64,000 nt of DNA from an uncultured Acidobacteriota bacterium (lineage in GTDB: Bacteria; Acidobacteriota; Vicinamibacteria; Fen-336). A program made the position numbers and the translations under genes. Positions 1 through 64,000 of the stretch are shown here, one piece after another. How positions within the stretch are numbered: the first letter of the stretch is position 1; each line of letters begins with the position of its first letter. The notes under the pieces are model-generated. The model saw only the letters and a program-made list of their open reading frames with translations, had not been told where the DNA came from and did no database searches. The stretch is taken from contig CADEEV010000020.1 in NCBI GenBank assembly GCA_902826455.1, forward strand, positions 1 through 64,000, read 5' to 3'.

Positions 1-418
<418 letters not shown>

Positions 419-512
419 ATGATGTTTACAGTGCTGTAACGACGACGGCGGAAACATCGAAGCGCAACAAACTTCAGCACTTCAATCGGACTTCGGTTTC
501 TTTGACAGTTCA

Positions 513-630
513 TCCCGGTGACCATGGCGGAGGGGTCACACCCGTTCCCATTCCGAACACGGCCGTTAAGCCCTCCAGCGCCGATGGTACTGCCAGGGTA
601 GCCTGGTGGGAGAGTAGGACGTTGCCGGGA
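513..630 (+). rRNA. rrf: 5S ribosomal RNA
   Basis: A complete 5S rRNA of about 118 nt lies about 95 nt downstream of the 23S gene, the usual bacterial order. The terminal helix is visible: TCCCGG at 513-518 pairs with CCGGGA at 625-630. Conserved internal segments are present (CCATTCCGAACACGG near 548-562 and the GGTGGGAGAGTAGG stretch near 605-618). I see no tRNA in the 23S-5S spacer. Confidence 0.96.
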
Positions 631-647
631 TTTTTTGCATCATGCCT

Positions 648-682
648 GAGCCCTGTGCGGGATCGCCCAGGGCTCTTTTTTT
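648..682 (+). terminator. Rho-independent terminator of the rRNA operon
   Basis: A perfect 8-bp stem, GAGCCCTG (648-655) with CAGGGCTC (668-675), encloses a 12-nt loop and is followed directly by seven T residues (676-682). It sits 18 nt after the 5S gene and separates the rRNA operon from yebC. Confidence 0.92.
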
Positions 683-748
683 GCCCGCACGAAAGCGCTA
701 CACTCCGCCTTTCGCGCGAGCGGCAGACGTTCGCAGCAGGAGTTCACG

Positions 749-1495
749 ATGTCCGGACACTCGAAGTGGGCCTCGATCAAGCACAAGAAGGGCGCGCTCG
801 ACGCGAAGCGCGGAAAGATCTTCACCAAGATCATCCGTGAGATGTCGATTGCGGCCCGCCTCGGTGGCGGCGACCCTGACTCCAACCCTCGCCTTCGCAC
901 AGCGGTCGACAAGGCCAAGAGCGTCAACATGCCCGCCGACAACATCAAGCGCGCCATCCAGAAGGGCACCGGCGAGCTCGAGGGCGCCTCGTACGAGGAC
1001 ATCACGCTCGAGGGCTATGGTCCGGGCGGAGCAGCGCTCCTGGTGGAAGGCACTACGGACAATCGCAACCGCACGGTCTCCGAGATCCGCCACGTCCTCT
1101 CCAAGAACGGCGGAAACCTGGGCGGCGCCGGAAGCGTCTCGTACATGTTCAAGCCCCGCGGCTACATCGCGATCGCCCAGGACAAGGTGACCGAAGACAA
1201 GCTGATGGAGCTCGCTCTCGAGGCAGGGGCAGAGGACATCCAGTCCGCCGGTGACATGTGGGAGGTCTACTCTTCCCCCGGCGCGCACGAAACCGTGCTT
1301 GCAGCGATCAAGAAGGCCGGCATCGAGCCGGAGACGGCCGAGATCGGCAAGTACGCGGAGAACCTGATCGCGGTCGAGGGCGCTAAGGCTCAACAGACCC
1401 TCAGGCTGATCGAAGCCCTTGAGGACAACGACGACGTGCAGAACGTCTGGTCCAACGCGGACATCTCCGACAAGGACCTCGAAGCCGCCAGCTAG
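749..1495 (+). CDS. yebC: YebC/PmpR family protein (TACO1 family)
   Basis: 248 aa, full length for the family. It opens with the hallmark MSGHSKWASIKHKKG and carries the conserved GYGPGG and LVEGTTDNRNRT segments near residues 90-110. Family members are described as DNA-binding transcriptional regulators and, more recently, as translation factors that relieve ribosome stalling at polyproline-type sequences; mitochondrial TACO1 is the eukaryotic relative. The start is supported by GCAGGAG about 7 nt upstream. The gene heads the yebC-ruvC-ruvA-ruvB-queA row, an arrangement found in many bacteria. Confidence 0.95.
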   Translation: MSGHSKWASIKHKKGALDAKRGKIFTKIIREMSIAARLGGGDPDSNPRLRTAVDKAKSVNMPADNIKRAIQKGTGELEGASYEDITLEGYGPGGAALLVEGTTDNRNRTVSEIRHVLSKNGGNLGGAGSVSYMFKPRGYIAIAQDKVTEDKLMELALEAGAEDIQSAGDMWEVYSSPGAHETVLAAIKKAGIEPETAEIGKYAENLIAVEGAKAQQTLRLIEALEDNDDVQNVWSNADISDKDLEAAS

Positions 1496-1537
1496 GCTCG
1501 GGCGCTCCTCAGCCTTGCGGCTAGAATGAGCGCGTCC

Positions 1538-2065
1538 ATGATCATCCTCGGGGTCGATCCAGGCTCCCAGCGCACCGGCTACGGCGCGATCGAGACCGAC
1601 GGTCGCCGCCACGTCCTACTCGAAATGGGCGTCCTGGCGCCGCCCCCGCGAGACCCACTGCCCGCGAAGCTCCGCTTCATCCATCAAGGCCTTTCGGCGC
1701 TCATGGCCCGTGTGCACCCCGACGCCCTCGCCGTCGAAGATCTCTTCCATGCCGTGAACACCCATTCCGCCCTCGTGCTCGGCCACGTTCGCGGCGTCGT
1801 GCTCCTGGCGGGTGCCCAGGCGGGTCTCCCCGTCCATGCCTTCGCCCCCGCAACCGTCAAGGCGCAGATCACGGGCTTCGGAAGAGCGGAGAAGCTGCAG
1901 GTCGCACTCATGGTGTCTCGTCTGCTGATGCTGCCCGCGGACATCGCTGCCGGGGACGCCACCGATGCCCTCGCGGTGGCCCTGTGCCGGGCTCACCAAG
2001 GGCGATTGGAAGACGCCATCGGGAGCGTCCCAGTCACGATCCGCCGAGGTCGCAAACCTGCATGA
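1538..2065 (+). CDS. ruvC: Crossover junction endodeoxyribonuclease RuvC
   Basis: 175 aa, the usual RuvC length. It is the Holliday-junction resolvase that works with RuvAB. The RNase H-fold motifs are in place: MIILGVDPG with catalytic Asp7, Glu67 in LAVEDLF, and the C-terminal DATDA acidic pair. The ATG at 1538 is preferred over the in-frame ATG at 1526, because it places the family-typical MIILGVDPG at the N-terminus and because 1526 lies inside a promoter-like TAGAAT (1522-1527). The stop overlaps the ruvA start (ATGA, 2062-2065). Confidence 0.95.
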   Translation: MIILGVDPGSQRTGYGAIETDGRRHVLLEMGVLAPPPRDPLPAKLRFIHQGLSALMARVHPDALAVEDLFHAVNTHSALVLGHVRGVVLLAGAQAGLPVHAFAPATVKAQITGFGRAEKLQVALMVSRLLMLPADIAAGDATDALAVALCRAHQGRLEDAIGSVPVTIRRGRKPA

Positions 2066-2658
2066 TCGCCCACCTGACCGGCCGGGTGCTTCGCAAGAGT
2101 CCCCAGGACGTCGTCCTCGACGTGACCGGCGTAGGCTACAAAGTCCTCATCCCCGTCTCGACCTTCTATCGGCTGCCCGAGGAAGGTGGAGAGGCGAGCC
2201 TCAGGATCCACACCCATGTTCGTGAAGACGCGCTTCTGCTCTTCGGATTCGAAAGCGCGGCGGAGCAGTCGCTGTTCGAGCGGCTCATCGAAGTCGCGGG
2301 CGTAGGACCCAAGCTCGCTCTCAACGTGCTTTCCGGGATCGAGGCAGCCGATCTCGTCGCCGCCCTCCGCTCCTCGGACCTGGCTCGCCTGACTCGGATC
2401 CCGGGCGTCGGCAAGAAGACGGCCGAGCGCCTCGTGCTCGAGCTCAAAGACAAGATGCCGGTCGTCGTGGAACCTCAGGAGACTCGGGAGGCCTCGCCGC
2501 CCGGTTCCATCAAGGAGGACCTCCTCTCCGCCCTCGGCAACCTCGGCTACTCCCGCGGCGAAATGGAACGCGGCGTCGATCGGGCCCTCAAGGAAGAGCC
2601 CGAGGGCCGCTTCGAGGACCTCTTGAGGCGCTCGCTGCGCGTACTCTCGGGTCGATGA
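2062..2658 (+). CDS. ruvA: Holliday junction branch migration protein RuvA
   Basis: 198 aa, full length. It starts [10 protein letters not shown], typical of the OB-fold N-terminal domain. Two helix-hairpin-helix motifs follow ([14 protein letters not shown] and [16 protein letters not shown]), and then the C-terminal domain III that contacts RuvB (around [12 protein letters not shown]). RuvA binds four-way junctions as a tetramer and loads RuvB. Translational coupling to ruvC through ATGA decides the start; longer in-frame upstream extensions would overlap ruvC deeply and have no homology. Confidence 0.96.
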
Positions 2659-2668
2659 GAACCGCCGC

Positions 2669-3697
2669 GTGAGCGACCCGCGCCTCGTCTCCTCGCGACC
2701 GATCGACGACGACCTGGGCTTCGACCAGTCCCTGCGGCCACGCCGCCTCGACGAGTACGTCGGCCAGCCCCAAGTCATCGCCAACCTGCGCGTGGCGATC
2801 GAGGCCGCGCGCAGCCGAGGCGAAGCTCTCGATCACGTCCTCCTGTTCGGGCCGCCGGGCGTCGGCAAGACGAGTCTCGCCCACGTCATCGCGGCCGAGC
2901 TCGAGACGCCCATCAAGGCCACGGCCGGGCCCATCATCGAGCGCGCGGGAGACCTCGCGGCACTCCTGACCGCCCTCGAGTCCCGGGAGGTCCTCTTCAT
3001 CGATGAGATCCATCGCCTCGATGCGAAGGTAGAGGAGATCCTCTATCCGGCCCTCGAGGACGCGAGCCTCGATCTGATGATCGGCACCGGTCCAGGCGCG
3101 CGATCGATGAAGATTCCCTTGAAGCCCTTCACCTTGGTGGCGGCCACCACGAGGGCCGGGCTGCTCACGGCGCCCCTGCGCGGCCGCTTCGGAATCGTCC
3201 ACCGCCTGGACTTCTACTCCCAGGCCGACCTCGAGTTCATTGTGACGCGCTCGGCCCGGATCCTCGGCGTTCCCCTCGAAGGCGAAGGTGCCCGGGAGAT
3301 CGCGTCCCGAAGCCGCGGCACGCCGCGTATCGCCAACCGCCTGTTGCGGCGAGTGCGGGACTTTGCCCAGGTGCGCGCCGCCGGTGTCATCACGGTCGAG
3401 GTCGCACGGAACGCTCTTGCGCTTCTCGAGGTGGACGTGCACGGCTTCGATGAGGTCGATCGCAAGCTGCTCCTGACGATCATCGACAAGTTCGGCGGTG
3501 GCCCGGTCGGCGTCAACGCCGTTGCGGCCGCCATCAGCGAGGAGCCCGACGCGCTCGAGGACATCTACGAGCCGTATCTCCTCCAGATCGGCTTCATCGA
3601 TCGCACGCCGCGCGGCCGCGTGGCCACACCCCGCGCCTACGAACATTTCGGCCGCGCCCTGCCTCCGGGAGGCATCGGCCAGAAGAAACTGTTCTGA
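2669..3697 (+). CDS. ruvB: Holliday junction branch migration ATPase RuvB
   Basis: 342 aa AAA+ motor that drives branch migration with RuvA. Visible motifs are Walker [13 protein letters not shown], Walker B LFIDEIHR, the sensor-1 region AATTRAG, GRFG, and the C-terminal winged helix around [14 protein letters not shown]. The N-terminal [12 protein letters not shown] is the family opening. The start is GTG at 2669, ten bases after the ruvA stop. The stop codon (3695-3697) overlaps the probable CTG start of queA. Confidence 0.96.
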
Positions 3698-4728
3698 GGA
3701 TCGCCGACTTCGAGTTCGAGCTCCCGCCCGAACTCGTCGCCCAGGAGCCGCTCGCGAAACGCGACGCTTCGCGTCTCCTCGTGTTGCCGCGGAACGGCGA
3801 GGCGCTCCGGCACGTGGGATTCTCCGACCTCCCCGAGCTGCTCTCTCCCGGCGATCTCGTCGTGATCAATCGCAGCCGTGTCTTTCCCGCCCGTCTGCTC
3901 GGGGAGCGGCCGGCGGGCGGCGAGGCCGAGGTCCTGCTCCTGCGACACCTCGAGGATCCGCGCGACTGGGAAGCGCTCCTGCGGCCCGCTCGTCGGCTGA
4001 GGATCGGCGACCGCATTCGCATCGCGGAGGACCTCGAGGCGCAGGTCCTGTCCGGCGCCCTCGGCGCCGAAGGTCGCCGGCGCATCCGCATCGAGACCCA
4101 AGGCGATCCCTGGGAGGCGATCGAGCGGCATGGCCATGTGCCCCTGCCTCCTTACGTGTCGCGTCCGGACCGGCCCGAGGACCGCGAGCGCTATCAGACC
4201 GTCTACGCCCGCGAGCGCGGCAGCGTCGCGGCGCCGACGGCCGGCCTTCACTTCACGCCCGAGGTCTTCCGACGTCTGCAGGCGCGGGGCATCGATACAG
4301 CGGAGATCGTCCTCCACGTGGGGCCCGGCACGTTCCGACCGGTGAAAGCCGAGCGCGTCGAGGATCATCGCGTCGACCCGGAGCCCTTCGACCTGCCCGC
4401 GGCCACGGCCGCGGCGATCGCGCGAGCTCGGGCCCGCGGCGGCCGGATCATCGCCGTCGGCACGACGACCGTTCGCACCCTCGAAAGCCGTGCCGACACC
4501 GACGGAGCCGTGCGGCCGGGCCGTGGCGAGACGGACTGCGTGATCGTTCCCGGGTTTCGATTCGGCGTCATCGACGGCCTGGTGACGAACTTCCACCTGC
4601 CGCGGTCGTCGCTTCTCCTGCTTGTGGCCGCTTTCGCCGGTCGTGAACGGACTCTCGCGGCCTATGCCGAAGCCGTCCGGGAGCGTTACCGGTTCTACAG
4701 CTACGGCGACGCTATGCTGATCGTGTGA
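3694..4728 (+). CDS. queA: S-adenosylmethionine:tRNA ribosyltransferase-isomerase QueA, probable CTG start
   Basis: QueA transfers and isomerises the ribosyl moiety of SAM onto preQ1-tRNA to give epoxyqueuosine. The reading frame holds the family N-terminus ([18 protein letters not shown]), CPLPPYV-type and [10 protein letters not shown] segments, GTFRPV, and the C-terminal [13 protein letters not shown]. The conserved N-terminus begins right after CTG at 3694, inside CTGA overlapping the ruvB stop. No ATG, GTG or TTG lies in frame upstream near it, and the first standard start (GTG 3781) would remove 29 conserved residues. I therefore infer a CTG start giving 344 aa, close to the usual 340-356. 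The 3' end overlaps convergent serS by 17 bp. Confidence 0.93.
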
Positions 4729-5998
4729 TTCGCTCGAGGCCGCCCATGTAGGGGCGCAGCGCCTCGGGAACATCGATCGAGCCGTCGGCCCGCTGATAGT
4801 TCTCCAGCACGGCGATGAGCGTTCGACCCACCGCAAGGCCGCTTCCGTTCAACGTGTGGACGAATCGCGGCTTGCCCTTGGGGTCCGGCCGATAGCGCAG
4901 AGCCGCCCGGCGCGCCTGGAAGTCCGTGCAGTTCGAGCACGAAGAGATCTCCCGGTACGCGTTCTGTCCGGGCAGCCAGACCTCGATGTCGTAGGTCTTC
5001 GCGGACGAAAAACCCATGTCGCCCGTGGAGAGCAGCATCACCCGGTAGGGGAGTTCGAGCCGCTTCAGCACTTGCTCCGCGTCCACGACCATCCCCTCGA
5101 GCTCCTCCATCGAGGTCTCGGGAGTGGTCAGTTTCACGAGTTCGACCTTGTGGAACTGGTGCTGGCGGATGAGTCCGCGGACGTCCTTTCCGTAGGACCC
5201 CGCCTCGGACCGGAAACACGGGCTGAACGCGACGTACTTGAGCGGCAACCGGCCCGCCTCCAGCATCTCGTCGCGGTGCAGGTTCGTCAGCGGAACCTCC
5301 GCGGTCGGGATCAGATAGAGGTCCTTCTCTCCCGCGCGCGTCCTGAACAGATCGCCCTCGAACTTCGGAAGCTGACCGGTCCCCGTGAGGGTCTCCGCGG
5401 TCACCAGGTAGGGCGGGATCACCTCGCGGTAGCCTCGCTCCCGGGTGTGGAGGTCGAGCATGAACTGGATGAGGGCTCGCTCCAGGCGCGCCCCCGCGTC
5501 CCAGTAGACCGCGAAACGAGCGCCAGAAAGCTTTGCCGCGCGCTCGAAGTCCAGGATCCCGAGCTCCGCCCCGAGCTCCCAGTGCTCCTTGGGCGTGAAG
5601 GCAAACGCGCGCGGTGCGCCCACGCGCCGCACCTCCACGCTCGCAGCGGCGTCGGCGCCGACGGGGACGCTCGCATCGGGCACGTTGGGAATATCGAGGA
5701 GGATCTCCTGGAGCCCCCTCTCCACGGCGGCGAGCTCCTCCTCCAGGCGCTTGATCTCGTCCGCGACGCCCTTCATCTCGGTCTTCAGTTCCGAGGCGTC
5801 CTCCCTGGCCCGCCCCCGCCGGGCGATCTCCTCGCCGGCCACGCGCTGACGGTGGCGCAGCTGTTCGACGCTCTGGAGCGCCTGGCGCCGACGCGCGTCG
5901 AGGCTCCACGGATCCTTGCCGGAGAGGCTCTGGCCGCGCGCCTCGAGCATCGCCTCGACCCGGTCCTTGTGCTCCGTCACGAACTTGAGATCCAGCAC
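4712..5998 (-). CDS. serS: Seryl-tRNA synthetase
   Basis: 428 aa class II aminoacyl-tRNA synthetase that charges tRNA-Ser (and tRNA-Sec). Residues ~1-110 form the N-terminal antiparallel coiled-coil arm that grips the tRNA variable arm. Motif 2 ([23 protein letters not shown]) and motif 3 ([19 protein letters not shown]) are clear, as is the [13 protein letters not shown] serine-site region. The start is GTG at 5998, giving the standard beginning [19 protein letters not shown] lies about 17 nt upstream. It diverges from galU and ends tail-to-tail with queA. Confidence 0.96.
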
Positions 5999-6041
5999 GG
6001 CTCCGCCGACCTCCCTGGAAAACGCGAGGATAGCATGGCGC

Positions 6042-6069
6042 CTGACGGCCGGATCGCGTGTGGTAGCAT
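6042..6069 (+). promoter_or_regulatory. Candidate sigma-70-type promoter of galU
   Basis: CTGACG (6042-6047) and TAGCAT (6064-6069) are separated by 16 bp, and TAGCAT ends 11 bases before the galU ATG. The spacing suits a housekeeping promoter, but each hexamer matches only four of six consensus bases. It would give a very short leader. Confidence 0.4.
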
Positions 6070-6080
6070 CGCGAACGAGC

Positions 6081-6953
6081 ATGCCTACGATCCGAAAAGC
6101 CGTGTTTCCTGCCGCAGGCCTCGGCACGCGCTTCCTTCCGGCGACCAAGGCGCAGCCGAAGGAGATGCTGCCCCTCGTCGACAAGCCGATCATCCAGTAC
6201 GTGATCGAGGAGGCAGTGGCCTCGGGCCTCACCAACATCATCATCGTGACCGGCCGCGGCAAGAACGCGATCGAGGATCACTTCGACGTGTCCTACGAGC
6301 TCGAGCGCATGCTCCACGAGCGCGGCAAGACCGAGCTCCTGGAGCAGGTGCGCGCCGTTTCCAACATGATCAACGTGTCCTACGTGCGCCAGGGCGAGAC
6401 CCTGGGGCTGGGACACGCGGTCCTCATGGCAAAAGACCTCATCGGCGACGAGCCCTTCGCCGTCATGCTCGGCGACGACATCATCGACAGCGAAGTGCCC
6501 TGCATGCGCCAGATGATCGACGTCTACGAGGCCCACAAGGCTCCCGTGGTCGCGGTGCAGAAGGTGCCGAAGAGCGAGATCTCCGCCTATGGCGTGATCG
6601 ATGGCGAGCCCGAGGCAGGATCGGATCGCGTGTACCGTATCCGCGAACTCGTGGAGAAGCCCAGGGCCGAAGACGCTCCGAGCGATCTGGCCATCATCGG
6701 CCGATACATCCTGACGCCCGACATCTTCGAAGCTCTGGAGAAGACGCCGCGCGACGCCGGTGGCGAGATCCAGCTCACCAACGGGCTCCGGGCGCTCAAG
6801 CAGAAGCGCCCGCTGTTCGGCTGCCGCTTCGAAGGCGTGCGGCACGATGCCGGCAACAAGCTGGGATTCCTGAAGGCGACCGTGGAGTTCGCGCTCAAGC
6901 GCCCCGACCTCGGCGGCCCGTTCCGCGAGTACCTGCGGGGCCTGAAGCTCTAG
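6081..6953 (+). CDS. galU: UTP-glucose-1-phosphate uridylyltransferase
   Basis: 290 aa nucleotidyltransferase that makes UDP-glucose from UTP and glucose-1-phosphate, feeding envelope polysaccharides and, in this genome, probably glucosylglycerate synthesis by GpgS at 36152. The signature [20 protein letters not shown] is at residues 5-24, the catalytic [10 protein letters not shown] follows, and the metal-site Asp lies in MLGDDII. The VEKP motif in [11 protein letters not shown] and the KLGFLKA C-terminal segment are typical. The ATG at 6081 is the family start. Confidence 0.96.
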
Positions 6954-7298
6954 CTACTTCGCGGCCTTGCCGGTCGAGGCCTTTTCCTTGGTCTTGGCCG
7001 GCTTCGACGCGCTGCTCGTGTCGGTCGAAGAGCTGCTGCTCGTGTCGGACTTGCCCGATTCCGACTTGGCCGCCGAGCTCTCCTTGCCCTCGCCCTTGGG
7101 CGCGCTGTCGCCCCCGGACGACTTCTTCGCATAGTCCGTCACGTACCAGCCCGCGCCCTTGAACTGGATGGCCGGCGCGGACGCCAGTTTCTGGATCGCC
7201 CTGCCGCAGGTCGGGCATTTCTTGAGCGGCGGATCCGAGAATTTGCGGATGACCTCGAAGCGACCGTCCTTCGGGCACTCGTACTCGTAGAGGGGCAA
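6954..7298 (-). CDS. FmdB-type zinc ribbon protein with Ser-rich tail
   Basis: 114 aa. The N-terminal ~45 residues (MPLYEYECPKDGRFEV, then KKCPTCGRA) match the FmdB-family zinc ribbon regulatory domain, whose function is poorly known. The first knuckle reads CPKDG where the family usually has CxxCG, so one of the four Cys ligands is Asp. Residues ~65-114 are a Ser/Lys/Ala-rich low-complexity tail. The start is TTG at 7298. The stop codon abuts the galU stop with no gap. Confidence 0.8.
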   Translation of the reverse strand: MPLYEYECPKDGRFEVIRKFSDPPLKKCPTCGRAIQKLASAPAIQFKGAGWYVTDYAKKSSGGDSAPKGEGKESSAAKSESGKSDTSSSSSTDTSSASKPAKTKEKASTGKAAK

Positions 7299-7308
7299 CC
7301 GGACGACC

Positions 7309-7698
7309 CTAGTCGACGGCCTGGATGACGAGGATCACGATCGCGACGATCAAGAACACGACCAGGAGCTGCTCGACGTCATGGTCGAGTCCGGCCACAG
7401 GGTCCGAGCGGAGAGCCTCGGCGCGCCGCGCGAGGTCGCGGAGGTCGGCGTCCGACAACGTCGGGACCGCCCGTCGCACGGTGTCGAGATCGGCGCCGAG
7501 CGCCGTGGCCACGCGGGTCGCAGCGGGACGCGCGAGGGCCGCCTCGAGAACGGCCCGGTCGTGAGCGCGCTGTGTCGCCGCCTCGGCCAGTCGGGCATCG
7601 GCACTCTCGGGTGACACGAGATGTTCCTGGGCCCGTGCGCTGCCCGGGGCGATCAGGAGCCCGGCCGCCAGGGCCAGGGCCATCGTGGTGAAACGCAT
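7309..7698 (-). CDS. PA2779-like small secreted/membrane protein
   Basis: 129 aa. There is a signal peptide (residues 1-23, ending GSARAQ), an Ala/Arg-rich helical middle with an LSDADLRDLARRAEAL segment, and a C-terminal transmembrane helix (LLVVFLIVAIVILVIQAVD). This layout resembles the PA2779 family of uncharacterised bacterial proteins, but the assignment is from memory of the pattern and the function is unknown. It lies between the zinc-ribbon gene and polA on the same strand. Confidence 0.7.
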   Translation of the reverse strand: MRFTTMALALAAGLLIAPGSARAQEHLVSPESADARLAEAATQRAHDRAVLEAALARPAATRVATALGADLDTVRRAVPTLSDADLRDLARRAEALRSDPVAGLDHDVEQLLVVFLIVAIVILVIQAVD

Positions 7699-7791
7699 GG
7701 TGTCGTCCTCCTGCCCCGTGAAAGCGGGGCTCGACCACGAAGCATAAGGCCCGTACTTTCGCGCGTCAACGAAACGCGCCCACGTGAGGCC

Positions 7792-10467
7792 CTAGTGCGC
7801 CTCGGCCCAGTTGTGGCCCAGGCGGGCGTCGACGACCAACGGCACGTCGAGCTGGAAAGCGTTCTCCATGCGCTCGACGACCAGGGCGCGAGCCTCGTCC
7901 GCCTCCCCCTCGGGCACCTCGAGCAGCAGCTCGTCGTGGATCTGGAGGATCAGCCGTGAGGACATCCTCCTCTGCCGCAGCGCGGCGTCGAGGTCGATCA
8001 TGGCCTTCTTGATGAGATCCGCCGCCGAGCCCTGGACCGGCGTATTGCGCGCCTGGCGCTCGGCTTCCATGCGGATCTGGAAGTTCTTGGCTTGGAGGTC
8101 GGGGAGCCGCCGCAGCCGGCCCAGCAAGGTGCGGACGGTGCCCGTTTCGCGCGCCCGCGCCACGGTCTCGTCGATGAAGCGCTGCACGCCCGGATAGCGC
8201 GCGAAGTAGGTCTCGATGAACACCTCGGCCTGCTTCTTCGGGATGCCAATGTCCTTCGAGAGGGTGAAGGCGGTCTTCCCGTAAAGCAGCGCGTAGTTGA
8301 TCATCTTGGACACGCGCCGCTGCTCGGCCTCGGGCACGGCCGAGAGCGCGCCGAAGACCTCGCGTGCGGTGCGATCGTGGACGTCCTCGCCACGCCGGAA
8401 CGTCTCGATGAGCGTCTCGTCCTTGGAGAGGTGCGCGAGGATCCGCAGCTCGATCTGGGAGTAGTCCGCCGACAGGAGCAGGTGCCCGTCCTCGGCGATG
8501 AACGCCTCGCGGATGCGCCGTCCCTCGGCCGTGCGGATCGGGATGTTCTGTAGATTGGGATCCGAGGACGAGATGCGCCCGGTCGCAGCCACCGCCTGGT
8601 TGAAGGTTGCGTGGATGCGCCCGGTAGCCGTGTTCACGAGCTCGGGAAGCGCGTCGACGTACGTCGACTTCAGCTTCTGGACGCTTCGATACTCCAGGAT
8701 CTTGCGCGGCAGCGGATGCTCGAGGGCGAGCTCCTCCAGGACATCCTCCGCCGTGGACGCCGCCCGCGTCTTGGCCGTCTTCTTTCCGGCGCGCAGGCCG
8801 AGGCGCTCGAACAGGACCTCGCGCAGCTGCGGCGGCGAGTTGATGTTGAAGGGCCCCTCGGCGAGGGAATGGATCTCGGCGGTCAGGGTCTCGATCTGGC
8901 GTTCCATGTCCCGGCTCATGGACTTCAGGAGCGGCGTGTCGATCTTGACGCCGGCGAGCTCCATGTCGGCCAGCACACGGACCAGCGGCAGCTCCATCGT
9001 CTCGAAGATCGCGAGAAGTCCTTCCGACGCGAGCCGCTCGCGCACCGGCGCCACGAGGCGCTGCAAGAGCCTGGCCTCGGCCGTGGCTACGCGCGCGGCC
9101 GCCTCGAGGGGCGGCACTTCGTCTCCCGTCGGTTCGAGGGCCGCGGCACCGCGCTCGCCCAGGAACTCGACGGCCAGGTCGTCCAGGGAGTAGTGGCGGC
9201 GCCCCGGGTTCAGGATGTACGACGCGATCGTCGCGTCGAAGGCCATGCGCTCGACGTGGCTGCCGGCGCGCGTCAGGACGATGAGGTCTCGCTTGCCCGA
9301 GGCCGCGGCCTTGTCGAGCCGGGAATTGGCAAAGACACGCTGCAGGCCCTCGAGTGCCGCCTCGCGACTCAGAGCGCCGGTCGGCTCGAAGGCGGCATGG
9401 CTCAGGGGCACGTAGGCCGCCTCCCCGTCCCAGGCGAGGCCGACACCCACGAGCTCGGCCCGCATCGCTTCCCGGGCCGTCACCAGCAGCGAAACCGAGA
9501 CGCCAGGCGCTCCAGAGACGCGCTCGAGGAGCGTCGCGAGCTGCGCCGGCTCGGTCACGATGGGACTCTCGGTCGCCGCAGCCAGCCTGAGCTCGGGCGC
9601 GTACTCCCGTGCCAGGGCCGCGAACTCGAGCTCGCTGAACAAGGCGTTCGCCGCCGCACGATCGGGCTCCTGGCGCACGAGCGCGTCGAGATCGAGCCGC
9701 ACCGGGGCGTCGGTGCGGAGCGTGACGAGCCGCTTGGAGAGCAATGCGTCCTCGCGATGGGTCTTCAAACCCTCGCGGTAGGACGCGCGCTTCACCTTGT
9801 CGGCGTTGTCGAGGACGGCCTCGAGGGAGCCGTATTCGCGGATCAGGTCGCGGGCGCCCTTGTCGCCGATCCCCGGCACGCCCGGGACGTTGTCGACGGC
9901 GTCTCCGACGAGCCCCATGACGTCCACGACCAGGTGCGGGGGGACGCCCCACTTCTCCTCCACCTTGGCGGCGTCGTAGAGCGTCGAGCCCATGCCTTCG
10001 CGGCCGGGGTTGAGGACGTGGATCTCGCTCGTGACCATCTGCAGCAGGTCCTTGTCGCCCGAGACCACGACGACGGCGAGGCCCTTCGCGACGGCCTCGG
10101 TCGCGAGGGTCGCGATCACGTCGTCGGCTTCGTAGCCCGGGGCTTCGAGGATCGGCATGCGGAACACGTCGCAGACGCGGCGAACGTAGGGAATCTGCAC
10201 GGCGAGGTCGTCGTCCATCCGGGGCCGGTGCGCCTTGTAGCCGGCGTACTCGGCGTGACGGAACGTGGGACCCACCATGTCGAAGCTGATCCCGACCCAG
10301 CGCGGATCCTCGTCCTCGAAGAGCTTTCGCAGCATCGTGGTGAACCCGTACGTCGCGTTCGTCGGCAGGCCGCGGGAGGTCGCGAGACCGCGGATCGCGT
10401 GATACGCCCGGTGGAACTGGGCGTTGCCGTCGATCAGGTACAGCGTGTCCTTGGAGCGGGCTCTCAT
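7792..10467 (-). CDS. polA: DNA polymerase I
   Basis: 891 aa, family A polymerase for Okazaki-fragment maturation and repair. Residues 1-290 form the 5'-3' exonuclease (YLIDGNAQFHRAYHA, GYEADDVIA, VSGDKDLLQ, GDAVDNVPGVPGIGDKGA). Residues ~300-470 are the 3'-5' exonuclease-like domain, but the DxE of Exo I is absent (VSVSLLVTAR near 322-331) and the Exo III acidic residue is not evident, so proofreading is probably lost. Residues 480-891 form the polymerase domain, with motif A Asp668 in SADYSQIELR, the O-helix KMINYALLYG with Lys721 and Tyr725, and motif C HDE at 844-846. The downstream membrane-protein gene in the row overlaps its start by 4 bp. Confidence 0.96.
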   Translation of the reverse strand: MRARSKDTLYLIDGNAQFHRAYHAIRGLATSRGLPTNATYGFTTMLRKLFEDEDPRWVGISFDMVGPTFRHAEYAGYKAHRPRMDDDLAVQIPYVRRVCDVFRMPILEAPGYEADDVIATLATEAVAKGLAVVVVSGDKDLLQMVTSEIHVLNPGREGMGSTLYDAAKVEEKWGVPPHLVVDVMGLVGDAVDNVPGVPGIGDKGARDLIREYGSLEAVLDNADKVKRASYREGLKTHREDALLSKRLVTLRTDAPVRLDLDALVRQEPDRAAANALFSELEFAALAREYAPELRLAAATESPIVTEPAQLATLLERVSGAPGVSVSLLVTAREAMRAELVGVGLAWDGEAAYVPLSHAAFEPTGALSREAALEGLQRVFANSRLDKAAASGKRDLIVLTRAGSHVERMAFDATIASYILNPGRRHYSLDDLAVEFLGERGAAALEPTGDEVPPLEAAARVATAEARLLQRLVAPVRERLASEGLLAIFETMELPLVRVLADMELAGVKIDTPLLKSMSRDMERQIETLTAEIHSLAEGPFNINSPPQLREVLFERLGLRAGKKTAKTRAASTAEDVLEELALEHPLPRKILEYRSVQKLKSTYVDALPELVNTATGRIHATFNQAVAATGRISSSDPNLQNIPIRTAEGRRIREAFIAEDGHLLLSADYSQIELRILAHLSKDETLIETFRRGEDVHDRTAREVFGALSAVPEAEQRRVSKMINYALLYGKTAFTLSKDIGIPKKQAEVFIETYFARYPGVQRFIDETVARARETGTVRTLLGRLRRLPDLQAKNFQIRMEAERQARNTPVQGSAADLIKKAMIDLDAALRQRRMSSRLILQIHDELLLEVPEGEADEARALVVERMENAFQLDVPLVVDARLGHNWAEAH

Positions 10468-12140
10468 CGCGGCGCGGGGATTCTATCCCGCTGGCGGATT
10501 CCCTTCCGGCCCGGGGGCGGAACGTCGTAGAGGAAGATCGATCGGCCGATGCGGGCCACGGGCGGAGTTCCGCTCAGCCAGCGTGCGTCCCCAGGGCCGA
10601 GGCCCTGCAGCGCATTGCTGCTCGCCGCGACCCACCCAGAAGGCCGGCGCTCGACGGTCGCCTGCTCCGCGCCGACGATGCCCAGGCTGCGGAGTGTCCG
10701 CTCGTCTGCGCCGAATACGTACAAGGAGATGCGCCGAATGTCGTGGGCCTTGAGATACAGCGCCAGGCGCCCCACGTCCTGGCCCCAATCGAGGTTGCTG
10801 TCTCCGAGATACTGCCGCTCGCGTCCCCCGGCGATGGGGTTGAAATAGGCGATGTAGTGCGGATGCGCCATGAGCGAGGCCGTCGCGTGCCAGGCCAGCA
10901 ACGCGACCCCGATCGACCGTCGTCGGAGCCCGGGGACGGCTCCGAGCGCCGGCCCGGCCAGCGCGGCGGACGCCAACACCGCGAACACGACCTCGACCGG
11001 CAGCACGTGGCGCACGCCGATGTCCACGCGGCTCGTCATGGCGACGCCGAGGAACACCGCGGCGGCGACCAGCGGGTAGAGCATCCGACGGTGGCGTGGC
11101 CGGGCCCACGCGGCGCCGACGCATCGAGCGCTTCCCAGGACCAGCAGGCCCAAGGCCGGAAGCGTCATCTTGAGCCCGAGGCACACCGGAAAGTAGTACC
11201 ACCACCCCGTGGTCCGCACCTCTCCGAGCAGGAAGGCACGCCAACCCGCGCGCGCCTGGCTCCACGCCTCGAGCAGGCCGTGAACATAGGCCGGCATCGG
11301 CCAAGGCACGCGCGTCGCGAAGGCCGACAGGCTCCCCGGCGCGAGAGTCTCGACGAGCTCTGTCGCTCCGGGTCGCGACGACAGTGGAGCGACATCGAAT
11401 CGGTAGGCGCCCCAGACGCACAAGAGCGTCGTCACAAGGAAGACCCCCACTTCCGTCAGCACCCTCCTGGGCGGGCGCGCCGCGGGCTTCGGCCGCCCGA
11501 TCCATCGGGCGAGAGCCAAGAACAGCCACAAGGTCACGAGCAGTTGGAGCACGGCGGGCCCCTTGCACAGGATGGCCGCCGCGAAAGCGACGGAGGCGCC
11601 GAGCGCGGCACGTATCGAAGGCCTCTCGACCCAGCGCCACAGGTGGAACAGGCTTGCGAGCAGCGTGGCGGCGCTGGGAACGTCGGTCGTGGCGAGCCCC
11701 GCATGACCGATCACGTCCGGAGAGAGCGTCACCAGGGCCACGGCGGCGAAGCCGGCGTTGCGCCCGTAGAGACGGGCGCTCCAGAGGCAGGCGTAGAGGA
11801 GCAGCACCGGCACGAAAGCCAGGGTGCCGAGACGCCCGAGCGTGAGTGTCGACCAATAGTCCGCGTCGAGCACCCCGGAGGCGGGCCCGGCCCCTGTCGC
11901 CAGCCGCGTGCCCGTGACGTAGGGCAACGCCCCTTGGAAATACCGCGGCAGCGCCGGGCTCCAGAAATACAGCCGGAACGCGCCCGTCTCCCACGCTTCG
12001 ACCCCGGCCGCGATGTGCCGGCCTTCGTCCACCGTGGCGCTCGTCACCGGGTAGGTGAAGGCGATCCGCGCGACGAGCACCACGCCCAGGAGAGCGACCC
12101 ATACGCCCGCGCGTCGCCCGAGCCACGACAGTGCAACCAT
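10464..12140 (-). CDS. GT-C-type membrane glycosyltransferase (PMT/ArnT-like)
   Basis: 558 aa integral membrane protein with about ten or more hydrophobic segments. The N-terminal TM is followed by a loop with TSATVDEGRHIAAG, whose Asp-Glu fits the first-loop acidic motif of GT-C enzymes such as protein O-mannosyltransferases and ArnT. These use polyprenyl-phosphate sugars at the outer face of the membrane. A C-terminal soluble part contains DSNLDWGQDVGRLALYLK, a motif often seen in PMT-like proteins. The acceptor is unknown. Its stop overlaps the polA start (ATGA). Confidence 0.75.
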   Translation of the reverse strand: MVALSWLGRRAGVWVALLGVVLVARIAFTYPVTSATVDEGRHIAAGVEAWETGAFRLYFWSPALPRYFQGALPYVTGTRLATGAGPASGVLDADYWSTLTLGRLGTLAFVPVLLLYACLWSARLYGRNAGFAAVALVTLSPDVIGHAGLATTDVPSAATLLASLFHLWRWVERPSIRAALGASVAFAAAILCKGPAVLQLLVTLWLFLALARWIGRPKPAARPPRRVLTEVGVFLVTTLLCVWGAYRFDVAPLSSRPGATELVETLAPGSLSAFATRVPWPMPAYVHGLLEAWSQARAGWRAFLLGEVRTTGWWYYFPVCLGLKMTLPALGLLVLGSARCVGAAWARPRHRRMLYPLVAAAVFLGVAMTSRVDIGVRHVLPVEVVFAVLASAALAGPALGAVPGLRRRSIGVALLAWHATASLMAHPHYIAYFNPIAGGRERQYLGDSNLDWGQDVGRLALYLKAHDIRRISLYVFGADERTLRSLGIVGAEQATVERRPSGWVAASSNALQGLGPGDARWLSGTPPVARIGRSIFLYDVPPPGRKGIRQRDRIPAPR

Positions 12141-12169
12141 CTGCGCCGATTATAGGGAGGGACCTCGCT

Positions 12170-12175
12170 TAGAAT
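12170..12175 (+). promoter_or_regulatory. Candidate -10 element (TAGAAT) close to a GTG start
   Basis: TAGAAT begins 14 bases before the GTG at 12184, with no Shine-Dalgarno between them. This geometry would give a leaderless or nearly leaderless mRNA. No convincing -35 is visible. Confidence 0.35.
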
Positions 12176-12183
12176 GGCCCTCC

Positions 12184-12888
12184 GTGCTCGCGCGCCTCGC
12201 TCTCGTCGTGCTCCTGGTGAGCTCTCTCAAGAGCTGTATCGCCTACGAATACGAGCACGAATTCTGGCTGCGCGTGGACGGTTCCGGGACCGTCAACGTC
12301 ACGGGGCGGCCCGGCCTCTGGAGCGCGTTCAAGGGGTTGCCTGCGAGCGATCAGACGGATCCGGCGGCACTGCGAGACGCCGCCCGCGCCCTCTTCGAAC
12401 GCTCGGGCTTGCAGGTGCGCCGAGTGACTGTCACGCGACGCGAGGGCCGTCCCTACCTCTTCGTGTCGGCGGCTTTCGCCGACATCAACCGGCTCGGCGG
12501 CACGCCCGCGTTTCCCGATCTCGCGATCGGAATGCGCCGCGAGGGAGAGAACCTCGTCCTGGAAGGACGCTGGCAGCGCCTGGCCGCCGCGGGCGGCGGT
12601 GGCGACCCGGGGCTGATGGCCGTGCGTTTCCACCTTCCCAGCAAGGTCCACACCCACAAGAACGCCTTCGAAGGCGTCGAGCGGGGGAACATCACGTCCT
12701 GGCGTCAGAACGTGGAGCAGGGTCTGGCAGGTCGGGCCCTCGATTTCGGCGTCACGATGGACCACCGCAGCATCCTGGGCTCGACCGTGACCCTGTTCGC
12801 CGTCGCCATCGGCCTCGCCGCGCTGATCCTGGGCTCGGCCGTCTACCTGGTCATTCGTCGCGGCCGGAAGGCGGCAGCGCGCCCGTAG
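12184..12888 (+). CDS. Uncharacterised membrane-anchored (lipo)protein
   Basis: 234 aa. An N-terminal hydrophobic segment (LARLALVVLLVSSLKSC) ends at a Cys that could be lipidated, although LKSC is a weak lipobox. The rest is predicted extracytoplasmic (YEYEHEFWLRVDGSGTVNVTG onward) up to a C-terminal TM helix (TLFAVAIGLAALILGSAVYLVI) with a basic RRGRKAAARP tail. I do not recognise the family, and a structural role on the outer face of the inner membrane is only a guess. The start is GTG at 12184; no in-frame ATG gives the signal sequence. The 3' end overlaps the convergent arginase-fold gene by 38 bp. Confidence 0.65.
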   Translation: MLARLALVVLLVSSLKSCIAYEYEHEFWLRVDGSGTVNVTGRPGLWSAFKGLPASDQTDPAALRDAARALFERSGLQVRRVTVTRREGRPYLFVSAAFADINRLGGTPAFPDLAIGMRREGENLVLEGRWQRLAAAGGGGDPGLMAVRFHLPSKVHTHKNAFEGVERGNITSWRQNVEQGLAGRALDFGVTMDHRSILGSTVTLFAVAIGLAALILGSAVYLVIRRGRKAAARP

Positions 12889-13786
12889 CCGGCACGGCGG
12901 CGACCGCCGCAGCGAGAGCCGTGACCAGGCGACGCGCACAGGCGCCCCCCGCGTCACGTTCGGGGTCGAACTCGCACAGCTCGAGAACGGCGACGCGGGG
13001 CGACGCGCAGAGCGTCACCAGCAGGGTCTCGAACGCCGCCCAGTCCAGGCCCGGCCCAGGCGTCAGGCGCGCCTTCGCCGGCATGACGGCAGGATCGAGC
13101 ACGTCGACGTCGACGTGAACCACGACAGGGCCGTTGTCGTTGTCGATGGCCGCCAGTGCGTCCTTGGCCGCTCGAGCCACGCCGCGCGCCAGCAGCTCGT
13201 CGCCGCTCCAGGCCAGGGCGAGGTCTGCGAGCGCCGCCTTCTCGCCGGGATCGAGAGACCGATAGCCGAGGAGCGCCGCGTGGCGGCCATGCACGGCAGG
13301 CGCGGGTCCGGCGGCGTCGAGGATCTCGGCGGGCCCACGGCCGAGAGCGAGGGCCAGCGCCATCCCGGCCACTCGTCCCGAGGGCGACGTCTCGGGGGTG
13401 TTGAGATCGGCGTTCGCGTCGATGTGGATGAGCCCCACGTCGCGCCCGAGGGCCTCTCGGGCTCCGGCCACCGTGCCGGCCACGAGGGAGCAGTCTCCGC
13501 CGAGGACGATCGTGAAGCCTTCGGCCAGGGCACGCGTCATCTCGTCGGCGGTCGCCCGCACCGCGCACGCCGTCAGGTCGAGATTGCGAGCCCGTGGGTG
13601 TTCAGCGTCGTCCCGCCAGGGGAACAGCGAGAGGTCGGAGAGATTGACGACGCGCCGCCCGCCGGCCCGCAGCGCTTCGAGAAGACCGGCCTCGCGGAGG
13701 GCGAACGCCGCGCGCTCCGTCCCCGGCCCCGTGGAGCCCGCCGCGCTCGGCACGCCGAACACCGCGATCTTCGCCGTGGCTGTCAT
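12851..13786 (-). CDS. Arginase/ureohydrolase-fold protein with altered metal ligands
   Basis: 311 aa, full length for the ureohydrolase family (arginase, agmatinase, formimidoylglutamase). Recognisable blocks are VLGGDCSLVAG (95-104), HIDANADLNTPETSPSG (121-137), HVDVDVLDP (224-232) and ELCEFDPERD near the C-terminus. Catalytic arginases have GGDHS and DAHxD; here both manganese-ligand His residues are replaced, by Cys99 and Asn125, while the Asp ligands (123, 127, 226, 228) remain. The NTPETSPSG block is arginase-like rather than agmatinase-like. Substrate and activity are uncertain: a variant metalloenzyme or a non-catalytic homologue. It diverges from pepA. Confidence 0.8.
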   Translation of the reverse strand: MTATAKIAVFGVPSAAGSTGPGTERAAFALREAGLLEALRAGGRRVVNLSDLSLFPWRDDAEHPRARNLDLTACAVRATADEMTRALAEGFTIVLGGDCSLVAGTVAGAREALGRDVGLIHIDANADLNTPETSPSGRVAGMALALALGRGPAEILDAAGPAPAVHGRHAALLGYRSLDPGEKAALADLALAWSGDELLARGVARAAKDALAAIDNDNGPVVVHVDVDVLDPAVMPAKARLTPGPGLDWAAFETLLVTLCASPRVAVLELCEFDPERDAGGACARRLVTALAAAVAAVPATGALPPSGRDE

Positions 13787-13796
13787 GAAGCGGCAG

Positions 13797-13802
13797 TATA
13801 AT
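13797..13802 (+). promoter_or_regulatory. Candidate -10 box TATAAT upstream of pepA
   Basis: A perfect TATAAT sits 33 bp before the pepA ATG in the 48-bp divergent gap with the arginase-like gene. The matching -35 position (around 13774) is poor, so this is a moderate prediction. Confidence 0.4.
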
Positions 13803-13834
13803 CCGTCGTTCGCGGCCGTCTTCCCGGAGCCTTC

Positions 13835-15322
13835 ATGAACCTCAAGCTCTCGTTCCAGCCCGTTTCCCAGACTCCCCTCGACCTGCTGGTGGTCGTCCTC
13901 GACGCCGATACGACGCTCCACGACATCGACGACCCCGCGGTCGCGGCCCACGTCGCGAAGGCAGGCGCGGCGTTCCGCGACAAGTCCCTGAAGCGCGAGT
14001 ACTTCGCGACCTTCCCCGAGGGTGCGAGCCCGCGCGCCGTCGTGGTGTACTGGAGCCCGCAGCTGCGCGGCTACAACGTGTGGGAGAACGTGAAGACGTT
14101 CACGGCCCGGGCGCTGCGCCTGGCGCGTGACTACCGCTACACGCGCATCGGCGTCGTGATGAACACGGGCGCCGCGGCGCCCATGATCGGCAAGGCCGTC
14201 GAGGGCGCCGTGCTGGGCGCCTATACCTTCGATCGCTATCGCCAGGAGAAGGACGAGTTCCTCGCGAAGGACGCGCAGCTCACGATCCTCGTCCATCCCG
14301 AGCACCAGGCCGACGCCGAGGCCCGCAAGGCCCGCTACGCGTGGGTCTCCGAGAATGCCAACCGGGCCCGCGACGTGATCAACGAGCCCGCGAACGTCGT
14401 GAACCCCGAGTACCTCGCCGAGCGCGCCGCGGAGATCGCGAAGGAAGTGGAGCTCGAAGCCGAGATCCTCGATCCGGCCGGCCTCAAGGCCCGGGGCTAC
14501 GCGGGCATCTTGCGCGTCGGTCAGGGCAGCGCCCATCCGCCGCGCATGGTGATCCTGCGCCACGTGCCGCGGAAGGCCTCGAAGGAGACGATCGCCCTCG
14601 TCGGCAAGGGCATCACGTTCGACTCGGGCGGCATCAGCCTCAAGCCCGGCGACCACATGTGGGAGATGAAGGGCGACATGGCCGGCGCCGCGGCCGTCCT
14701 CTACAGCATGCGCGCCCTGGGCAAGCTGCGCCCCGACGTGAAGGTCGTGGGCATCCTGTGCTGCGCCGAGAACATGCCCGACGCCAACGCGCAGCGGCCG
14801 GGCGACATCTGGACGGCGAAGAACGGCAAGTCGATCATGGTGGACAACACCGACGCCGAGGGCCGCCTGGTCCTCACCGACGGCCTCGCGCGCGCCGGCG
14901 AGGAAGGCGCCACCCACATCGTCGACATCGCGACGCTCACAGGCGCCGTGGTTCGCGCTCTCGGCCCGAGCGTCGCCGGCGTCCTCGGCACCGACCGCGA
15001 CCTGATCCGCCGCATCATCCGCTCCGGGGAGAACCACGGCGAGGCGTTCTGGGAGCTGCCGCTCGTCGAGGAGTACAAGGACGCCCTCAAGACGCCCTTC
15101 GCCGACCTCAACAACATCGCCTCGGGCGGCCTCGCCGGCGCCATCACGGCCGGCCTGTTCCTGCGCGAGTTCGTGCCCGAGAAGACCGCCTGGGCGCACC
15201 TCGACATCGCCGGGCCGATGTTCCGCGAGAAGGACTGGAAGTACTACGAGGCCGGCGCCATCGGCTTCGGCGTGAAGACCATGGTCGACCTCTGCGAGCG
15301 CTTCCATGATCCTGTCGCCTGA
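13835..15322 (+). CDS. pepA: Leucyl aminopeptidase (M17)
   Basis: 495 aa cytosolic dizinc/manganese aminopeptidase that removes N-terminal residues from peptides. The N-terminal domain (~1-160) is divergent. The C-terminal catalytic domain carries LVGKGITFDSGGISLKP, MKGDMAGAA and the M17 signature NTDAEGRLVLTDGL. These contain the metal ligands and the Lys/Arg catalytic pair. The downstream phosphatase gene overlaps the 3' end by 17 bp. Confidence 0.95.
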   Translation: MNLKLSFQPVSQTPLDLLVVVLDADTTLHDIDDPAVAAHVAKAGAAFRDKSLKREYFATFPEGASPRAVVVYWSPQLRGYNVWENVKTFTARALRLARDYRYTRIGVVMNTGAAAPMIGKAVEGAVLGAYTFDRYRQEKDEFLAKDAQLTILVHPEHQADAEARKARYAWVSENANRARDVINEPANVVNPEYLAERAAEIAKEVELEAEILDPAGLKARGYAGILRVGQGSAHPPRMVILRHVPRKASKETIALVGKGITFDSGGISLKPGDHMWEMKGDMAGAAAVLYSMRALGKLRPDVKVVGILCCAENMPDANAQRPGDIWTAKNGKSIMVDNTDAEGRLVLTDGLARAGEEGATHIVDIATLTGAVVRALGPSVAGVLGTDRDLIRRIIRSGENHGEAFWELPLVEEYKDALKTPFADLNNIASGGLAGAITAGLFLREFVPEKTAWAHLDIAGPMFREKDWKYYEAGAIGFGVKTMVDLCERFHDPVA

Positions 15323-15761
15323 GCGCGTCAGCTTCGACCGCATCACGGACGTCGTCTACCTGGGCTCGCGCATCGCGAACCTCGACGACTACCACCGGCT
15401 GAGGGCCCAGGGCGTCAAGGCCTGCGTCGACATGAAGCAGGAAGGCGCTGATCCCTGGACGTTCGAGGCCTTCCTCTGGTTGCCGACCGTCGACCACGAT
15501 CCGCCCTCGCGGGCGCACCTCCACATGGGCATCGGCTTCCTGCGGCAGTGCGAACGCGCGAAGATCCCGGTCTTCGTCCACTGCATGGCGGGGGTCGGTC
15601 GATCCTCGACCCTCGTTCTCGCCTACCTGCTCGCCGGACAGCATCGTACGGAGGGCGCTCGCACCGCGCTCGAGTTCCTGTGCGCGCGGAGGGCCGTCGT
15701 GAACCCCAACCCGGCCCAGGTGCGGGCCGCCGAAGAAGCCGCCGCCAGCTTCGAGGGCTAG
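15306..15761 (+). CDS. Dual-specificity protein phosphatase
   Basis: 151 aa, a compact DSP/cysteine phosphatase domain. The P-loop is VHCMAGVGRS (HCx5RS) with nucleophile Cys93 and Arg99. A candidate general acid is Asp63 or Asp65 in TVDHDPPS. The N-terminal DRITDVVYLGSRIANLDD is typical of DSPs. It presumably dephosphorylates phosphoproteins, but the substrate is unknown. It ends with TAG at 15759-15761, and the next gene continues in the same frame directly after this codon. Confidence 0.88.
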   Translation: MILSPERVSFDRITDVVYLGSRIANLDDYHRLRAQGVKACVDMKQEGADPWTFEAFLWLPTVDHDPPSRAHLHMGIGFLRQCERAKIPVFVHCMAGVGRSSTLVLAYLLAGQHRTEGARTALEFLCARRAVVNPNPAQVRAAEEAAASFEG

Positions 15762-15764
15762 ACC

Positions 15765-16865
15765 ACGCGCTTCGAAGTCGGTCCGCTCCTCGCCGACCTG
15801 CAGGCCCTCGTCGAACGCGAGAGCCCCTCCGACGACGCGGCCCGGGTGTCGGAGCTAGCCGCCTTCGTGCGCGACGCGTTTCGCGAGCGCGGCGTCGAGG
15901 CGCATACCCGCGCCTGTCCCCCCCGCGGCGACGCCGTGCTGGCGTCGATCGGCGCGGGCCCGGGAGGAACGCTGCTGCTCGGCCACCTCGACACGGTCTG
16001 GCCGGTCGGGTCCCTTGCGGAGTTGCCGTTCGCCGTCGCCGAGGGGCGGGTCACCGGACCCGGCGTGTTCGACATGAAGGCCGGCGTCGCCCTGGCGATG
16101 GCCGTCCTCCCGGAGCTGGCGCGCCGGCCACGGCCGCCGCGCGTCTCGGCCTTCTTCGTCCCCGACGAGGAGATCGGCACCGCGGCGTCCCGCGACGCGC
16201 TCCTCGCGATCGCCCGCGACCACGCTCGCGTCCTGGTCCTCGAGCCGCCTCTCGACGGGGCTTGCAAGATCGCGCGCAAGGGCACCGGCGGCTTCGAGTT
16301 CCACTTCACGGGGCGCGCCGCGCACGCCGGCCTCGAGCCCGAGAAGGGTGCCTCGGCACTGGCCGCGATGTCGCGGGCCGTGTTGTTCCTCGAGACGCTG
16401 GGCGATGCGACGCGAGGCACGACCGTGACCCCGACCGTGGCCTCGAGCGGTACCAAGACGAACGTCGTCCCTGAGAAGGCGACCCTCGCGGTGGACGTGC
16501 GCGTGTGGTCGCAGGACGAAGCCACCCGCGTCGAGCGCGCGATCCGGGCGTACAAACCCGAGGATGCGAGGGTCACGCTGCGCGTCGACGGGGAGTTCGA
16601 CCGCCCGCCGCTGGAGCCGACGGCCGCGTCCGAGGCGCTCTACGCCCGCGCCAAACGCATCGCGGCCGAGCTCGGCTTCGAGCTCGGCGCGGCGCGCGTC
16701 GGCGGCGCCTCGGACGGCAACCTGACCGGGGCGGCCGGCGTCACCACCCTCGACGGACTGGGTGCGAACGGCCGTGGCGCCCATGCGCGCGACGAGTGCG
16801 TCCACGTCGACGACCTGGCGCGGCGCGCCGAGCTCCTGGCGCGCCTGTTGACCGAGACCGAGTGA
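15765..16865 (+). CDS. M20 family metallopeptidase (glutamate carboxypeptidase-like), start codon uncertain
   Basis: About 366 aa if begun at ACG 15765. Dizinc M20 motifs are GHLDTVWP (His and Asp ligands), GPGVFDMKAG, PDEEIG with the catalytic Glu, and FHFTGRAAHAGLEPEKG in the dimerisation domain. It resembles carboxypeptidase G2-like exopeptidases. The first standard start is GTG 15846, but the preceding 27 codons encode a typical M20 N-terminus (LLADLQALVERESPSDDAAR). The only upstream candidates are ACG 15765 and CTG 15798. The frame is bounded upstream by the phosphatase TAG. Overlap with the next gene is GTGA. Confidence 0.85.
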   Translation, partial: TRFEVGPLLADLQALVERESPSDDAARVSELAAFVRDAFRERGVEAHTRACPPRGDAVLASIGAGPGGTLLLGHLDTVWPVGSLAELPFAVAEGRVTGPGVFDMKAGVALAMAVLPELARRPRPPRVSAFFVPDEEIGTAASRDALLAIARDHARVLVLEPPLDGACKIARKGTGGFEFHFTGRAAHAGLEPEKGASALAAMSRAVLFLETLGDATRGTTVTPTVASSGTKTNVVPEKATLAVDVRVWSQDEATRVERAIRAYKPEDARVTLRVDGEFDRPPLEPTAASEALYARAKRIAAELGFELGAARVGGASDGNLTGAAGVTTLDGLGANGRGAHARDECVHVDDLARRAELLARLLTETE

Positions 16866-18142
16866 GCGACGGCTTCGTCGTCGACGACCGCCTGAAGGGC
16901 ATTCCGCTCGGCGTGCCGCCCTTTCCGATCGAGCGGATCGGCGAGCGCGGCTGGAACGTCCTGCGTGACATCCGCCTGCCGGCGGCCGTCCTGAAGGAGA
17001 GCGCCCTCGCCCACAACGGCGCGTGGATGCGCCGTTTCCTCGCCGCGAGCGGAGCCCTGTTCGCCCCTCACGGCAAGACGACCATGAGTCCCGAGCTGTT
17101 TCGGCGCCAGCTCGCGGACGGCGCCTGGGGGCTCACGTTCGCGACGATGGGGCAGGTCCGGGCCGCACGCCGCCATGGCGCGACCCGGATCTTCCTCGCG
17201 AACGTGGTCGCCGATCCCGCCGAGGCTCTCTGGGCGCTTGGGGAGCTGGACCGCGACCCGGCCTTCGAGATGCTGGTTCTCGTGGACTCCGAGGCCGCCG
17301 TCGAGCTCTGGTCCAGGAGTGCGGCGGGCGCGGGCGCACGCCGGCCTGTCGAGCTGATGCTGGAGCGAGGCTACCCGGGCGGGCGGACGGGCTGCCGCTC
17401 GCAGGACCACGCCCTCGCCGTGGCCCGAGGAATCCGCGACCGCGAGCCGGCAGTGACGTTGCGCGGCGTCTCGGGCTTCGAGGGCCTGCTGAGCGCCGAC
17501 GATCCCGTCGTCACCGAGGCTCGGGTGATCGCGTTCCTCGACGCGATCCGCGAAAGCGCCGAGGCCTGCGACCGCGAAGGATTGTTCGGGCCAGGCCCGA
17601 AGCTGCTGTCGGCCGGCGGCTCCGCCTTCTACGACCTGGTGCTCGACCGCTTCGGGGGCGCGACGCTCTCCGGGGAGAGCCGGATCCTCGTTCGCTCGGG
17701 CTGCTATCTCACGCAGGACGGTGGCCCCTACGAACGGGCGTTCGCCCGGATCCGCGAGCGTTCCGGCATCGCTCGCGACCTCGGGCCGGGGCTCGAACCG
17801 GCCCTCGAATTGTGGGCGCAGGTCCTATCGCGTCCCGAGCCGACGCGGGTGGTGGCGAACCTGGGCAAGCGCGACGCTTCCCATGACCTGGGCCTGCCGC
17901 GCGCCACGGCCGTGTTCCGGCCGGGTCGCGACACGGCGCCGCTGGCGCTCGAGGGCGTGACGACGGCGGGCCTCAACGACCAGCACGCCTTGCTCGACGT
18001 GCCCGCGGACTCCGCCTTGCGCCCTGGAGATCGCCTGGCCTTCACGATCTCCCACCCATGCCTGACCTTCGACCGTTGGCCGCTGCTGTTCGTGGTCGAC
18101 GAGGCCTACACGGTCGTCGCGGCCGTCCACACGCTCTTCTAG
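16862..18142 (+). CDS. D-serine dehydratase-like PLP enzyme (alanine racemase N-domain plus Zn-binding C-domain)
   Basis: 426 aa. The N-terminal TIM-barrel of the D-threonine aldolase/alanine racemase fold contains LFAPHGKTTMSPELF, whose Lys72 is the likely PLP lysine. The C-terminal beta domain holds SHPCLTFDRW with His398 and Cys400, the metal pair of eukaryotic-type D-serine dehydratases. The likely reaction is elimination or aldol cleavage of a D-hydroxy-amino acid. Starting with GTG at 16862 overlapping the M20 stop, it seems co-translated with the peptidase, which suggests a role in peptide or D-amino acid salvage (inference). Confidence 0.85.
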   Translation: MSDGFVVDDRLKGIPLGVPPFPIERIGERGWNVLRDIRLPAAVLKESALAHNGAWMRRFLAASGALFAPHGKTTMSPELFRRQLADGAWGLTFATMGQVRAARRHGATRIFLANVVADPAEALWALGELDRDPAFEMLVLVDSEAAVELWSRSAAGAGARRPVELMLERGYPGGRTGCRSQDHALAVARGIRDREPAVTLRGVSGFEGLLSADDPVVTEARVIAFLDAIRESAEACDREGLFGPGPKLLSAGGSAFYDLVLDRFGGATLSGESRILVRSGCYLTQDGGPYERAFARIRERSGIARDLGPGLEPALELWAQVLSRPEPTRVVANLGKRDASHDLGLPRATAVFRPGRDTAPLALEGVTTAGLNDQHALLDVPADSALRPGDRLAFTISHPCLTFDRWPLLFVVDEAYTVVAAVHTLF

Positions 18143-18151
18143 CGCCGCCGC

Positions 18152-19360
18152 CTAGTCGTGACGGAGCGCCTCCATCGGCTGGAGCTGCGCCGCCTGCCAG
18201 GCCGGGTAGAGCCCGAAGCCGATGCCCACGAGCAGCGCGGTCACGAGGGCGAGCAGCAGCATCCACGGCGAGAGCGCCGTCGGCCAGTCGGCGAACAGCT
18301 GGATCAGCAGCGCGCCCAGGACCCCCAGGACGGCTCCGATCGCCCCGCCGGCCGAGGTGAGCAGCGAGGACTCCACGAGGAACTGCGAGGCGATGTCGCG
18401 CCGCGTCGCGCCCAGGGCGCGCCGGATGCCGACTTCGCGCGTCCGCTCGGCGACGCTCGCGAGCATGATGTTCATGATCCCGATCCCGCCCACCAGCAGG
18501 CTGATGGCGGCGATCGCTCCCGTCACCACGTTGAAGATCCGCTGCGTCTGCTCCTTCTGACGCAGGATCTCGCGGGGCACCACGATGTCCAGCGTGGCGC
18601 CGCCCGTCGTGCGCTGGAGCAGGACCTTCGCCACCTCGGCCGAGCTCTGGACGTGCTCGCCGTCATCGATGCGAAGCACCACCTCGTCGATGCCGTCGGG
18701 TCGCGGGTCGCTGCCCCGGTCGAGCGACGGGACCGGGACGAAGACCGCGCGGTTGACGTCGCGGGTGCGGATCGGCCCGCCCTTGCCCCGAGGTAGGGCC
18801 CGGCCCTCGAGGACGCCCACGACCTGGAAGAATTCGCCGCCGAGAGACAGCCGTTCGCCGCGCGGATCCTGGAGCGGGAACAGCTCGCGGGCGATGCTCG
18901 CACCCAGCACCACCGTGCGCTTCGCTTCCCGCACGTCGAGGTCCGAGAGGAAGCGGCCCGAGCGCGAGCGCAGCCGCGCGGCGTCGGCATACGCCGGCGT
19001 CGTGCCTACGGCCACGACGTCGGTGTGGCGGCTGCCGGCCTCGGCCGACAGGCGCGCCTCGCGCAGCGGGGCCACCGCCACCACGTTCGGCACCACGTTG
19101 CGCAACGACTCGGCGTCGCTCAGCCGGAGGCCCGGACGCGGCGAGGCCTCCGTCGACGGGCGGGCGCGCACGGTGATCGTGTCGATGCCCAGGGCGCCGA
19201 TCTGGGCGATCGCCTCGCGCCGGGCGCCTTCGCCGACGGACGACATGGCGACGACGGCCGCGACGCCGAACACCACGCCCAGGATCGAGAGCGTCGAGCG
19301 CAGCTTGTGGAGCAGCAGGCCGCGCATGCCGAGCCGCAGCAACGCCCGCGGCGGCATCAT
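18152..19360 (-). CDS. MacB-type ABC transporter permease
   Basis: 402 aa. A MacB_PCD periplasmic core lies between TM1 (STLSILGVVFGVAAVVAMSSVG) and the FtsX-like C-terminal three-helix unit, with the signature LLVGGIGIMNIMLASVAERTREVGIRRALGAT and the ending PMEALRHD. It is the inner-membrane, mechanotransmitting part of a tripartite exporter. It starts ATGATG at 19360, overlapping the ATPase stop. It is the last gene of the 24690-to-18152 operon. Confidence 0.93.
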   Translation of the reverse strand: MMPPRALLRLGMRGLLLHKLRSTLSILGVVFGVAAVVAMSSVGEGARREAIAQIGALGIDTITVRARPSTEASPRPGLRLSDAESLRNVVPNVVAVAPLREARLSAEAGSRHTDVVAVGTTPAYADAARLRSRSGRFLSDLDVREAKRTVVLGASIARELFPLQDPRGERLSLGGEFFQVVGVLEGRALPRGKGGPIRTRDVNRAVFVPVPSLDRGSDPRPDGIDEVVLRIDDGEHVQSSAEVAKVLLQRTTGGATLDIVVPREILRQKEQTQRIFNVVTGAIAAISLLVGGIGIMNIMLASVAERTREVGIRRALGATRRDIASQFLVESSLLTSAGGAIGAVLGVLGALLIQLFADWPTALSPWMLLLALVTALLVGIGFGLYPAWQAAQLQPMEALRHD

Positions 19361-20034
19361 CGACGATCCTCGCGCTCGACGCGGCCGTCGCGCAGATGGA
19401 CGAGGCGCGGCGCGCGCCGGCCGAGGGACTCGTTGTGGGTGACGAGGATGACCGTGCGTCCGTCCCGGTGCAGCTCCTCGAGGAGCCCGACGACGTCCTC
19501 GCCCGTCGCCGTGTCGAGGTTCCCCGTCGGCTCGTCGGCGAGCAGGATGCGAGGCTCCGTCACGAGGGCACGCGCCACGGCCGCGCGCTGCGCCTCGCCG
19601 CCCGACAGCTCCGCGGGGCGATGATCCGCCCGGGGCAGCAAACCGACGCGCTCGAGCGACGCCAGGGCGCGCCGGCGGCACTCCGCTTCGTCGAGGCCGC
19701 GGTAGAGCAACGGGGTCTCCACGTTCTCGGCGATCGTGAGCTGCGGGATCAGGTGGAAGGACTGGAACACGAAGCCGATCCGCTCGTTGCGGATGCGCGA
19801 GAGGGCGTCGTCGTCGAGACCCGAGACCTCCGTGCCGCCGAGGACGTAGGCGCCTCCCGTCGGCCGGTCGAGGCAGCCCAGGATCGAGAGCAGGGTCGAT
19901 TTGCCCGAGCCCGACGGGCCCATGATCGCGACCCACTCGCCCTCTTCGATCCCCAGGGACAGGCCCGCGAGGGCCGCCACCTCGCGCGTGCCGCGGGTGT
20001 AGACCTTGCGCACCGCCTGGAGCTCGACCAGCAC
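19357..20034 (-). CDS. MacB/LolD-type ABC transporter ATPase
   Basis: 225 aa cytoplasmic nucleotide-binding protein. It has Walker A GPSGSGKSTLLSILG, a Q-loop in FVFQSFHLIPQLT, the signature LSGGEAQRAAVARAL, Walker B ILLADEPTGNLD, and the H-loop LVTHN. The start is GTG at 20034 (LVELQAVRKVY), giving the family length; longer extensions lack homology. It powers the adjacent permease. Confidence 0.94.
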   Translation of the reverse strand: MLVELQAVRKVYTRGTREVAALAGLSLGIEEGEWVAIMGPSGSGKSTLLSILGCLDRPTGGAYVLGGTEVSGLDDDALSRIRNERIGFVFQSFHLIPQLTIAENVETPLLYRGLDEAECRRRALASLERVGLLPRADHRPAELSGGEAQRAAVARALVTEPRILLADEPTGNLDTATGEDVVGLLEELHRDGRTVILVTHNESLGRRAPRLVHLRDGRVEREDRR

Positions 20035-20039
20035 GGCGT

Positions 20040-21500
20040 CTACCGCGGAAGGCCCGCGAGCTCCCAGGCTCCGCGCCGGAGTTGGAAGGTGAGGCTCTCC
20101 TCCGAGGGCGCCGGGGCCGCGCCGCGCCCGCCGATGATCACGTCGGTGCAGAGGATGGTGACGGCCGCGTTGTCGCCCTCCAGCGTCACGTCGAGGACGC
20201 GAACGTCCGTGGCCGCGTTGAGGGCGCCGAGGAAGGGCCGGAGGCGCTCCTGTCGGGCCTCGGCCGTGAGATCCGGCCGCGCCCGGGACAGGGCCTGGGC
20301 ATCGCCGGACTCGAGAGCCTCGGTGTACGCGGCGACCGTCGCCTCGATGGCGCTGCGCAAGGCGGGCTCCGTCTGGGCGAGCGGCCCCTGGGGCAGCGTC
20401 GCCGCCGGCTCCGTGGTGGCCGGCGCCTCGTTCGGGCTCGGCGCCACCGTCGCCGCCGGCGAGCCGAGATTCGGCTGGACTCCGGTCGCGCCACGGCCCG
20501 ACAGCAGCACCACCACGGCGACCAGCAGCGCGCCTCCGCCGATGATGAGGGCCGGCGGCGTGCGATGCCGTCGCGTCCGCGGCAGCAGGATCTCCACGGG
20601 GACGAAGGGCAGCGAGCGATCCGCGACCGCGTCCTCCGAGCGCCGTGGCTCGCGGCGGGGGGCGGGCCGCGGCAGGGTCGAGGCGCTCGGAGCCGTGAGC
20701 GGAGGCGGGCCGGCCACGGGCGCCGCGGCGGAGCGGGGGTTCTGGCGGGCGATAAACGCACGCCGCACCTCCTGGACCGCGGCCTGGGCCCGCGCATTGT
20801 CGGGATCCTCCTCGAGGACCGCCCGCAGGATCCTGAGCGCGCCGTCGAGGTCTCGCTGGGCGAGCAGCTCGACGCCCGCCCGGACCTGGAGCGCCGAGGC
20901 GCGCTTCCGGGCGCGCTCCGCGTCGAGGCGCTCGACCGCCCCGTGGGTCTCGCCCAGCATCGCGAGCAGCTCGGGATGATCGGGCGCCTGTCGCAGGCCG
21001 CGGCGCAGGTGGAAGATCGCGCGCCGATCCCATCCCGCGGCGCGCGCGTCGCGGGCGGCCTCGAGCGCCTTCTGCGCCTGGGCCCGAGCCATCCGCTCCA
21101 GCTCCCGGTCGGCCTCGGCCTCGGCTGTCGTCGCGCGCGGCCGGTCGCGCAGCCGGCCGAACAACGACAAGGCCACCGTGTGGTCCGGCACCAGCTTGAG
21201 GGCCGACGTCACGATCTTCTCGGCGGCGGCGAACTCGCCGGCCTCGAGAAGCCGTTCGGCCTCCACGATGCGCGCCTCGAGCTTCTCCCGTCGCCGGCCG
21301 CGCGTCAGCTCCTGGCGCGCGCGCTCGATGAGGGCGCGCGCCGTGAAGCTGTCGGGTCGCTCCTTGACGGCTCTCGAGGCGAGGACCATGGCCTTCTCGG
21401 CCTCGCCCCGCGCCAGGCTCTCCTCGGCGTCGAAGAGCAGCAGGCCGAAGGCGCGCTCGCGCTCCTCGCCCGGCGTCGGCTCTCCGGGCAGGGCCGTCAC
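20040..21500 (-). CDS. TPR-containing membrane protein in an exporter operon
   Basis: 486 aa. The N-terminal ~270 residues are Ala/Arg/Glu-rich helical repeats in TPR style (for example AEKAMVLASRAVKERPDSFTA and GALRILRAVLEEDPDNARAQ). A Pro/Arg-rich linker follows, then one TM helix (ALIIGGGALLVAVVVLLSG), and an extracytoplasmic C-terminal domain with a periodic AYTEALESGDAQALSRARPDLT segment resembling NTF2-like/DUF4440 stress domains. It is embedded between the HlyD and ATPase genes, so it likely belongs to the exporter. The start is GTG at 21500 overlapping the HlyD stop. Function unknown. Confidence 0.75.
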   Translation of the reverse strand: MTALPGEPTPGEERERAFGLLLFDAEESLARGEAEKAMVLASRAVKERPDSFTARALIERARQELTRGRRREKLEARIVEAERLLEAGEFAAAEKIVTSALKLVPDHTVALSLFGRLRDRPRATTAEAEADRELERMARAQAQKALEAARDARAAGWDRRAIFHLRRGLRQAPDHPELLAMLGETHGAVERLDAERARKRASALQVRAGVELLAQRDLDGALRILRAVLEEDPDNARAQAAVQEVRRAFIARQNPRSAAAPVAGPPPLTAPSASTLPRPAPRREPRRSEDAVADRSLPFVPVEILLPRTRRHRTPPALIIGGGALLVAVVVLLSGRGATGVQPNLGSPAATVAPSPNEAPATTEPAATLPQGPLAQTEPALRSAIEATVAAYTEALESGDAQALSRARPDLTAEARQERLRPFLGALNAATDVRVLDVTLEGDNAAVTILCTDVIIGGRGAAPAPSEESLTFQLRRGAWELAGLPR

Positions 21501-23140
21501 TGGCTCGTCTGCGATCCGAAGTCCGAGGGCGCCGCGGCCGGGTCGCGCAGCGCCACGCGCTCTCCCCTGCGCAGGCCGCTCTCGACCACCACGAAGTCCT
21601 GGTTGGAGGGCCCGACGACGACGCTCCGAGCCTCGACGCCGCGTCCGCGCAGCACGTAGCAGACGTGGCTCCCGTCCTTCTCGAACACGGAGTCGAGGGG
21701 CACGAACAGGCTCTTGGCGCGCTCCTCGACCTCGATCTCGATGCGCGCCGTCATGCCGGGGCGCAGGCGCGGCTCGGACTCGTTGATCTGGATCGTCACG
21801 CCGAAGAACTTCGTGCCGCGCCGCTCCCTCTCCTCTTGCGCGAGCGTCCCCACGAGCGTCACCTTGCCGGTCAGGCGCAGGTCCGGGTAGGCCTCGACCC
21901 GCACGCGTACCGTCTGGTTCTTCTCGACCTTGTGGATGTCCGTCTCGCGGATCTTGCTCTCGACGATCATCTTGGAGATGTCGGGCAGGATCAGCAGCGG
22001 CTGATTCGCCCACACCTGATCCCCGACCTGGGGCTTGCGCTGTTCCGACCCGAAGAACACGTCCTTGTAGACCACGATGCCCGCCACGTCGGCGCGCACC
22101 TCGGTGCGGTTCAGCTGCTGATGGGCGAGCGCCAGCTTGCTCATGAGCTCCTGGATGCGCGCGCTCGCCGAGGAGATCGCCGATCGCTTCAGCTCGACCT
22201 TGTAGTCGGCGGCGACCGTGAGCTCCTTGAAGTTCTCCTTGCTCATGGTGGCGTCGGCCCGCGCCTGGGACAGCTCCAGCGGCCGTCCGAAGTCCATGAG
22301 GGCGTTCTTGCGGCGCTTGGCGAGCTCGAGGTCCTCTTTCGCGCGCTCGACTTGCTGCTCGGCGCGCTCGAGCTCCTGCTTGGTGATGAAGCCCTCGGCC
22401 AGCAGGGGCTTCAGGTCGTCGAAGTTCGACTGCGCCTTCTGGAGCTCGCGCTCCGCGTTCGTGACGGCGGCGGCCGCCTCGTCCTCGCGGAGCCGACCCT
22501 TGCCCTGCTGGACGTCCTTCAGCTCGAGCTCGCTGCGCTCGAGCTTCTGGCGGGCGAGAGCGAGGTCTTCGCGGTTCGCGATGTCCTGGAGCTTCAGGTC
22601 CTGCTGCGCCTTGCCCAGGTCCGCCTGGGCCTGGGTGAGGAGCGCCTCGCTGCGGCGGATCTCCTCCTCGAAGGGAGCCGAGTCGAAGAGCAGCAGCATG
22701 TCTCCCTTCTGGACGAGCTTGCCCTCGGGAGCCATGGCGACGATCTTGGCCTGGTTGCTCTGGATGGACGACGAGTAGGTCACGGACAGCAGGGCCTGGA
22801 GCGTGCCGGACTCGACGATCGAGACGTGGAAGGGCCCTTCCGCCACCACGGCGTTGGGGAAGCGCTCGGCGGCGCTCGTCCGGAAGATCGACAGCGTCGC
22901 GTAGAGGGCCAAGGCGGCCAGGGTCACGAGGACGGCGGTACGCCGCGGCCGTCGCCGCGCCGTGACGCTCGCCGCCCGCAGGCGCTCCAGGGTCCAGGCG
23001 TTGCGCCGCAGCCAGGGCCGCGCCTCTTCCAGCAAGGCTCGGCTTTCGACGCCGAGGCGGCGGCCGTAGGACACGGACGTCGCGCGGGCTCGAGCCAGGA
23101 GCCGCCCGACGCGGTCGCTCGTCATGGCCGGGGTGCTCAC
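21497..23140 (-). CDS. HlyD/MacA-type periplasmic adaptor protein
   Basis: 547 aa, long for an adaptor. A ~70-residue basic cytoplasmic N-terminus precedes TM TAVLVTLAALALYATLSIF. Then come the barrel-sandwich half (AMAPEGKLVQKGDMLLLFD), a very long coiled-coil hairpin (~170-350, rich in QKLERSELELKDVQQGK-type heptads), the second lipoyl half, and beta-barrel and membrane-proximal domains (LRPGMTARIEIEV, FVPLDSVFEKDG). It should bridge the permease and TolC-like protein. The start is GTG at 23140 (GTGA overlap) or ATG at 23125. Confidence 0.92.
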   Translation of the reverse strand: MSTPAMTSDRVGRLLARARATSVSYGRRLGVESRALLEEARPWLRRNAWTLERLRAASVTARRRPRRTAVLVTLAALALYATLSIFRTSAAERFPNAVVAEGPFHVSIVESGTLQALLSVTYSSSIQSNQAKIVAMAPEGKLVQKGDMLLLFDSAPFEEEIRRSEALLTQAQADLGKAQQDLKLQDIANREDLALARQKLERSELELKDVQQGKGRLREDEAAAAVTNAERELQKAQSNFDDLKPLLAEGFITKQELERAEQQVERAKEDLELAKRRKNALMDFGRPLELSQARADATMSKENFKELTVAADYKVELKRSAISSASARIQELMSKLALAHQQLNRTEVRADVAGIVVYKDVFFGSEQRKPQVGDQVWANQPLLILPDISKMIVESKIRETDIHKVEKNQTVRVRVEAYPDLRLTGKVTLVGTLAQEERERRGTKFFGVTIQINESEPRLRPGMTARIEIEVEERAKSLFVPLDSVFEKDGSHVCYVLRGRGVEARSVVVGPSNQDFVVVESGLRRGERVALRDPAAAPSDFGSQTSQ

Positions 23141-24690
23141 TGGACGAACTCCGTCTTGAGGTCCAGGGTGCCGACGACCCGCAGGAGCTGGACCCGGGCC
23201 ACCTGGAAATCGGTGAGCAGGCCCACGAGGGCGGTGCGCGCCGAGACCAGGCTGCCCTCGGCGTCGATCACGTCGAAGTTCGAGGCGAGGCCGCGCTGGT
23301 AGCGCAGCGTCGCGAGCCGCAGCTGCTGCGAGGAGAAGTCGACGCTCTTGCGCTGCAGGTCGATGCTCTTGCGCAGGCGCTCGAGGCTGCGAACGGCGCT
23401 CAGCACCTCGCCCTCGGTCTGCTGCTCGTTCTGGGCGAGGGCGCGCTTGCGGGCCGCGAGGTCGAGCTCCGCGATCGCCTTCGCGGCCCGGTCCTGGCTG
23501 CGTTCCAGGGGATAGGCGCTCGCGATCGAGAGGTTCCAGCGCGAGTCCGAGACCCGGATCGCGTCGCCATAGCTCGGACCGAAGCCCACCTTGCTGAAGG
23601 TCAGGTTGAGGTCGAGCTGGGGCAGCAGGTTCTGCTTGGCGAGGGACAGGTTGCGCTCGGAGTCGTGGATCTGGTCGCGGGCCTCCTCGAGCTCGAGGCG
23701 GTTGGCGAGGGCCTTCTGCACGAGGATCTCGGTGGGCTCGAGCTCGAGGGTCACGTCGTCGGCCAGGGGCCGGTCCTCGGGTTCGACCGGCTCCGAGGGG
23801 GCGAGCCCGAGGGTCAGGCGAAAGGACTCCAGGGCGTTGTCGAGGGCGGCCCGGGCCTGCACCAGCGATTCCTGGGTCTGGGAGGACTGGAGTTCGGCGC
23901 GGAAGACGTCGAGCTTGCTGGCGAGCCCGACCTGCATGCGGGCCTCGGACGCCTCGCGCAGGCCGCTGCTGCGTTTCAGGCTCTGGCGCGACACCCCGAG
24001 CAAGGAGCGCTGGCGCACGATCTGGTAGTAGGCCGACGTGACCTCGATCGCGAGACGCTGCTTCGCGAGCTCGTAGAACCGCTCCTGCGCCACGCGCGAA
24101 CGGACGCTGTTGCGCAGGTCGAAGAACGTGGCGTTCGGGCCGAACCCGCGCAGCAGCGGCTGGTTCAGGGTGGCCCGGAAGTCCGTGCCCTTGCCCGCGG
24201 GGGCGCCCGCCGCGCTCGCGTCGAACTCGCTGAAGGCGGCGCTGCCCGAGATCGAGCCGCCGAGCCAGGGCAGGCGCTCGGAAACGTCGGCTCCGAACGT
24301 CGAGACGTCCTCGCCCCTCTGATAGCGGGGAGTGACGCGGGGAAGGAACTGGCCGCGGGCGGCCTTCTCGCGGAAACGCGCGGCCAGGACCGAGTCGTTG
24401 GAAGCGAGCAGCCCGAAGTTGCGCTCCAGGGCGATGGCGATCGCCTCCGGGAGGCTGACCGTGGTCGCTCCCGGGGTGACGCCCTCCGCCTCTTCCTTGA
24501 GCAGCCCCCCAGGCAGAGCCTGGGCGGTCTCGTCGGTCGGCTCCGGGGGATCGGCGCGCGGCGCGTCCTGCGGGGCCACCGGGGTAAGGGCCAGGTCGGG
24601 CGGAGGAGCGCTCTCCTGCGCCCCCGATCCTGAGGCGGCCGCCAGAAATGCGAGGCTCATGCAGCACATCCACCCACGGAACTTATCCAC
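23137..24690 (-). CDS. TolC-family outer membrane efflux protein
   Basis: 517 aa from GTG 24690. A signal peptide (DKFRGWMCCMSLAFLAAASGSGAQ) and a Pro-rich linker precede two outer-membrane-efflux-protein repeats. Recognisable elements are TVSLPEAIAIALERNFGLLAS, the coiled-coil helices, and the C-terminal LRYQRGLASNFDVIDAEGSLVSAR followed by LLRVVGTLD. It forms the trimeric exit duct. Alternative starts are ATG 24720 (which would overlap the divergent ZIP gene start) and ATG 24669. It is the first gene of the exporter operon. Confidence 0.92.
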   Translation of the reverse strand: MDKFRGWMCCMSLAFLAAASGSGAQESAPPPDLALTPVAPQDAPRADPPEPTDETAQALPGGLLKEEAEGVTPGATTVSLPEAIAIALERNFGLLASNDSVLAARFREKAARGQFLPRVTPRYQRGEDVSTFGADVSERLPWLGGSISGSAAFSEFDASAAGAPAGKGTDFRATLNQPLLRGFGPNATFFDLRNSVRSRVAQERFYELAKQRLAIEVTSAYYQIVRQRSLLGVSRQSLKRSSGLREASEARMQVGLASKLDVFRAELQSSQTQESLVQARAALDNALESFRLTLGLAPSEPVEPEDRPLADDVTLELEPTEILVQKALANRLELEEARDQIHDSERNLSLAKQNLLPQLDLNLTFSKVGFGPSYGDAIRVSDSRWNLSIASAYPLERSQDRAAKAIAELDLAARKRALAQNEQQTEGEVLSAVRSLERLRKSIDLQRKSVDFSSQQLRLATLRYQRGLASNFDVIDAEGSLVSARTALVGLLTDFQVARVQLLRVVGTLDLKTEFVQ

Positions 24691-24718
24691 GTGACGCAAC
24701 AGATTATCATTACCAAAC

Positions 24719-25468
24719 ATGAACCCGGGGTCGCCCTTCGCCTGGAGCCTGCTGTTGGGTACCGCCGCGGCCGCGGCCAACATCGCCGGCGGCCTCGTGG
24801 TGACGGCACGACGCGAGTGGAACCTCCTTCTGCTCAAGTACTTCGTGGCCCTGGGCGCCGGCTTCATGCTGGCCGCCACCTTCCTGCGGATGCTGCCCGA
24901 GTCGCTGTCGCTGTCCCCGCATGCCGCCCCGCTGGTCCTGGCCGGCTACCTGCTCGTGCACTTCTTCGAGCACACGGTCGCTCCTCACTTCCACTTCGGG
25001 GAAGAGGTGCACGACGACGTCATGATGGACCGGACGGTCAGCACCTCGGCGCTGGTCGGCCTGTCGATCCACACGTTCTTCGACGGTGTCTCGATCGCCT
25101 CGGGTTTCCTGATCTCGGTGCCTCTCGGGCTGCTGATCTTCTTCGCGGTCTTCCTCCACAAGTTCCCGGAAGGCTTCACCGTCGCCTCGATCGCCCTGGC
25201 TTCGGGCCGGGGACCGCGTGGGGCGCTGATCGCGACCGGCATCCTGGCGGCTTCGACGCTGCTGGGCGTCGCCTTCATGCACCACTTCGCGTTCGCCGTG
25301 GCCTGGGCCCTCCCCGTCTCGACGGGCGTCACCCTCTACGTCGCGGCCAGCGACCTGATTCCCGAAGTCAACGAGGAGCGGGGCATACGCATGGCTCTCG
25401 TCGTGTTCCTCGGCGTCGCCCTGTTCGCGATCAGCGAGCACCTGCTCGAGGCCCTCACGGGTCGCTGA
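24719..25468 (+). CDS. ZIP family metal transporter
   Basis: 249 aa, about eight TM helices. Metal-site motifs HTFFDGVSIAS (His118, Asp122) and HKFPEGFT (His147, Glu151) lie in TM4 and TM5 as in ZIP zinc/iron importers. A His-rich loop (HTVAPHFHFGEEVHDD, 85-100) may bind metal. It probably imports Zn2+ or Fe2+, and the following genes encode a Zn protease pair. The start ATG lies back-to-back with the TolC gene, so the promoters must overlap. Confidence 0.93.
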   Translation: MNPGSPFAWSLLLGTAAAAANIAGGLVVTARREWNLLLLKYFVALGAGFMLAATFLRMLPESLSLSPHAAPLVLAGYLLVHFFEHTVAPHFHFGEEVHDDVMMDRTVSTSALVGLSIHTFFDGVSIASGFLISVPLGLLIFFAVFLHKFPEGFTVASIALASGRGPRGALIATGILAASTLLGVAFMHHFAFAVAWALPVSTGVTLYVAASDLIPEVNEERGIRMALVVFLGVALFAISEHLLEALTGR

Positions 25469-27006
25469 TGCGCTCTGCCTCCACGCTCGTCCTGGCCGTC
25501 CTCGTCGCCATGGGCCTGACGGCGTCCGCGGCCGAGAAGCCCGAGATCGCGGTCGAGGAGTTCCGGCTCGCGAACGGCATGAAATGGCTGCTCTTCGAGC
25601 GCCACGAGAGCCCGACGATCTCCGCGGGCTGGGTGGCCCACGTCGGCTCGGCCAACGAGCGCCCGGGAATCACCGGGATCAGCCACTTCTTCGAGCACAT
25701 GATGTTCAAGGGCACCCGCGTGATCGGCACGACCGACATCGCGACGGACCTGAGGCTGATCGACGAACAGGAGAGCGTGCGCGAGCAGATGCGGGGCGAG
25801 CTCGTGACGATGCGGGAGCGCCTGCGCAGGGGCGAGATCGACGATCTCGTGAAGCCCGAGAACCAGACCGAGCGCTACCGCGAGCTCGACCGGCAGTTCG
25901 CGGGCCTCGTGGCCCGGCAGCGCGAGACGATCGTGAAAGACCAGCTCGACCAGATCTACACGACGAACGGCGGCGAGTTCATGAACGCCTCGACGAACGA
26001 GGACTTCACGGTCTACTACATCCGCGTCCCGAAGAACCGCCTGGAGCTGTGGGCGTGGCTCGAGTCGGACCGGCTGCTGAACCCCGTGTTCCGCGAGTTC
26101 TACAGCGAACGCGACGTGGTCTTCGAGGAACGCCGGCTGCGCACGGAGTCGACGCCCCTCGGCAAGTTCGACGAGGACTTCAACGCCACCTTCTGGGAAG
26201 CGCATCCCTACGGCTGGCCCGTGGTGGGTTGGGCCTCGGACATCCCGACCTACACCCTCGCCCAGGCGAAGGACTACTTCGCGACCTACTACGCCCCCAA
26301 CAACCTGACGGGCGTCCTCGTGGGCGACTTCGAGTCCTCGGACGTGAGGCCCCTTCTCGAGCGCTACTTCGGCCGGATCCCGCGTGGCGCGGTGGCGCCG
26401 CCCGAGATGGTGACCTTCGAGCCGAAGGGCGTCGCCGAGAAGCGCTACCTCGCCGAGGCGGAGACGTCGCCCACGGTGCGCATCTGGTGGAAGGGTGTGC
26501 CCTTCGTCCACAAGGACCGCGCCGCCCTCGACCTGTTGTCGGACCTGCTCTCCGGCCGCACGGGACGGCTCTACAAGGGGCTCGTGCTCGGTCGGCAGGT
26601 CGCGAACCAGGCTGGCGCCTCGGTCGACTTCAAGAAGTACGCCGGCAGTTTCGAGGTCGAGTGCACGGTCAAGGACGGCAAGCCGCCGGCCGAGGTCGAG
26701 GCCGCCGTCTACGAGGAGATCGCCCGGCTCCAGAAGGAGCCGCCGACGTCCGAGGAGCTCGAGAAGGTCAAGAACCAGTTCAAGGCGAACTCCTACCGCA
26801 AGCTCTCGAGCCCGACGTTCATCATGTTCCAGCTGCTGTCGTACGCAGGCGAAGGCGACTGGAAGTACATCAACACGGCGGCTGCCGAGGTGGAGGCCGT
26901 CACCGGCGCCGACATCCAGCGCGTCGCGAGGCAGTACTTCGCCCGGGAAGACCGCACCGTCGGCGTTTTCGTGCGCAAGGCCGACGCGAAGGCGGTGGAG
27001 CCTTGA
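25468..27006 (+). CDS. M16 family zinc protease, catalytically intact
   Basis: 512 aa secreted (signal peptide to about residue 21, LTASAAE). The inverted zinc motif is HFFEH (His73, Glu76, His77), with the distal Glu in ERDVVFEERR. A ~70-residue charged insertion after the active site is present, as in many bacterial M16 subunits. It degrades peptides in the periplasm, usually as a heterodimer with a non-catalytic partner, here the next gene. TGATG overlap with the ZIP gene. Confidence 0.93.
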   Translation: MRSASTLVLAVLVAMGLTASAAEKPEIAVEEFRLANGMKWLLFERHESPTISAGWVAHVGSANERPGITGISHFFEHMMFKGTRVIGTTDIATDLRLIDEQESVREQMRGELVTMRERLRRGEIDDLVKPENQTERYRELDRQFAGLVARQRETIVKDQLDQIYTTNGGEFMNASTNEDFTVYYIRVPKNRLELWAWLESDRLLNPVFREFYSERDVVFEERRLRTESTPLGKFDEDFNATFWEAHPYGWPVVGWASDIPTYTLAQAKDYFATYYAPNNLTGVLVGDFESSDVRPLLERYFGRIPRGAVAPPEMVTFEPKGVAEKRYLAEAETSPTVRIWWKGVPFVHKDRAALDLLSDLLSGRTGRLYKGLVLGRQVANQAGASVDFKKYAGSFEVECTVKDGKPPAEVEAAVYEEIARLQKEPPTSEELEKVKNQFKANSYRKLSSPTFIMFQLLSYAGEGDWKYINTAAAEVEAVTGADIQRVARQYFAREDRTVGVFVRKADAKAVEP

Positions 27007-28478
27007 GGAACCGCGCCGGTCTCGCGGCAAGCCTGGCTCTCGCCCTCTGCGGCGCGTCGTCGGCGCAGCAGATCCCCGAGGACCCCTCGAAGCTCGCGTT
27101 CCCGGCCCTCGTCTACGAGCCGCCCCGTTCTGCGGATCACCGGGTCGTCTTGAAGAACGGCATGGTCGTCTTCGTCGCCGAGGACCGCGCCCTGCCCCTC
27201 GTGACCCTGCAGCTCACGATGCGCGTCGGCCGATGGCTCGAGCCCGACGGGAAGGCCGGCCTCGCAGCCTACACGGGCGCCCAGATGCGGCGCGGAGGCA
27301 CGAAGAGCCTCAGCGCGGAGGCCCTCGACGAGCGTCTCGATTTCCTCGCCACCCAGGTCGGCACCGCGATCGGGGAGACGGCGGGCAGCGCCAGCCTCAA
27401 CTGCCTCTCGGACAACCTCGCCGAATCCCTGAAGCTGTTCGCCGAGATCCTGCGCGAGCCGCGCTTCCAGCAGGACCGCCTCGATCTCGCGCGCCAGCAG
27501 GACCTGCAGGCGATGCGCAAGCGCAACGACGACGGCGCCGACATCGAGGCCCGCGAGTGGAACGTGCTGCTCTCGGGCGAGGGCCAGTTCACGAACCGCT
27601 TCGTCACCAAGGCCTCGCTCGAGTCGATCACGCGCGCCGACCTCGAGGCGTTCCACAGGCGCTGGATCCACCCAGGCAACATGGTCGTCGCGGTCTCTGG
27701 CCGTTTCGACCGGGCCACGATGCTGCGCACGCTGGAGGCCGCCTTCGCGAACTGGCCCGAGCCGCGGCCGAGCGTTCCCGCCGTGCCGAGCGAGCTGACG
27801 CCGGCGCCGCCCGGGCTCTACCGCATCCAGAAAGAGGTCAACCAGGGCCGCGTCTCGATCGGTCTGCCGGGCGTCACCCGTGACAACCCCGACACCTACG
27901 CGCTCGAGGTGATGAACGAGATCCTCGGGGGCAGCGGCTTCACGGCGCGCATCACGCGTACCGTGCGTTCCAACGAGGGGCTCGCCTACTCCGCGGGATC
28001 CGGCATCTCCTTCGGGATCTACTATCCCGGGCGCTTCCGCGCGGGCTTCCAGTCGAAGAGCCGCACGGTACCCTACGCCACGTCTCTCGTTCTCGAGGAG
28101 ATCCGCAAGATCCGCGAGGCCCCGGTGACGCCGGTCGAACTCGAGATCATCCAGAAGAGCCTGATCGAGACCTTTCCGAGCACGTTCTCGTCGCTCGGGC
28201 AGACGATGGGAATCTTCGCCGCCGACGAGTACACGAAGCGCGACCCGTCGTTCTGGAAGACCTATCGTGAGCGCATCCGGGCCGTCACGGTGGCCGACGT
28301 CCAGCGCGTGGCTCGAACCTACCTCGTGCCCGAGCAGCTGCGCATCCTGGTCGTGGGCGACCAGAAGGAGATCGACGCCGGCGACGGCAAGCACGACGTG
28401 AGCCTCGCGACGCTGGCACCGGGCGGCCGGGTCGAGACGCTCGCCCTGCGCGATCCGCTCACGATGAAACGGCCCTGA
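27003..28478 (+). CDS. M16 family protein, non-catalytic partner subunit
   Basis: 491 aa with signal peptide (LAASLALALCGASSAQQ). The M16 fold is clear, but the HxxEH zinc motif is absent: the equivalent segment reads GLAAYTGAQMRRGGT. The C-terminal half keeps the substrate-binding R/Y block (FTARITRTVRSNEGLAYSA), as in partner subunits of M16B heterodimers. The start is TTG at 27003 overlapping the upstream stop (TTGA). Confidence 0.92.
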   Translation: MRNRAGLAASLALALCGASSAQQIPEDPSKLAFPALVYEPPRSADHRVVLKNGMVVFVAEDRALPLVTLQLTMRVGRWLEPDGKAGLAAYTGAQMRRGGTKSLSAEALDERLDFLATQVGTAIGETAGSASLNCLSDNLAESLKLFAEILREPRFQQDRLDLARQQDLQAMRKRNDDGADIEAREWNVLLSGEGQFTNRFVTKASLESITRADLEAFHRRWIHPGNMVVAVSGRFDRATMLRTLEAAFANWPEPRPSVPAVPSELTPAPPGLYRIQKEVNQGRVSIGLPGVTRDNPDTYALEVMNEILGGSGFTARITRTVRSNEGLAYSAGSGISFGIYYPGRFRAGFQSKSRTVPYATSLVLEEIRKIREAPVTPVELEIIQKSLIETFPSTFSSLGQTMGIFAADEYTKRDPSFWKTYRERIRAVTVADVQRVARTYLVPEQLRILVVGDQKEIDAGDGKHDVSLATLAPGGRVETLALRDPLTMKRP

Positions 28479-28487
28479 CGGAAGCGC

Positions 28488-28802
28488 CTACTTCTTGAAG
28501 GCGGAGACGAAATCCTTCAGCAACACGGGGTTGTTGCTCTTGATCGCGCCGGTCATGAAGTCCTTGATGCCGGGCGTGTAGTCGCCGTTCCAGACGTCGA
28601 GGAACATCTTCTCGGAGGCCTTGAAGAAGCAGTCGGCGTCCTTCGCGGGCTTGCCCTCGGTGACGGTGCACGCGTCCTTCGTGAGCGCGACCGTCCACTT
28701 CTCGTCGTCTCCCAGCGAGAAGTAGAACGTCCGGTCCTTGGCGACGCTGCCCTTCTGGAAGAGCTTCGGCAGCTTCTCGAAGACCTTGGAGACCTCCGAC
28801 AT
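28488..28802 (-). CDS. SCP2 sterol-binding domain protein
   Basis: 104 aa, a single SCP2 lipid-binding domain (TFYFSLGDDEKWTVAL, then ADCFFKASEKMFLDVWNGDY). Such proteins form a hydrophobic tunnel for acyl lipids; the bacterial ligand is unknown. The ATG follows the atpF TAG with no gap, so it is likely co-transcribed with the F0 genes, in the place where atpH often stands. Confidence 0.85.
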   Translation of the reverse strand: MSEVSKVFEKLPKLFQKGSVAKDRTFYFSLGDDEKWTVALTKDACTVTEGKPAKDADCFFKASEKMFLDVWNGDYTPGIKDFMTGAIKSNNPVLLKDFVSAFKK

Positions 28803-29336
28803 CTACTGGACTCGGGGCATCGAGGCGATGAACTCGCTCACCAGCTTCTTCTGGGCGTCGGGGGTGAGGGAGGACTTCACGATCTTCGAGGCGGCCTCCA
28901 TGGCGAGATCCGCCACCTGGCCGCGCAGGTCCTGGATCGCCTTCTCGGTCTCGCGCTGCACCTGCTCGCGGGCCCGGGTCACGATCTGCTCGCTCTCGAC
29001 GCGGGCCTTGGCCGACAGGTCGGCCTTGAGCGTCTCGGCCTCCTTGAGCGCGCGCTTCAGGATCTCCTCGCGCTCGCGGCCCGCCTCGCGGACCAGCTCG
29101 CGGTGCTGCTCGAGGAGCGCCTTCGCCTCGACGTGGGACCTCTCGGCGCCCTCGACCGAGTCATTGATGCCCTTCTCACGCTCCTCGATCATCTTCAGGA
29201 TCGGACCCCACGCGAACTTCGCGAGCACGATCGCGAAGATGCCGAAGAGCACGACCGTCGAGACGAAGAGCGTGAAGCTGACGTCGGTCAGCGAGCCAGC
29301 CGCGAGCAGTGCGGGGGCCAGCGCAGGAGCCGCCAT
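28803..29336 (-). CDS. atpF: ATP synthase F0 subunit b
   Basis: 177 aa. One N-terminal TM helix (FTLFVSTVVLFGIFAIVLAKFAW) is followed by a long charged coiled coil (~50-155) that forms the peripheral stalk. The WGPILKMIEEREKGI start of the helix is typical. The end lacks an obvious fused delta domain. It lies four bases after atpE. Confidence 0.92.
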   Translation of the reverse strand: MAAPALAPALLAAGSLTDVSFTLFVSTVVLFGIFAIVLAKFAWGPILKMIEEREKGINDSVEGAERSHVEAKALLEQHRELVREAGREREEILKRALKEAETLKADLSAKARVESEQIVTRAREQVQRETEKAIQDLRGQVADLAMEAASKIVKSSLTPDAQKKLVSEFIASMPRVQ

Positions 29337-29340
29337 GGCC

Positions 29341-29568
29341 TTACTTGATGGCGAGGAGGATCGTGACGATCAGGGCGAAGAAGGTGGCGCCTTCGATCAG
29401 GCCGGCCGCCACGATCATGCCGCCGCGGATGTCGCCGGCCGCGTTGGGCTGGCGCGCGATGCCTTCCATCGCCGAAGCCGCGAGCTTGCCGATGCCGCCG
29501 GCGGCACCGATCATCGTGAGACCGGCGCCGATGCCGGCAGCGAAGTACGCGAGACCCTTGGGATCCAT
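29341..29568 (-). CDS. atpE: ATP synthase F0 subunit c
   Basis: 75 aa two-helix proteolipid. The polar loop is GIARQPNAAGD, and the ion-carrying carboxylate is the Glu in GLIEGATFFALIV. The Gln/Ser/Thr ligands of Na+-binding c rings are not evident, so the ring is probably H+-coupled. ATG 29568 or GTG 29574 both sit behind a strong AGGAGG; I prefer the ATG. Confidence 0.95.
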   Translation of the reverse strand: MDPKGLAYFAAGIGAGLTMIGAAGGIGKLAASAMEGIARQPNAAGDIRGGMIVAAGLIEGATFFALIVTILLAIK

Positions 29569-29609
29569 GGGCACTGATTCCTCCTGAAAACGGTTAGTCG
29601 AACTCTACC

Positions 29610-30530
29610 CTAGTGCGCGGGATGCGCATACATCCCGATGAAGATGGCGCTGAGCAACGTGAAGATGTAGGCCTGGATGAAGGCCACGAGCAGCTCGAGG
29701 ACGCTGATGAAGAGCGCCAGGCCCACCGAGAGCGGGATCACCGCCACTCCGAACGAGACCGAGACGTTGGCCAGGATCGGGATGAGCAGGAGCAGCGCCG
29801 TGATCACGAGGTGCCCGGCCAGCATGTTCGCGAACAGCCGGACCAGCAACGCGAAGGGCTTCGTGAAGACCGAGAACACCTCCACCACGATGATGATCGG
29901 GAGCAGGAACACCGGTATCCCGGGCGGCACCAGGTTCTTCACGTGGTGGACGAAGCCGTACTTCGAGACGCCGGCATATTGCTGGGCCAGGAAGGAGACG
30001 AAGGCGAGGCCGGCGGTCACCGCCAGGTTCCCGGTCGAGGTGATGCCGCCGATCGACCACTCGCCGCTGCCGTCGCGGTTCGGGATCGGCACCAGGCCGA
30101 GCAGGGCCGAAGTCAGGATGAAGAAGAAGAAGCTGCACAAGAGCGGCACGAACTTGGCGGCGTCGTGGCCGATGTTGGGCTCGGCGATCTCGTCCCGGAT
30201 GAACAGGACGAAGCTCTCGACGGCCGAACCGATGCCGCTGGGCCGACCCTTCTTGTAGCTCGCGACCGCCAGGCGCGCGATCAACAGCACGATCGCCGCC
30301 ACCACGAACAGGAAGACCAGGTGCTTCGAGGAGAAGCCGAAGAGCGGCCCGTCGAGGACGTGGTGCATGAGCACCGTCCCCGGATCGTGGCCGCCGGCGT
30401 GTTCGGCCGCTCCGGCGGCGCCGTGGGCCGCCTCGGCTCCGTGCTCCACGACCGCTTCGTGGGCGCCCTGGGCCGCATCGTGGGCGGTTTCCTGGGCCGC
30501 GGCCAGCCACGTCAGGACGGCGAGGCTCAT
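29610..30530 (-). CDS. atpB: ATP synthase F0 subunit a
   Basis: 306 aa polytopic protein. The essential Arg is in the segment FALLVRLFANMLAGHLV, with the usual ILELLVAFIQAYIFTLLSAIFIGMY-type final helices. An N-terminal Ala/His-rich extension (AQETAHDAAQGAHEAVVEHG to GGHDP, ~50 residues) precedes the conserved LFGFSSKHLVF; it is not part of the core subunit and its role is unknown. Confidence 0.95.
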   Translation of the reverse strand: MSLAVLTWLAAAQETAHDAAQGAHEAVVEHGAEAAHGAAGAAEHAGGHDPGTVLMHHVLDGPLFGFSSKHLVFLFVVAAIVLLIARLAVASYKKGRPSGIGSAVESFVLFIRDEIAEPNIGHDAAKFVPLLCSFFFFILTSALLGLVPIPNRDGSGEWSIGGITSTGNLAVTAGLAFVSFLAQQYAGVSKYGFVHHVKNLVPPGIPVFLLPIIIVVEVFSVFTKPFALLVRLFANMLAGHLVITALLLLIPILANVSVSFGVAVIPLSVGLALFISVLELLVAFIQAYIFTLLSAIFIGMYAHPAH

Positions 30531-30907
30531 CGGGCCCCCTCGAGACGCGGAGCCGCCGCCTTGTGGGCGGCCAGTAGCTCGAAAGCCAGGAACAGCGAGA
30601 AGTGCGCGAGGAGCGAGAGGATCAAGGGCACCTGGGGGACGTCGTAGAGCCGCACGGCCGCCACCACCGCGAGGAGCATGACTCCCATGCGCACCGTCAT
30701 GCCGCCGAGGATCGCGCGCATGAAGACGACGTTCGAACGCTGCCGGGAGTAGAGCACGAGGCCGTAGGCCGCGAGGGCATTGAGTGCGGCGACGAGGGCG
30801 CCGCACAGTACGCCGGTCCGCTGGTCGCCGTCGAGAGCGGGAATGGAGACGCCCAGGGTGACGATCAACGCCCCTGCGACGATCCCCGCGAATCTCGTGA
30901 AGCTCAC
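30527..30907 (-). CDS. AtpI-like ATP synthase accessory membrane protein
   Basis: 126 aa with four predicted TM helices and a basic loop (LYSRQRSNVVFMRAILGGMTVRMG). Size, topology and position just before atpB fit the AtpI/UncI family (assembly or Mg2+ supply for F0), but sequence similarity is weak. The GTG start overlaps the upstream stop (GTGA), and its own stop overlaps the atpB start. Confidence 0.7.
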   Translation of the reverse strand: MSFTRFAGIVAGALIVTLGVSIPALDGDQRTGVLCGALVAALNALAAYGLVLYSRQRSNVVFMRAILGGMTVRMGVMLLAVVAAVRLYDVPQVPLILSLLAHFSLFLAFELLAAHKAAAPRLEGAR

Positions 30908-31137
30908 TTGCGGCTCACCGTCCTGAAGAACTGATAAAGCGCCACTGCGATGCCCAGAACGCCCCCGACGAGGAGCCCGAGCGGCTGGCTTCCGAGGCGC
31001 TCGTCCGCCCAGTAGCCCACACCCACGAACAACCCCATCGTCGCCGCCAGGGTCGCACCGATCCCCAGGTACGGGGCGGCCTCGCGCAAGGCGCGCCCCC
31101 AGTCTCCTGCGCGATCATCCTTCTCCGCTGGAGACAT
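30904..31137 (-). CDS. AtpZ-like (ATPase gene 1) small membrane protein
   Basis: 77 aa with two TM helices: YLGIGATLAATMGLFVGVGYWADERLG and LGLLVGGVLGIAVALYQFFRTV. The GYWxDxxxG segment and LGxxxGxxxGxxxxYxxxR pattern are typical of the small protein encoded first in many atp operons (AtpZ, paired with AtpI). ATG 31137 is preferred to upstream in-frame starts. Confidence 0.78.
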   Translation of the reverse strand: MSPAEKDDRAGDWGRALREAAPYLGIGATLAATMGLFVGVGYWADERLGSQPLGLLVGGVLGIAVALYQFFRTVSRK

Positions 31138-31218
31138 GGACTCTAGGGGTCGTTCGACGGCCGGGAATCTACCATACGGCCCGGGAGGCGGCAACCGCGC
31201 GAACCGCTGCCACGTGGC

Positions 31219-33081
31219 TCAGGATCGCGGTGACCACCAGACGACTTCGTAGGGACGCAGGACCAGGTCGAGGCTGTCGCGGACCGTCGTCGTCCGACGC
31301 GAGAGAAGGTCCCTGCAGGAGCCGGAAAGGCCCGGGATCTGGGCGACCGGGAGACTCACCGGCTGGTCCGCGTCCGTCACGTTCGTAAGGGCCAGGACCG
31401 GCGCAGCGCTGCCCCCGCCGCCCCGCAGGACCGCGAAGACTCCCCGGCCGGCGTCCACGACGGACTGGGGCGCGTTGGGATGGAAGGCGGGCGTCGCGAT
31501 CCGGCGGCGGGCCAGGCGCCGCAGCCGGGTGGCCACCTGGTGGACCCAGCTCTCGCGGTCCTGGAGCAGGGCCACGAGGGCCGGCTCGTCCAGGGTCTTG
31601 CGGTTGATGCTGCGCTTCTCCTTGCCCGCCAGGATCGCCGCCGTGTCGTTCTTGGCCCCGAACAATCCCGGCAGGTAGACGCCCGGCACCCCACGCAACA
31701 CCAACGCGATTGCCCGCGAGGCCAGGTAGCGATCGACCTGCAGGTCCTGGGATTCGTCGGCCCCCTCCTTGTTGAGCGCGCTGTACCAGGTGATGTTGAG
31801 CTCGTAGGGACTCTCGCTGCCGTCTCCGGCCGAACGGTACGAGACGAGTCCCCCGTGCTCGCGCGCCTTGTCCACGAGCACCCCGATCTCCTCGGGCGAG
31901 AGCAGGCCCTGGGCCCCCAGCAGGCCGATGCCGTCGTGGGAGTCGAGGAAGTTGAAGTAGGTCGCGGTCTTCGAGACGAAGTCGAGGTCCTGCGCCCAGC
32001 GCGTGAGGCGGCGCGCGTCGCCGGCGTGGAGCGTGTGGAGCACCAGCGGGGGCAGGGCGAAGTTGTAGACCATCTGTGCTTCCCGCGAGCCGTCGGCGAA
32101 GTAGCTGACGTTGTCCGCGTGGGGCACGTTCGTCTCGGTCACGAGGGCGACCTGGGGGGCCACGACGTCGAGGATGGCCCGGAACAGCTGGACGAGGGCG
32201 TGGGTCTCCTTGAGGTGGGCGCAGCGCGTGCCGAGCTCGTGCCAGATGTAGGTGATCGCGTCGAGGCGCACGATGTCGGCCCCGCGCCGCACGTACTGCA
32301 GGAGGATCTCGACGACTCGGGCCAGGACCCGCTCGCTCTTGAAGTTGAGGTCCACCTGGTCGGGGCTGAACGTGGTCCATACGAAGCGCGCGCCGTCGAG
32401 CGTCGCGAAGCGCGTCAGGAGGTCGGAGGTGCGCGGCCTCAGGATGAGCCGCAGGTGGTCGGGGGAGATGGCGCCGCTCGTCGAGAAGGCGATGAAGAAG
32501 TCCTGGTAGTCGGGCTGACCGTCGAGGAAGCGTTGGAACCACTGGCTGCGGGCCGAGGCGTGGTTGAACACGCCGTCGAACATCACGCGGTAGCGCGTCG
32601 AGATTTCCTCGATGTCGCGCCAGCTGCCCAGGCTCGGGTCGACCTCCTCGAAGTCCGTGACCGCGAAGCCCCGGTCCGAGGAGTAAGGGAAGAACGGCAG
32701 GATGTGGACGGTGTTGACGGCGCCGCGCATGAAGCGGTCGAGGAAGTCCGCGAGCGCTGCGAGGGGCATCCGTCCCGGGGAGACGAGGAGGTCGCCGTAG
32801 GTGATGAGGATGATGTCCTTCTCCGAGAAGCGATCCTCGGGCGCGAAGTCCTGGTCGTCCTGCAGCATCTCGGGCGTCTTGTGGGCCCAGTGCACCTTCA
32901 TCAGGCGCTCGACCTCGCCGTAGCAGGAGTCGGCGCGTGCCTTGCCGTAAAGCACCGCCAGCAGCTCGAGGATGCGCGCCTTCGCCTCGGGACGCACCTG
33001 CAGCAGGGGGCGGGCGTAGTCGGGTTGCGGGAGGTGCAGGCGGGTGAGGCGCAGCGGCACCATCGCGACGGCCCCAGGCAT
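31219..33081 (-). CDS. GH13_18 sugar phosphorylase, probably glucosylglycerate phosphorylase
   Basis: 620 aa alpha-amylase-superfamily enzyme of the sucrose phosphorylase subfamily. Key residues are nucleophile Asp274 (ADIVRLDAITYIW), acid/base Glu316 (VTETNVPHADNVSYF) and the transition-state pair His382-Asp383 (FLDSHDGIGL). The IWHELGT and CAHLKETHALVQLF segments match the glucosylglycerate phosphorylase branch better than classical sucrose phosphorylases. The neighbouring gpgS and phosphatase genes support glucosylglycerate as the substrate, phosphorolysed to glucose-1-phosphate and glycerate. ATG 33063 is an alternative start. Confidence 0.88.
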   Translation of the reverse strand: MPGAVAMVPLRLTRLHLPQPDYARPLLQVRPEAKARILELLAVLYGKARADSCYGEVERLMKVHWAHKTPEMLQDDQDFAPEDRFSEKDIILITYGDLLVSPGRMPLAALADFLDRFMRGAVNTVHILPFFPYSSDRGFAVTDFEEVDPSLGSWRDIEEISTRYRVMFDGVFNHASARSQWFQRFLDGQPDYQDFFIAFSTSGAISPDHLRLILRPRTSDLLTRFATLDGARFVWTTFSPDQVDLNFKSERVLARVVEILLQYVRRGADIVRLDAITYIWHELGTRCAHLKETHALVQLFRAILDVVAPQVALVTETNVPHADNVSYFADGSREAQMVYNFALPPLVLHTLHAGDARRLTRWAQDLDFVSKTATYFNFLDSHDGIGLLGAQGLLSPEEIGVLVDKAREHGGLVSYRSAGDGSESPYELNITWYSALNKEGADESQDLQVDRYLASRAIALVLRGVPGVYLPGLFGAKNDTAAILAGKEKRSINRKTLDEPALVALLQDRESWVHQVATRLRRLARRRIATPAFHPNAPQSVVDAGRGVFAVLRGGGGSAAPVLALTNVTDADQPVSLPVAQIPGLSGSCRDLLSRRTTTVRDSLDLVLRPYEVVWWSPRS

Positions 33082-33140
33082 GTCTCGTTTCACCGTACGC
33101 AACGGCGCGGGAACCGTCAAGGCGCTATCATGCCGGCCTG

Positions 33141-34679
33141 ATGCACGGCATGCTCGCGATCGTCGTCGAACTGCTGCTGATCGCGGCGGCCGTGGGCCTG
33201 ATCGCACGGCGCATCCGCGTCCACTACAGCATCGCCCTGGTGATCGCCGGCGTGCTGGTCGGAGCCTCGCGCCTGCTCCCCCCGACCCACCTCGACCCCG
33301 AGGTCGTGCTCCAGATCTTCCTGCCGATCCTGCTCTTCGAGGCGGCGATCGCGACCGACGCCGAGCGGCTCCGGCAGAACCTGGCGCCGGTCGTGCTGCT
33401 CTCGGTTCCCGGGCTGCTCGCGAGCGTCGGCGTCGCCGGCACCGTCCTGCACTACGGCCTCGGCCTCGAATGGCCCGTGGCGCTGCTGCTGGGGGCGATC
33501 CTCGCGGCGACCGACACGATCGCGGTGATCGCCGGCTTCCGGAAGGTCCGGGCGCCGGCGCGGCTCTCGACGATCGTCGAGAACGAGAGCCTGTTCAATG
33601 ACGGCACCGCCCTCGTCGCCTTCTCCACGATCCTGGCCGTGGCGCTCACCGGCCGCTTCGATCCCGCGCGAGGCATGGTCGAGCTCGTCTGGGTGACGGC
33701 CGGCGGCCTCGTCACTGGGATCGCGATCGGCGCCCTCGCCGCGCTCCTGATGCGCAGCATCGACGACCACCTGATGGAGATCCTGCTGACGGTGGTCGTG
33801 GCCTACGCCGCGTCCCTCGGCGCCGAGACGATCCACGCCTCGCCGATCCTTGCCGTGGTGGCCGCCGGCATCACGACCCGCGAGGTGGCCTGGAGCGGGC
33901 TCAGTGCCACGGGCAAGGTCGCGATCCGCTCCTTCTGGGAGGTGGCGGCGTTCGGGGTCAACAGCGTCGTGTTCCTGCTCGTGGGCCTCCAGCTCGACTT
34001 CCCGGCGCTGCTCCTCGCGTCGCCCGCGATCGGCTTCGGCCTCCTGGCGCTGACCCTCGGGCGCGCCGCGTCCATCTATCCGTTCCTCGCCCTGCTGCGC
34101 CGGACCGCGTCCCGCGTGCCGATGCCCTGGCAGCACCTGCTGCTGTGGGGGAACCTGAAGGGCAGCCTCTCGATGGCGCTGGCCCTCAGCCTTCCCGTCG
34201 CTCTCGCGCAGCGCGACCTCATCACGGCCGTGGTGTTCGGATGCGCGCTCGTGACCCTGACGGTCCAGGGCCTGAGCCTCGCCCGCGTCGCGCGGGCGCT
34301 GGGCCTGGGCCGCATCGGCAAGGCCGAGGAGCGCCTCGAGGAGGAGCAGGCGCGGCTCCTGGCCGCGCGCGCCGCCCAGACGGAGCTCGATCGCCTGCAG
34401 CGCGTCGGCCTCGTGCCCCATGCGGTGTTCCAGCGCATGCGGGCGGCCTACCAGGGCGTCATCGCGCGCAGCGAGAAGGAGCTCCGCGAGCTCCTCGTGG
34501 TCCATTCCACCGAGGAGGCGCGCCACACCCAGGCCGTGACGCGCCGCCTGCTGGCCGTGGAGAAGAGCGCACTCCAGGACGCGATCAACGCCGGCTTCGT
34601 GCGCGAGGAAGTCGTGGTCGAGCTGATCGCGAACATCGACCGCCGCATCGGCGACGAGCCGGGCGAAAGGGAGCACTGA
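33141..34679 (+). CDS. CPA1-type Na+(K+)/H+ antiporter
   Basis: 512 aa. The first ~390 residues form about 12 TM helices with the CPA1 motifs ILLFEAAIATD and AATDTIAVIAG and the ion-binding Asn-Asp of NESLFNDGTALVAFS. The last ~120 residues are a cytoplasmic helical tail (EERLEEEQARLLAARAAQ onward). It should expel Na+ or K+ in exchange for protons. A TATCAT (33126-33131) sits 15 bp before the ATG with no Shine-Dalgarno. The TrkA-type gene follows after one base. Confidence 0.92.
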   Translation: MHGMLAIVVELLLIAAAVGLIARRIRVHYSIALVIAGVLVGASRLLPPTHLDPEVVLQIFLPILLFEAAIATDAERLRQNLAPVVLLSVPGLLASVGVAGTVLHYGLGLEWPVALLLGAILAATDTIAVIAGFRKVRAPARLSTIVENESLFNDGTALVAFSTILAVALTGRFDPARGMVELVWVTAGGLVTGIAIGALAALLMRSIDDHLMEILLTVVVAYAASLGAETIHASPILAVVAAGITTREVAWSGLSATGKVAIRSFWEVAAFGVNSVVFLLVGLQLDFPALLLASPAIGFGLLALTLGRAASIYPFLALLRRTASRVPMPWQHLLLWGNLKGSLSMALALSLPVALAQRDLITAVVFGCALVTLTVQGLSLARVARALGLGRIGKAEERLEEEQARLLAARAAQTELDRLQRVGLVPHAVFQRMRAAYQGVIARSEKELRELLVVHSTEEARHTQAVTRRLLAVEKSALQDAINAGFVREEVVVELIANIDRRIGDEPGEREH

Positions 34680-34680
34680 C

Positions 34681-35367
34681 ATGTACGTGGTCGTGGCCGG
34701 TGGCGGGCACATGGGCACCCACCTCGTCGCGCGCCTCGTGGCCGAGGGCCACGAGACCGTCGTGATCGACGTGGACCGCGAGGTGACCGAGCGCATCTTC
34801 TCGGAGCAGGGCGTCGTGGTCTTCACGGGCAGCGCCACCGACCTGGGCGTCCTCGAGGAAGCGGGCCTCAAGCGGGCCGACGTGGCCGTGGCCATGACCG
34901 GCCGCGACTCCGACAACCTCGCCTTCTGCCTGCTGGCGCGCCACTGCGGCGTCGCGCGGGTGCTGGCCCGCATGCTGAACCCGCGCTACGAGGTGCCCTA
35001 CAAGCTGGTCGGCGCCACGAAGATCCACAGCGAGGCCAACATCCTCGTGGACTCGTTCATGACGTCGATCGACTATCCCGAGATCGGCGGCCTGATGCAG
35101 GTCGGTCGCGGCGACCTCGTCGCCTTCGACGTGCCGATCCCGATGGGCTCCGCGGTCGACGGCCTGACGATCGCCGACATCGTGCAGCGGCCGGGCTTCC
35201 CGAAGCGCTGCGTGTTCATCGGCGTCGAGCGCGAGAACGGCGACGTCGAGGTTCCCAAGGGCGCGACCGTCATCCACGGCGGGGCCCGCGTCATCGTGGC
35301 CGCCCACCGGCCGGACCTGCCACAGCTCCTGCGGCAGCTGGCGCCCCCGCCCGCCCCTCAGGCCTGA
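34681..35367 (+). CDS. TrkA-type (RCK) NAD-binding regulatory protein
   Basis: 228 aa with a Rossmann RCK_N domain (VVVAGGGHMGTHLVARL, GxGxxG; VIDVDRE acidic end of beta-2; MTGRDSDNLAFCLLAR) and an RCK_C domain (~140-215, LVAFDVPIPMGSAVDG). These proteins gate K+ channels and some antiporters in response to nucleotides. Being translationally adjacent to the antiporter, it probably controls it in trans. The 3' end overlaps the convergent phosphatase gene by 10 bp. Confidence 0.9.
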   Translation: MYVVVAGGGHMGTHLVARLVAEGHETVVIDVDREVTERIFSEQGVVVFTGSATDLGVLEEAGLKRADVAVAMTGRDSDNLAFCLLARHCGVARVLARMLNPRYEVPYKLVGATKIHSEANILVDSFMTSIDYPEIGGLMQVGRGDLVAFDVPIPMGSAVDGLTIADIVQRPGFPKRCVFIGVERENGDVEVPKGATVIHGGARVIVAAHRPDLPQLLRQLAPPPAPQA

Positions 35368-36155
35368 GCCAGCCGCTCTCCCGCCAGTACGGCGAGCACC
35401 GCGGCGTTCCAGCCCACCGGGCCGGGAGCCGGCGCGCGCTCGGCGTCGGGAAACGCCGCGGCGAGGCCGGGATCGACGGCGCCGCCGGGCCGCGGCACCA
35501 GGATCGGGCGATCCACCGCGTGGAGCAGCGGCTCGTCGTTGGCCGCGTCGCCCAGGCCCACGGTCGCGAAGGCCCGGCCCTCGTGAGCGGCCAGGCGCAG
35601 CCACTCGCGCAGCGCCAGGCCCTTGTCGCCGCGCCCGGTCAGGTGGTGGAAGCGGCCACCGTGGGTGACGCGCAGTTCGCGGCGCTCCGCGAGCTCCACG
35701 ATGCGCGGCAGCGCTTCCGGCGTGTCGAGCACGAACGGTTCGTCGTACTCGCGGCGGCGGGCGCGCTCGGCGGCCTCCAGCGACAGGCCACTGAGGCGGG
35801 CGATCTGGGGCGCGCTCAGGCTCGAGAAGCCGCGCACCCGCGCGCCGGCCTCGGCGGCGATCTCGGCGAGAGCCGTGACGAGGTCGGCGTGGCGGGCGCC
35901 GAGCACGTGGACGGCGCCGCCGCTCTCCGCGGGCATCACGAAGGCTCCGCCGTTCTCGACGATCATCGGTCCCGCGAGACCCAGGTCCCGCGACAAGGGC
36001 TCCATCTCCGCCCGCGTCTTGCTGCTGCACAGCACGAGGGGCACGCGCCGGGCCCGCAGCGCCGCCACGGCGTCGCGCGCCGGCGCCCAGGAATAGCTCA
36101 CGCTGTCGAGCAGGGTGCCGTCGAGATCGGTCGCGACCAGGAGCGGCGCCGTCAC
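35358..36155 (-). CDS. HAD-IIB phosphatase, likely glucosyl/mannosyl-3-phosphoglycerate phosphatase
   Basis: 265 aa. HAD motif I is LVATDLDGTLLDS (nucleophile first Asp), motif II is in VLCSSKTRAEM, and motif IV is GLGDAANDEPLL. The cap and the SSKTRAE segment fit the MPGP family, which dephosphorylates mannosyl- or glucosyl-3-phosphoglycerate. Its GTG start overlaps the stop of the GpgS gene (GTGA), so the two steps of glucosylglycerate synthesis are coupled. Confidence 0.9.
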   Translation of the reverse strand: MTAPLLVATDLDGTLLDSVSYSWAPARDAVAALRARRVPLVLCSSKTRAEMEPLSRDLGLAGPMIVENGGAFVMPAESGGAVHVLGARHADLVTALAEIAAEAGARVRGFSSLSAPQIARLSGLSLEAAERARRREYDEPFVLDTPEALPRIVELAERRELRVTHGGRFHHLTGRGDKGLALREWLRLAAHEGRAFATVGLGDAANDEPLLHAVDRPILVPRPGGAVDPGLAAAFPDAERAPAPGPVGWNAAVLAVLAGERLAQA

Positions 36156-37399
36156 GCGAGGACCGTTCCGGCCGCGTTGCGCGCCGGCACGCCCTCGGAG
36201 GAGCGCCGCACGGCGTCGAGCAGGCGCAGGCCCGCGTCGGGCACTCCCGCCCAGACGCGCACCCAGTTGGGCACGAGGGGCGCGCCCAGTGGATCGGCGA
36301 GGAACTCGTCGATCGACGTCCGGAGGGCTCCGGCGAACACCTGGACGCTCGACTCCTCGTCGTGGCGGTCGTAGACGAGGCCGTTGACGGTCGCGACCGC
36401 GTAGCTGTCCGCGATCGCGTCCTCCGCCTCGCGCTGGTAGGCGGCGAGGAGACTCCGCAGGAGACCGCCCGAGAGGTTGACGCCGGCGGCGGCCAGGGTG
36501 CGCAGGAGATGCTTCACCACGTCCTTGGCCATGCGGTGAACGCCTTTCGACGCGTCGTCGGCCGACAACTCCTGGTGCTTGTGGTCGTAGCGCTCGGCGA
36601 GCTCGACCTGGCAGATCCGGTTCGCGGCGCGGTGCCGCAGCGCTTCGAAGATCGTGACGATCTCGAGGCCCCAGTCGCACGGCAGGCGCATGCGCTGCGC
36701 CAGGTCGCACTTGACCGCGAACTCGCCCGAGAGTGCGTAGCGGAACGAGGCGACGTAGCGCACGTAGGGATCCTGGCCCATCAGGCGCGTGAAGGCCGCG
36801 AGCAGCGGCGCGAGCAACAGGCGCGTGACGCGCCCGTGGAGGCGATCCGAGACGCGGGCGTAGTAGCCCTTCACGAAGTCGAAGTCGACCGACGGGTCGA
36901 CCGCCGGCAGGATCAGGCGCGCCAGCATCTCGCGGCTGAAGTTGACGACGTCGGCGTCCTGGAACGCCATGTACTCCGCGCGCTCCTCGGCGAGCACGTA
37001 GCCCATGGCGAGCCAGCAGGCGCGGCCCTTGCCCGGCTCGCCGGTGTACAGGCCGGCGGCGGCCATCTGCTCGACGAACTGCTCGACGGCCGGCGCCTCG
37101 TTCCAGAGCACGACCTTGCGTCCCGGGTAGCTCGCGAAGAAGGACGTGGCGCGGGCGTAGTCCCAGACCGTGGCGCGGTTGAGGGAGATGACGAGGGTAT
37201 CGAGGTAGTCGACCTGCTTGAGCTCGGCCAGGATGCGGCCGAGCGCCGGCCGGTCCATCTCGGACGGCACCATCGGCACCACGAGAGAGACGGGGAAGCG
37301 CCCCGTGTAGAGCTTCAGCTGGGCCTCGAGCTCTTCGATGGGGCGCGCGAAGAGCCGGGGCAGCGCCGTGACGGGGCCGCTCTGGTGAAAATCGCTCAT
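36152..37399 (-). CDS. gpgS: Glucosyl-3-phosphoglycerate synthase-like glycosyltransferase (GT81)
   Basis: 415 aa retaining glycosyltransferase of the GpgS/MGS group. Visible features are the nucleotide-sugar site SLVVPMVPSEMDRPALGRIL, the metal-binding DAD in AFQDADVVNFSREML, and the acceptor-site region CDWGLEIVTIFEALRHR. It would use an NDP-glucose (likely UDP- or GDP-glucose) and 3-phosphoglycerate. Together with the downstream phosphatase it should make the compatible solute glucosylglycerate. The choice of glucosyl over mannosyl donor rests on GT81-like appearance and the phosphorylase neighbour. Confidence 0.85.
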   Translation of the reverse strand: MSDFHQSGPVTALPRLFARPIEELEAQLKLYTGRFPVSLVVPMVPSEMDRPALGRILAELKQVDYLDTLVISLNRATVWDYARATSFFASYPGRKVVLWNEAPAVEQFVEQMAAAGLYTGEPGKGRACWLAMGYVLAEERAEYMAFQDADVVNFSREMLARLILPAVDPSVDFDFVKGYYARVSDRLHGRVTRLLLAPLLAAFTRLMGQDPYVRYVASFRYALSGEFAVKCDLAQRMRLPCDWGLEIVTIFEALRHRAANRICQVELAERYDHKHQELSADDASKGVHRMAKDVVKHLLRTLAAAGVNLSGGLLRSLLAAYQREAEDAIADSYAVATVNGLVYDRHDEESSVQVFAGALRTSIDEFLADPLGAPLVPNWVRVWAGVPDAGLRLLDAVRRSSEGVPARNAAGTVLA

Positions 37400-37506
37400 G
37401 GGGACCTCGGACGGAGGGACGGCTCCTGGTCGTCGCCTTGAACGCGTGCCTCCACCCCCGAGGGAGTGGCGCACTGGAAACTCCTACTATAGCGGAGGGT
37501 CGACCC

Positions 37507-38634
37507 TCAGCTCGCCGCGGGTCGACTTTCCACGACCGGGAGCGGCCCCGTGTCCGACGCCGTGGCCGGCCGCAGGACGTCGCGGTAGATCCGGATCGCC
37601 GAGAGCACCAGGGACAGGATCACGGGGCCGATGAGGAAGCCGAGCGGTCCGAAAGTCAGCAGCCCGCCGAGGATCGACAGGAACGCCGTGAGCGGGTGGA
37701 TGCGGGCGGCTCCGCCGAGGATCAGGGGCTTCACGACGTTGTCGATGCCGCTGATCAGGAGCGTTCCGTAGATCAGCATCCCGATCCACTGCCAGTCTTC
37801 GCCGTTGAAGAACAGGTACACGACGGCGGGAACCCAGCCGAGCGCCGAGCCCAGCAACGGGACGAGCGCCGCGAGGAACACGAGAACGCTCCAGAACAAC
37901 GGCGAGGGCACGCCGAAGAACGCGAGGCCCGGCGCGGCCACGATTCCCTGGACGATCGGGACGAGGATCATCGCCTTGAACACGCCCTGGACCGTGAGGG
38001 AGAGGTGCTCCGCGATCGCCAGTTCCTGGGCCCCGGAAAGCGGAGAGATCGCGGTCGCCTCGCGACGCAGCGCGGCGCCGTCCTTCAGGAGGAAGAACAG
38101 CATCATCACGAACAGCAGGAGCTCGAAGAGCGCCTCGGTGAGACCGGCCACGGCCTGCTGCATCAGCGAGTTCGCCGTGACCGCCAGCCGGGAGAGGATC
38201 GCCGATGCGGCCTCGGAGGCCCCCTGTTCGTCAAAACGAAGGAAACCATGCAGCCAGGGGAAGCGTTGAGGCAGCGTCTCGCGCCAGAGCTCGCGCAGGG
38301 CCTCCGGTTGCAAGTGCGGCCGGACCCAGTCGAAGAACGTGATCGCGTGCTCGGACAGGATCGCGACCGAGACCAGCACCGGCACGAGCAGGACGACCGT
38401 GGTCACGAGGACCAGCACGCCGGCGGTCAGGGCGTGGCGGCCCCGGAGCACCACGGACAGGCGCCGTTGCGCGGGCGCCAGCAACAGTGCGACCGACGCG
38501 GCCACGGTGAACACCGCGAGGAAGTGCCGGAAGACGAGGAAGGCGAGTACCGCGATGCCGACGAGGAAGGCGAGCAGGGGATAGAGCACCCGGTTGCGAT
38601 CCGAGGCGCGTCGCCGTGGCACCGTGCCGGTCAT
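37507..38634 (-). CDS. AI-2E family transporter (PF01594-type)
   Basis: 375 aa with about eight TM helices, the family middle LLFVMMLFFLLKDGAALRRE and the C-terminal block GIDNVVKPLILGG with FLSILGGLLTFGPLGFLIGPVILSL. Members have been linked to AI-2 export and, in some organisms, Na+/H+ exchange. Given the neighbouring osmolyte and antiporter genes, an ion or solute role is possible. ATG 38646 is an alternative start. Confidence 0.88.
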   Translation of the reverse strand: MTGTVPRRRASDRNRVLYPLLAFLVGIAVLAFLVFRHFLAVFTVAASVALLLAPAQRRLSVVLRGRHALTAGVLVLVTTVVLLVPVLVSVAILSEHAITFFDWVRPHLQPEALRELWRETLPQRFPWLHGFLRFDEQGASEAASAILSRLAVTANSLMQQAVAGLTEALFELLLFVMMLFFLLKDGAALRREATAISPLSGAQELAIAEHLSLTVQGVFKAMILVPIVQGIVAAPGLAFFGVPSPLFWSVLVFLAALVPLLGSALGWVPAVVYLFFNGEDWQWIGMLIYGTLLISGIDNVVKPLILGGAARIHPLTAFLSILGGLLTFGPLGFLIGPVILSLVLSAIRIYRDVLRPATASDTGPLPVVESRPAAS

Positions 38635-38684
38635 GGGCGAGAGCATAGCGCAGAGCCGGGTGACGGCTCGGGGCGCGGAACGCA

Positions 38685-38690
38685 TAGAAT
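38685..38690 (+). promoter_or_regulatory. Candidate -10 element TAGAAT upstream of the HlyD cluster
   Basis: TAGAAT begins 16 bases before the GTG start at 38701, with a weak GTGACG (38660-38665) 19 bp upstream as a possible -35. No ribosome binding site lies between, so the transcript may be leaderless. Confidence 0.4.
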
Positions 38691-38700
38691 TCCTACACTC

Positions 38701-39738
38701 GTGACCCGCCGGATGCGCCGGAACCCTCGCCTGGCACTGCTGCTCCTGCCGGTCGCCTTCGCGTGCCGGAGCGCGCCGGCGGACAAGGCCGTGGACACCT
38801 CCGCTGCGAGCGAGGACGTGTTCCTCCTGACGGGCGAGCTCCATGCGATCGAGGCCGTGACGATCTCGACGCCACGGGTCCGGGGCGGCGGCGACATGCA
38901 GATCCGCTGGCTCGCCGAGGACGGGCGGGACGTGAAGGCCGGCGACCGTCTCGTCGACTTCGACTCGTCGCGCGTCCTCGAAGGTCTCGAGGAGAAGCGC
39001 CTGCGGCTGCGCCAGGCCCAGAACGAACGCGAGGCCAAGGAGCACAGCCTCCTCGCCGAGGCCGACGGCAAGCGCGCGGCCGTCGACAAGGCCGAGGTGG
39101 AGGCCGAGAAGGCCGCGATCGACGCGGCCGTGCCCCGGGAGCTGAGGCCGGCCGTGGAGTGGCGGCAGGTCCAGGCGACCTACATGGAGAGCCGGGCCGC
39201 CCTGGAGAAGGCGAGGCTCGAGGCGAAGGCCTTTGACGTCTCGGCGAGGGCCGACCTGGAGGTGGCGCGGCGCGCCGAGGAAAAGGCTCGGCGCGAGGTG
39301 GAGACGACCGAGGGTTCCTTGCAGGGACTCTCGATCGTGGCGCCGAAGGACGGCATCTTCCTCGTCGGGAACTACATGCGTTGGGGGCCCGATGGGCCGC
39401 GCAAGCTCCAGCCCGGCGACGCGGTCTGGACCGGCTTCACCCTCGCGTCGATCCCCGACCCGTCGCGGATGGACGTCGAGGCCACGCTCGCCGAGGTCGA
39501 TTTCGGGCGGGTCGTCCCCGGGATGAAGGCGCGCTGCATCCTCGACACCTACCCCGACAGGGTGTTCGAGGGCCGTGTCGAGGACGTGGGGGCCGTGGCC
39601 AGCGGGACCGCCAGCCGCTTCGGCATCGCGAGCCGCGCCTCCGGTTTCCCGGTGCGCGTGTCGCTGGCCACGACCGACCCGGTGATGCGGCCGGGGCTGT
39701 CGGTTCGCGTCGAGGTGCTCCGTGGCCCGGCTCGCTGA
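38701..39738 (+). CDS. HlyD-type adaptor, putative lipoprotein (first of three)
   Basis: 345 aa. The N-terminus ends in a candidate lipobox (LLLPVAFAC, with Cys about residue 22). Lipoyl halves flank a coiled-coil hairpin (~95-210). The C-terminal region has LAEVDFGRVVPGMKARCILDTYP and MRPGLSVRVEVL, typical of membrane fusion proteins. The start is GTG 38701 or ATG 38713. It overlaps the next adaptor by 17 bp. Confidence 0.87.
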   Translation: MTRRMRRNPRLALLLLPVAFACRSAPADKAVDTSAASEDVFLLTGELHAIEAVTISTPRVRGGGDMQIRWLAEDGRDVKAGDRLVDFDSSRVLEGLEEKRLRLRQAQNEREAKEHSLLAEADGKRAAVDKAEVEAEKAAIDAAVPRELRPAVEWRQVQATYMESRAALEKARLEAKAFDVSARADLEVARRAEEKARREVETTEGSLQGLSIVAPKDGIFLVGNYMRWGPDGPRKLQPGDAVWTGFTLASIPDPSRMDVEATLAEVDFGRVVPGMKARCILDTYPDRVFEGRVEDVGAVASGTASRFGIASRASGFPVRVSLATTDPVMRPGLSVRVEVLRGPAR

Positions 39739-40975
39739 GCGCCTGGCGCAGGCCGCACGCGATCGTCGCGCCCGGCTCGGCGCCGTCGGTGTGCTCCTCG
39801 TCGCCGCCCTCGCCCTGGGGTTCGGCCGCCCCGAGGGGCCCGAGACGGCCACGGTGAGACGGGACGATCTCGTGATGCGCGTCGACGTCGAAGGCGAGCT
39901 CGGCGCCGTGCGCTCGACGCAGATCGGGCCGCCGCCCGTCTCCGACGCGGACTTCAAGATCGCCTTCATGGCGCCCGAAGGCACGAGCGTCAAGCGTGGC
40001 GAGACGATCCTCGGGTTCGACACCGAAGCCCTCGAGCGCCAGCGCGCGGAGCGCGAGGCGGAATGGAAGGAGGCCGCAGCCAAGGTCGAGCAGAAGGAGA
40101 TCGCGCTCCGCCTCAAGCTGCTCGACATCGACCAGCGGACGGCCGAGGCCGAGGCGGGCTTCGGCAAGGCGACCCTCAAGGTCGAGGTCCCGGCCGACGT
40201 GCAGATGCGCATCGAGCTCGAGAAGGCGCGCCTCGACCAGCAGGGCCGCGAACGGGACCGTCAGAACCTGCGGGCGGAGCGCATCGCCGCCCGGATCCTG
40301 GCCGACGCGGAGCTCGCGGCCTTGACGAACGAGCGCGACCGCGCCCAGGGCCGTCTCCGGGAGCTCGACGCCGCCATCCTGCGCATGAGCGTCGCGGCGC
40401 CGCAGGACGGCATCGTCGTGTACCAGACCGACTGGGACGACGAGAAGAAGAAGGTCGGCGACTCGGTCTGGCGTGCCGAGCAGGTGCTCTCGTTGCCGGA
40501 CCTCAGCGAGATGCGCGGGGACGGCAGCGTCGACGAGGCCGACGGCGGCGCCCTGGCCGAGGGGCAACGCGTGACGTTGCGGCTCGAGGCACGTCCCGAT
40601 CTCGACCTCTTCGGAGCGGTGCGCAAGGTCGGTCGCACGGTTCGCCAAAAGTCGCGGCGCAGCCCGGGCAAGGTCTTCAAGGTGGAGATCGCCCTTGACG
40701 CGACGGACCCGACGCTGATGCGGCCGGCGATGCGCTTCCGGGGCGAGATCGAGACGGCCCGCCTGGGCGGCCTGCTGCTCGTCCCCCGCGACGCCGTGCA
40801 GCTGCGCGGGAACGGGCCGATCGCCTGGCGGCGGGGCTGGCTGGGCTGGAGCGAGGTGCGCCTGCGCCTGGGCCGCAGTTCCCGCGGCCAGGTCGAGGTC
40901 CTCGAGGGCCTGCGCGAGGGTGACCGCGTGAGCCTCGTGGATCTCCGTCAGACGTCGGGTCCGCGGGCCCGATGA
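39722..40975 (+). CDS. HlyD-type adaptor (second of three)
   Basis: 417 aa. One N-terminal TM (LGAVGVLLVAALALGFG) anchors it in the inner membrane. The biotinyl-lipoyl segment FMAPEGTSVKRGETILGFD and a coiled coil (~105-220) are followed by VAAPQDGIVVYQ and a beta-barrel with DATDPTLMRPAMRFRGEIE. The GTG start lies inside the upstream gene and its stop overlaps the next start (ATGA). Confidence 0.88.
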   Translation: MARLAERLAQAARDRRARLGAVGVLLVAALALGFGRPEGPETATVRRDDLVMRVDVEGELGAVRSTQIGPPPVSDADFKIAFMAPEGTSVKRGETILGFDTEALERQRAEREAEWKEAAAKVEQKEIALRLKLLDIDQRTAEAEAGFGKATLKVEVPADVQMRIELEKARLDQQGRERDRQNLRAERIAARILADAELAALTNERDRAQGRLRELDAAILRMSVAAPQDGIVVYQTDWDDEKKKVGDSVWRAEQVLSLPDLSEMRGDGSVDEADGGALAEGQRVTLRLEARPDLDLFGAVRKVGRTVRQKSRRSPGKVFKVEIALDATDPTLMRPAMRFRGEIETARLGGLLLVPRDAVQLRGNGPIAWRRGWLGWSEVRLRLGRSSRGQVEVLEGLREGDRVSLVDLRQTSGPRAR

Positions 40976-42222
40976 AGGCACGCCTGACCGCCGCCGGCGC
41001 CCTCGTCCTGCTCGTCGTCTGGAGCCTGTCGCGGATCGGCTCGTCCACCGGCAGCGTCGCGACCGCCGAGATCCAGCCCGGCCGCTTCGTCCGCGACGTC
41101 GTGGCCGCAGGCACCCTCGAGGCCGTACGTACGACCCCCATCGTCGTTCCCGCGGACGTGGAGCGCGAGCAACGCGTCGCGGTCCTGGCCCGGGACGGCG
41201 CGCGGCTCGCCGCGGGCGACCTCGTCGTGCAGTTCGACCCTTACGAGGCCCAGCGGGAGTCCGCCGACGGCCGCTCCGACCTGGCGTCGGCCCTGGCGCG
41301 CATGGAGAAAGCCGAGTCCGAGGGCGGGAGGAACGCGCGCAACTACACCCTCGACCGGGAGGTCGCGCAGGACGGCCTGGATCGGGCCGAGACCTTCCAG
41401 ATCACCGACGAGACGCTCTTCTCGCGCCACGCGATCATCGAGTCGCGCCTCGACCGCGAGCTGCTCACGAGACGCCTCGACGTCGCCGGCCAGAAGATCG
41501 ACACGAGCGCGCGGCTCTCGCGGACCGAGCGCGCTCTCGGGGAGATCGCGGCGGGCAAGGCCCGCTTCACGGTCTCGACGGCCGACAAGGGCCTCCGCGA
41601 GCTGCGCATCCTGACTCCCCACGCGGGCCTGCTCGTGCTGACACGGAACTGGCGCGGCGAGACGACGTTCGTCGGCGACTCTCTCTGGCCCGGGGAGAAG
41701 ATCGCCGAGATCCCGGACCTCACGGAGCTCGAGGCCAAGGTGCTGGTGCTTGAGGCCGACGCGGTGGGCCTCAAGGCGGGTCTCGCGGCCGAGCTGTCCA
41801 TCGACGGGCGGCCAGGCGCGGCCATCCCGGCCCGCGTGTCGCGCGTCGAGCCCCTCGCCAAGCCGCGCGACCGCCAGTCGCCCGTGAAGTACTTCGAGGC
41901 CGCGCTCGCCCTGCAGAAAACCGATCCCTCTTTCATGCGTCCCGGCCAGCGTGTGCGCGCGAGGATCCTGCTCGAGCAGGCCGACGGAGTGATCGCGATC
42001 CCGCGCGGCGCGCTCTTCGAGAAGGATGGCGTCCGCGTCGTCTACCGGCGCGGGCCGACGGGCTTCACCAGGGTTCCCGTCACGGTGGGCCGCAACAGCA
42101 TCTCGCGGGTCGTGATCGAGAGCGGGCTCGCGGCCGGGGACGTAGTGGCGCTCCGGGACCCGTCCGCGACGCGGGAGGCGCCCGGGGCGGGTGCTGCGCG
42201 CAGCGCTCCGGCGGCCCCGTGA
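40972..42222 (+). CDS. HlyD-type adaptor (third of three)
   Basis: 416 aa. An N-terminal TM (LTAAGALVLLVVWSLSRIG) is followed by lipoyl LARDGARLAAGDLVVQFDP, a shorter coiled coil, ILTPHAGLLVLTRNWRGE, and the C-terminal membrane-proximal part (PRGALFEKDGVRVVYRR, SGLAAGDVVALRDP). The last block resembles the ending of the adaptor at 21497, hinting at related exporters. GTGA overlap with the permease gene. Confidence 0.9.
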   Translation: MKARLTAAGALVLLVVWSLSRIGSSTGSVATAEIQPGRFVRDVVAAGTLEAVRTTPIVVPADVEREQRVAVLARDGARLAAGDLVVQFDPYEAQRESADGRSDLASALARMEKAESEGGRNARNYTLDREVAQDGLDRAETFQITDETLFSRHAIIESRLDRELLTRRLDVAGQKIDTSARLSRTERALGEIAAGKARFTVSTADKGLRELRILTPHAGLLVLTRNWRGETTFVGDSLWPGEKIAEIPDLTELEAKVLVLEADAVGLKAGLAAELSIDGRPGAAIPARVSRVEPLAKPRDRQSPVKYFEAALALQKTDPSFMRPGQRVRARILLEQADGVIAIPRGALFEKDGVRVVYRRGPTGFTRVPVTVGRNSISRVVIESGLAAGDVVALRDPSATREAPGAGAARSAPAAP

Positions 42223-43457
42223 TCGAGATCCGGGAGGCGGTCGGCTCGAGCCTCGTCAGCCTGCGCAGCCACGCCTTGCGCTCCGTGCTCTCGATGCTCG
42301 GCATCATCTTCGGCGTGGGCGCCGTGATCGCCATGCTGTCGATCGGCGCCGGCGCCGAGCGCGAGGCCCTCCAGCTCATCGACGCCATGGGCCTGCGCAA
42401 CGTGGTCATCAAGACCCGCGTTTACGAGAGCGACGGCGAGGAGCAGGAGGCGCGCCGCAAGAGCCTCGGGGTCGCCTTCCGCGATGCGGCGGCGATCCGC
42501 GACGCCGTGCCGGGCGTCGAGCGGGTGCTGGCGCTCATCGAGGTGGAGCCGTGGAAGGTGCTGTCGGCGCACGGCCGCGCGAAGCCCCGGGTCCTCGGCG
42601 TCTCGGCCGACTACCCGGAGATCGTCAAGCTCCCGCTGCGCGAAGGGCGCTTCTTCGGCGCCGGGGACGAGGCCACCTACGCACAGGTCTGCGTGCTCGG
42701 GCACCGCGTGCGCCGGGAGCTCTTCGGGTTCGAGCCGGCCCTGGGCCGGCCGGTGAAGGTGAACGACGTCTGGCTGCGCGTGATCGGCGTCCTCGCCGAG
42801 AACGTCGGTCCCCGGGAGATCCAGGGCGTCAGCCTGAACAACAGCGCGAACGAGATCTACCTCCCCGTGACCGTGGCCCAGGCCAAGTTCGGGCGCGCGC
42901 CGATCAAGAGCGAGCTCGACCAGCTGCTCGTCGTGATGGCCGCGGGGACGCCGGTGCAGGAGTCGGCCACGGTGATCGCCGGCCTCCTGGACCGCCTGCA
43001 CGGCGGCGCCACGGACTTCACCCTCACGGTGCCCGAAGCGCTCCTGGAGCAGAGCCGCAAGACCCAGCGGCTCTTCGACGTCGTCATGGGCGCGATCGCG
43101 AGCATCTCGCTGCTGGTCGGGGGCATCGGCATCATGAACATCATGCTGGCCACGGTGCTCGAGCGTACCCGGGAGATCGGAGTGCGCCGTGCCATGGGCG
43201 CGCGTCAGGCCGACATCCGCAACCAGTTCGTCGTGGAGGCGTTCACGATCACGACGGTCGGCGGCCTGCTGGGCATCGCCATGGGCGTCGTGATCGCGAA
43301 GGGCGTCGCGCTCTATGCCGGCTGGACGACGATCGTCACCGTCTTCTCGATCCTGCTCTCGGTGGGCGTGTCGGTCGCGGTCGGGCTGGTCTTCGGCATC
43401 TATCCGGCGCTACGCGCGGCACGCCTCGATCCGATCGAGGCCCTGCGCTACGAATAG
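42219..43457 (+). CDS. MacB-type ABC permease without a neighbouring ATPase
   Basis: 412 aa. TM1 is SVLSMLGIIFGVGAVIAMLSIG, followed by a periplasmic core, then the FtsX unit with LLVGGIGIMNIMLATVLERTREIGVRRAMGAR and the ending PIEALRYE. It is clearly homologous to the permease at 18152-19360 (shared signature and ending). No nucleotide-binding subunit or TolC gene lies in this cluster, so it must use a partner encoded elsewhere or share the one at 19357. Confidence 0.93.
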   Translation: MIEIREAVGSSLVSLRSHALRSVLSMLGIIFGVGAVIAMLSIGAGAEREALQLIDAMGLRNVVIKTRVYESDGEEQEARRKSLGVAFRDAAAIRDAVPGVERVLALIEVEPWKVLSAHGRAKPRVLGVSADYPEIVKLPLREGRFFGAGDEATYAQVCVLGHRVRRELFGFEPALGRPVKVNDVWLRVIGVLAENVGPREIQGVSLNNSANEIYLPVTVAQAKFGRAPIKSELDQLLVVMAAGTPVQESATVIAGLLDRLHGGATDFTLTVPEALLEQSRKTQRLFDVVMGAIASISLLVGGIGIMNIMLATVLERTREIGVRRAMGARQADIRNQFVVEAFTITTVGGLLGIAMGVVIAKGVALYAGWTTIVTVFSILLSVGVSVAVGLVFGIYPALRAARLDPIEALRYE

Positions 43458-43469
43458 GCCGGCGCGCTC

Positions 43470-45092
43470 CTAGTTGCCGGCGTGGGCCGGCGTCCGATCC
43501 GGGATGATCTTCGGATCCACGACCGGCGTCACGGGGATCTCGGCGGCCGGCGCCGGAGCCGCCGCATGGGCCACGTGGGCGTCGAACTTGCCGGGCTGGA
43601 TCGTCTGCGCGAGGCGTTGCGCCGGCCCCTCGAGGAAGGCGAGCACCGGCTTCGGGTAGATGCCGATCCAGAAGCAGAGCACCACCAGCGGCACGAGCGT
43701 CGCGAGCTCGCGCGCGTTCAGGTCCTGGAGGTGCTCGTTCTCGGGGTTCGTCACCTTGCCCCAGAACACGCGCTGATAGAGCCACAGCAGGTACGCTGCG
43801 CCCAGGACGACGCCGGAGACCGCCCAGTAGGCCCAGATCCTGTTGGCCGAGTAGGCCGCCATCAGGATCATGAACTCGCCGATGAAGCCGTTCAGGAGCG
43901 GCAGCCCCATCGAGGCGAGGAAGAAGATCAGCGTGAAGGTCGCGTAGACCGGCATCACGTGGGCGAGGCCGCCGTACTGCGCGATCTCCCGGGTGTGGCG
44001 GCGCTCGTAGATGAGGCCGACCACCAGGAACAGCCCGCCCGTCGAGAGCCCGTGGTTCAGCATCTGCAGGACGCTGCCCTGCAAGCCCAGGGGATTGAGG
44101 GCGAACATGCCCAGCATGCAGAAGCCCAGGTGGCTGACCGAGGAGTAGGCGATCAGCTTCTTCATGTCCTTCTGGACGATGGTGACGAGCGCGGCGTACA
44201 CGATGCCGATGATCGAGAGCGTGACCACCCACGGCACCGCGTCGAGTGTGGCCTGGGGCAGGATCGGCAGGGAGAAGCGCAGGAAGCCGTAGGTGCCCAT
44301 CTTCAGGAGCACGCCGGCCAGGATCACCGAGCCCGCCGTGGGCGCCTCGACGTGGGCGTCGGGCAGCCAGGTGTGGAACGGGAACATCGGCACCTTGATG
44401 GCGAAGCCCAGGAAGAACGCCAGGAACACCCAGAACTGCAGGTCCGCCGGCACGCCCATCGTGTACCACTGCGTCACGTCGAAGGTGCCGCTGCGCTCGA
44501 GGCCCGGCAGCTTCATCGAGTGGAAGTAGAGCGCCAGGATGCCGAGCAGCATCACGACCGAGCCGACCAGGGTGTAGAGGAAGAACTTGATCGCCGCGTA
44601 GAGCCGGTTGGCGCCGCCCCAGATGCCGATCAGGAAGTACATCGGCACCAGCATCACTTCCCAGAACACGTAGAAGAGGAACATGTCGAGGGCGCAGAAG
44701 ACGCCGAGCATTCCCACCTGGAGCAGCAGCAGGAACACGTAGTACTGGCGCACGCGCGTCGTGACGGAGGTCCACGACGACAGGATCGCGATCTCGCCGA
44801 GGAGCGTCGTGAGGAGGATCAGGAGCGCCGAGACGCCGTCGATGCCGAAGTGGTAGCTGATGCCGATGGCCGGGATCCACTCGCCCCTCTCGACGAACTG
44901 GAAGCCCGTGGCGCCGCGGTCGAACCAGAACCAGAGCGGCAGGCTCACGAGGAAGCCCAGGGTCCCGAACAGGTTCGCCGTCCAGCGCACGGCGTTGTCG
45001 TTGTTGCGGAACAGCGGCAACAACAGCACCAGCGCGCCGACGAGCGGCGTGTAGGTGACGATCGAGAGGAGGTGTTCCCGGAGAAGATCCAT
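43470..45092 (-). CDS. nuoM: NADH-quinone oxidoreductase subunit M
   Basis: 540 aa antiporter-like proton-pumping subunit of respiratory complex I with about 14 TM helices. Conserved elements are YVFWEVMLVPMYFLIGIWGG (Glu in TM5), FAIKVPMFPFHTWLPDAHVEAPTAGS with the pumping Lys, and MLNHGLSTGGLFLVVG. A ~45-residue Ala/Pro-rich tail follows the last helix. It follows nuoL by nine bases; nuoN, its usual downstream neighbour, is absent. Confidence 0.94.
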   Translation of the reverse strand: MDLLREHLLSIVTYTPLVGALVLLLPLFRNNDNAVRWTANLFGTLGFLVSLPLWFWFDRGATGFQFVERGEWIPAIGISYHFGIDGVSALLILLTTLLGEIAILSSWTSVTTRVRQYYVFLLLLQVGMLGVFCALDMFLFYVFWEVMLVPMYFLIGIWGGANRLYAAIKFFLYTLVGSVVMLLGILALYFHSMKLPGLERSGTFDVTQWYTMGVPADLQFWVFLAFFLGFAIKVPMFPFHTWLPDAHVEAPTAGSVILAGVLLKMGTYGFLRFSLPILPQATLDAVPWVVTLSIIGIVYAALVTIVQKDMKKLIAYSSVSHLGFCMLGMFALNPLGLQGSVLQMLNHGLSTGGLFLVVGLIYERRHTREIAQYGGLAHVMPVYATFTLIFFLASMGLPLLNGFIGEFMILMAAYSANRIWAYWAVSGVVLGAAYLLWLYQRVFWGKVTNPENEHLQDLNARELATLVPLVVLCFWIGIYPKPVLAFLEGPAQRLAQTIQPGKFDAHVAHAAAPAPAAEIPVTPVVDPKIIPDRTPAHAGN

Positions 45093-45101
45093 GGACGCTC
45101 C

Positions 45102-47258
45102 TTAGTACGGAATCCAGCGACCGAGGCCGATCAAGAGCAGCACGCCGATGATCATGGCCAGGGCGTAGTGCTGCACCAGGCCGTTCTGCACGGCGCGGAA
45201 CACGTAGCTCAGGTTGTCGAGGAAGAAGGCGGGCAGGCGCGTCAGGCCTCCGTCCACGATCCAGCGATCCCACCAGTTCGAGAGGCGCGCCACCACGTCG
45301 CGGGTCAGGTACACGAGACCGTTGACGCCGAAGCCCGGCCGGACCTCGCCGCCGCCCCCGTCGATCACGTGGCGGTCGTTCTGGTAGAGCGCGTTGCCGC
45401 CGCCGAGGACGAGGCCGCGCACGAACACGGCGCCGTACAGCTCGTCCACGTAGTACTTGTTCGTGAGCACGCGGTGAGCCCCCGCGAACGAGGCCTTGAG
45501 GGCTTCGGCGGCCTGCGGCTGCCACTGGTAGTTGCGGGTCGCGACGAAGATGCCGAGTGCGGCGATCGCGACGCTCGCCGCCATCAGCAGGTACTCCGTC
45601 GCATGCGCCGGGGCTGCGGCCGAGAACACCTCGCCGAGCGCATGGTGGGCGGGCTCGAAGACCGGCTCCGTGAAGTGCTCGAACCAGTTGCCGCCGCCCA
45701 GCGCCGCGGGCACGCCCAGGAAGCCGATGAACACCGAGCCGAAGGCCAGCACCATGAGCGGGATCGTCATCGACGCCGGGGACTCGTGGACGTGGTGCTC
45801 GACCTCGTGGCCACCGCGGAAGTGGCCGCCGAACGTCATCCAGTAGAGCCGGAACATGTAGAAAGCGGTCATGGCCGCGGCCACGAAGCCGACGGCCCAG
45901 ACGATCTGCCCGTAGCCGCCGATCTTGAAGGCGGACCACAGGATCTCGTCCTTGGAGAAGAAGCCGGCCAGCGGCGGGATGCCGGCGATCGCGACGCAGC
46001 CGATCAGCATCGTGAAGTGCGTCTTCGGCATCTTCGACCGGAGCCCGCCCATCTTCGTCATGTCCTGCTCGCCCGACATGCCGTGGATCACGGAGCCGGA
46101 GCCGAGGAACAGCAGCGCCTTGAAGAACGCGTGGGTGGCGAGGTGGAAGACACCGGCCGCGAACGCGCCGACGCCGCAGGCCAGGAACATGTAGCCGAGC
46201 TGGCTCACGGTGGAATAGGCCAGCACCTTCTTGATGTCGGTCTGCACCAGGCCGATCGAGGCGGCGAAGATGGCCGTGAAGGCTCCCACGATCGCCACCA
46301 CGAACATCGCGTTGGGGGCGTGGGAGTAGATGGCCGACGAGCGCGCGACCATGTAGACGCCCGCGGTAACCATGGTGGCGGCGTGGATCAGCGCCGAGAC
46401 CGGCGTCGGGCCTTCCATTGCGTCGGGCAGCCACACGTAGAGCGGGAACTGCGCGCTCTTGCCGGTCGCGCCCACGAACAGGCACAGCGCGATGATCGTG
46501 AGCGTGCCGCCCCAGGCCGTCTCCACCGGCAGGTGCTGGGCGGCGGCGGTGACCGCGCGGAAGTCGAGGCTGCCGAACGTCACGAAGATGAGGAACATGC
46601 CGATCAGGAAGCCGGCGTCTCCGATGCGGTTCACGATGAACGCCTTCTTGCCGGCGTCCGCGGCGCTCTGCTTGTGGAACCAGAAGCCGATCAACAGGTA
46701 GGAGCAGAGACCGACGCCTTCCCAGCCCACGAAGAGCACCGCGTAATTCGCGCCGAGAACCAGCGTGAGCATCGCGAACATGAACAGGTTCAGGTACGAC
46801 ATGTAGCGCGCGTAGCCCGGGTCGTGGGACATGTAGCCGGTCGAGTAGACGTGGATCAGGAAACCCACGAACGTCACGACCAGCACCATCACGGACGAGA
46901 GCGGGTCGACCTGGTACGCCCAGTCGATCGAGAACGGCGTCGACCCGGCGGCGCCGTGGAGCAGCGTCTCGGCGCGTCCGCCCGGCAGCCACGTCCACAG
47001 CGTCTCGACGAGGGTGTGGTCGGGGAGCGCGTGGGCCTTGAGGACCGCGGCGACCGCGACCACGAAGGACGCGAGTACGCTGCCGCAGGCCACGAGGCCG
47101 ATGATCGGCGACGGCGCGGTGTGCCCGTGCCCGCCGCCATGCCCATGGCCGTCGCCCTGGGCCGGTGCGTGCCTGGTGAGCACGCGCACGCCCACGATGA
47201 AATTGAAAAGGAAGCCGAGGAGCGGGAAGAGCGGTATGAGGCCGAGGAACGGGCTCAT
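45102..47258 (-). CDS. nuoL: NADH-quinone oxidoreductase subunit L
   Basis: 718 aa, long antiporter-like subunit with the C-terminal lateral helix. Motifs include FVGWEGVGLCSYLLIGFW, SAQFPLYVWLPDAMEGPTPVSALIHAATMV, and LATHAFFKALLFLGSGSVIHG. A His/Gly-rich stretch (GDGHGHGGGHGHTAP, ~36-50) is inserted between the first helices, an unusual feature that may bind metal or be a neutral expansion. nuoK does not precede it. Confidence 0.94.
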   Translation of the reverse strand: MSPFLGLIPLFPLLGFLFNFIVGVRVLTRHAPAQGDGHGHGGGHGHTAPSPIIGLVACGSVLASFVVAVAAVLKAHALPDHTLVETLWTWLPGGRAETLLHGAAGSTPFSIDWAYQVDPLSSVMVLVVTFVGFLIHVYSTGYMSHDPGYARYMSYLNLFMFAMLTLVLGANYAVLFVGWEGVGLCSYLLIGFWFHKQSAADAGKKAFIVNRIGDAGFLIGMFLIFVTFGSLDFRAVTAAAQHLPVETAWGGTLTIIALCLFVGATGKSAQFPLYVWLPDAMEGPTPVSALIHAATMVTAGVYMVARSSAIYSHAPNAMFVVAIVGAFTAIFAASIGLVQTDIKKVLAYSTVSQLGYMFLACGVGAFAAGVFHLATHAFFKALLFLGSGSVIHGMSGEQDMTKMGGLRSKMPKTHFTMLIGCVAIAGIPPLAGFFSKDEILWSAFKIGGYGQIVWAVGFVAAAMTAFYMFRLYWMTFGGHFRGGHEVEHHVHESPASMTIPLMVLAFGSVFIGFLGVPAALGGGNWFEHFTEPVFEPAHHALGEVFSAAAPAHATEYLLMAASVAIAALGIFVATRNYQWQPQAAEALKASFAGAHRVLTNKYYVDELYGAVFVRGLVLGGGNALYQNDRHVIDGGGGEVRPGFGVNGLVYLTRDVVARLSNWWDRWIVDGGLTRLPAFFLDNLSYVFRAVQNGLVQHYALAMIIGVLLLIGLGRWIPY

Positions 47259-47341
47259 GCGCGAAGGGGGCTCCTACTGGAAGAAGTTTTGCCCGGCGAT
47301 CTTAGGGGAGCCTCCGAAACCCGTCAAGCCGGGAACTGGCG

Positions 47342-47815
47342 CTAGCGATGCTCCGTCCGCCCGGCAGCGATGTCCAAGGCGTGGGGCAGGATGGGCAACA
47401 GGGCCGTGAGCCCCTCGACGACGCCCTTGGGGCTGCCCGGCAGGTTCACGACGAGGCACTCGCCGATGAGGCCGGCGCGGCCGCGCGAGAGGATCGCGCG
47501 TGGGGTCTGGGCGAGCCCGCGTGCCCTGAGGAGCTCCGGGATCCCCGGGACCTCGCGATCGAGGACGTCGCCCGTGGCTTCCGGGGTGACGTCGCGCGGG
47601 GACAAGCCGGTGCCGCCGGTCGTGACGATGAGCTGCGACGTTCCGGCGGCATCCCGCAGCCGCGCCGCGATGAGCGGGCGCTCGTCGGCGACGACGAGAG
47701 GGCCGGCCACCTCGAAGCCCCCCGCAGCCAGCAGCCGACAGGCCTCGGGGCCCGAAAGATCGGCGCGCTCGCCGCGCGCGACGCCGTCGCTGACCGTCAA
47801 GACCGTCGCCTTCAC
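47342..47815 (-). CDS. MogA/MoaB family molybdopterin adenylyltransferase
   Basis: 157 aa MoCF-domain protein. Signatures are [19 protein letters not shown] and [15 protein letters not shown], typical of MogA/MoaB enzymes that adenylylate molybdopterin before molybdenum insertion. The start is GTG at 47815 ([15 protein letters not shown]). It stands alone between nuoL and a divergent VWFA-related gene. Confidence 0.9.
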
Positions 47816-47846
47816 GGGGCCGATTCTCCCATGATAGGGTGGGTTG

Positions 47847-48698
47847 ATGACGCACCTGCTCGCCGCGCTCCTGCTGCTCCAGGCCGCCAGCCCCGCCCCC
47901 GCCGAGATCCGCACCATCACCGTCTCGATCACGGACGCCGAGGGCCGCGCCCCCGACAGCCTCACGCCGGAGGAGGTGGCGGTCCTCGAGAACGGCGTCG
48001 CCCGCGAGATCTCGAGCGTCGAGCGCGACACGCGTCCGCTCTCGGTGGCGATCCTCATCGACTCCAGCGAAGAGATCCAGTCCGTCTACCGTCTCTACCT
48101 GATCGACGCCGTGAGCAGCCTGATCGCGAAGCTCCCCGACGGGGCTCACTACAGCCTCTGGACGACGGGTGACCGGCCGCGGAAGATCGTCGACATCACC
48201 GACGACAAGGGCGCGGCGGTGAAGGCCCTCCAGCGCGTGGTCCCTGCCGGCGGCAATACCATGCTCGACGCCCTCGTTGAGGCGTCCAAGGAGCTCAAGA
48301 AGCGCGAGGGCGAGCGCACGGCGGTCTTCGTGATCACGGCCCGCACCATCGACTTCAGCAACCGCGATCGCTACCGGGCCGTGGACGAGGCGTCGAAGAA
48401 CGCCGACCTCTTCCTGTTCGTGGCCTTCGAGGAGGGCACCGCGCCCTTCGAGAGCCGCACGGACTACGACTACGTCATCGACAAGCTCGCGAAGCTCTCG
48501 GGGGGCCGGTTCGAGCGGCCCATCTCGGCCCTGGGGGCCAAGACCGCCGTGCTCAAGGTGGGCGCCGACCTGCAGAGCCCCTGGCGCGTCCGCTACGCCA
48601 CCCTGCCCGAGATCAAGGAACGGCGCATCGAGGTCCAGATCTCCCGGCCCGGTCTCAAGGTCCGCGTCGGACCCAACCGGACGACCTCGGGATCCTAG
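47847..48698 (+). CDS. VWFA-related secreted protein (first of a pair)
   Basis: 283 aa with an N-terminal hydrophobic signal ([17 protein letters not shown]), a short beta domain ([25 protein letters not shown]) and a von Willebrand A fold starting at [15 protein letters not shown]. The MIDAS DxSxS motif is incomplete (DSSEE). This organisation is that of the VWFA-related family frequent in Acidobacteriota. Possible roles are adhesion or protein-protein contact in the envelope. Confidence 0.82.
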
Positions 48699-48702
48699 GT
48701 TC

Positions 48703-49629
48703 ATGCTGCGCCGCGCGGCTCCTGCCGTCCTCGTCGGTTCGCTCGCGCTGCTCACGAGCGCCCAGACGCCGACCCAGCGCACCCCGACCTTCGAGGTGGG
48801 GATCGAGGTCATCAACCTCAACGTCTCGGTGACCGACGGCCGCGGCCGCTACGTCACCGACCTCGTCGAGAAGGACTTCGCGGTCTACGAGGACGGGGTG
48901 CGCCAGGAGCTCTCGTTGTTCACCCACGAGAACCTGCCGATCTCCCTGGCGTTGCTGATCGACGGGTCGGCGTCCATGGACGAGAAGCTGCCCACGGCCC
49001 AGGCCGCCGCGGCCCGTTTCGTGAAGACGCTGCGCCCCCAGGACCTCGCCCAGATCGTCCTCTTCAACGATCGGGCCCAGGTCCTCCAGGACTACACGGC
49101 GGACCAGACGCTCCTCGATGCCGCCATCCACCGGACCGCCGCCGCCGGCCCCACGGCCCTCCACAACGCCCTCTACGTCACGCTCAAGGACCTGCAGAAG
49201 CAGAAGAAGGCGGGCGAGCTGCGGCGGCGCGCCGTGGTGCTCCTCTCCGACGGCGAGGACACGGCGTCGCTCGTGTCCGACGACCAGGTGCTCGATCTCG
49301 CCCGCAAGACCGAGATCAACATCTACGCGATCAGCCTCCGGCCGAGCCACGCCGCAGATCGCGACCGTCAGGCGTTCAGCCAGGCCGCGCACCTGCTCAC
49401 GGCACTCACCCGTGAGACCGGAGGCCAGGTCCACTTCCCGTCGTCGCTCTCGGAGCTCGATGCCGTCTACGACCGCATCGCCGAGGAGCTGCGCACCCAG
49501 TACAACCTGGGCTACGTCTCGGCCAACACCCGCAAGGACGGCAAGTGGCGCCGCATCGTGGTCCGGACGCCGGCGCGCGAGGACCTGCAGATCCGCCACA
49601 AGCTCGGCTACTTCGCGGCCCCGAGCTAG
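48703..49629 (+). CDS. VWFA-related secreted protein (second of a pair)
   Basis: 308 aa paralogue of the preceding protein, four bases downstream. A signal peptide (LVGSLALLTSAQ) is followed by INLNVSVTDGRGRYVTDLVEKDFAVYEDG and a VWA domain with an intact MIDAS DGSASM (LALLIDGSASMDEKL) and VVLLSDGEDTASLV. The C-terminal part ends ELRTQYNLGYVSANT and KLGYFAAP, blocks common in this family. The intact MIDAS suggests metal-dependent ligand binding. Confidence 0.88.
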   Translation: MLRRAAPAVLVGSLALLTSAQTPTQRTPTFEVGIEVINLNVSVTDGRGRYVTDLVEKDFAVYEDGVRQELSLFTHENLPISLALLIDGSASMDEKLPTAQAAAARFVKTLRPQDLAQIVLFNDRAQVLQDYTADQTLLDAAIHRTAAAGPTALHNALYVTLKDLQKQKKAGELRRRAVVLLSDGEDTASLVSDDQVLDLARKTEINIYAISLRPSHAADRDRQAFSQAAHLLTALTRETGGQVHFPSSLSELDAVYDRIAEELRTQYNLGYVSANTRKDGKWRRIVVRTPAREDLQIRHKLGYFAAPS

Positions 49630-49635
49630 GGCGGC

Positions 49636-50217
49636 TCAGGCCTTCCGGCAGCGATACACGAAGGCCGGGGGCACGTTGCCCCAGACGATCCGCGTCGTCT
49701 CCACCGTCGCGAATCCTTGCCTGAGCATCCTGCGGAAGCGGCGGCCGGGGGGCAGCCACGCCGCCGGGATGTAGGCGAAGGTGGCGAACATCCCGCCGGG
49801 CCGAAGCGCGCCGAGCACCGCAGCGAGCAGGGTCTGCTGCAGCTCGCGGCTGAAGCTCGCCCACGGCAGTCCCGAGAGGATCGAATCGGCGGCGCCGCGA
49901 CCCTCGGCCTTCAGGTGGTCGGCGATGCGCTCGGCCGAATCGTTGACGATGCGGACGCCGGAGATCGTTCCGTCGAGCTCCCGCGCCAGCCGGCCGTCGA
50001 TCTCGAAGGCCAGGGCCACCGTCCCGGGTCGCACGCGCTCCCCGATCAGGCGGGTGAAGACGCCGGTCCCTGCGCCGAGCTCGACCACCGTGTCGGCGGC
50101 CTCGAGGCCCATCTCGGCCGTCATCAGCTCCGCGAGCTCCCGCGAACTGGGAGCGATCGCGCCGGTGCGCCCCGGACGGCGCACGAAGGCGCCCAGGAGA
50201 CGGCTATGCTCGCTCAT
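49636..50217 (-). CDS. SAM-dependent methyltransferase (PmtA/KsgA-like)
   Basis: 193 aa class I methyltransferase. SAM motif I is VVELGAGTGVFTRLIGERV and the motif II acidic end is in LAFEIDGRLAREL. The opening GAFVRRPGRTGAIAPSSRELAELM and SGLPWASF resemble phospholipid N-methyltransferases (PmtA type). Substrate is inferred only from family appearance. It ends convergently with the VWFA pair. Confidence 0.82.
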   Translation of the reverse strand: MSEHSRLLGAFVRRPGRTGAIAPSSRELAELMTAEMGLEAADTVVELGAGTGVFTRLIGERVRPGTVALAFEIDGRLARELDGTISGVRIVNDSAERIADHLKAEGRGAADSILSGLPWASFSRELQQTLLAAVLGALRPGGMFATFAYIPAAWLPPGRRFRRMLRQGFATVETTRIVWGNVPPAFVYRCRKA

Positions 50218-50267
50218 CGCAGCGCGGAATCATGCCACACGCCGCGCGCCTCCCTGGCGATGCCCGG

Positions 50268-50312
50268 AAAAAACGAACCCGCCGGTCCCTCGTGCTGCCG
50301 AGGGCCGGCGGG
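50268..50312 (-). terminator. Rho-independent terminator on the minus strand
   Basis: Read on the minus strand, a near-perfect ~15-bp GC stem (plus-strand 50278-50292 with 50298-50312) is followed by TTCGTTTTTT (A run at plus 50268-50273). It lies 28 bases after the stop of the Tyr/Pro/Arg-rich gene and closes that transcript. Confidence 0.88.
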
Positions 50313-50339
50313 AGCTTGCGGATCCGAACGCTCGAGCTG

Positions 50340-50702
50340 TTACCAGCCGAGTCCGATCGAAACGTGGACGCCCGGACGCACCGGACGATACGCCGGCCGG
50401 TAGTACGGCCGCGGGGCGTAGTAGACCGGCTCCGGCGGGTAGTAGTAGACCGGGGGCGCCGAGTAGTAGTAGCTCACGCCGTACGACGGTCGATTGGACG
50501 AGTAGTAGTACCCGGAGCTCTGGCGATAGGGCGCTCGGTACGAGGGCCGGTAGGCCGGCCGGTACGACGAGCGATACGAGGGTCGGTAGGACTGGTAGGA
50601 GTGGCCGCACGAGCGAGAGTGGCGGTGGCTGTCGGCCGCGGCTGGCAGCGCCAGGGCCGAGAGGCTGAGCAGTACCGCCGGCAAGAGGGTTCGTACCTTC
50701 AT
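50340..50702 (-). CDS. Tyr/Pro/Arg-rich secreted protein with YRPxYR repeats
   Basis: 120 aa. A signal peptide (to about residue 23, LALPAAADS) precedes a low-complexity region of repeated SYRPSYR/AYRPSYR units (~35-62), then YYYS and PPVYYYPPEPVYY stretches, ending VRPGVHVSIGLGW. The composition suggests an extracellular or cell-wall-adhering structural protein; no enzymatic domain is seen. A strong GGAGGTGA ribosome site lies upstream, and a sigma-54-like promoter at 50731-50747. A strong terminator follows. Confidence 0.75.
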   Translation of the reverse strand: MKVRTLLPAVLLSLSALALPAAADSHRHSRSCGHSYQSYRPSYRSSYRPAYRPSYRAPYRQSSGYYYSSNRPSYGVSYYYSAPPVYYYPPEPVYYAPRPYYRPAYRPVRPGVHVSIGLGW

Positions 50703-50730
50703 GTGTGTCACCTCCGTCTGAAGGGTGCTT

Positions 50731-50747
50731 TGCAAGCAGCATTCCAA
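50731..50747 (-). promoter_or_regulatory. Candidate sigma-54 promoter of the Tyr-rich gene
   Basis: On the minus strand the sequence reads TTGGAATGCTGCTTGCA: GG, then exactly ten bases, then GC, with a perfect TTGCA -12 element and TTGG at -24. The -12 GC is about 30 nt from the ATG. A second isolated TTGGCACG (plus 50762-50769) lies just upstream but has the wrong spacing to a GC. Confidence 0.55.
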
Positions 50748-50815
50748 GAGACTTGCTGTTGCGTGCCAACGGTTTACGGAGGAGCCGGCCCCAGGGGTCT
50801 GTCGTCCGGCGAGGA

Positions 50816-51208
50816 CTATTCGAGCCAGACGCGGACGCTCTGCTCGTCGTCCTCGATCTCGACAAGGCTCTGCCCGCCCTCGAGGGTGTTCAGCACCTCG
50901 GAGAGCTTGATCCCACAATAGGCTTCCTTGTGCTCGCGCCGGCAGCCACTCCCGAAGGACATCGGCAGCCCGTCGCCGACCGCCCTGACGAAGGCGAGGG
51001 GGACGCTGACCCTCACGCGCCCCTTCTTCTCGCCCTTCGGGTCGACGCGGACTCGAAGCCACTTCGGGGGCGTCGCGACTGCCGTCGGCGTCGCGACGGG
51101 CGCCGATTCCGAAACCGCCTTCCGGATCAGGGCGAGGTCGTCCTCGGCCCTCGCGCCTCCAGAGGCGGCGACGGCCATCGGAACGAGAAGCCAGGCTGCG
51201 TACCGCAT
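50816..51208 (-). CDS. Secreted protein with a C-terminal beta domain shared by three operon members (member A)
   Basis: 130 aa. A signal peptide (to about residue 21, GARAED) and an Ala/Pro-rich linker precede an ~80-residue domain: KWLRVRVDPKGEKKGRVRVS, VPLAFVRAVGDGLP, a Cys-containing loop, then LVEIEDDEQSVRVWLE at the very end. The same pattern ends the proteins at 51217 and, more loosely, 53399. It resembles the beta-rich region that follows the SHOCT-like helices in YvlB-type proteins. Function unknown. Last gene of the sigma/anti-sigma operon. Confidence 0.75.
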   Translation of the reverse strand: MRYAAWLLVPMAVAASGGARAEDDLALIRKAVSESAPVATPTAVATPPKWLRVRVDPKGEKKGRVRVSVPLAFVRAVGDGLPMSFGSGCRREHKEAYCGIKLSEVLNTLEGGQSLVEIEDDEQSVRVWLE

Positions 51209-51216
51209 GAATCCCC

Positions 51217-52053
51217 CTATTCGATCCAGATCTGGACCGACTCGCCGTCCTCACCCTCGATGGTGAGGATCTCCATCTTGGGCAGACCCTTCAGGCGGTC
51301 CCAGAAGTTGTCGGCGTCGTAACCCTTGAGCGTCAGCTCTTTCTTGACCTCGTCGGGCAGGCTCTTGAACACGATCTCGGCGAGGCTCACGGGAACGTTG
51401 ATCGAGACCTTCGTCTTGTCCTTGCTGCCCTTCTCGAAGACGCGGACCTTGAGCCAGGAGCCCGGCGCGTGGGCGCTCGCCGTCCGCACAGGCGGCGGGG
51501 CGTTGGCCAGGGCCTGGGGATCGATGCGCAGCAGCAGGATCTTGGCCCGATCGACGAGGTCGGCGTCCTTCTCCTCGGCCACGATCTTCTTGAGGACGGG
51601 CACGGCCGGACGTGCGTTCACGCCGCCGAGGCCGCCCATCTGGAACGCGGCGTAGTAACGCACCGTGCGCGAGCTGTCCGCGAGACCGTCCCTGAGGACG
51701 GAGAGTGGCTGCACGTTGCCGCCCTTCACCAGCCGCGCCGCGAGGCCGACGCGGCTCGTGCGCGCCTCTTCGGCGAGGGCCCGGTCGGCAGGCCGCCGCG
51801 CCAGGTAGTCCCCGTACTCCTTGAAGGCCCGGGCGTCCTCCTTGAGGTTCTCGCTGCAACGCGCCACCCAGTAGCCCGCGGCCTCGGACTCGGGTCCACC
51901 CGAAGCGAGGATGCCCTGCCACGCGCTCCGGGCCTCGACGTACTTGCGGTCGAAGACCAGCGCCTTTGCGCTCTTGAGCCGCTCGCTGTCCTGGGCCTGC
52001 ACGGTTCCTGCGCAGGCGAGCAGAGCCATCGCGAGCCAGGCCGAGCGCTTCAT
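51217..52053 (-). CDS. TPR/HEAT-like secreted protein with the shared C-terminal domain (member B)
   Basis: 278 aa. A signal peptide (MALLACAGTVQAQ) is followed by TPR-like helices (~25-95), a HEAT-like segment (RTVRYYAAFQMGGLGGVN), and from ~200 the shared domain: SWLKVRVFEKGSKDKTKVSI, NVPVSLAEIVFKSLP, and the end MEILTIEGEDGESVQIWIE. The repeats probably mediate protein contacts in the periplasm. The ATG overlaps the anti-sigma stop (ATGA). Confidence 0.78.
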   Translation of the reverse strand: MKRSAWLAMALLACAGTVQAQDSERLKSAKALVFDRKYVEARSAWQGILASGGPESEAAGYWVARCSENLKEDARAFKEYGDYLARRPADRALAEEARTSRVGLAARLVKGGNVQPLSVLRDGLADSSRTVRYYAAFQMGGLGGVNARPAVPVLKKIVAEEKDADLVDRAKILLLRIDPQALANAPPPVRTASAHAPGSWLKVRVFEKGSKDKTKVSINVPVSLAEIVFKSLPDEVKKELTLKGYDADNFWDRLKGLPKMEILTIEGEDGESVQIWIE

Positions 52054-52814
52054 CCGACGAGTTCCCGCGACATGAGGCGCATCTTCATGAGGAGACCGCG
52101 CTCCTGCAGGTCCTGCTGCACACGCAGGAAGTCCTCCGGGTTGGCACAGGGGTCGAGGGATCCCACCTCGCGCAAGACATGGTCCACGTCGTCGAGGACC
52201 GGCCGGACGCTCGCGACGCTGTCGTCGTCGAGGGCCACGAGCAGCGCGCTGCGCGCGACCAGCTCGCGGCTCTTCTTCGATTCCTCCGACAGGTCGACGT
52301 GCCGATCGCGGAGCGAGCAGGCCCGGGGCGCGGCCGCGACGGTCATCAGCACGTCCTGCGCGTCGTTGAGGTACGCGACGGCCTGCTCTCGGGCCACCGT
52401 GCGTTCGAGGCGCCGCAGCGCCTCGGCGTCCATGGCGACGGGGGCAACGCTCGCCACCGGCTCCGGGTTCCTGCGCTCGGGCCGGCTCACGAGCATCGGC
52501 ACGAGCACGAACAGGAGCGCCGCGACGCCGAGACCATGAGCGACGCTCAGGAAGCGGAAGGGCCGCGACTGCACGGCGCCGTCCACCCGCGCCTTCACCC
52601 GCGCGACGAGGAACTCCACCGGCACGGGAAGCGAGGCGTCGCGCGCCGGATCCGCGGCGAGCGTCTCGAGCATCGCCAGGGAGGCCGCGTGGTCGCGGCG
52701 GCAGTCCTCGCAAGACTCGACATGGAGCAGCGTCGCCTCGCGCTCGGCGCCGTCGAGGCAGCCGGCGGCCAGCAGGCTGACCCGGGTGCGCCAGCGCTCG
52801 TGGAAGAGCCTCAC
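52050..52814 (-). CDS. Membrane anti-sigma factor with zinc-finger (HC2-type) domain
   Basis: 254 aa. The N-terminal cytoplasmic part has HVESCEDCRRDH, the His-x3-Cys-x2-Cys zinc motif of ZAS anti-sigma factors. One TM (SVAHGLGVAALLFVLVPMLVS, ~110-130) leads to an extracytoplasmic helical sensor domain. It should hold the neighbouring ECF sigma factor inactive until an envelope signal arrives. The start is GTG at 52814 overlapping the sigma-factor stop. Confidence 0.85.
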   Translation of the reverse strand: MRLFHERWRTRVSLLAAGCLDGAEREATLLHVESCEDCRRDHAASLAMLETLAADPARDASLPVPVEFLVARVKARVDGAVQSRPFRFLSVAHGLGVAALLFVLVPMLVSRPERRNPEPVASVAPVAMDAEALRRLERTVAREQAVAYLNDAQDVLMTVAAAPRACSLRDRHVDLSEESKKSRELVARSALLVALDDDSVASVRPVLDDVDHVLREVGSLDPCANPEDFLRVQQDLQERGLLMKMRLMSRELVG

Positions 52815-53395
52815 GTGCGCAGCCCCGACAAGCGGCGGCGCATCTCGTGGATGGCCCGGTGCAGGCTGCTCTTCACGGTGCCGAGGCGCATGCCGAGCGT
52901 CACGGCGATCTCCTCGAGGCTCCGTTCCTCGTAGTGCCGCAGGACGAAGACCGCGCGCTGCCGCTCCGGCAAGCCGCCGAGCGCCGCGGCGATGCGACGC
53001 GCGGTCTCGCCCCCCAGGGCGCGCGCCTCCGGCGATGGCGCCTCGGCCGTGAGGGTCTCGTGATGATCCCCCTCGACCATCGGCTCGAAGCTGGCTCGCC
53101 GGCGCTTCTCGCGCCGGTAGCGGTCGATCGACTGGTTGACCGCGATGCGCGAGAGCCACGGCCCGACCTCGGCGGCGGCGTTCCAGCGCGCTGCGTGCTC
53201 GTACGCCTTCACGAACGTCTCCTGGACCACGTCGAGGGCGTCATCGGGATTCCGGAGATAGGCGAGCGCGATGCGGTGCACGCGCCGCGAGTGTCGCTCC
53301 ATGAGGGGCCCCAGGGCGTCCTTGTCGCCCCGGGCGAGCCGCCCCATGAGCTCCCGGTCGGACGTGGCCACACCGGCATTGGACCATGGCTCCAC
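52811..53395 (-). CDS. ECF RNA polymerase sigma factor
   Basis: 194 aa sigma-70 family, extracytoplasmic-function type. Region 2 is at ~20-90 (YLRNPDDALDVVQETFVKAYEHA, WLSRIAVNQSIDRYRR) and region 4 at ~135-190 (LPERQRAVFVLRHYEERSLEEIAV, LGTVKSSLHRAIHEMRRRL), with no region 3. The ATG at 53395 has GGGTGGAG upstream and follows the lipoprotein stop by three bases. Confidence 0.95.
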   Translation of the reverse strand: MEPWSNAGVATSDRELMGRLARGDKDALGPLMERHSRRVHRIALAYLRNPDDALDVVQETFVKAYEHAARWNAAAEVGPWLSRIAVNQSIDRYRREKRRRASFEPMVEGDHHETLTAEAPSPEARALGGETARRIAAALGGLPERQRAVFVLRHYEERSLEEIAVTLGMRLGTVKSSLHRAIHEMRRRLSGLRT

Positions 53396-53398
53396 CCA

Positions 53399-53785
53399 CT
53401 ACCGCAGCCAGACGAGGACGTGGTCGCCCCCCTCCTCGTCGACTTCCACAAGGACGCCACGGCCCGCTTTCTCGAGGTTCTCGGGGAGCAGGCACAGTCG
53501 GGCGAACTGCTGACCCTGGTCCTCCGAGTCGTCGTCGAAGGCGATGGCGCCGGCCTTGCGGACGAGCCACAGCGGCGCGCTCACGCTCACGAGTTCCCGG
53601 TCGGAGGGGTCGTACACGAGGACGTTCAGGGAGCCCGGCTTGCCGGTGCCCTGGACCCGCGCCGCTTCGGCGAGCGCCTTCGAGAAGGCCGGCGCCGGAT
53701 CGTCGACGCGGCTGACGTTCACGAGACAGCCCGAGAGGCCGAGGGTGAGAGAGGCCACGAGTACGGCGAACGACGGGCGCTTCAT
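53399..53785 (-). CDS. Lipoprotein with a diverged copy of the shared C-terminal domain (member C)
   Basis: 128 aa. The signal ends in a good lipobox LSGC (Cys20). The remainder holds SLNVLVYDPSDRELVSVSAP, LWLVRKAGAIAF, and the end GVLVEVDEEGGDHVLVWLR, matching the pattern of members A and B (strand-rich start, central hydrophobic segment, acidic turn, VWL[ER] end). It is the first gene of the operon, just upstream of its sigma factor. Function unknown. Confidence 0.75.
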   Translation of the reverse strand: MKRPSFAVLVASLTLGLSGCLVNVSRVDDPAPAFSKALAEAARVQGTGKPGSLNVLVYDPSDRELVSVSAPLWLVRKAGAIAFDDDSEDQGQQFARLCLLPENLEKAGRGVLVEVDEEGGDHVLVWLR

Positions 53786-53795
53786 GTCGCTTCCT

Positions 53796-53822
53796 TAACG
53801 CACGAGCGGTCAGGGAGGTTCC
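53796..53822 (-). promoter_or_regulatory. Candidate ECF-type promoter of the sigma/anti-sigma operon
   Basis: On the minus strand GGAACC (plus 53817-53822) has the typical ECF -35 form, and GCGTTA (53796-53801) follows after a 15-base gap, 11 bases before the lipoprotein ATG. This would fit autoregulation by the encoded sigma factor, though the -10 sequence is not a canonical CGTC. Confidence 0.4.
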
Positions 53823-53877
53823 GAAAGCCCTGGCGCTCAAGGTATCATGCGCTCCGAAGCTGTTGAAGGAGAGAGGC

Positions 53878-54530
53878 TTGGACTCACCCCGCGATCCGAT
53901 GCTCGAGCCCAGTTTTCGGGATTCCTGGCGAATCTTCCGGATCATGGGCGAGTTCGTCGAGGGCTTCGAGACCCTGGCCCAGATCACGAGGGGCGTCGCG
54001 GTCTTCGGGTCCGCCCGCAGCCAGCCGGGGACCCCGGACTACGAGCGGGCGCAGCGCATGGGCCAGGCGATCGCCGAGGCCGGCTACACCGTCATCACCG
54101 GGGGCGGCCCGGGGGACATGGAAGCCGCGAACAAGGGCGCCCTCGACAGCGGAGGTGCTTCGGTGGGCCTCGCGATCGAGCTGCCCTACGAGCCGCGACC
54201 CAACCCGTTCCTCACGAAGACCGTGACCTTCCACTACTTCTTCGTGCGCAAGGTCATGTTCGTGAAGTACTGCCAGGCCTTCGTGATCATGCCCGGCGGC
54301 TTCGGAACCCTGGACGAGCTGTTCGAGGCGGTGACGCTGGTGCAGACCACCAAGATCCGCCCCTTCCCGGTGATCCTCGCCGGCGAGGACGACTACTGGG
54401 ACGGGCTGCTCGAGTGGCTGCGGAACACGGTCGTGGCCCGGGGCAAGGCGCGGCCCGAGGACATGGACATCCTGATGCGGGGCCGGACGCCCGCCGACGT
54501 GCTCGCGATACTGAAGGAGAAGTCGATCTC

Positions 54531-54534
<4 letters not shown>
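53878..54534 (+). CDS. LOG family protein (TIGR00730 type)
   Basis: 218 aa Rossmann-fold protein of the lysine-decarboxylase-like LOG family, which hydrolyses nucleoside 5'-monophosphates to base and ribose-5-phosphate. Motifs are VAVFGSARSQPGTPDYE, VITGGGPGDMEAANKGA and the signature MPGGFGTLDELFE. TTG at 53878 is chosen because AAGGAG lies six bases upstream; TTG 53863 is an in-frame alternative. The stop overlaps the dehydrogenase start (ATGA). Confidence 0.88.
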
Positions 54535-55535
<1,001 letters not shown>

Positions 55536-55540
55536 CGGTC

Positions 55541-55891
55541 CTACTCCTTGTCGCTGCTCGTGAGGGCGTGGAAAGCCCAGCTCACGACCGACACCACGAG
55601 GCTGCCCAGCAGCCCCGCGACGAAGCCCGAGACGTGGTAGCCGGGGACGAAGGCCGAGGCGAGCCACAACAGGAGCCCGTTCAGCACGAAGTAGAACAGG
55701 CCCAGGGTGAGGATCAGCGCCGGCAGCGCCAGGAACATCGCGATGGGCCGGACGATCAGGTTGAACAGGCCGAACACGAGGCCGGCCAGCAGGAGCGTCA
55801 CCCAGCTTCCGGTGAACGAGATGCCGGGCACGACGGCGGCGGTCGCGAGCAGCGCGAGCGCGTTGCCGATGATGGCCAGGAGCAGCTTCAC
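55541..55891 (-). CDS. Phage-holin-4-2 (PF04020) family membrane protein
   Basis: 116 aa with four TM helices, including GLVFGLFNLIVRPIAMFLALPALILTLGLF, the conserved block of the PF04020 family. Despite the name these are mostly chromosomal proteins of unknown role; nothing else phage-like is nearby. The GTG start at 55891 overlaps the stop of the upstream gene. Confidence 0.85.
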   Translation of the reverse strand: MKLLLAIIGNALALLATAAVVPGISFTGSWVTLLLAGLVFGLFNLIVRPIAMFLALPALILTLGLFYFVLNGLLLWLASAFVPGYHVSGFVAGLLGSLVVSVVSWAFHALTSSDKE

Positions 55892-56577
55892 TTGTCCTCC
55901 AGCTCTTCCTTGACGACGTCCCAGCCCGCCGGCACCTCGAACAGCTTCGCGGCGACCGGTCCGACCGTCACCTTCGTGACGCTGGTCCGGGTCTCCTGGA
56001 TGTCGCCCATGACGTTGACCCGGGAGCGTGTCTCGAGGGGAAAGCCCGGCAGCGTCCGGATCTGGTCGAGGATGGCTCCGAGGGAGTCCCGGGCCCCCGT
56101 CCATTCCAGGAAGTCGGCGAACGCCTCGATCTTGAGCGGCACCTCCGCGGACACGTAGAGGTCGAAGATCGTCGTGCCCGCGGTGATCCGGTAGCCCTTG
56201 CACGCGTAGCCCGCGACGCTGTGCCCACGGCTGAGCGCCGTCGTGCGCGGCCTGGCGTTCGCGAGGCCCATCAGGTCGCCTGCCATGGAGAGGTCCGTGC
56301 GCGCCTGCGCCCGCAGACGATCCGGGTCGATGACGACGGCGCGCTTGCGCTCCGGGTCGAGGCGGAAGGCCTTTCCTTCGTCGAGGCGCAGCACGAAGGC
56401 CGGCCCGCCCGGGGCGCCGGCCGCCTCGAGGCGCATCTTGCGTCCCGAGTGGCAGACCCGCGTGGCGACACCCGCTCCCTCGGCGCGGCCGCCGGAGCCC
56501 ACGACCGTGGTCTGCTCGAAACAGACGTCCGCGCCGCCGGCGAGAACCACGAGCGCGAGAGCGGCGAGGGAGATCAT
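55888..56577 (-). CDS. Secreted DUF4412-like protein
   Basis: 229 aa with a signal peptide (SLAALALVVLAGGADV). The body is predicted beta-rich (VGSGGRAEGAGVATRVCHSG, GYACKGYRITAGTTIFDLYVS), resembling LolA-like/DUF4412 periplasmic proteins. The block SVAGYACKGYRI with preceding His is typical of that group. The function is unknown. It diverges from the GGDEF gene. Confidence 0.7.
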   Translation of the reverse strand: MISLAALALVVLAGGADVCFEQTTVVGSGGRAEGAGVATRVCHSGRKMRLEAAGAPGGPAFVLRLDEGKAFRLDPERKRAVVIDPDRLRAQARTDLSMAGDLMGLANARPRTTALSRGHSVAGYACKGYRITAGTTIFDLYVSAEVPLKIEAFADFLEWTGARDSLGAILDQIRTLPGFPLETRSRVNVMGDIQETRTSVTKVTVGPVAAKLFEVPAGWDVVKEELEDK

Positions 56578-56662
56578 TGGAAGGCTTTACACCCGGACGG
56601 CGGCTATCTTATTCTGTTTCCCCGTTCGATCTTCCCTCCCCAAGAAGAAGGCGGCGACCGTA

Positions 56663-57817
56663 GTGAAAGAGAAGAAAGCGCCCCAGGACCCTGTCGCGCT
56701 GCGGCATACGCTCCTCGAGCTGCTCGAGGCGGACCCGCCCCACGAAGAGAAACTGCTGGCGCGCTTCGAGCGCCTCAAGGGCGAAGGACCGGTCTACTCC
56801 TCCATCCTCTATATCCTCACCCACCTGCGCTTCTCCGAGAGCGTGGGCCGCAAGCACTGGGAGCGCATCCGCTCCCATCGCGACGGGCTGCAGATGCAGC
56901 TGGGCCGCGACGTGGGCCTGCGCGTGGCCCTGCTCGACTACTTCGTGAACCTCAACCGCGAGCTCAAGAACCCCAAGATCATCGAGATCGCGATCTACGA
57001 GCGCACCGAGCGCTCCGCTGTGACGGACGGACTCACGGGCCTGTTCAACCACGCGTTCTTCCTCCAGGCGTTGAAGCGCGAGGTCAACCGTTGCAAGCGC
57101 CACGACCTCGAGATGTCCCTGGCGATGTTCGATCTCGACGACTTCAAGAAGCTCAACGACACCCGCGGCCACCTCGAGGGCGACCGCGTGCTGATGAAGG
57201 CGTCGGCGCTCATCAAGGACGCGCTGCGGGACGTGGACGTGGCGGCGCGCTACGGCGGCGAAGAGTTCGCAGTGATCCTGCCCGACACGTCGAAGGCCGG
57301 CGCCCGGATCGTGGCCGAGCGCATCCGCGAGCGCATCGACAAGCACTTCAAGAAGCGTCGCGGCGGGCCGAAGGTCACCGTCTCGGGGGGCGTGGCAACG
57401 TTCCCCGAGGACGCCTCGATGATGGAAGACCTGATCCGCCGCGCCGACGCAGGCCTGTACCGCTCGAAGGCGGAGGGCAAGAACCGCATCACCCTGGCCC
57501 AGCCCGAGCGCCGGCGCGAGGAGCGCATCGTGACCGACCACGCCGTGGTGGTCGGCGGTCGCGGCCAAAAGGCCGCGCGCGCGAAGAACATCTCGCGCAG
57601 CGGCATGCTCGTGAGCCTGTCCGAGCCCGTGGCCGTCGGCAGCGCAGTGAATCTGACGATCCGCGCCGTCGACGCCCAGCCCATGGCGCTGCGCGGGGAA
57701 GTGGTGCGCGTCGATCGCGCCAAGGGCCGTGCCCCCGCCTACGACGTGGCCGTGCGCCTCTCGGACGCGCCGCAGTCGCCGATGGCGCTGCTTCGCCGTC
57801 GTGCGAAACCGGCATAG
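56663..57817 (+). CDS. Diguanylate cyclase with C-terminal PilZ domain
   Basis: 384 aa soluble protein. Residues ~1-110 are an unrecognised helical domain. The GGDEF domain follows, with active site RYGGEEFAVILPD and a proper inhibitory I-site RDVD five residues before it, so it should make c-di-GMP with product inhibition. From ~290 a PilZ domain has RREERIV and NISRSGMLVSLSE, the RxxxR and (D/N)xSxxG c-di-GMP motifs. It thus both makes and senses the messenger. The start is GTG at 56663. Confidence 0.9.
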   Translation: MKEKKAPQDPVALRHTLLELLEADPPHEEKLLARFERLKGEGPVYSSILYILTHLRFSESVGRKHWERIRSHRDGLQMQLGRDVGLRVALLDYFVNLNRELKNPKIIEIAIYERTERSAVTDGLTGLFNHAFFLQALKREVNRCKRHDLEMSLAMFDLDDFKKLNDTRGHLEGDRVLMKASALIKDALRDVDVAARYGGEEFAVILPDTSKAGARIVAERIRERIDKHFKKRRGGPKVTVSGGVATFPEDASMMEDLIRRADAGLYRSKAEGKNRITLAQPERRREERIVTDHAVVVGGRGQKAARAKNISRSGMLVSLSEPVAVGSAVNLTIRAVDAQPMALRGEVVRVDRAKGRAPAYDVAVRLSDAPQSPMALLRRRAKPA

Positions 57818-57836
57818 GCTTGGCTCCGCGCGAGTG

Positions 57837-59444
57837 ATGAAGCGGCGATGGGCGTTCGCGTTGGCGTTGGCGAGCCTTGCCGGCAGCGCTGCAGCCCAGG
57901 AGACCGAGCGGCCGAAGCTCGTGGTCCTCGCGACGCCGGGCGCCGCCGCCTTCACGACCGAGCAGGTGCGCAACCTGCTGCGGCTGAAGCTCGATGCCCC
58001 GCTCTACCGGGAACCGGCGGCGATCGCCCAGAGCCTCGAGCTGCGCTACAAGGACGAGGGCTATCCCGGTGCTCGCGTCACGGGCGCGTTCGATCCTGCG
58101 ACCGGCACGCTGACGCTCGCGGTGAGCGAGGGCAAGGTCACGAGCGTCGCCATCGAGGGTCTGGAGGGCAAGGCCGCGGAGCACGCCCTCACGGCGGCCG
58201 CTCTGAGGCCCGGAAGTGCCCTGCGCACGGCTGACATCGAAGGCGCCTTCCTGCGCCTGGACGAGGCATCGGAGGGCGCGCTCACCTACGGCACCTACAC
58301 GTTGACCCCCGAAGACGACGGCGTGCACGTGGCCCTATCGCCGTCTCTCGCACCGCGCCTCAAGATCGCCCCGCGCTTCAGCCTGAATCGCGCCGCCGGT
58401 CGCAAGAACCGGGTGGACGGCTGGGCGTTCCCGGTCGGCGCGGAGTTCACGATCCGCGATCGCGGGTCGTACAACCACACGGCCGTGTCGGCCGTTGCCG
58501 CCTACGCCTGGAGCGCCAAGGACTGGCGCTACGCCCTGGGCGCCCAGCGTTCCTTCGGCAAGGACGGCCCGTTCAGCCTGGGGTACGAGTACCACGACTT
58601 CACCGACACCGACGACCTGTTCCGGCTCGTGGGCGTGGAAGAGGCGAAGGGCGCCGCCGTGAGCACGTCGCGTTCGCGCGACTTCTACCAACGCACGGGC
58701 CACGAGCTCTACGCGTTCCTGCGCCTCGGGCTGCGCGCCGAAGTAGGCCTCACCTATCGCAACGACGAGTACCGCAGCCTGCCCGTCACGACGGGCGACA
58801 CGAACCCCAACCCCGAGATCGAGCCGGGCCTCGCGCGCTCCTTCATCGCGACGGTGCGCTATTCGTCTCTCGGCAACCTGTTCGAGAAACCGAGCACCCA
58901 GCGTCACTCCTATCTCCAGCGCAGCCTGTACGGGCTCTATCACAACCCGCCACGGCGCTTCCGCGGCGAGGTGACGGTCGAGTGGGCGCCCGACGACATC
59001 GGCGGCGAGCTCAGCTATCGCCGCGCGATCGGCAACTTCCGCTTCCACCAGCCCCTGACCGAGACCCAGACCTTCGACGCCCGCGTGCTGATCGGCCTCG
59101 CGGGCGGAGACACTCCGCTCCAGAAGCGACTGGCGCTGGGCGGTGACGGCACGTTGCGAGGCTACGAGTTCAAGGAGTTCCGCGGTGACAGCATGGGTCT
59201 CGTCACGGCCGAATACGGCGTGATGCCGCGCCCGTTCCTGCCGAAGCTGATCCTGTTCTACGACGGCGGCAAGATGTGGCGCGACGCTCCCGACGATCGC
59301 TGGAAGAGCGACCTCGGCCTGGGGCTGCGCTTCCCTCCCGACGCGGGCGGTCTCTTCGGCCGGGTTGATTTCGCCCGGGCGCTCTCCTCCGGCGGTGTCG
59401 ACCGCAAGATCGTCACGACCTTCCGTCTCCAGATCCCGTTCTAG
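57837..59444 (+). CDS. Omp85/BamA-type outer membrane protein
   Basis: 535 aa. A signal peptide (LALASLAGSAAAQ) is followed by one or two POTRA-like repeats (~30-170, YKDEGYPGARVTGAFDPATG). The C-terminal ~350 residues form a beta-barrel with the Omp85 signatures GGDGTLRGYEF and FRGD, ending in a terminal aromatic (LQIPF). Possibly a TamA- or ShlB-like translocator/assembly factor. GTG 57834 is an alternative start. Confidence 0.88.
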   Translation: MKRRWAFALALASLAGSAAAQETERPKLVVLATPGAAAFTTEQVRNLLRLKLDAPLYREPAAIAQSLELRYKDEGYPGARVTGAFDPATGTLTLAVSEGKVTSVAIEGLEGKAAEHALTAAALRPGSALRTADIEGAFLRLDEASEGALTYGTYTLTPEDDGVHVALSPSLAPRLKIAPRFSLNRAAGRKNRVDGWAFPVGAEFTIRDRGSYNHTAVSAVAAYAWSAKDWRYALGAQRSFGKDGPFSLGYEYHDFTDTDDLFRLVGVEEAKGAAVSTSRSRDFYQRTGHELYAFLRLGLRAEVGLTYRNDEYRSLPVTTGDTNPNPEIEPGLARSFIATVRYSSLGNLFEKPSTQRHSYLQRSLYGLYHNPPRRFRGEVTVEWAPDDIGGELSYRRAIGNFRFHQPLTETQTFDARVLIGLAGGDTPLQKRLALGGDGTLRGYEFKEFRGDSMGLVTAEYGVMPRPFLPKLILFYDGGKMWRDAPDDRWKSDLGLGLRFPPDAGGLFGRVDFARALSSGGVDRKIVTTFRLQIPF

Positions 59445-59448
59445 CCCC

Positions 59449-60252
59449 ATGCTCGGCCTGAGCTGCCTCGCCCTGCTCGCGGCGCTCGCCCAGGACGTCC
59501 ACACGCCCGCGCCGCTGCCCGAGGGCAATGCCTACGTCCGCGGGCTCGTGGGGCGGCAGCGCGCGCGGGAGGAGTCCCTCAACCGCTACACGTACGACGT
59601 CCTCGAGGCCGACGAGCAGCTCGACGACAAGGACCGCGTCAAGAAGCGCGAGACCAAGCGCTACGAGGTCTTCTACGTCAAGGGGCTGCCGATCCGGCGC
59701 TGGGTGGAGGAGAACGGCAAGCCTCTCGACGCCGACGACCAGAAGAAGGAGGACCGCAAGGTTCGCGAGAGGGTCGACGCCTTCACGAAAGGGACGGTGG
59801 CGCGCGAGCAGCCCGGGTTCCGGCTGTCCCAGATCCTCGAGCGCTACGACTTCAAGGCCGTGTCGCGCGAGGCGCTCGCGAGCGGCGAGGCGATCCTGCT
59901 CGAGTTCCAGCCGCTTCCCGGCAAGCGAGCGCTCGACAGCGACAACGTCCTGCGCGCCGTGGCCGGGCGGATCTGGGTGGACGAAGCGGACCAGGCCGTG
60001 GCGAGGGCCCAGATCCGCAACACCTCGGGCATCAAGTTCGGGTGGGGTCTCGGCGCCTCCGTGAAGAGCCTGGACGTGGACCTGGAGTTCCTGCGGATGG
60101 ACGACGGCGTGTGGCTTCCGCTCCGCGTCTCCGCCACGGCCGCGGGGCGGATGCTGGTCTTCAAGGGCTTCCGCACGCGCCGCTCCACGACGTACTCGAA
60201 CTGGAAGCGCTTCGAGGTCGACACGGACGAGCAGGTGGCTCCAGCTCCCTAG
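59449..60252 (+). CDS. Uncharacterised secreted protein, LolA-like
   Basis: 267 aa with signal peptide (LSCLALLAALAQ). A charged helix (DEQLDDKDRVKKRETKRYEV) is followed by strands including GRIWVDEADQAVARAQI and DDGVWLPLRVSATAAGRMLVFKGFR. This pattern fits outer-membrane lipoprotein-sorting-like (LolA/LolB fold) proteins. It starts four bases after the Omp85 gene, so it may serve the same envelope process. Function not established. Confidence 0.7.
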   Translation: MLGLSCLALLAALAQDVHTPAPLPEGNAYVRGLVGRQRAREESLNRYTYDVLEADEQLDDKDRVKKRETKRYEVFYVKGLPIRRWVEENGKPLDADDQKKEDRKVRERVDAFTKGTVAREQPGFRLSQILERYDFKAVSREALASGEAILLEFQPLPGKRALDSDNVLRAVAGRIWVDEADQAVARAQIRNTSGIKFGWGLGASVKSLDVDLEFLRMDDGVWLPLRVSATAAGRMLVFKGFRTRRSTTYSNWKRFEVDTDEQVAPAP

Positions 60253-60282
60253 CCGGGGCCCTCCCGACGCTTCCGTCCGACA

Positions 60283-60311
60283 TTGATACGCAGCCGACAA
60301 ATCTGTAGGAT
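60283..60311 (+). promoter_or_regulatory. Sigma-70-type promoter of the NifA-like gene
   Basis: TTGATA (60283-60288), a 17-bp spacer, and TAGGAT (60306-60311) form a good housekeeping promoter 18 bp before the regulator ATG. The shared 20-bp motif at 60295-60314 covers the spacer and the -10, a position suited to repression. Confidence 0.65.
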
Positions 60312-60314
60312 CAG
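60295..60314 (+). promoter_or_regulatory. 20-bp motif, copy 1 (putative regulator site)
   Basis: CGACAAATCTGTAGGATCAG is repeated, in inverse orientation with 18 of 20 identities, at 61901-61920. It contains the short dyad ACA-AATC-TGT. It is AT-richer than its surroundings and overlaps the promoter of the NifA-like gene. Confidence 0.55.
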
Positions 60315-60329
60315 GCCCGGCCCACCGCC

Positions 60330-61865
60330 ATGCCCTCTCCTGAAGTCCGGCGCCTCAGCGATCTCCTCGAGATCAGCCGCATCCTCGCGTCGACGCTCCA
60401 CGTGCGCGCGGCCTTCATCCGCGCCCTCGAAGTCCTGGAGAAGAACCACGGCGCCGTGCTCGCCCTCGTGGCGCTCAAGGACGCCGGGTCCGACGAGATC
60501 GCCGTGGAGGCCGCCATCGGCGTGCCGCTCCCGGCCTCGCGTCGGGGCCGGTACAAGTCCGGCGAAGGCATCCTCGGGCGGGTCTTCGAGAGCGGCCGGC
60601 CCGTCGTGGTGCCCCAGGTCAGCAAGGAGCCGCTGTTCCTGAACCGCATGGGCGCCTTCCTCCCGAGCGGTCCCGAGATGACGTTCATCGCCGTGCCCGT
60701 CGCCGTCGACAGCAAGATGGTGGGAGTGCTCGGCGTGGGCTACCGCTTCCAGCGCGAGCGCCACTACGACCCGGAGGCGAAGTTCCTGGCGGTCGTGGCC
60801 TCGATGGTCGGGCAGGCCGTGCGCGTCCACGGCCTCGTGGAATCCGAGCGGCGACGGCTGGTCGAGGAGAACACGCAGCTGCGCCAGGAGCTGCGGGAGC
60901 GCTACGCGATCCACAACATCGTGGGCAACAGCCGGCCGATGCAGGAGGTCTACGACCAGATCGGCCAGGTGGCGCCGTCGAACACGACCGTGCTCATCCG
61001 CGGCGAGAGCGGCACGGGCAAGGAGATGATCGCCCACGCGATCCACTACAACTCGCCGCGGGCCGAGAAGCCGTTCGTGGTGGTCAGTTGCGCCGCACTT
61101 CCCGAGAGCCTCATCGAGTCGGAGCTGTTCGGGTACGAGAAGGGCGCGTTCACCGACGCCCGGACCCAGAAGAAGGGGCGTTTCGAGCGCGCCCACGGCG
61201 GCACGCTGTTCCTGGACGAGATCGGCGAGCTGTCGCTCTCGACCCAGGTCAAGCTGCTCCGGGTCCTTCAGGAGCGCGAGTTCGAGCGCCTGGGCGGCAC
61301 CCATTCCGTCAAGGTCGACGTACGGCTCCTGACGGCGACCCACAAGGACCTCGAGCTGGGCGTGCAGGCCGGCACCTTCCGCGAAGACCTCTACTACCGG
61401 CTGAACGTCTTCAGCATCTTCCTGCCGCCGCTGCGCGACCGCCGGCCCGACATCCTGCTGCTCGCCGACCACTTCGTCGAGAAGTACGCCCTCGCCCACG
61501 GCAAGGACGTGCGTCGTCTCGCGACGACGGCCATCGACATGCTGATGGCCTACCACTGGCCCGGCAACGTCCGAGAGCTCGAGAACTGCATCGAGCGCGC
61601 CGTCCTCGTCTGCGAGGGCGGCGTGATCCACGCGCACCACCTGCCGCCGTCGCTGCAGACCGCCGAGGTCTCCGGGACCCTGCCGCGCCGATCCCTCGAG
61701 AAGGCCGTCGAGAGCTTCGAGCGCGATCTCATCCAGGACGCGCTCAAGAGCGCTCGTGGCAACAAGGCGCGGGCCGCCCGCCTCCTCGACACCACCGAAC
61801 GGATCCTCGCGTACAAGGCGCGCAAGTACGCGATCGACGGGCGCCGCTTCCGCGTGAAGCGCTGA
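60330..61865 (+). CDS. NifA-type sigma-54-dependent transcriptional activator (GAF-AAA+-HTH)
   Basis: 511 aa. The GAF domain (~15-170) senses a signal and a linker coiled coil follows. The AAA+ domain (~195-425) has Walker A GESGTGKE (225-232), Walker [13 protein letters not shown], and the sigma-54 contact loop GAFTDA (272-277) instead of GAFTGA. The C-terminal HTH ([19 protein letters not shown]) has the NifA-like form. Placed directly upstream of amtB-glnK, it probably activates nitrogen-scavenging genes. No nif genes are in the window. Confidence 0.92.
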
Positions 61866-61900
61866 GAGCGCCGGCCGGACGCTCGCGTCGGGGTTCTGCT

Positions 61901-61920
61901 CTGATCCTTCAAATTTGTCG
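61901..61920 (-). promoter_or_regulatory. 20-bp motif, copy 2 (putative enhancer site)
   Basis: On the minus strand this reads CGACAAATTTGAAGGATCAG, 18/20 identical to copy 1. It lies about 100 bp upstream of the sigma-54-like -12 element of amtB, a normal distance for an activator site. A NifA-style TGT-N10-GCA (61916-61931; consensus ends ACA) overlaps its right end. Confidence 0.55.
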
Positions 61921-61973
61921 CCCGTTCCGCACGGATCTCGCGCGCTCCTTGGCTGGCAAGTCGTTCTAGAGCC

Positions 61974-61988
61974 AGCGCCTTCGGCGCT
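61974..61988 (+). repeat. Small perfect hairpin between enhancer motif and promoter
   Basis: AGCGCC (61974-61979), loop TTC, GGCGCT (61983-61988). There is no T run after it, so it is not an intrinsic terminator. It could be a protein site or a chance GC hairpin. Confidence 0.35.
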
Positions 61989-62008
61989 GCCGGCGCTCGC
62001 GACAGCGC

Positions 62009-62025
62009 CGCGCACGGATCTTGCT
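62009..62025 (+). promoter_or_regulatory. Candidate sigma-54 promoter of amtB-glnK
   Basis: CGCACGGATCTTGCT: a -24 CGCACG (consensus GGCACG, one mismatch in the GG) and a perfect -12 TTGCT with the required ten-base gap between the dinucleotides (62011-62012 and 62023-62024). The amtB ATG is about 42 bp beyond, with AAGGAGG between. It fits activation by the adjacent sigma-54 activator. Confidence 0.5.
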
Positions 62026-62065
62026 ATCTCCGACGAGGCACTGTTCTCCAAGGAGGCCCCTGAAG

Positions 62066-63355
62066 ATGAGCGGAAGCGATACCGCCTGGATGCTGATGTC
62101 GTCGGCGCTCGTGCTGCTGATGACGCCCGCCCTGGGCTTTTTCTATGGCGGTCTCGTCCGCGGCAAGAACGCCCTGAACACGCTGATGATGAGCGTCTCG
62201 GCGCTCGGCGTCGTCGGGCTGGTGTGGGCCCTTCTCGGCTACTCCCTGGCCTTCGCGCCCGGCAGCGGTCTGCTGGGCGGCCTCGGCTTCCTGGGCCTGC
62301 GCGGTGTCGGGCTCGAGGCCCAGGGCACGATTCCCCACGTGCTGTTCATGGGCTATCAGGGCACGTTCGCGATCATCACCGCCGCGCTCATCTCGGGCGC
62401 GATCGTCGAGCGCATGCGCTTCGGTCCGTACCTCGCCTTCATCACGCTCTGGAGCCTGGTGGTCTACGCGCCCTTCGCGCACATGGTGTGGGGCGGCGGC
62501 TGGCTCGCGAAGCTCGGGGCTCTCGACTTCGCCGGCGGGACCGTCGTCCACGTCAACGCGGGCGCCGCGGCCTTCGTGGCCGCCTGGATGCTCGGCCCGC
62601 GCAAGGACTACGCACGCCAGGCGATCCTGCCCCACAACGTTCCCTTCGTGGTGCTGGGCGCGGGGCTGCTCTGGTTCGGCTGGTTCGGGTTCAACGCCGG
62701 CAGCGCCCTGGGCGCCAACGCCTCTGCGGCGCTCGCCTTCGTGAACACCATGTTCGCGCCCACCGCGACCCTCGTGGTCTGGACGCTGCTCGACCTGCGG
62801 CGCACCGGCCGGGTGACGGCCGTGGGGGCTGCGACGGCCATCGTGGTCGGCCTGTTCGCGGTCACGCCGGCCGCCGGCCTCGTGAGCCCGATGAGCGCGA
62901 TCCTGCTCGGCGGCGTCGCGGCCATCCCGAGCTACTTCGGCCTGCTGCTGCGGGCCCGCACCCGCCTCGACGACTCCCTGGACGTCGTCGCGGCCCACGG
63001 CCTCGGCGGGACCGTCGGCTCGCTGCTCACCGGCGTCTTCGCCCAGAAGGCCTGGAGCGGCGCCGCCGACGGCGCTCTCTTCGGCAACCCGCGCCAGCTC
63101 GGCATCCAGCTCGTCGCGACGCTCGCGGCGGTGGCCTGGAGCGCGGCGCTCACCTTCGTGCTGCTGAAGCTGATCGGCGCGATCGTCCCGCTCCGCGCGA
63201 GCCTGCGCGACGAGGGTCTCGGCCTCGACATCAGCCAGCACGGCGAGGAAGCGTACGCGCGCGACGAGGGCGCCATCCTGATCCTGCCCCATGCGAAGCC
63301 CGTAGCGGTCGGCGCTGCGGCCCTCGAGGCGGCTCCGGAAGGAGGCCGCGCATGA
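62066..63355 (+). CDS. amtB: Ammonium transporter
   Basis: 429 aa with 11 TM helices. Family motifs are TPALGFFYGGLVRGKN, GGTVVHVNAGAAA with the first pore His, WFGWFGFNAGSAL, and AHGLGGTVGSLLTG with the second pore His. A ~55-residue cytoplasmic C-terminal tail (RDEGLGLDISQHGEEAY) is the usual GlnK-docking region. It imports ammonium when nitrogen is scarce. AAGGAGG precedes the ATG at 62066. Confidence 0.96.
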   Translation: MSGSDTAWMLMSSALVLLMTPALGFFYGGLVRGKNALNTLMMSVSALGVVGLVWALLGYSLAFAPGSGLLGGLGFLGLRGVGLEAQGTIPHVLFMGYQGTFAIITAALISGAIVERMRFGPYLAFITLWSLVVYAPFAHMVWGGGWLAKLGALDFAGGTVVHVNAGAAAFVAAWMLGPRKDYARQAILPHNVPFVVLGAGLLWFGWFGFNAGSALGANASAALAFVNTMFAPTATLVVWTLLDLRRTGRVTAVGAATAIVVGLFAVTPAAGLVSPMSAILLGGVAAIPSYFGLLLRARTRLDDSLDVVAAHGLGGTVGSLLTGVFAQKAWSGAADGALFGNPRQLGIQLVATLAAVAWSAALTFVLLKLIGAIVPLRASLRDEGLGLDISQHGEEAYARDEGAILILPHAKPVAVGAAALEAAPEGGRA

Positions 63356-63717
63356 AGATGGTGGTCGCCATCGTCCGGCCGGAGAAGCTGAGCGAGGTGC
63401 TCGAAGCGCTGTTCCACGCCGAGGTCCGCGGTCTCACGATCACGCGCGTGCAGGGTCACGGCGGCGAGATCGAGCGCGTCGAGACGTACCGCGGCACGAC
63501 CGTCAAGATGGAGCTGAGCGAGAAGGTGCGTCTCGAGATCGGGGTGTCCGACCACTTCGTCGAGACCACGGTGAACGCCATCCTCGGGGCGGCGCGCACG
63601 GGCCTCGTCGGCGACGGCAAGGTCTTCGTGGTGCCGGTCGAGAAGGTGTACCGGATCCGGACCGGGGAAGAGGACCAGGCGGCGGTCACGCCGATCGCCG
63701 AGACCGTCGCGGGCTAG
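63352..63717 (+). CDS. glnK: Nitrogen regulatory PII protein (GlnK type)
   Basis: 121 aa. The PII fold includes MVVAIVRPEKLSEVLEAL, a T-loop with the modifiable Tyr in VETYRGTTV (Tyr46), the B-loop TGLVGDGKVFVVPVE and the C-loop RIRTGEED. It should bind 2-oxoglutarate/ATP and block AmtB when nitrogen is plentiful. Coupled to amtB by ATGA. The stop overlaps that of the convergent NadR-like gene. Confidence 0.95.
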   Translation: MKMVVAIVRPEKLSEVLEALFHAEVRGLTITRVQGHGGEIERVETYRGTTVKMELSEKVRLEIGVSDHFVETTVNAILGAARTGLVGDGKVFVVPVEKVYRIRTGEEDQAAVTPIAETVAG

Positions 63718-64000
63718 GAAGCGAGGAGCGCGTCGACGGCCGCGCGGGCGGCGCTCTCGCGCTCCGCCCAGGACCCGGCGATCCGCACGAAGGGGCGCTG
63801 CCCGTGCGCCTCCAGCGTGCGCAGGAACAGGGCGTGGAGCTCGGCGCGCTGGGCGGGCCGATCGCGCAGGGGATCGCTCGTCCAGGGCACGTCGACGTCC
63901 AGGAGCAGCGTGAGGTCGTAGCGCCGCGCCGCTGCGAGCCGCCACAGCCATTCCGGGCACCGGCCGAAGTAGTGCTGGGCATACACGGCGGTCTGCAGCG
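63714..64000 (-). CDS. NadR-like nucleotide kinase, C-terminal part (partial)
   Basis: The last ~95 residues of a protein that continues beyond the window edge. The segment YDLTLLLDVDVPWTSDPLRDRP and the following ELHALFLRTLEAHGQRPFVRIAG match the end of the NadR ribosylnicotinamide kinase / AAA_28 ATPase domain, where the DVPW-x3-PLRD block contacts substrate. Whether the full gene has a nicotinamide-nucleotide adenylyltransferase domain cannot be seen. Confidence 0.75.
   Translation of the reverse strand, partial: LQTAVYAQHYFGRCPEWLWRLAAARRYDLTLLLDVDVPWTSDPLRDRPAQRAELHALFLRTLEAHGQRPFVRIAGSWAERESAARAAVDALLAS

Follow-up and report, generated by a model that had tools for sequence, protein, structure and literature searches.

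The closest described systems for making glucosylglycerate (GG) are the GpgS/GpgP pairs of the M. burtonii, Persephonella and Synechococcus types, comprising a GpgS-family synthase and an MpgP-family HAD phosphatase. Its phosphorolysis is known from GH13_18 enzymes, including the 2-O-alpha-glucosylglycerate phosphorylases (GGaP) of Meiothermus silvanus, Spirochaeta thermophila and E. coli (YcjM). Two markers are reported to set these enzymes apart within GH13_18, (i) a (T/S)ETN motif at strand 5 and (ii) a glutamate in loop A (PMC7178133; PMC6720575), at a position where the other GH13_18 enzymes carry glutamine. Glucosylglycerate phosphorylases are also reported to be often accompanied by gpgS, gpgP or glycerate kinase genes (PMC7178133), and the pairing of phosphorylase and gpgS discussed below is therefore not new. 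GG is an anion, and it is described as balancing the charge of K+ and Na+ when nitrogen is limiting (PMC11009771). Because its own charge has to be offset by one of these cations, the pools of solute and cation need joint adjustment. On the side of ion transport, the relevant described systems are CPA1 antiporters with a separate RCK/TrkA subunit, and the UPF0118 Na+(Li+)/H+ antiporter of Halobacillus andaensis, a PF01594 protein with the reported signature E179(D)-R182(K)-D251-R292-R293-E296-S307 (PMC7221264). Among the papers searched, the single one mentioning both glucosylglycerate and Acidobacteria concerns, judged by its title, desert cyanobacteria.

The acidobacterial locus described here brings enzymes of these known types into a new arrangement. 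Our reading, to which we give a probability of about 0.7, is that of a locus for the synthesis and recycling of 2-O-alpha-glucosylglycerate, an anionic compatible solute, next to a cation/proton antiporter.

Layout of the locus

The stretch of DNA analysed (the window) comprises the first 64,000 bases of contig G000:C20 (82,720 bases), part of an assembly of 5.26 Mb in 108 contigs. All six genes that an earlier, sequence-only reading had placed in the locus were found where it had put them:

31219..33081, minus strand: GH13_18 phosphorylase, predicted GGaP (TETN, loop-A Glu in SPYE, identity to YcjM)
33082..33140, no strand: divergent intergenic region of 59 bp separating the start codons of GGaP and CPA1, assuming the GGaP start at 33081
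33141..34679, plus strand: CPA1 cation/proton antiporter with a NESLFND core (PF00999, sequence family)
34681..35367, plus strand: RCK protein with TrkA_N and TrkA_C (Pfam), starting 1 bp past the CPA1 stop codon
35358..36155, minus strand: HAD-IIB phosphatase of MpgP/GpgP type (TIGR01486), GTG start
36152..37399, minus strand: GpgS-type glucosyl-3-phosphoglycerate synthase, GT-A fold (sequence family, fold, invariant residues)
37507..38634, minus strand: PF01594 (AI-2E/UPF0118) membrane protein (Pfam), upstream of gpgS

The GTG start of the phosphatase lies on the TGA stop of gpgS in a GTGA overlap (36152-36155), as the sequence-only reading had noted; the coordinates likewise confirm the CPA1 antiporter and the TrkA-type regulator on the opposite strand between phosphorylase and phosphatase. 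The convergent RCK and phosphatase genes overlap at their 3' ends by 10 bp. ATP synthase F0 genes lie downstream of the phosphorylase gene and nuoM/nuoL past the PF01594 side. A Na+-driven ATP synthase beside the locus was considered and set aside, as no Na+-type motif was seen in the c subunit (29341-29568). The galU gene (5916-6953; TIGR01099, 381 bits, cut-off 326.8), suggested as a source of the NDP-glucose precursor, is real and within the window, but at ~24 kb from the locus it is not clustered with it.

Predicted transport proteins

The CPA1 protein belongs to PF00999 by the Pfam score (220.7 bits) and falls just short of the cut-off of TIGR00831 a_cpa1 (266.3 bits, cut-off 279.6); in its RCK partner, TrkA_N and TrkA_C each exceed the Pfam cut-off. 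Such a partner could equally point to K+ as the cation.

The PF01594 membrane protein (149.8 bits) adjoins gpgS, as the sequence-only reading had it. In an alignment made by eye with the signature reported for the Halobacillus andaensis protein, D251, R292, R293 and E296 were not found, motif C reading ALVPLLGSA and motif D IDNVVKPLILG; on this by-eye comparison with the published signature the protein was set aside as a third antiporter.

Conservation of gene order and antiporter proximity

The window's family probably belongs to the class Vicinamibacteria. Among its 14 genomes, gpgS occurs in 10 and GGaP (E<=1e-200) in seven, all seven of which carry gpgS. The gpgS and gpgP genes are adjacent in 10/10 of the gpgS genomes, and a PF01594 gene lies upstream of gpgS in five of these ten. 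GGaP neighbours gpgS in 1/7 genomes with both, namely that of the window; G013 has them on two contigs (481 and 350 kb), the other five family genomes likewise carry them on separate contigs, some of them short, and in the class relative G035 they are 2.8 Mb apart. An orthologue of the CPA1 antiporter is present in 5/14 family genomes, followed directly by the RCK gene in all five, and this pair is found near gpgS in two of the ten gpgS genomes (G000 and G008). The precise cluster of the window is not conserved as a unit.

The proximity of gpgS to antiporters in general recurs, as disclosed by a PF00999 search of the 55 genomes with gpgS or GGaP, with proximity defined as within 10 kb of gpgS. 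A cation/proton antiporter lies this close in 6/10 family genomes, 0.17 being expected from the gene number per genome. The window's own genome had been chosen because of its antiporter proximity, and the counts were recomputed leaving it out: 5/9 family genomes, where 0.15 would be expected (p 1e-7 on the assumption of independent genomes), and, by genus, three of six genera (p 2e-4, relatedness ignored). The antiporters differ in kind and orientation, comprising (i) CPA1 in G000 and CPA1 plus CPA2 in G008, (ii) CPA2 divergent from gpgS in G007 and G012, and (iii) a distant CPA2-like protein, convergent and after gpgP, in G006 and G013, the CPA1/CPA2 types being read with the limit that none of the five proteins tested exceeded the cut-off of 238 bits. 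The remaining four family genomes, G002, G004, G005 and G011 (contig end), show no antiporter within 10 kb of gpgS, and G005 has no PF00999 match in its whole genome.

The CPA2 gene of G008 is one of seven orthologous copies in six family genomes, G000 having none. The copies adjoin gpgS in G007, G008 and G012, GGaP in G002 and CPA1-RCK in G006 and G011, with one further copy located elsewhere in G002. The copy beside GGaP in G002 is divergent from it, like CPA1 in the window; for GGaP alone, with the window's genome left out, proximity to an antiporter is found in 1/6 genomes (p 0.04 or 0.11 depending on the size of the interval, relatedness ignored). Outside the family, an antiporter lies within 10 kb in 3/43 gpgS genomes against 0.51 expected, with a p of 0.014 that is too small, the genomes being related. 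The link between solute and ion genes has independent support within the window's family, and weak support outside it. The suggestion that solute genes stand beside ion transport carries over to other antiporters in the family and weakens beyond it; within the family, the conserved-neighbourhood check proposed with it failed for gene order and succeeded for the proximity of antiporters to gpgS.

These data bear on a reading in which GG is made and recycled while the antiporter lies there by chance or by mere position and serves pH or K+ homeostasis independently, which we consider unlikely. It draws on the gene order being unique to the window's genome and on two genomes that have CPA1-RCK but no gpgS, G010 and, with a more distant pair, G045. 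It also draws on the loci read outside the family (23 of 43 gpgS genomes), at which tblastn (E<=1e-6; several contigs short) found no relatives of the window-type CPA1, RCK and PF01594 proteins, nor of GGaP. Finally, a promoter/terminator scan gave no sigma-70-like match, the 59-bp GGaP/CPA1 region included, placed terminator-like sites at about the chance level and disclosed no shared regulatory site. Against this reading stand the recurrence of antiporters near gpgS in 5/9 other family genomes, in varied orientations and kinds, and a CPA2 orthologue that moves among gpgS, GGaP and CPA1-RCK. The idea of one coordinated response finds a hint in the recurrent proximity within the family and no support from the scan.

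Synthase and phosphatase

The synthase matches the NCBIfam model GpgS_Meth with 297 bits (1.6e-88; positions 2-397 of 402), far from its cut-off of 700, and the other NCBIfam GpgS model with 72.8 bits (cut-off 262). Both are narrow equivalog models and, with scores under both cut-offs, the GpgS function is a prediction. Across 20 aligned sequences D148/D150, which form the DxD motif, E226 and H273/H275 are invariant, and sequence family and GT-A fold agree. The AlphaFold model (pLDDT 89.9) superposes on mycobacterial GpgS with Z 25.3-27.0 and equally well on R. xylanophilus MpgS (Z 26.0-26.5); because of this tie, the fold leaves the donor sugar, glucose or mannose, unsettled. The partner phosphatase passes the cut-off of the MPGP family TIGR01486 (218 bits, cut-off 164.75) and contains the DxDGT motif, reading TDLDGTLL. 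The earlier assignments of a GpgS-type synthase, as predicted from sequence and model, and of its phosphatase are both upheld.

That the pair makes mannosylglycerate instead of glucosylglycerate is improbable. Besides the tie with R. xylanophilus MpgS, this possibility is favoured by the naming of the phosphatase family after mannosyl-3-phosphoglycerate and by a weak match of the synthase to the Pfam mannosylglycerate synthase PF21969 (29.2 bits, cut-off 27). The best families of the synthase are nevertheless GpgS, with no MpgS model among its NCBIfam matches, its solved-sequence matches at E<=0.001 are in 5/5 cases GpgS or its unnamed mycobacterial form, and an enzyme with the GGaP signature, whose family co-occurs with gpgS, is encoded in the same genome.

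Quite improbable, too, is a role of glucosylglycerate as primer or storage intermediate of a larger glycan, comparable to mycobacterial methylglucose lipopolysaccharide, in place of an osmolyte. Among solved GpgS enzymes the nearest come from mycobacteria and are described as serving the methylglucose lipopolysaccharide pathway (PMC2581804), and in five of the ten family gpgS genomes gpgP is followed by another, uncharacterised glycosyltransferase; a search of the window's genome, however, gave no match to that glycosyltransferase, and the nearby phosphorylase and ion transporters suit a solute better. A fold model of this second glycosyltransferase, built from four sequences only, reached a pLDDT of 53, too low for use. 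At the 23 loci read outside the family, gpgP is nearby in 17, an uncharacterised glycosyltransferase of ~420 aa in 12, and a membrane protein of mechanosensitive-channel type (~235 aa) in seven.

The GH13_18 phosphorylase

The GH13 protein stays under every NCBIfam cut-off, including that of TIGR03852 sucrose_gtfA (220 bits, cut-off 334), on which E. coli YcjM, a glucosylglycerate phosphorylase according to its RefSeq annotation, scores about the same (221 bits). The two proteins share 38% identity over 556 positions, the window's being ~60 residues longer, chiefly at the N-terminus; starts at 33081 or 33063 are preferred over 33207, the earliest that the frame allows. Both published markers are present, VTETN at strand 5 and the loop-A glutamate in SPYE, and each is found in all eight aligned sequences (window, YcjM and six relatives), whereas the aligned sucrose phosphorylase 7qqj carries glutamine at the loop-A position. 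As a candidate sucrose phosphorylase or amylosucrase the protein is rejected on these markers, which together with the likeness to YcjM argue for the earlier assignment, predicted from sequence, of a GH13_18 phosphorylase acting on glucosylglycerate.

Presence was called across 247 Acidobacteriota genomes at E<=1e-60 for both gpgS and GGaP, which gave gpgS in 45 genomes, GGaP in 10 and both in eight. The gpgS gene is present in 8/10 GGaP genomes versus 37/237 others (Fisher p 2.4e-5) and, with the window's genome left out, in 7/9 versus 37/237 (p 1e-4), both p values being too small as the genomes are related. The ten GGaP genomes span eight families, in six of which both genes occur. Co-occurrence of the genes for making and recycling the solute is thereby supported across the phylum. 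An enzyme active on sucrose, on some different glucoside, or on both sucrose and glycerate like that of Xylanimonas, and with no special tie to gpgS, is very improbable: the low NCBIfam scores, best PDB matches that are solved structures named sucrose phosphorylase, and the description of a bifunctional sucrose-active glucosylglycerate phosphorylase (PMC11009771) stand against both GGaP markers and the co-occurrence with gpgS.

Proposed working of the locus

In the preferred reading, that of a glucosylglycerate locus beside a cation/proton antiporter, GpgS would join NDP-glucose and 3-phosphoglycerate, and the HAD phosphatase would remove the phosphate to give GG. The GH13_18 phosphorylase would convert GG and phosphate to glucose 1-phosphate and glycerate, and the glycerate could re-enter glycolysis via a GlxK-type glycerate kinase encoded elsewhere in the genome; a gene of this type (PF02595) is found on contig G000:C6, and no MOFRL-type glycerate kinase was found in the genome. 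CPA1, together with an RCK protein that is by analogy nucleotide- or ligand-gated, may exchange K+ or Na+ for H+. In the window's family the modules CPA1-RCK, CPA2, gpgSP and GGaP would be combined in several ways, of which the window shows one.

A further step, which we regard as speculative and rather doubtful, is that the glucosylglycerate genes and antiporters of the family are mix-and-match modules for an anion and its counter-cation. GGaP and antiporter would be switched on together upon osmotic downshift, disposing of the anion and of its K+ or Na+, and gpgSP with an antiporter would adjust both on upshift. GGaP and antiporter genes are divergent across 59 bp in the window (CPA1-RCK) and divergent again in G002 (CPA2). 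The repeated rearrangement of solute genes and antiporters side by side in one family offers a testable hint of joint handling of anion and cation.

Comparison with known systems

The synthase and phosphatase resemble the GpgS/GpgP systems of the M. burtonii, Persephonella and Synechococcus types in their families and in the predicted order of reactions, with overlapping genes in the window; they differ in lineage, Acidobacteriota, and in a GpgS far under the methanogen model cut-off (297 of 700 bits). The phosphorylase shares TETN and the loop-A glutamate with the GH13_18 enzymes of Meiothermus silvanus, Spirochaeta thermophila and E. coli, and differs in being longer than YcjM and in a gene divergent from that of an antiporter. 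The PF01594 protein has its family in common with the reported Halobacillus andaensis antiporter, but lacks the four signature residues named above. Finally, the PF00999 CPA1 protein followed directly by a TrkA_N-TrkA_C protein is the same arrangement as in other CPA1 antiporters with a separate RCK/TrkA subunit, whereas the window's pair sits between glucosylglycerate genes.

A glycosyltransferase and a membrane protein beside gpgS

In five of the ten gpgS-bearing genomes of the family, the phosphatase gene gpgP is followed by genes for a glycosyltransferase, P0007 (~420 aa, GT-A-like), and a membrane protein with an MS_channel_1st_1 domain, exemplified at locus L026:

L026:5369-6079, MS_channel_1st_1 membrane protein (~235 aa)
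L026:6078-7349, glycosyltransferase P0007

Among the Acidobacteriota gpgS loci read outside the family, the glycosyltransferase occurs in 12 of 23 and the membrane protein in 7 of 23. The loci behind these counts, inside and outside the family, are L024, L026, L030-L032 and L080-L097. P0007 scored above the cut-off of none of the NCBIfam models and matched no sequence of solved structure at E ≤ 1; our guess is that it adds a second sugar to glucosylglycerate.

In five class members (L114-L118; genomes G047, G028, G046, G007 and G018), four of which lack a gpgS match, the same pair occurs downstream of a GH13 gene resembling trehalose synthase, and it therefore seems linked to more than one compatible solute.

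Genomic surroundings

Two further gene groups of the window deserve mention:

43470-47258, nuoM and nuoL
60330-63717, NifA-like sigma-54 activator, ammonium transporter and P-II protein

The latter group, ~22 kb from the glucosylglycerate locus, is noteworthy because nitrogen limitation is linked to this solute. In genome G084, a relative of the phosphorylase (44% identity; L079, contig C252, 11939-13621) shares its contig with a weak GpgS-like hit (E 4.5e-10) at a distance of ~4 kb. As in the window, a nuoM-like gene is close to gpgS in G008, G013 and G011, which suggests that gpgS has long occupied such a site in some members of the family.
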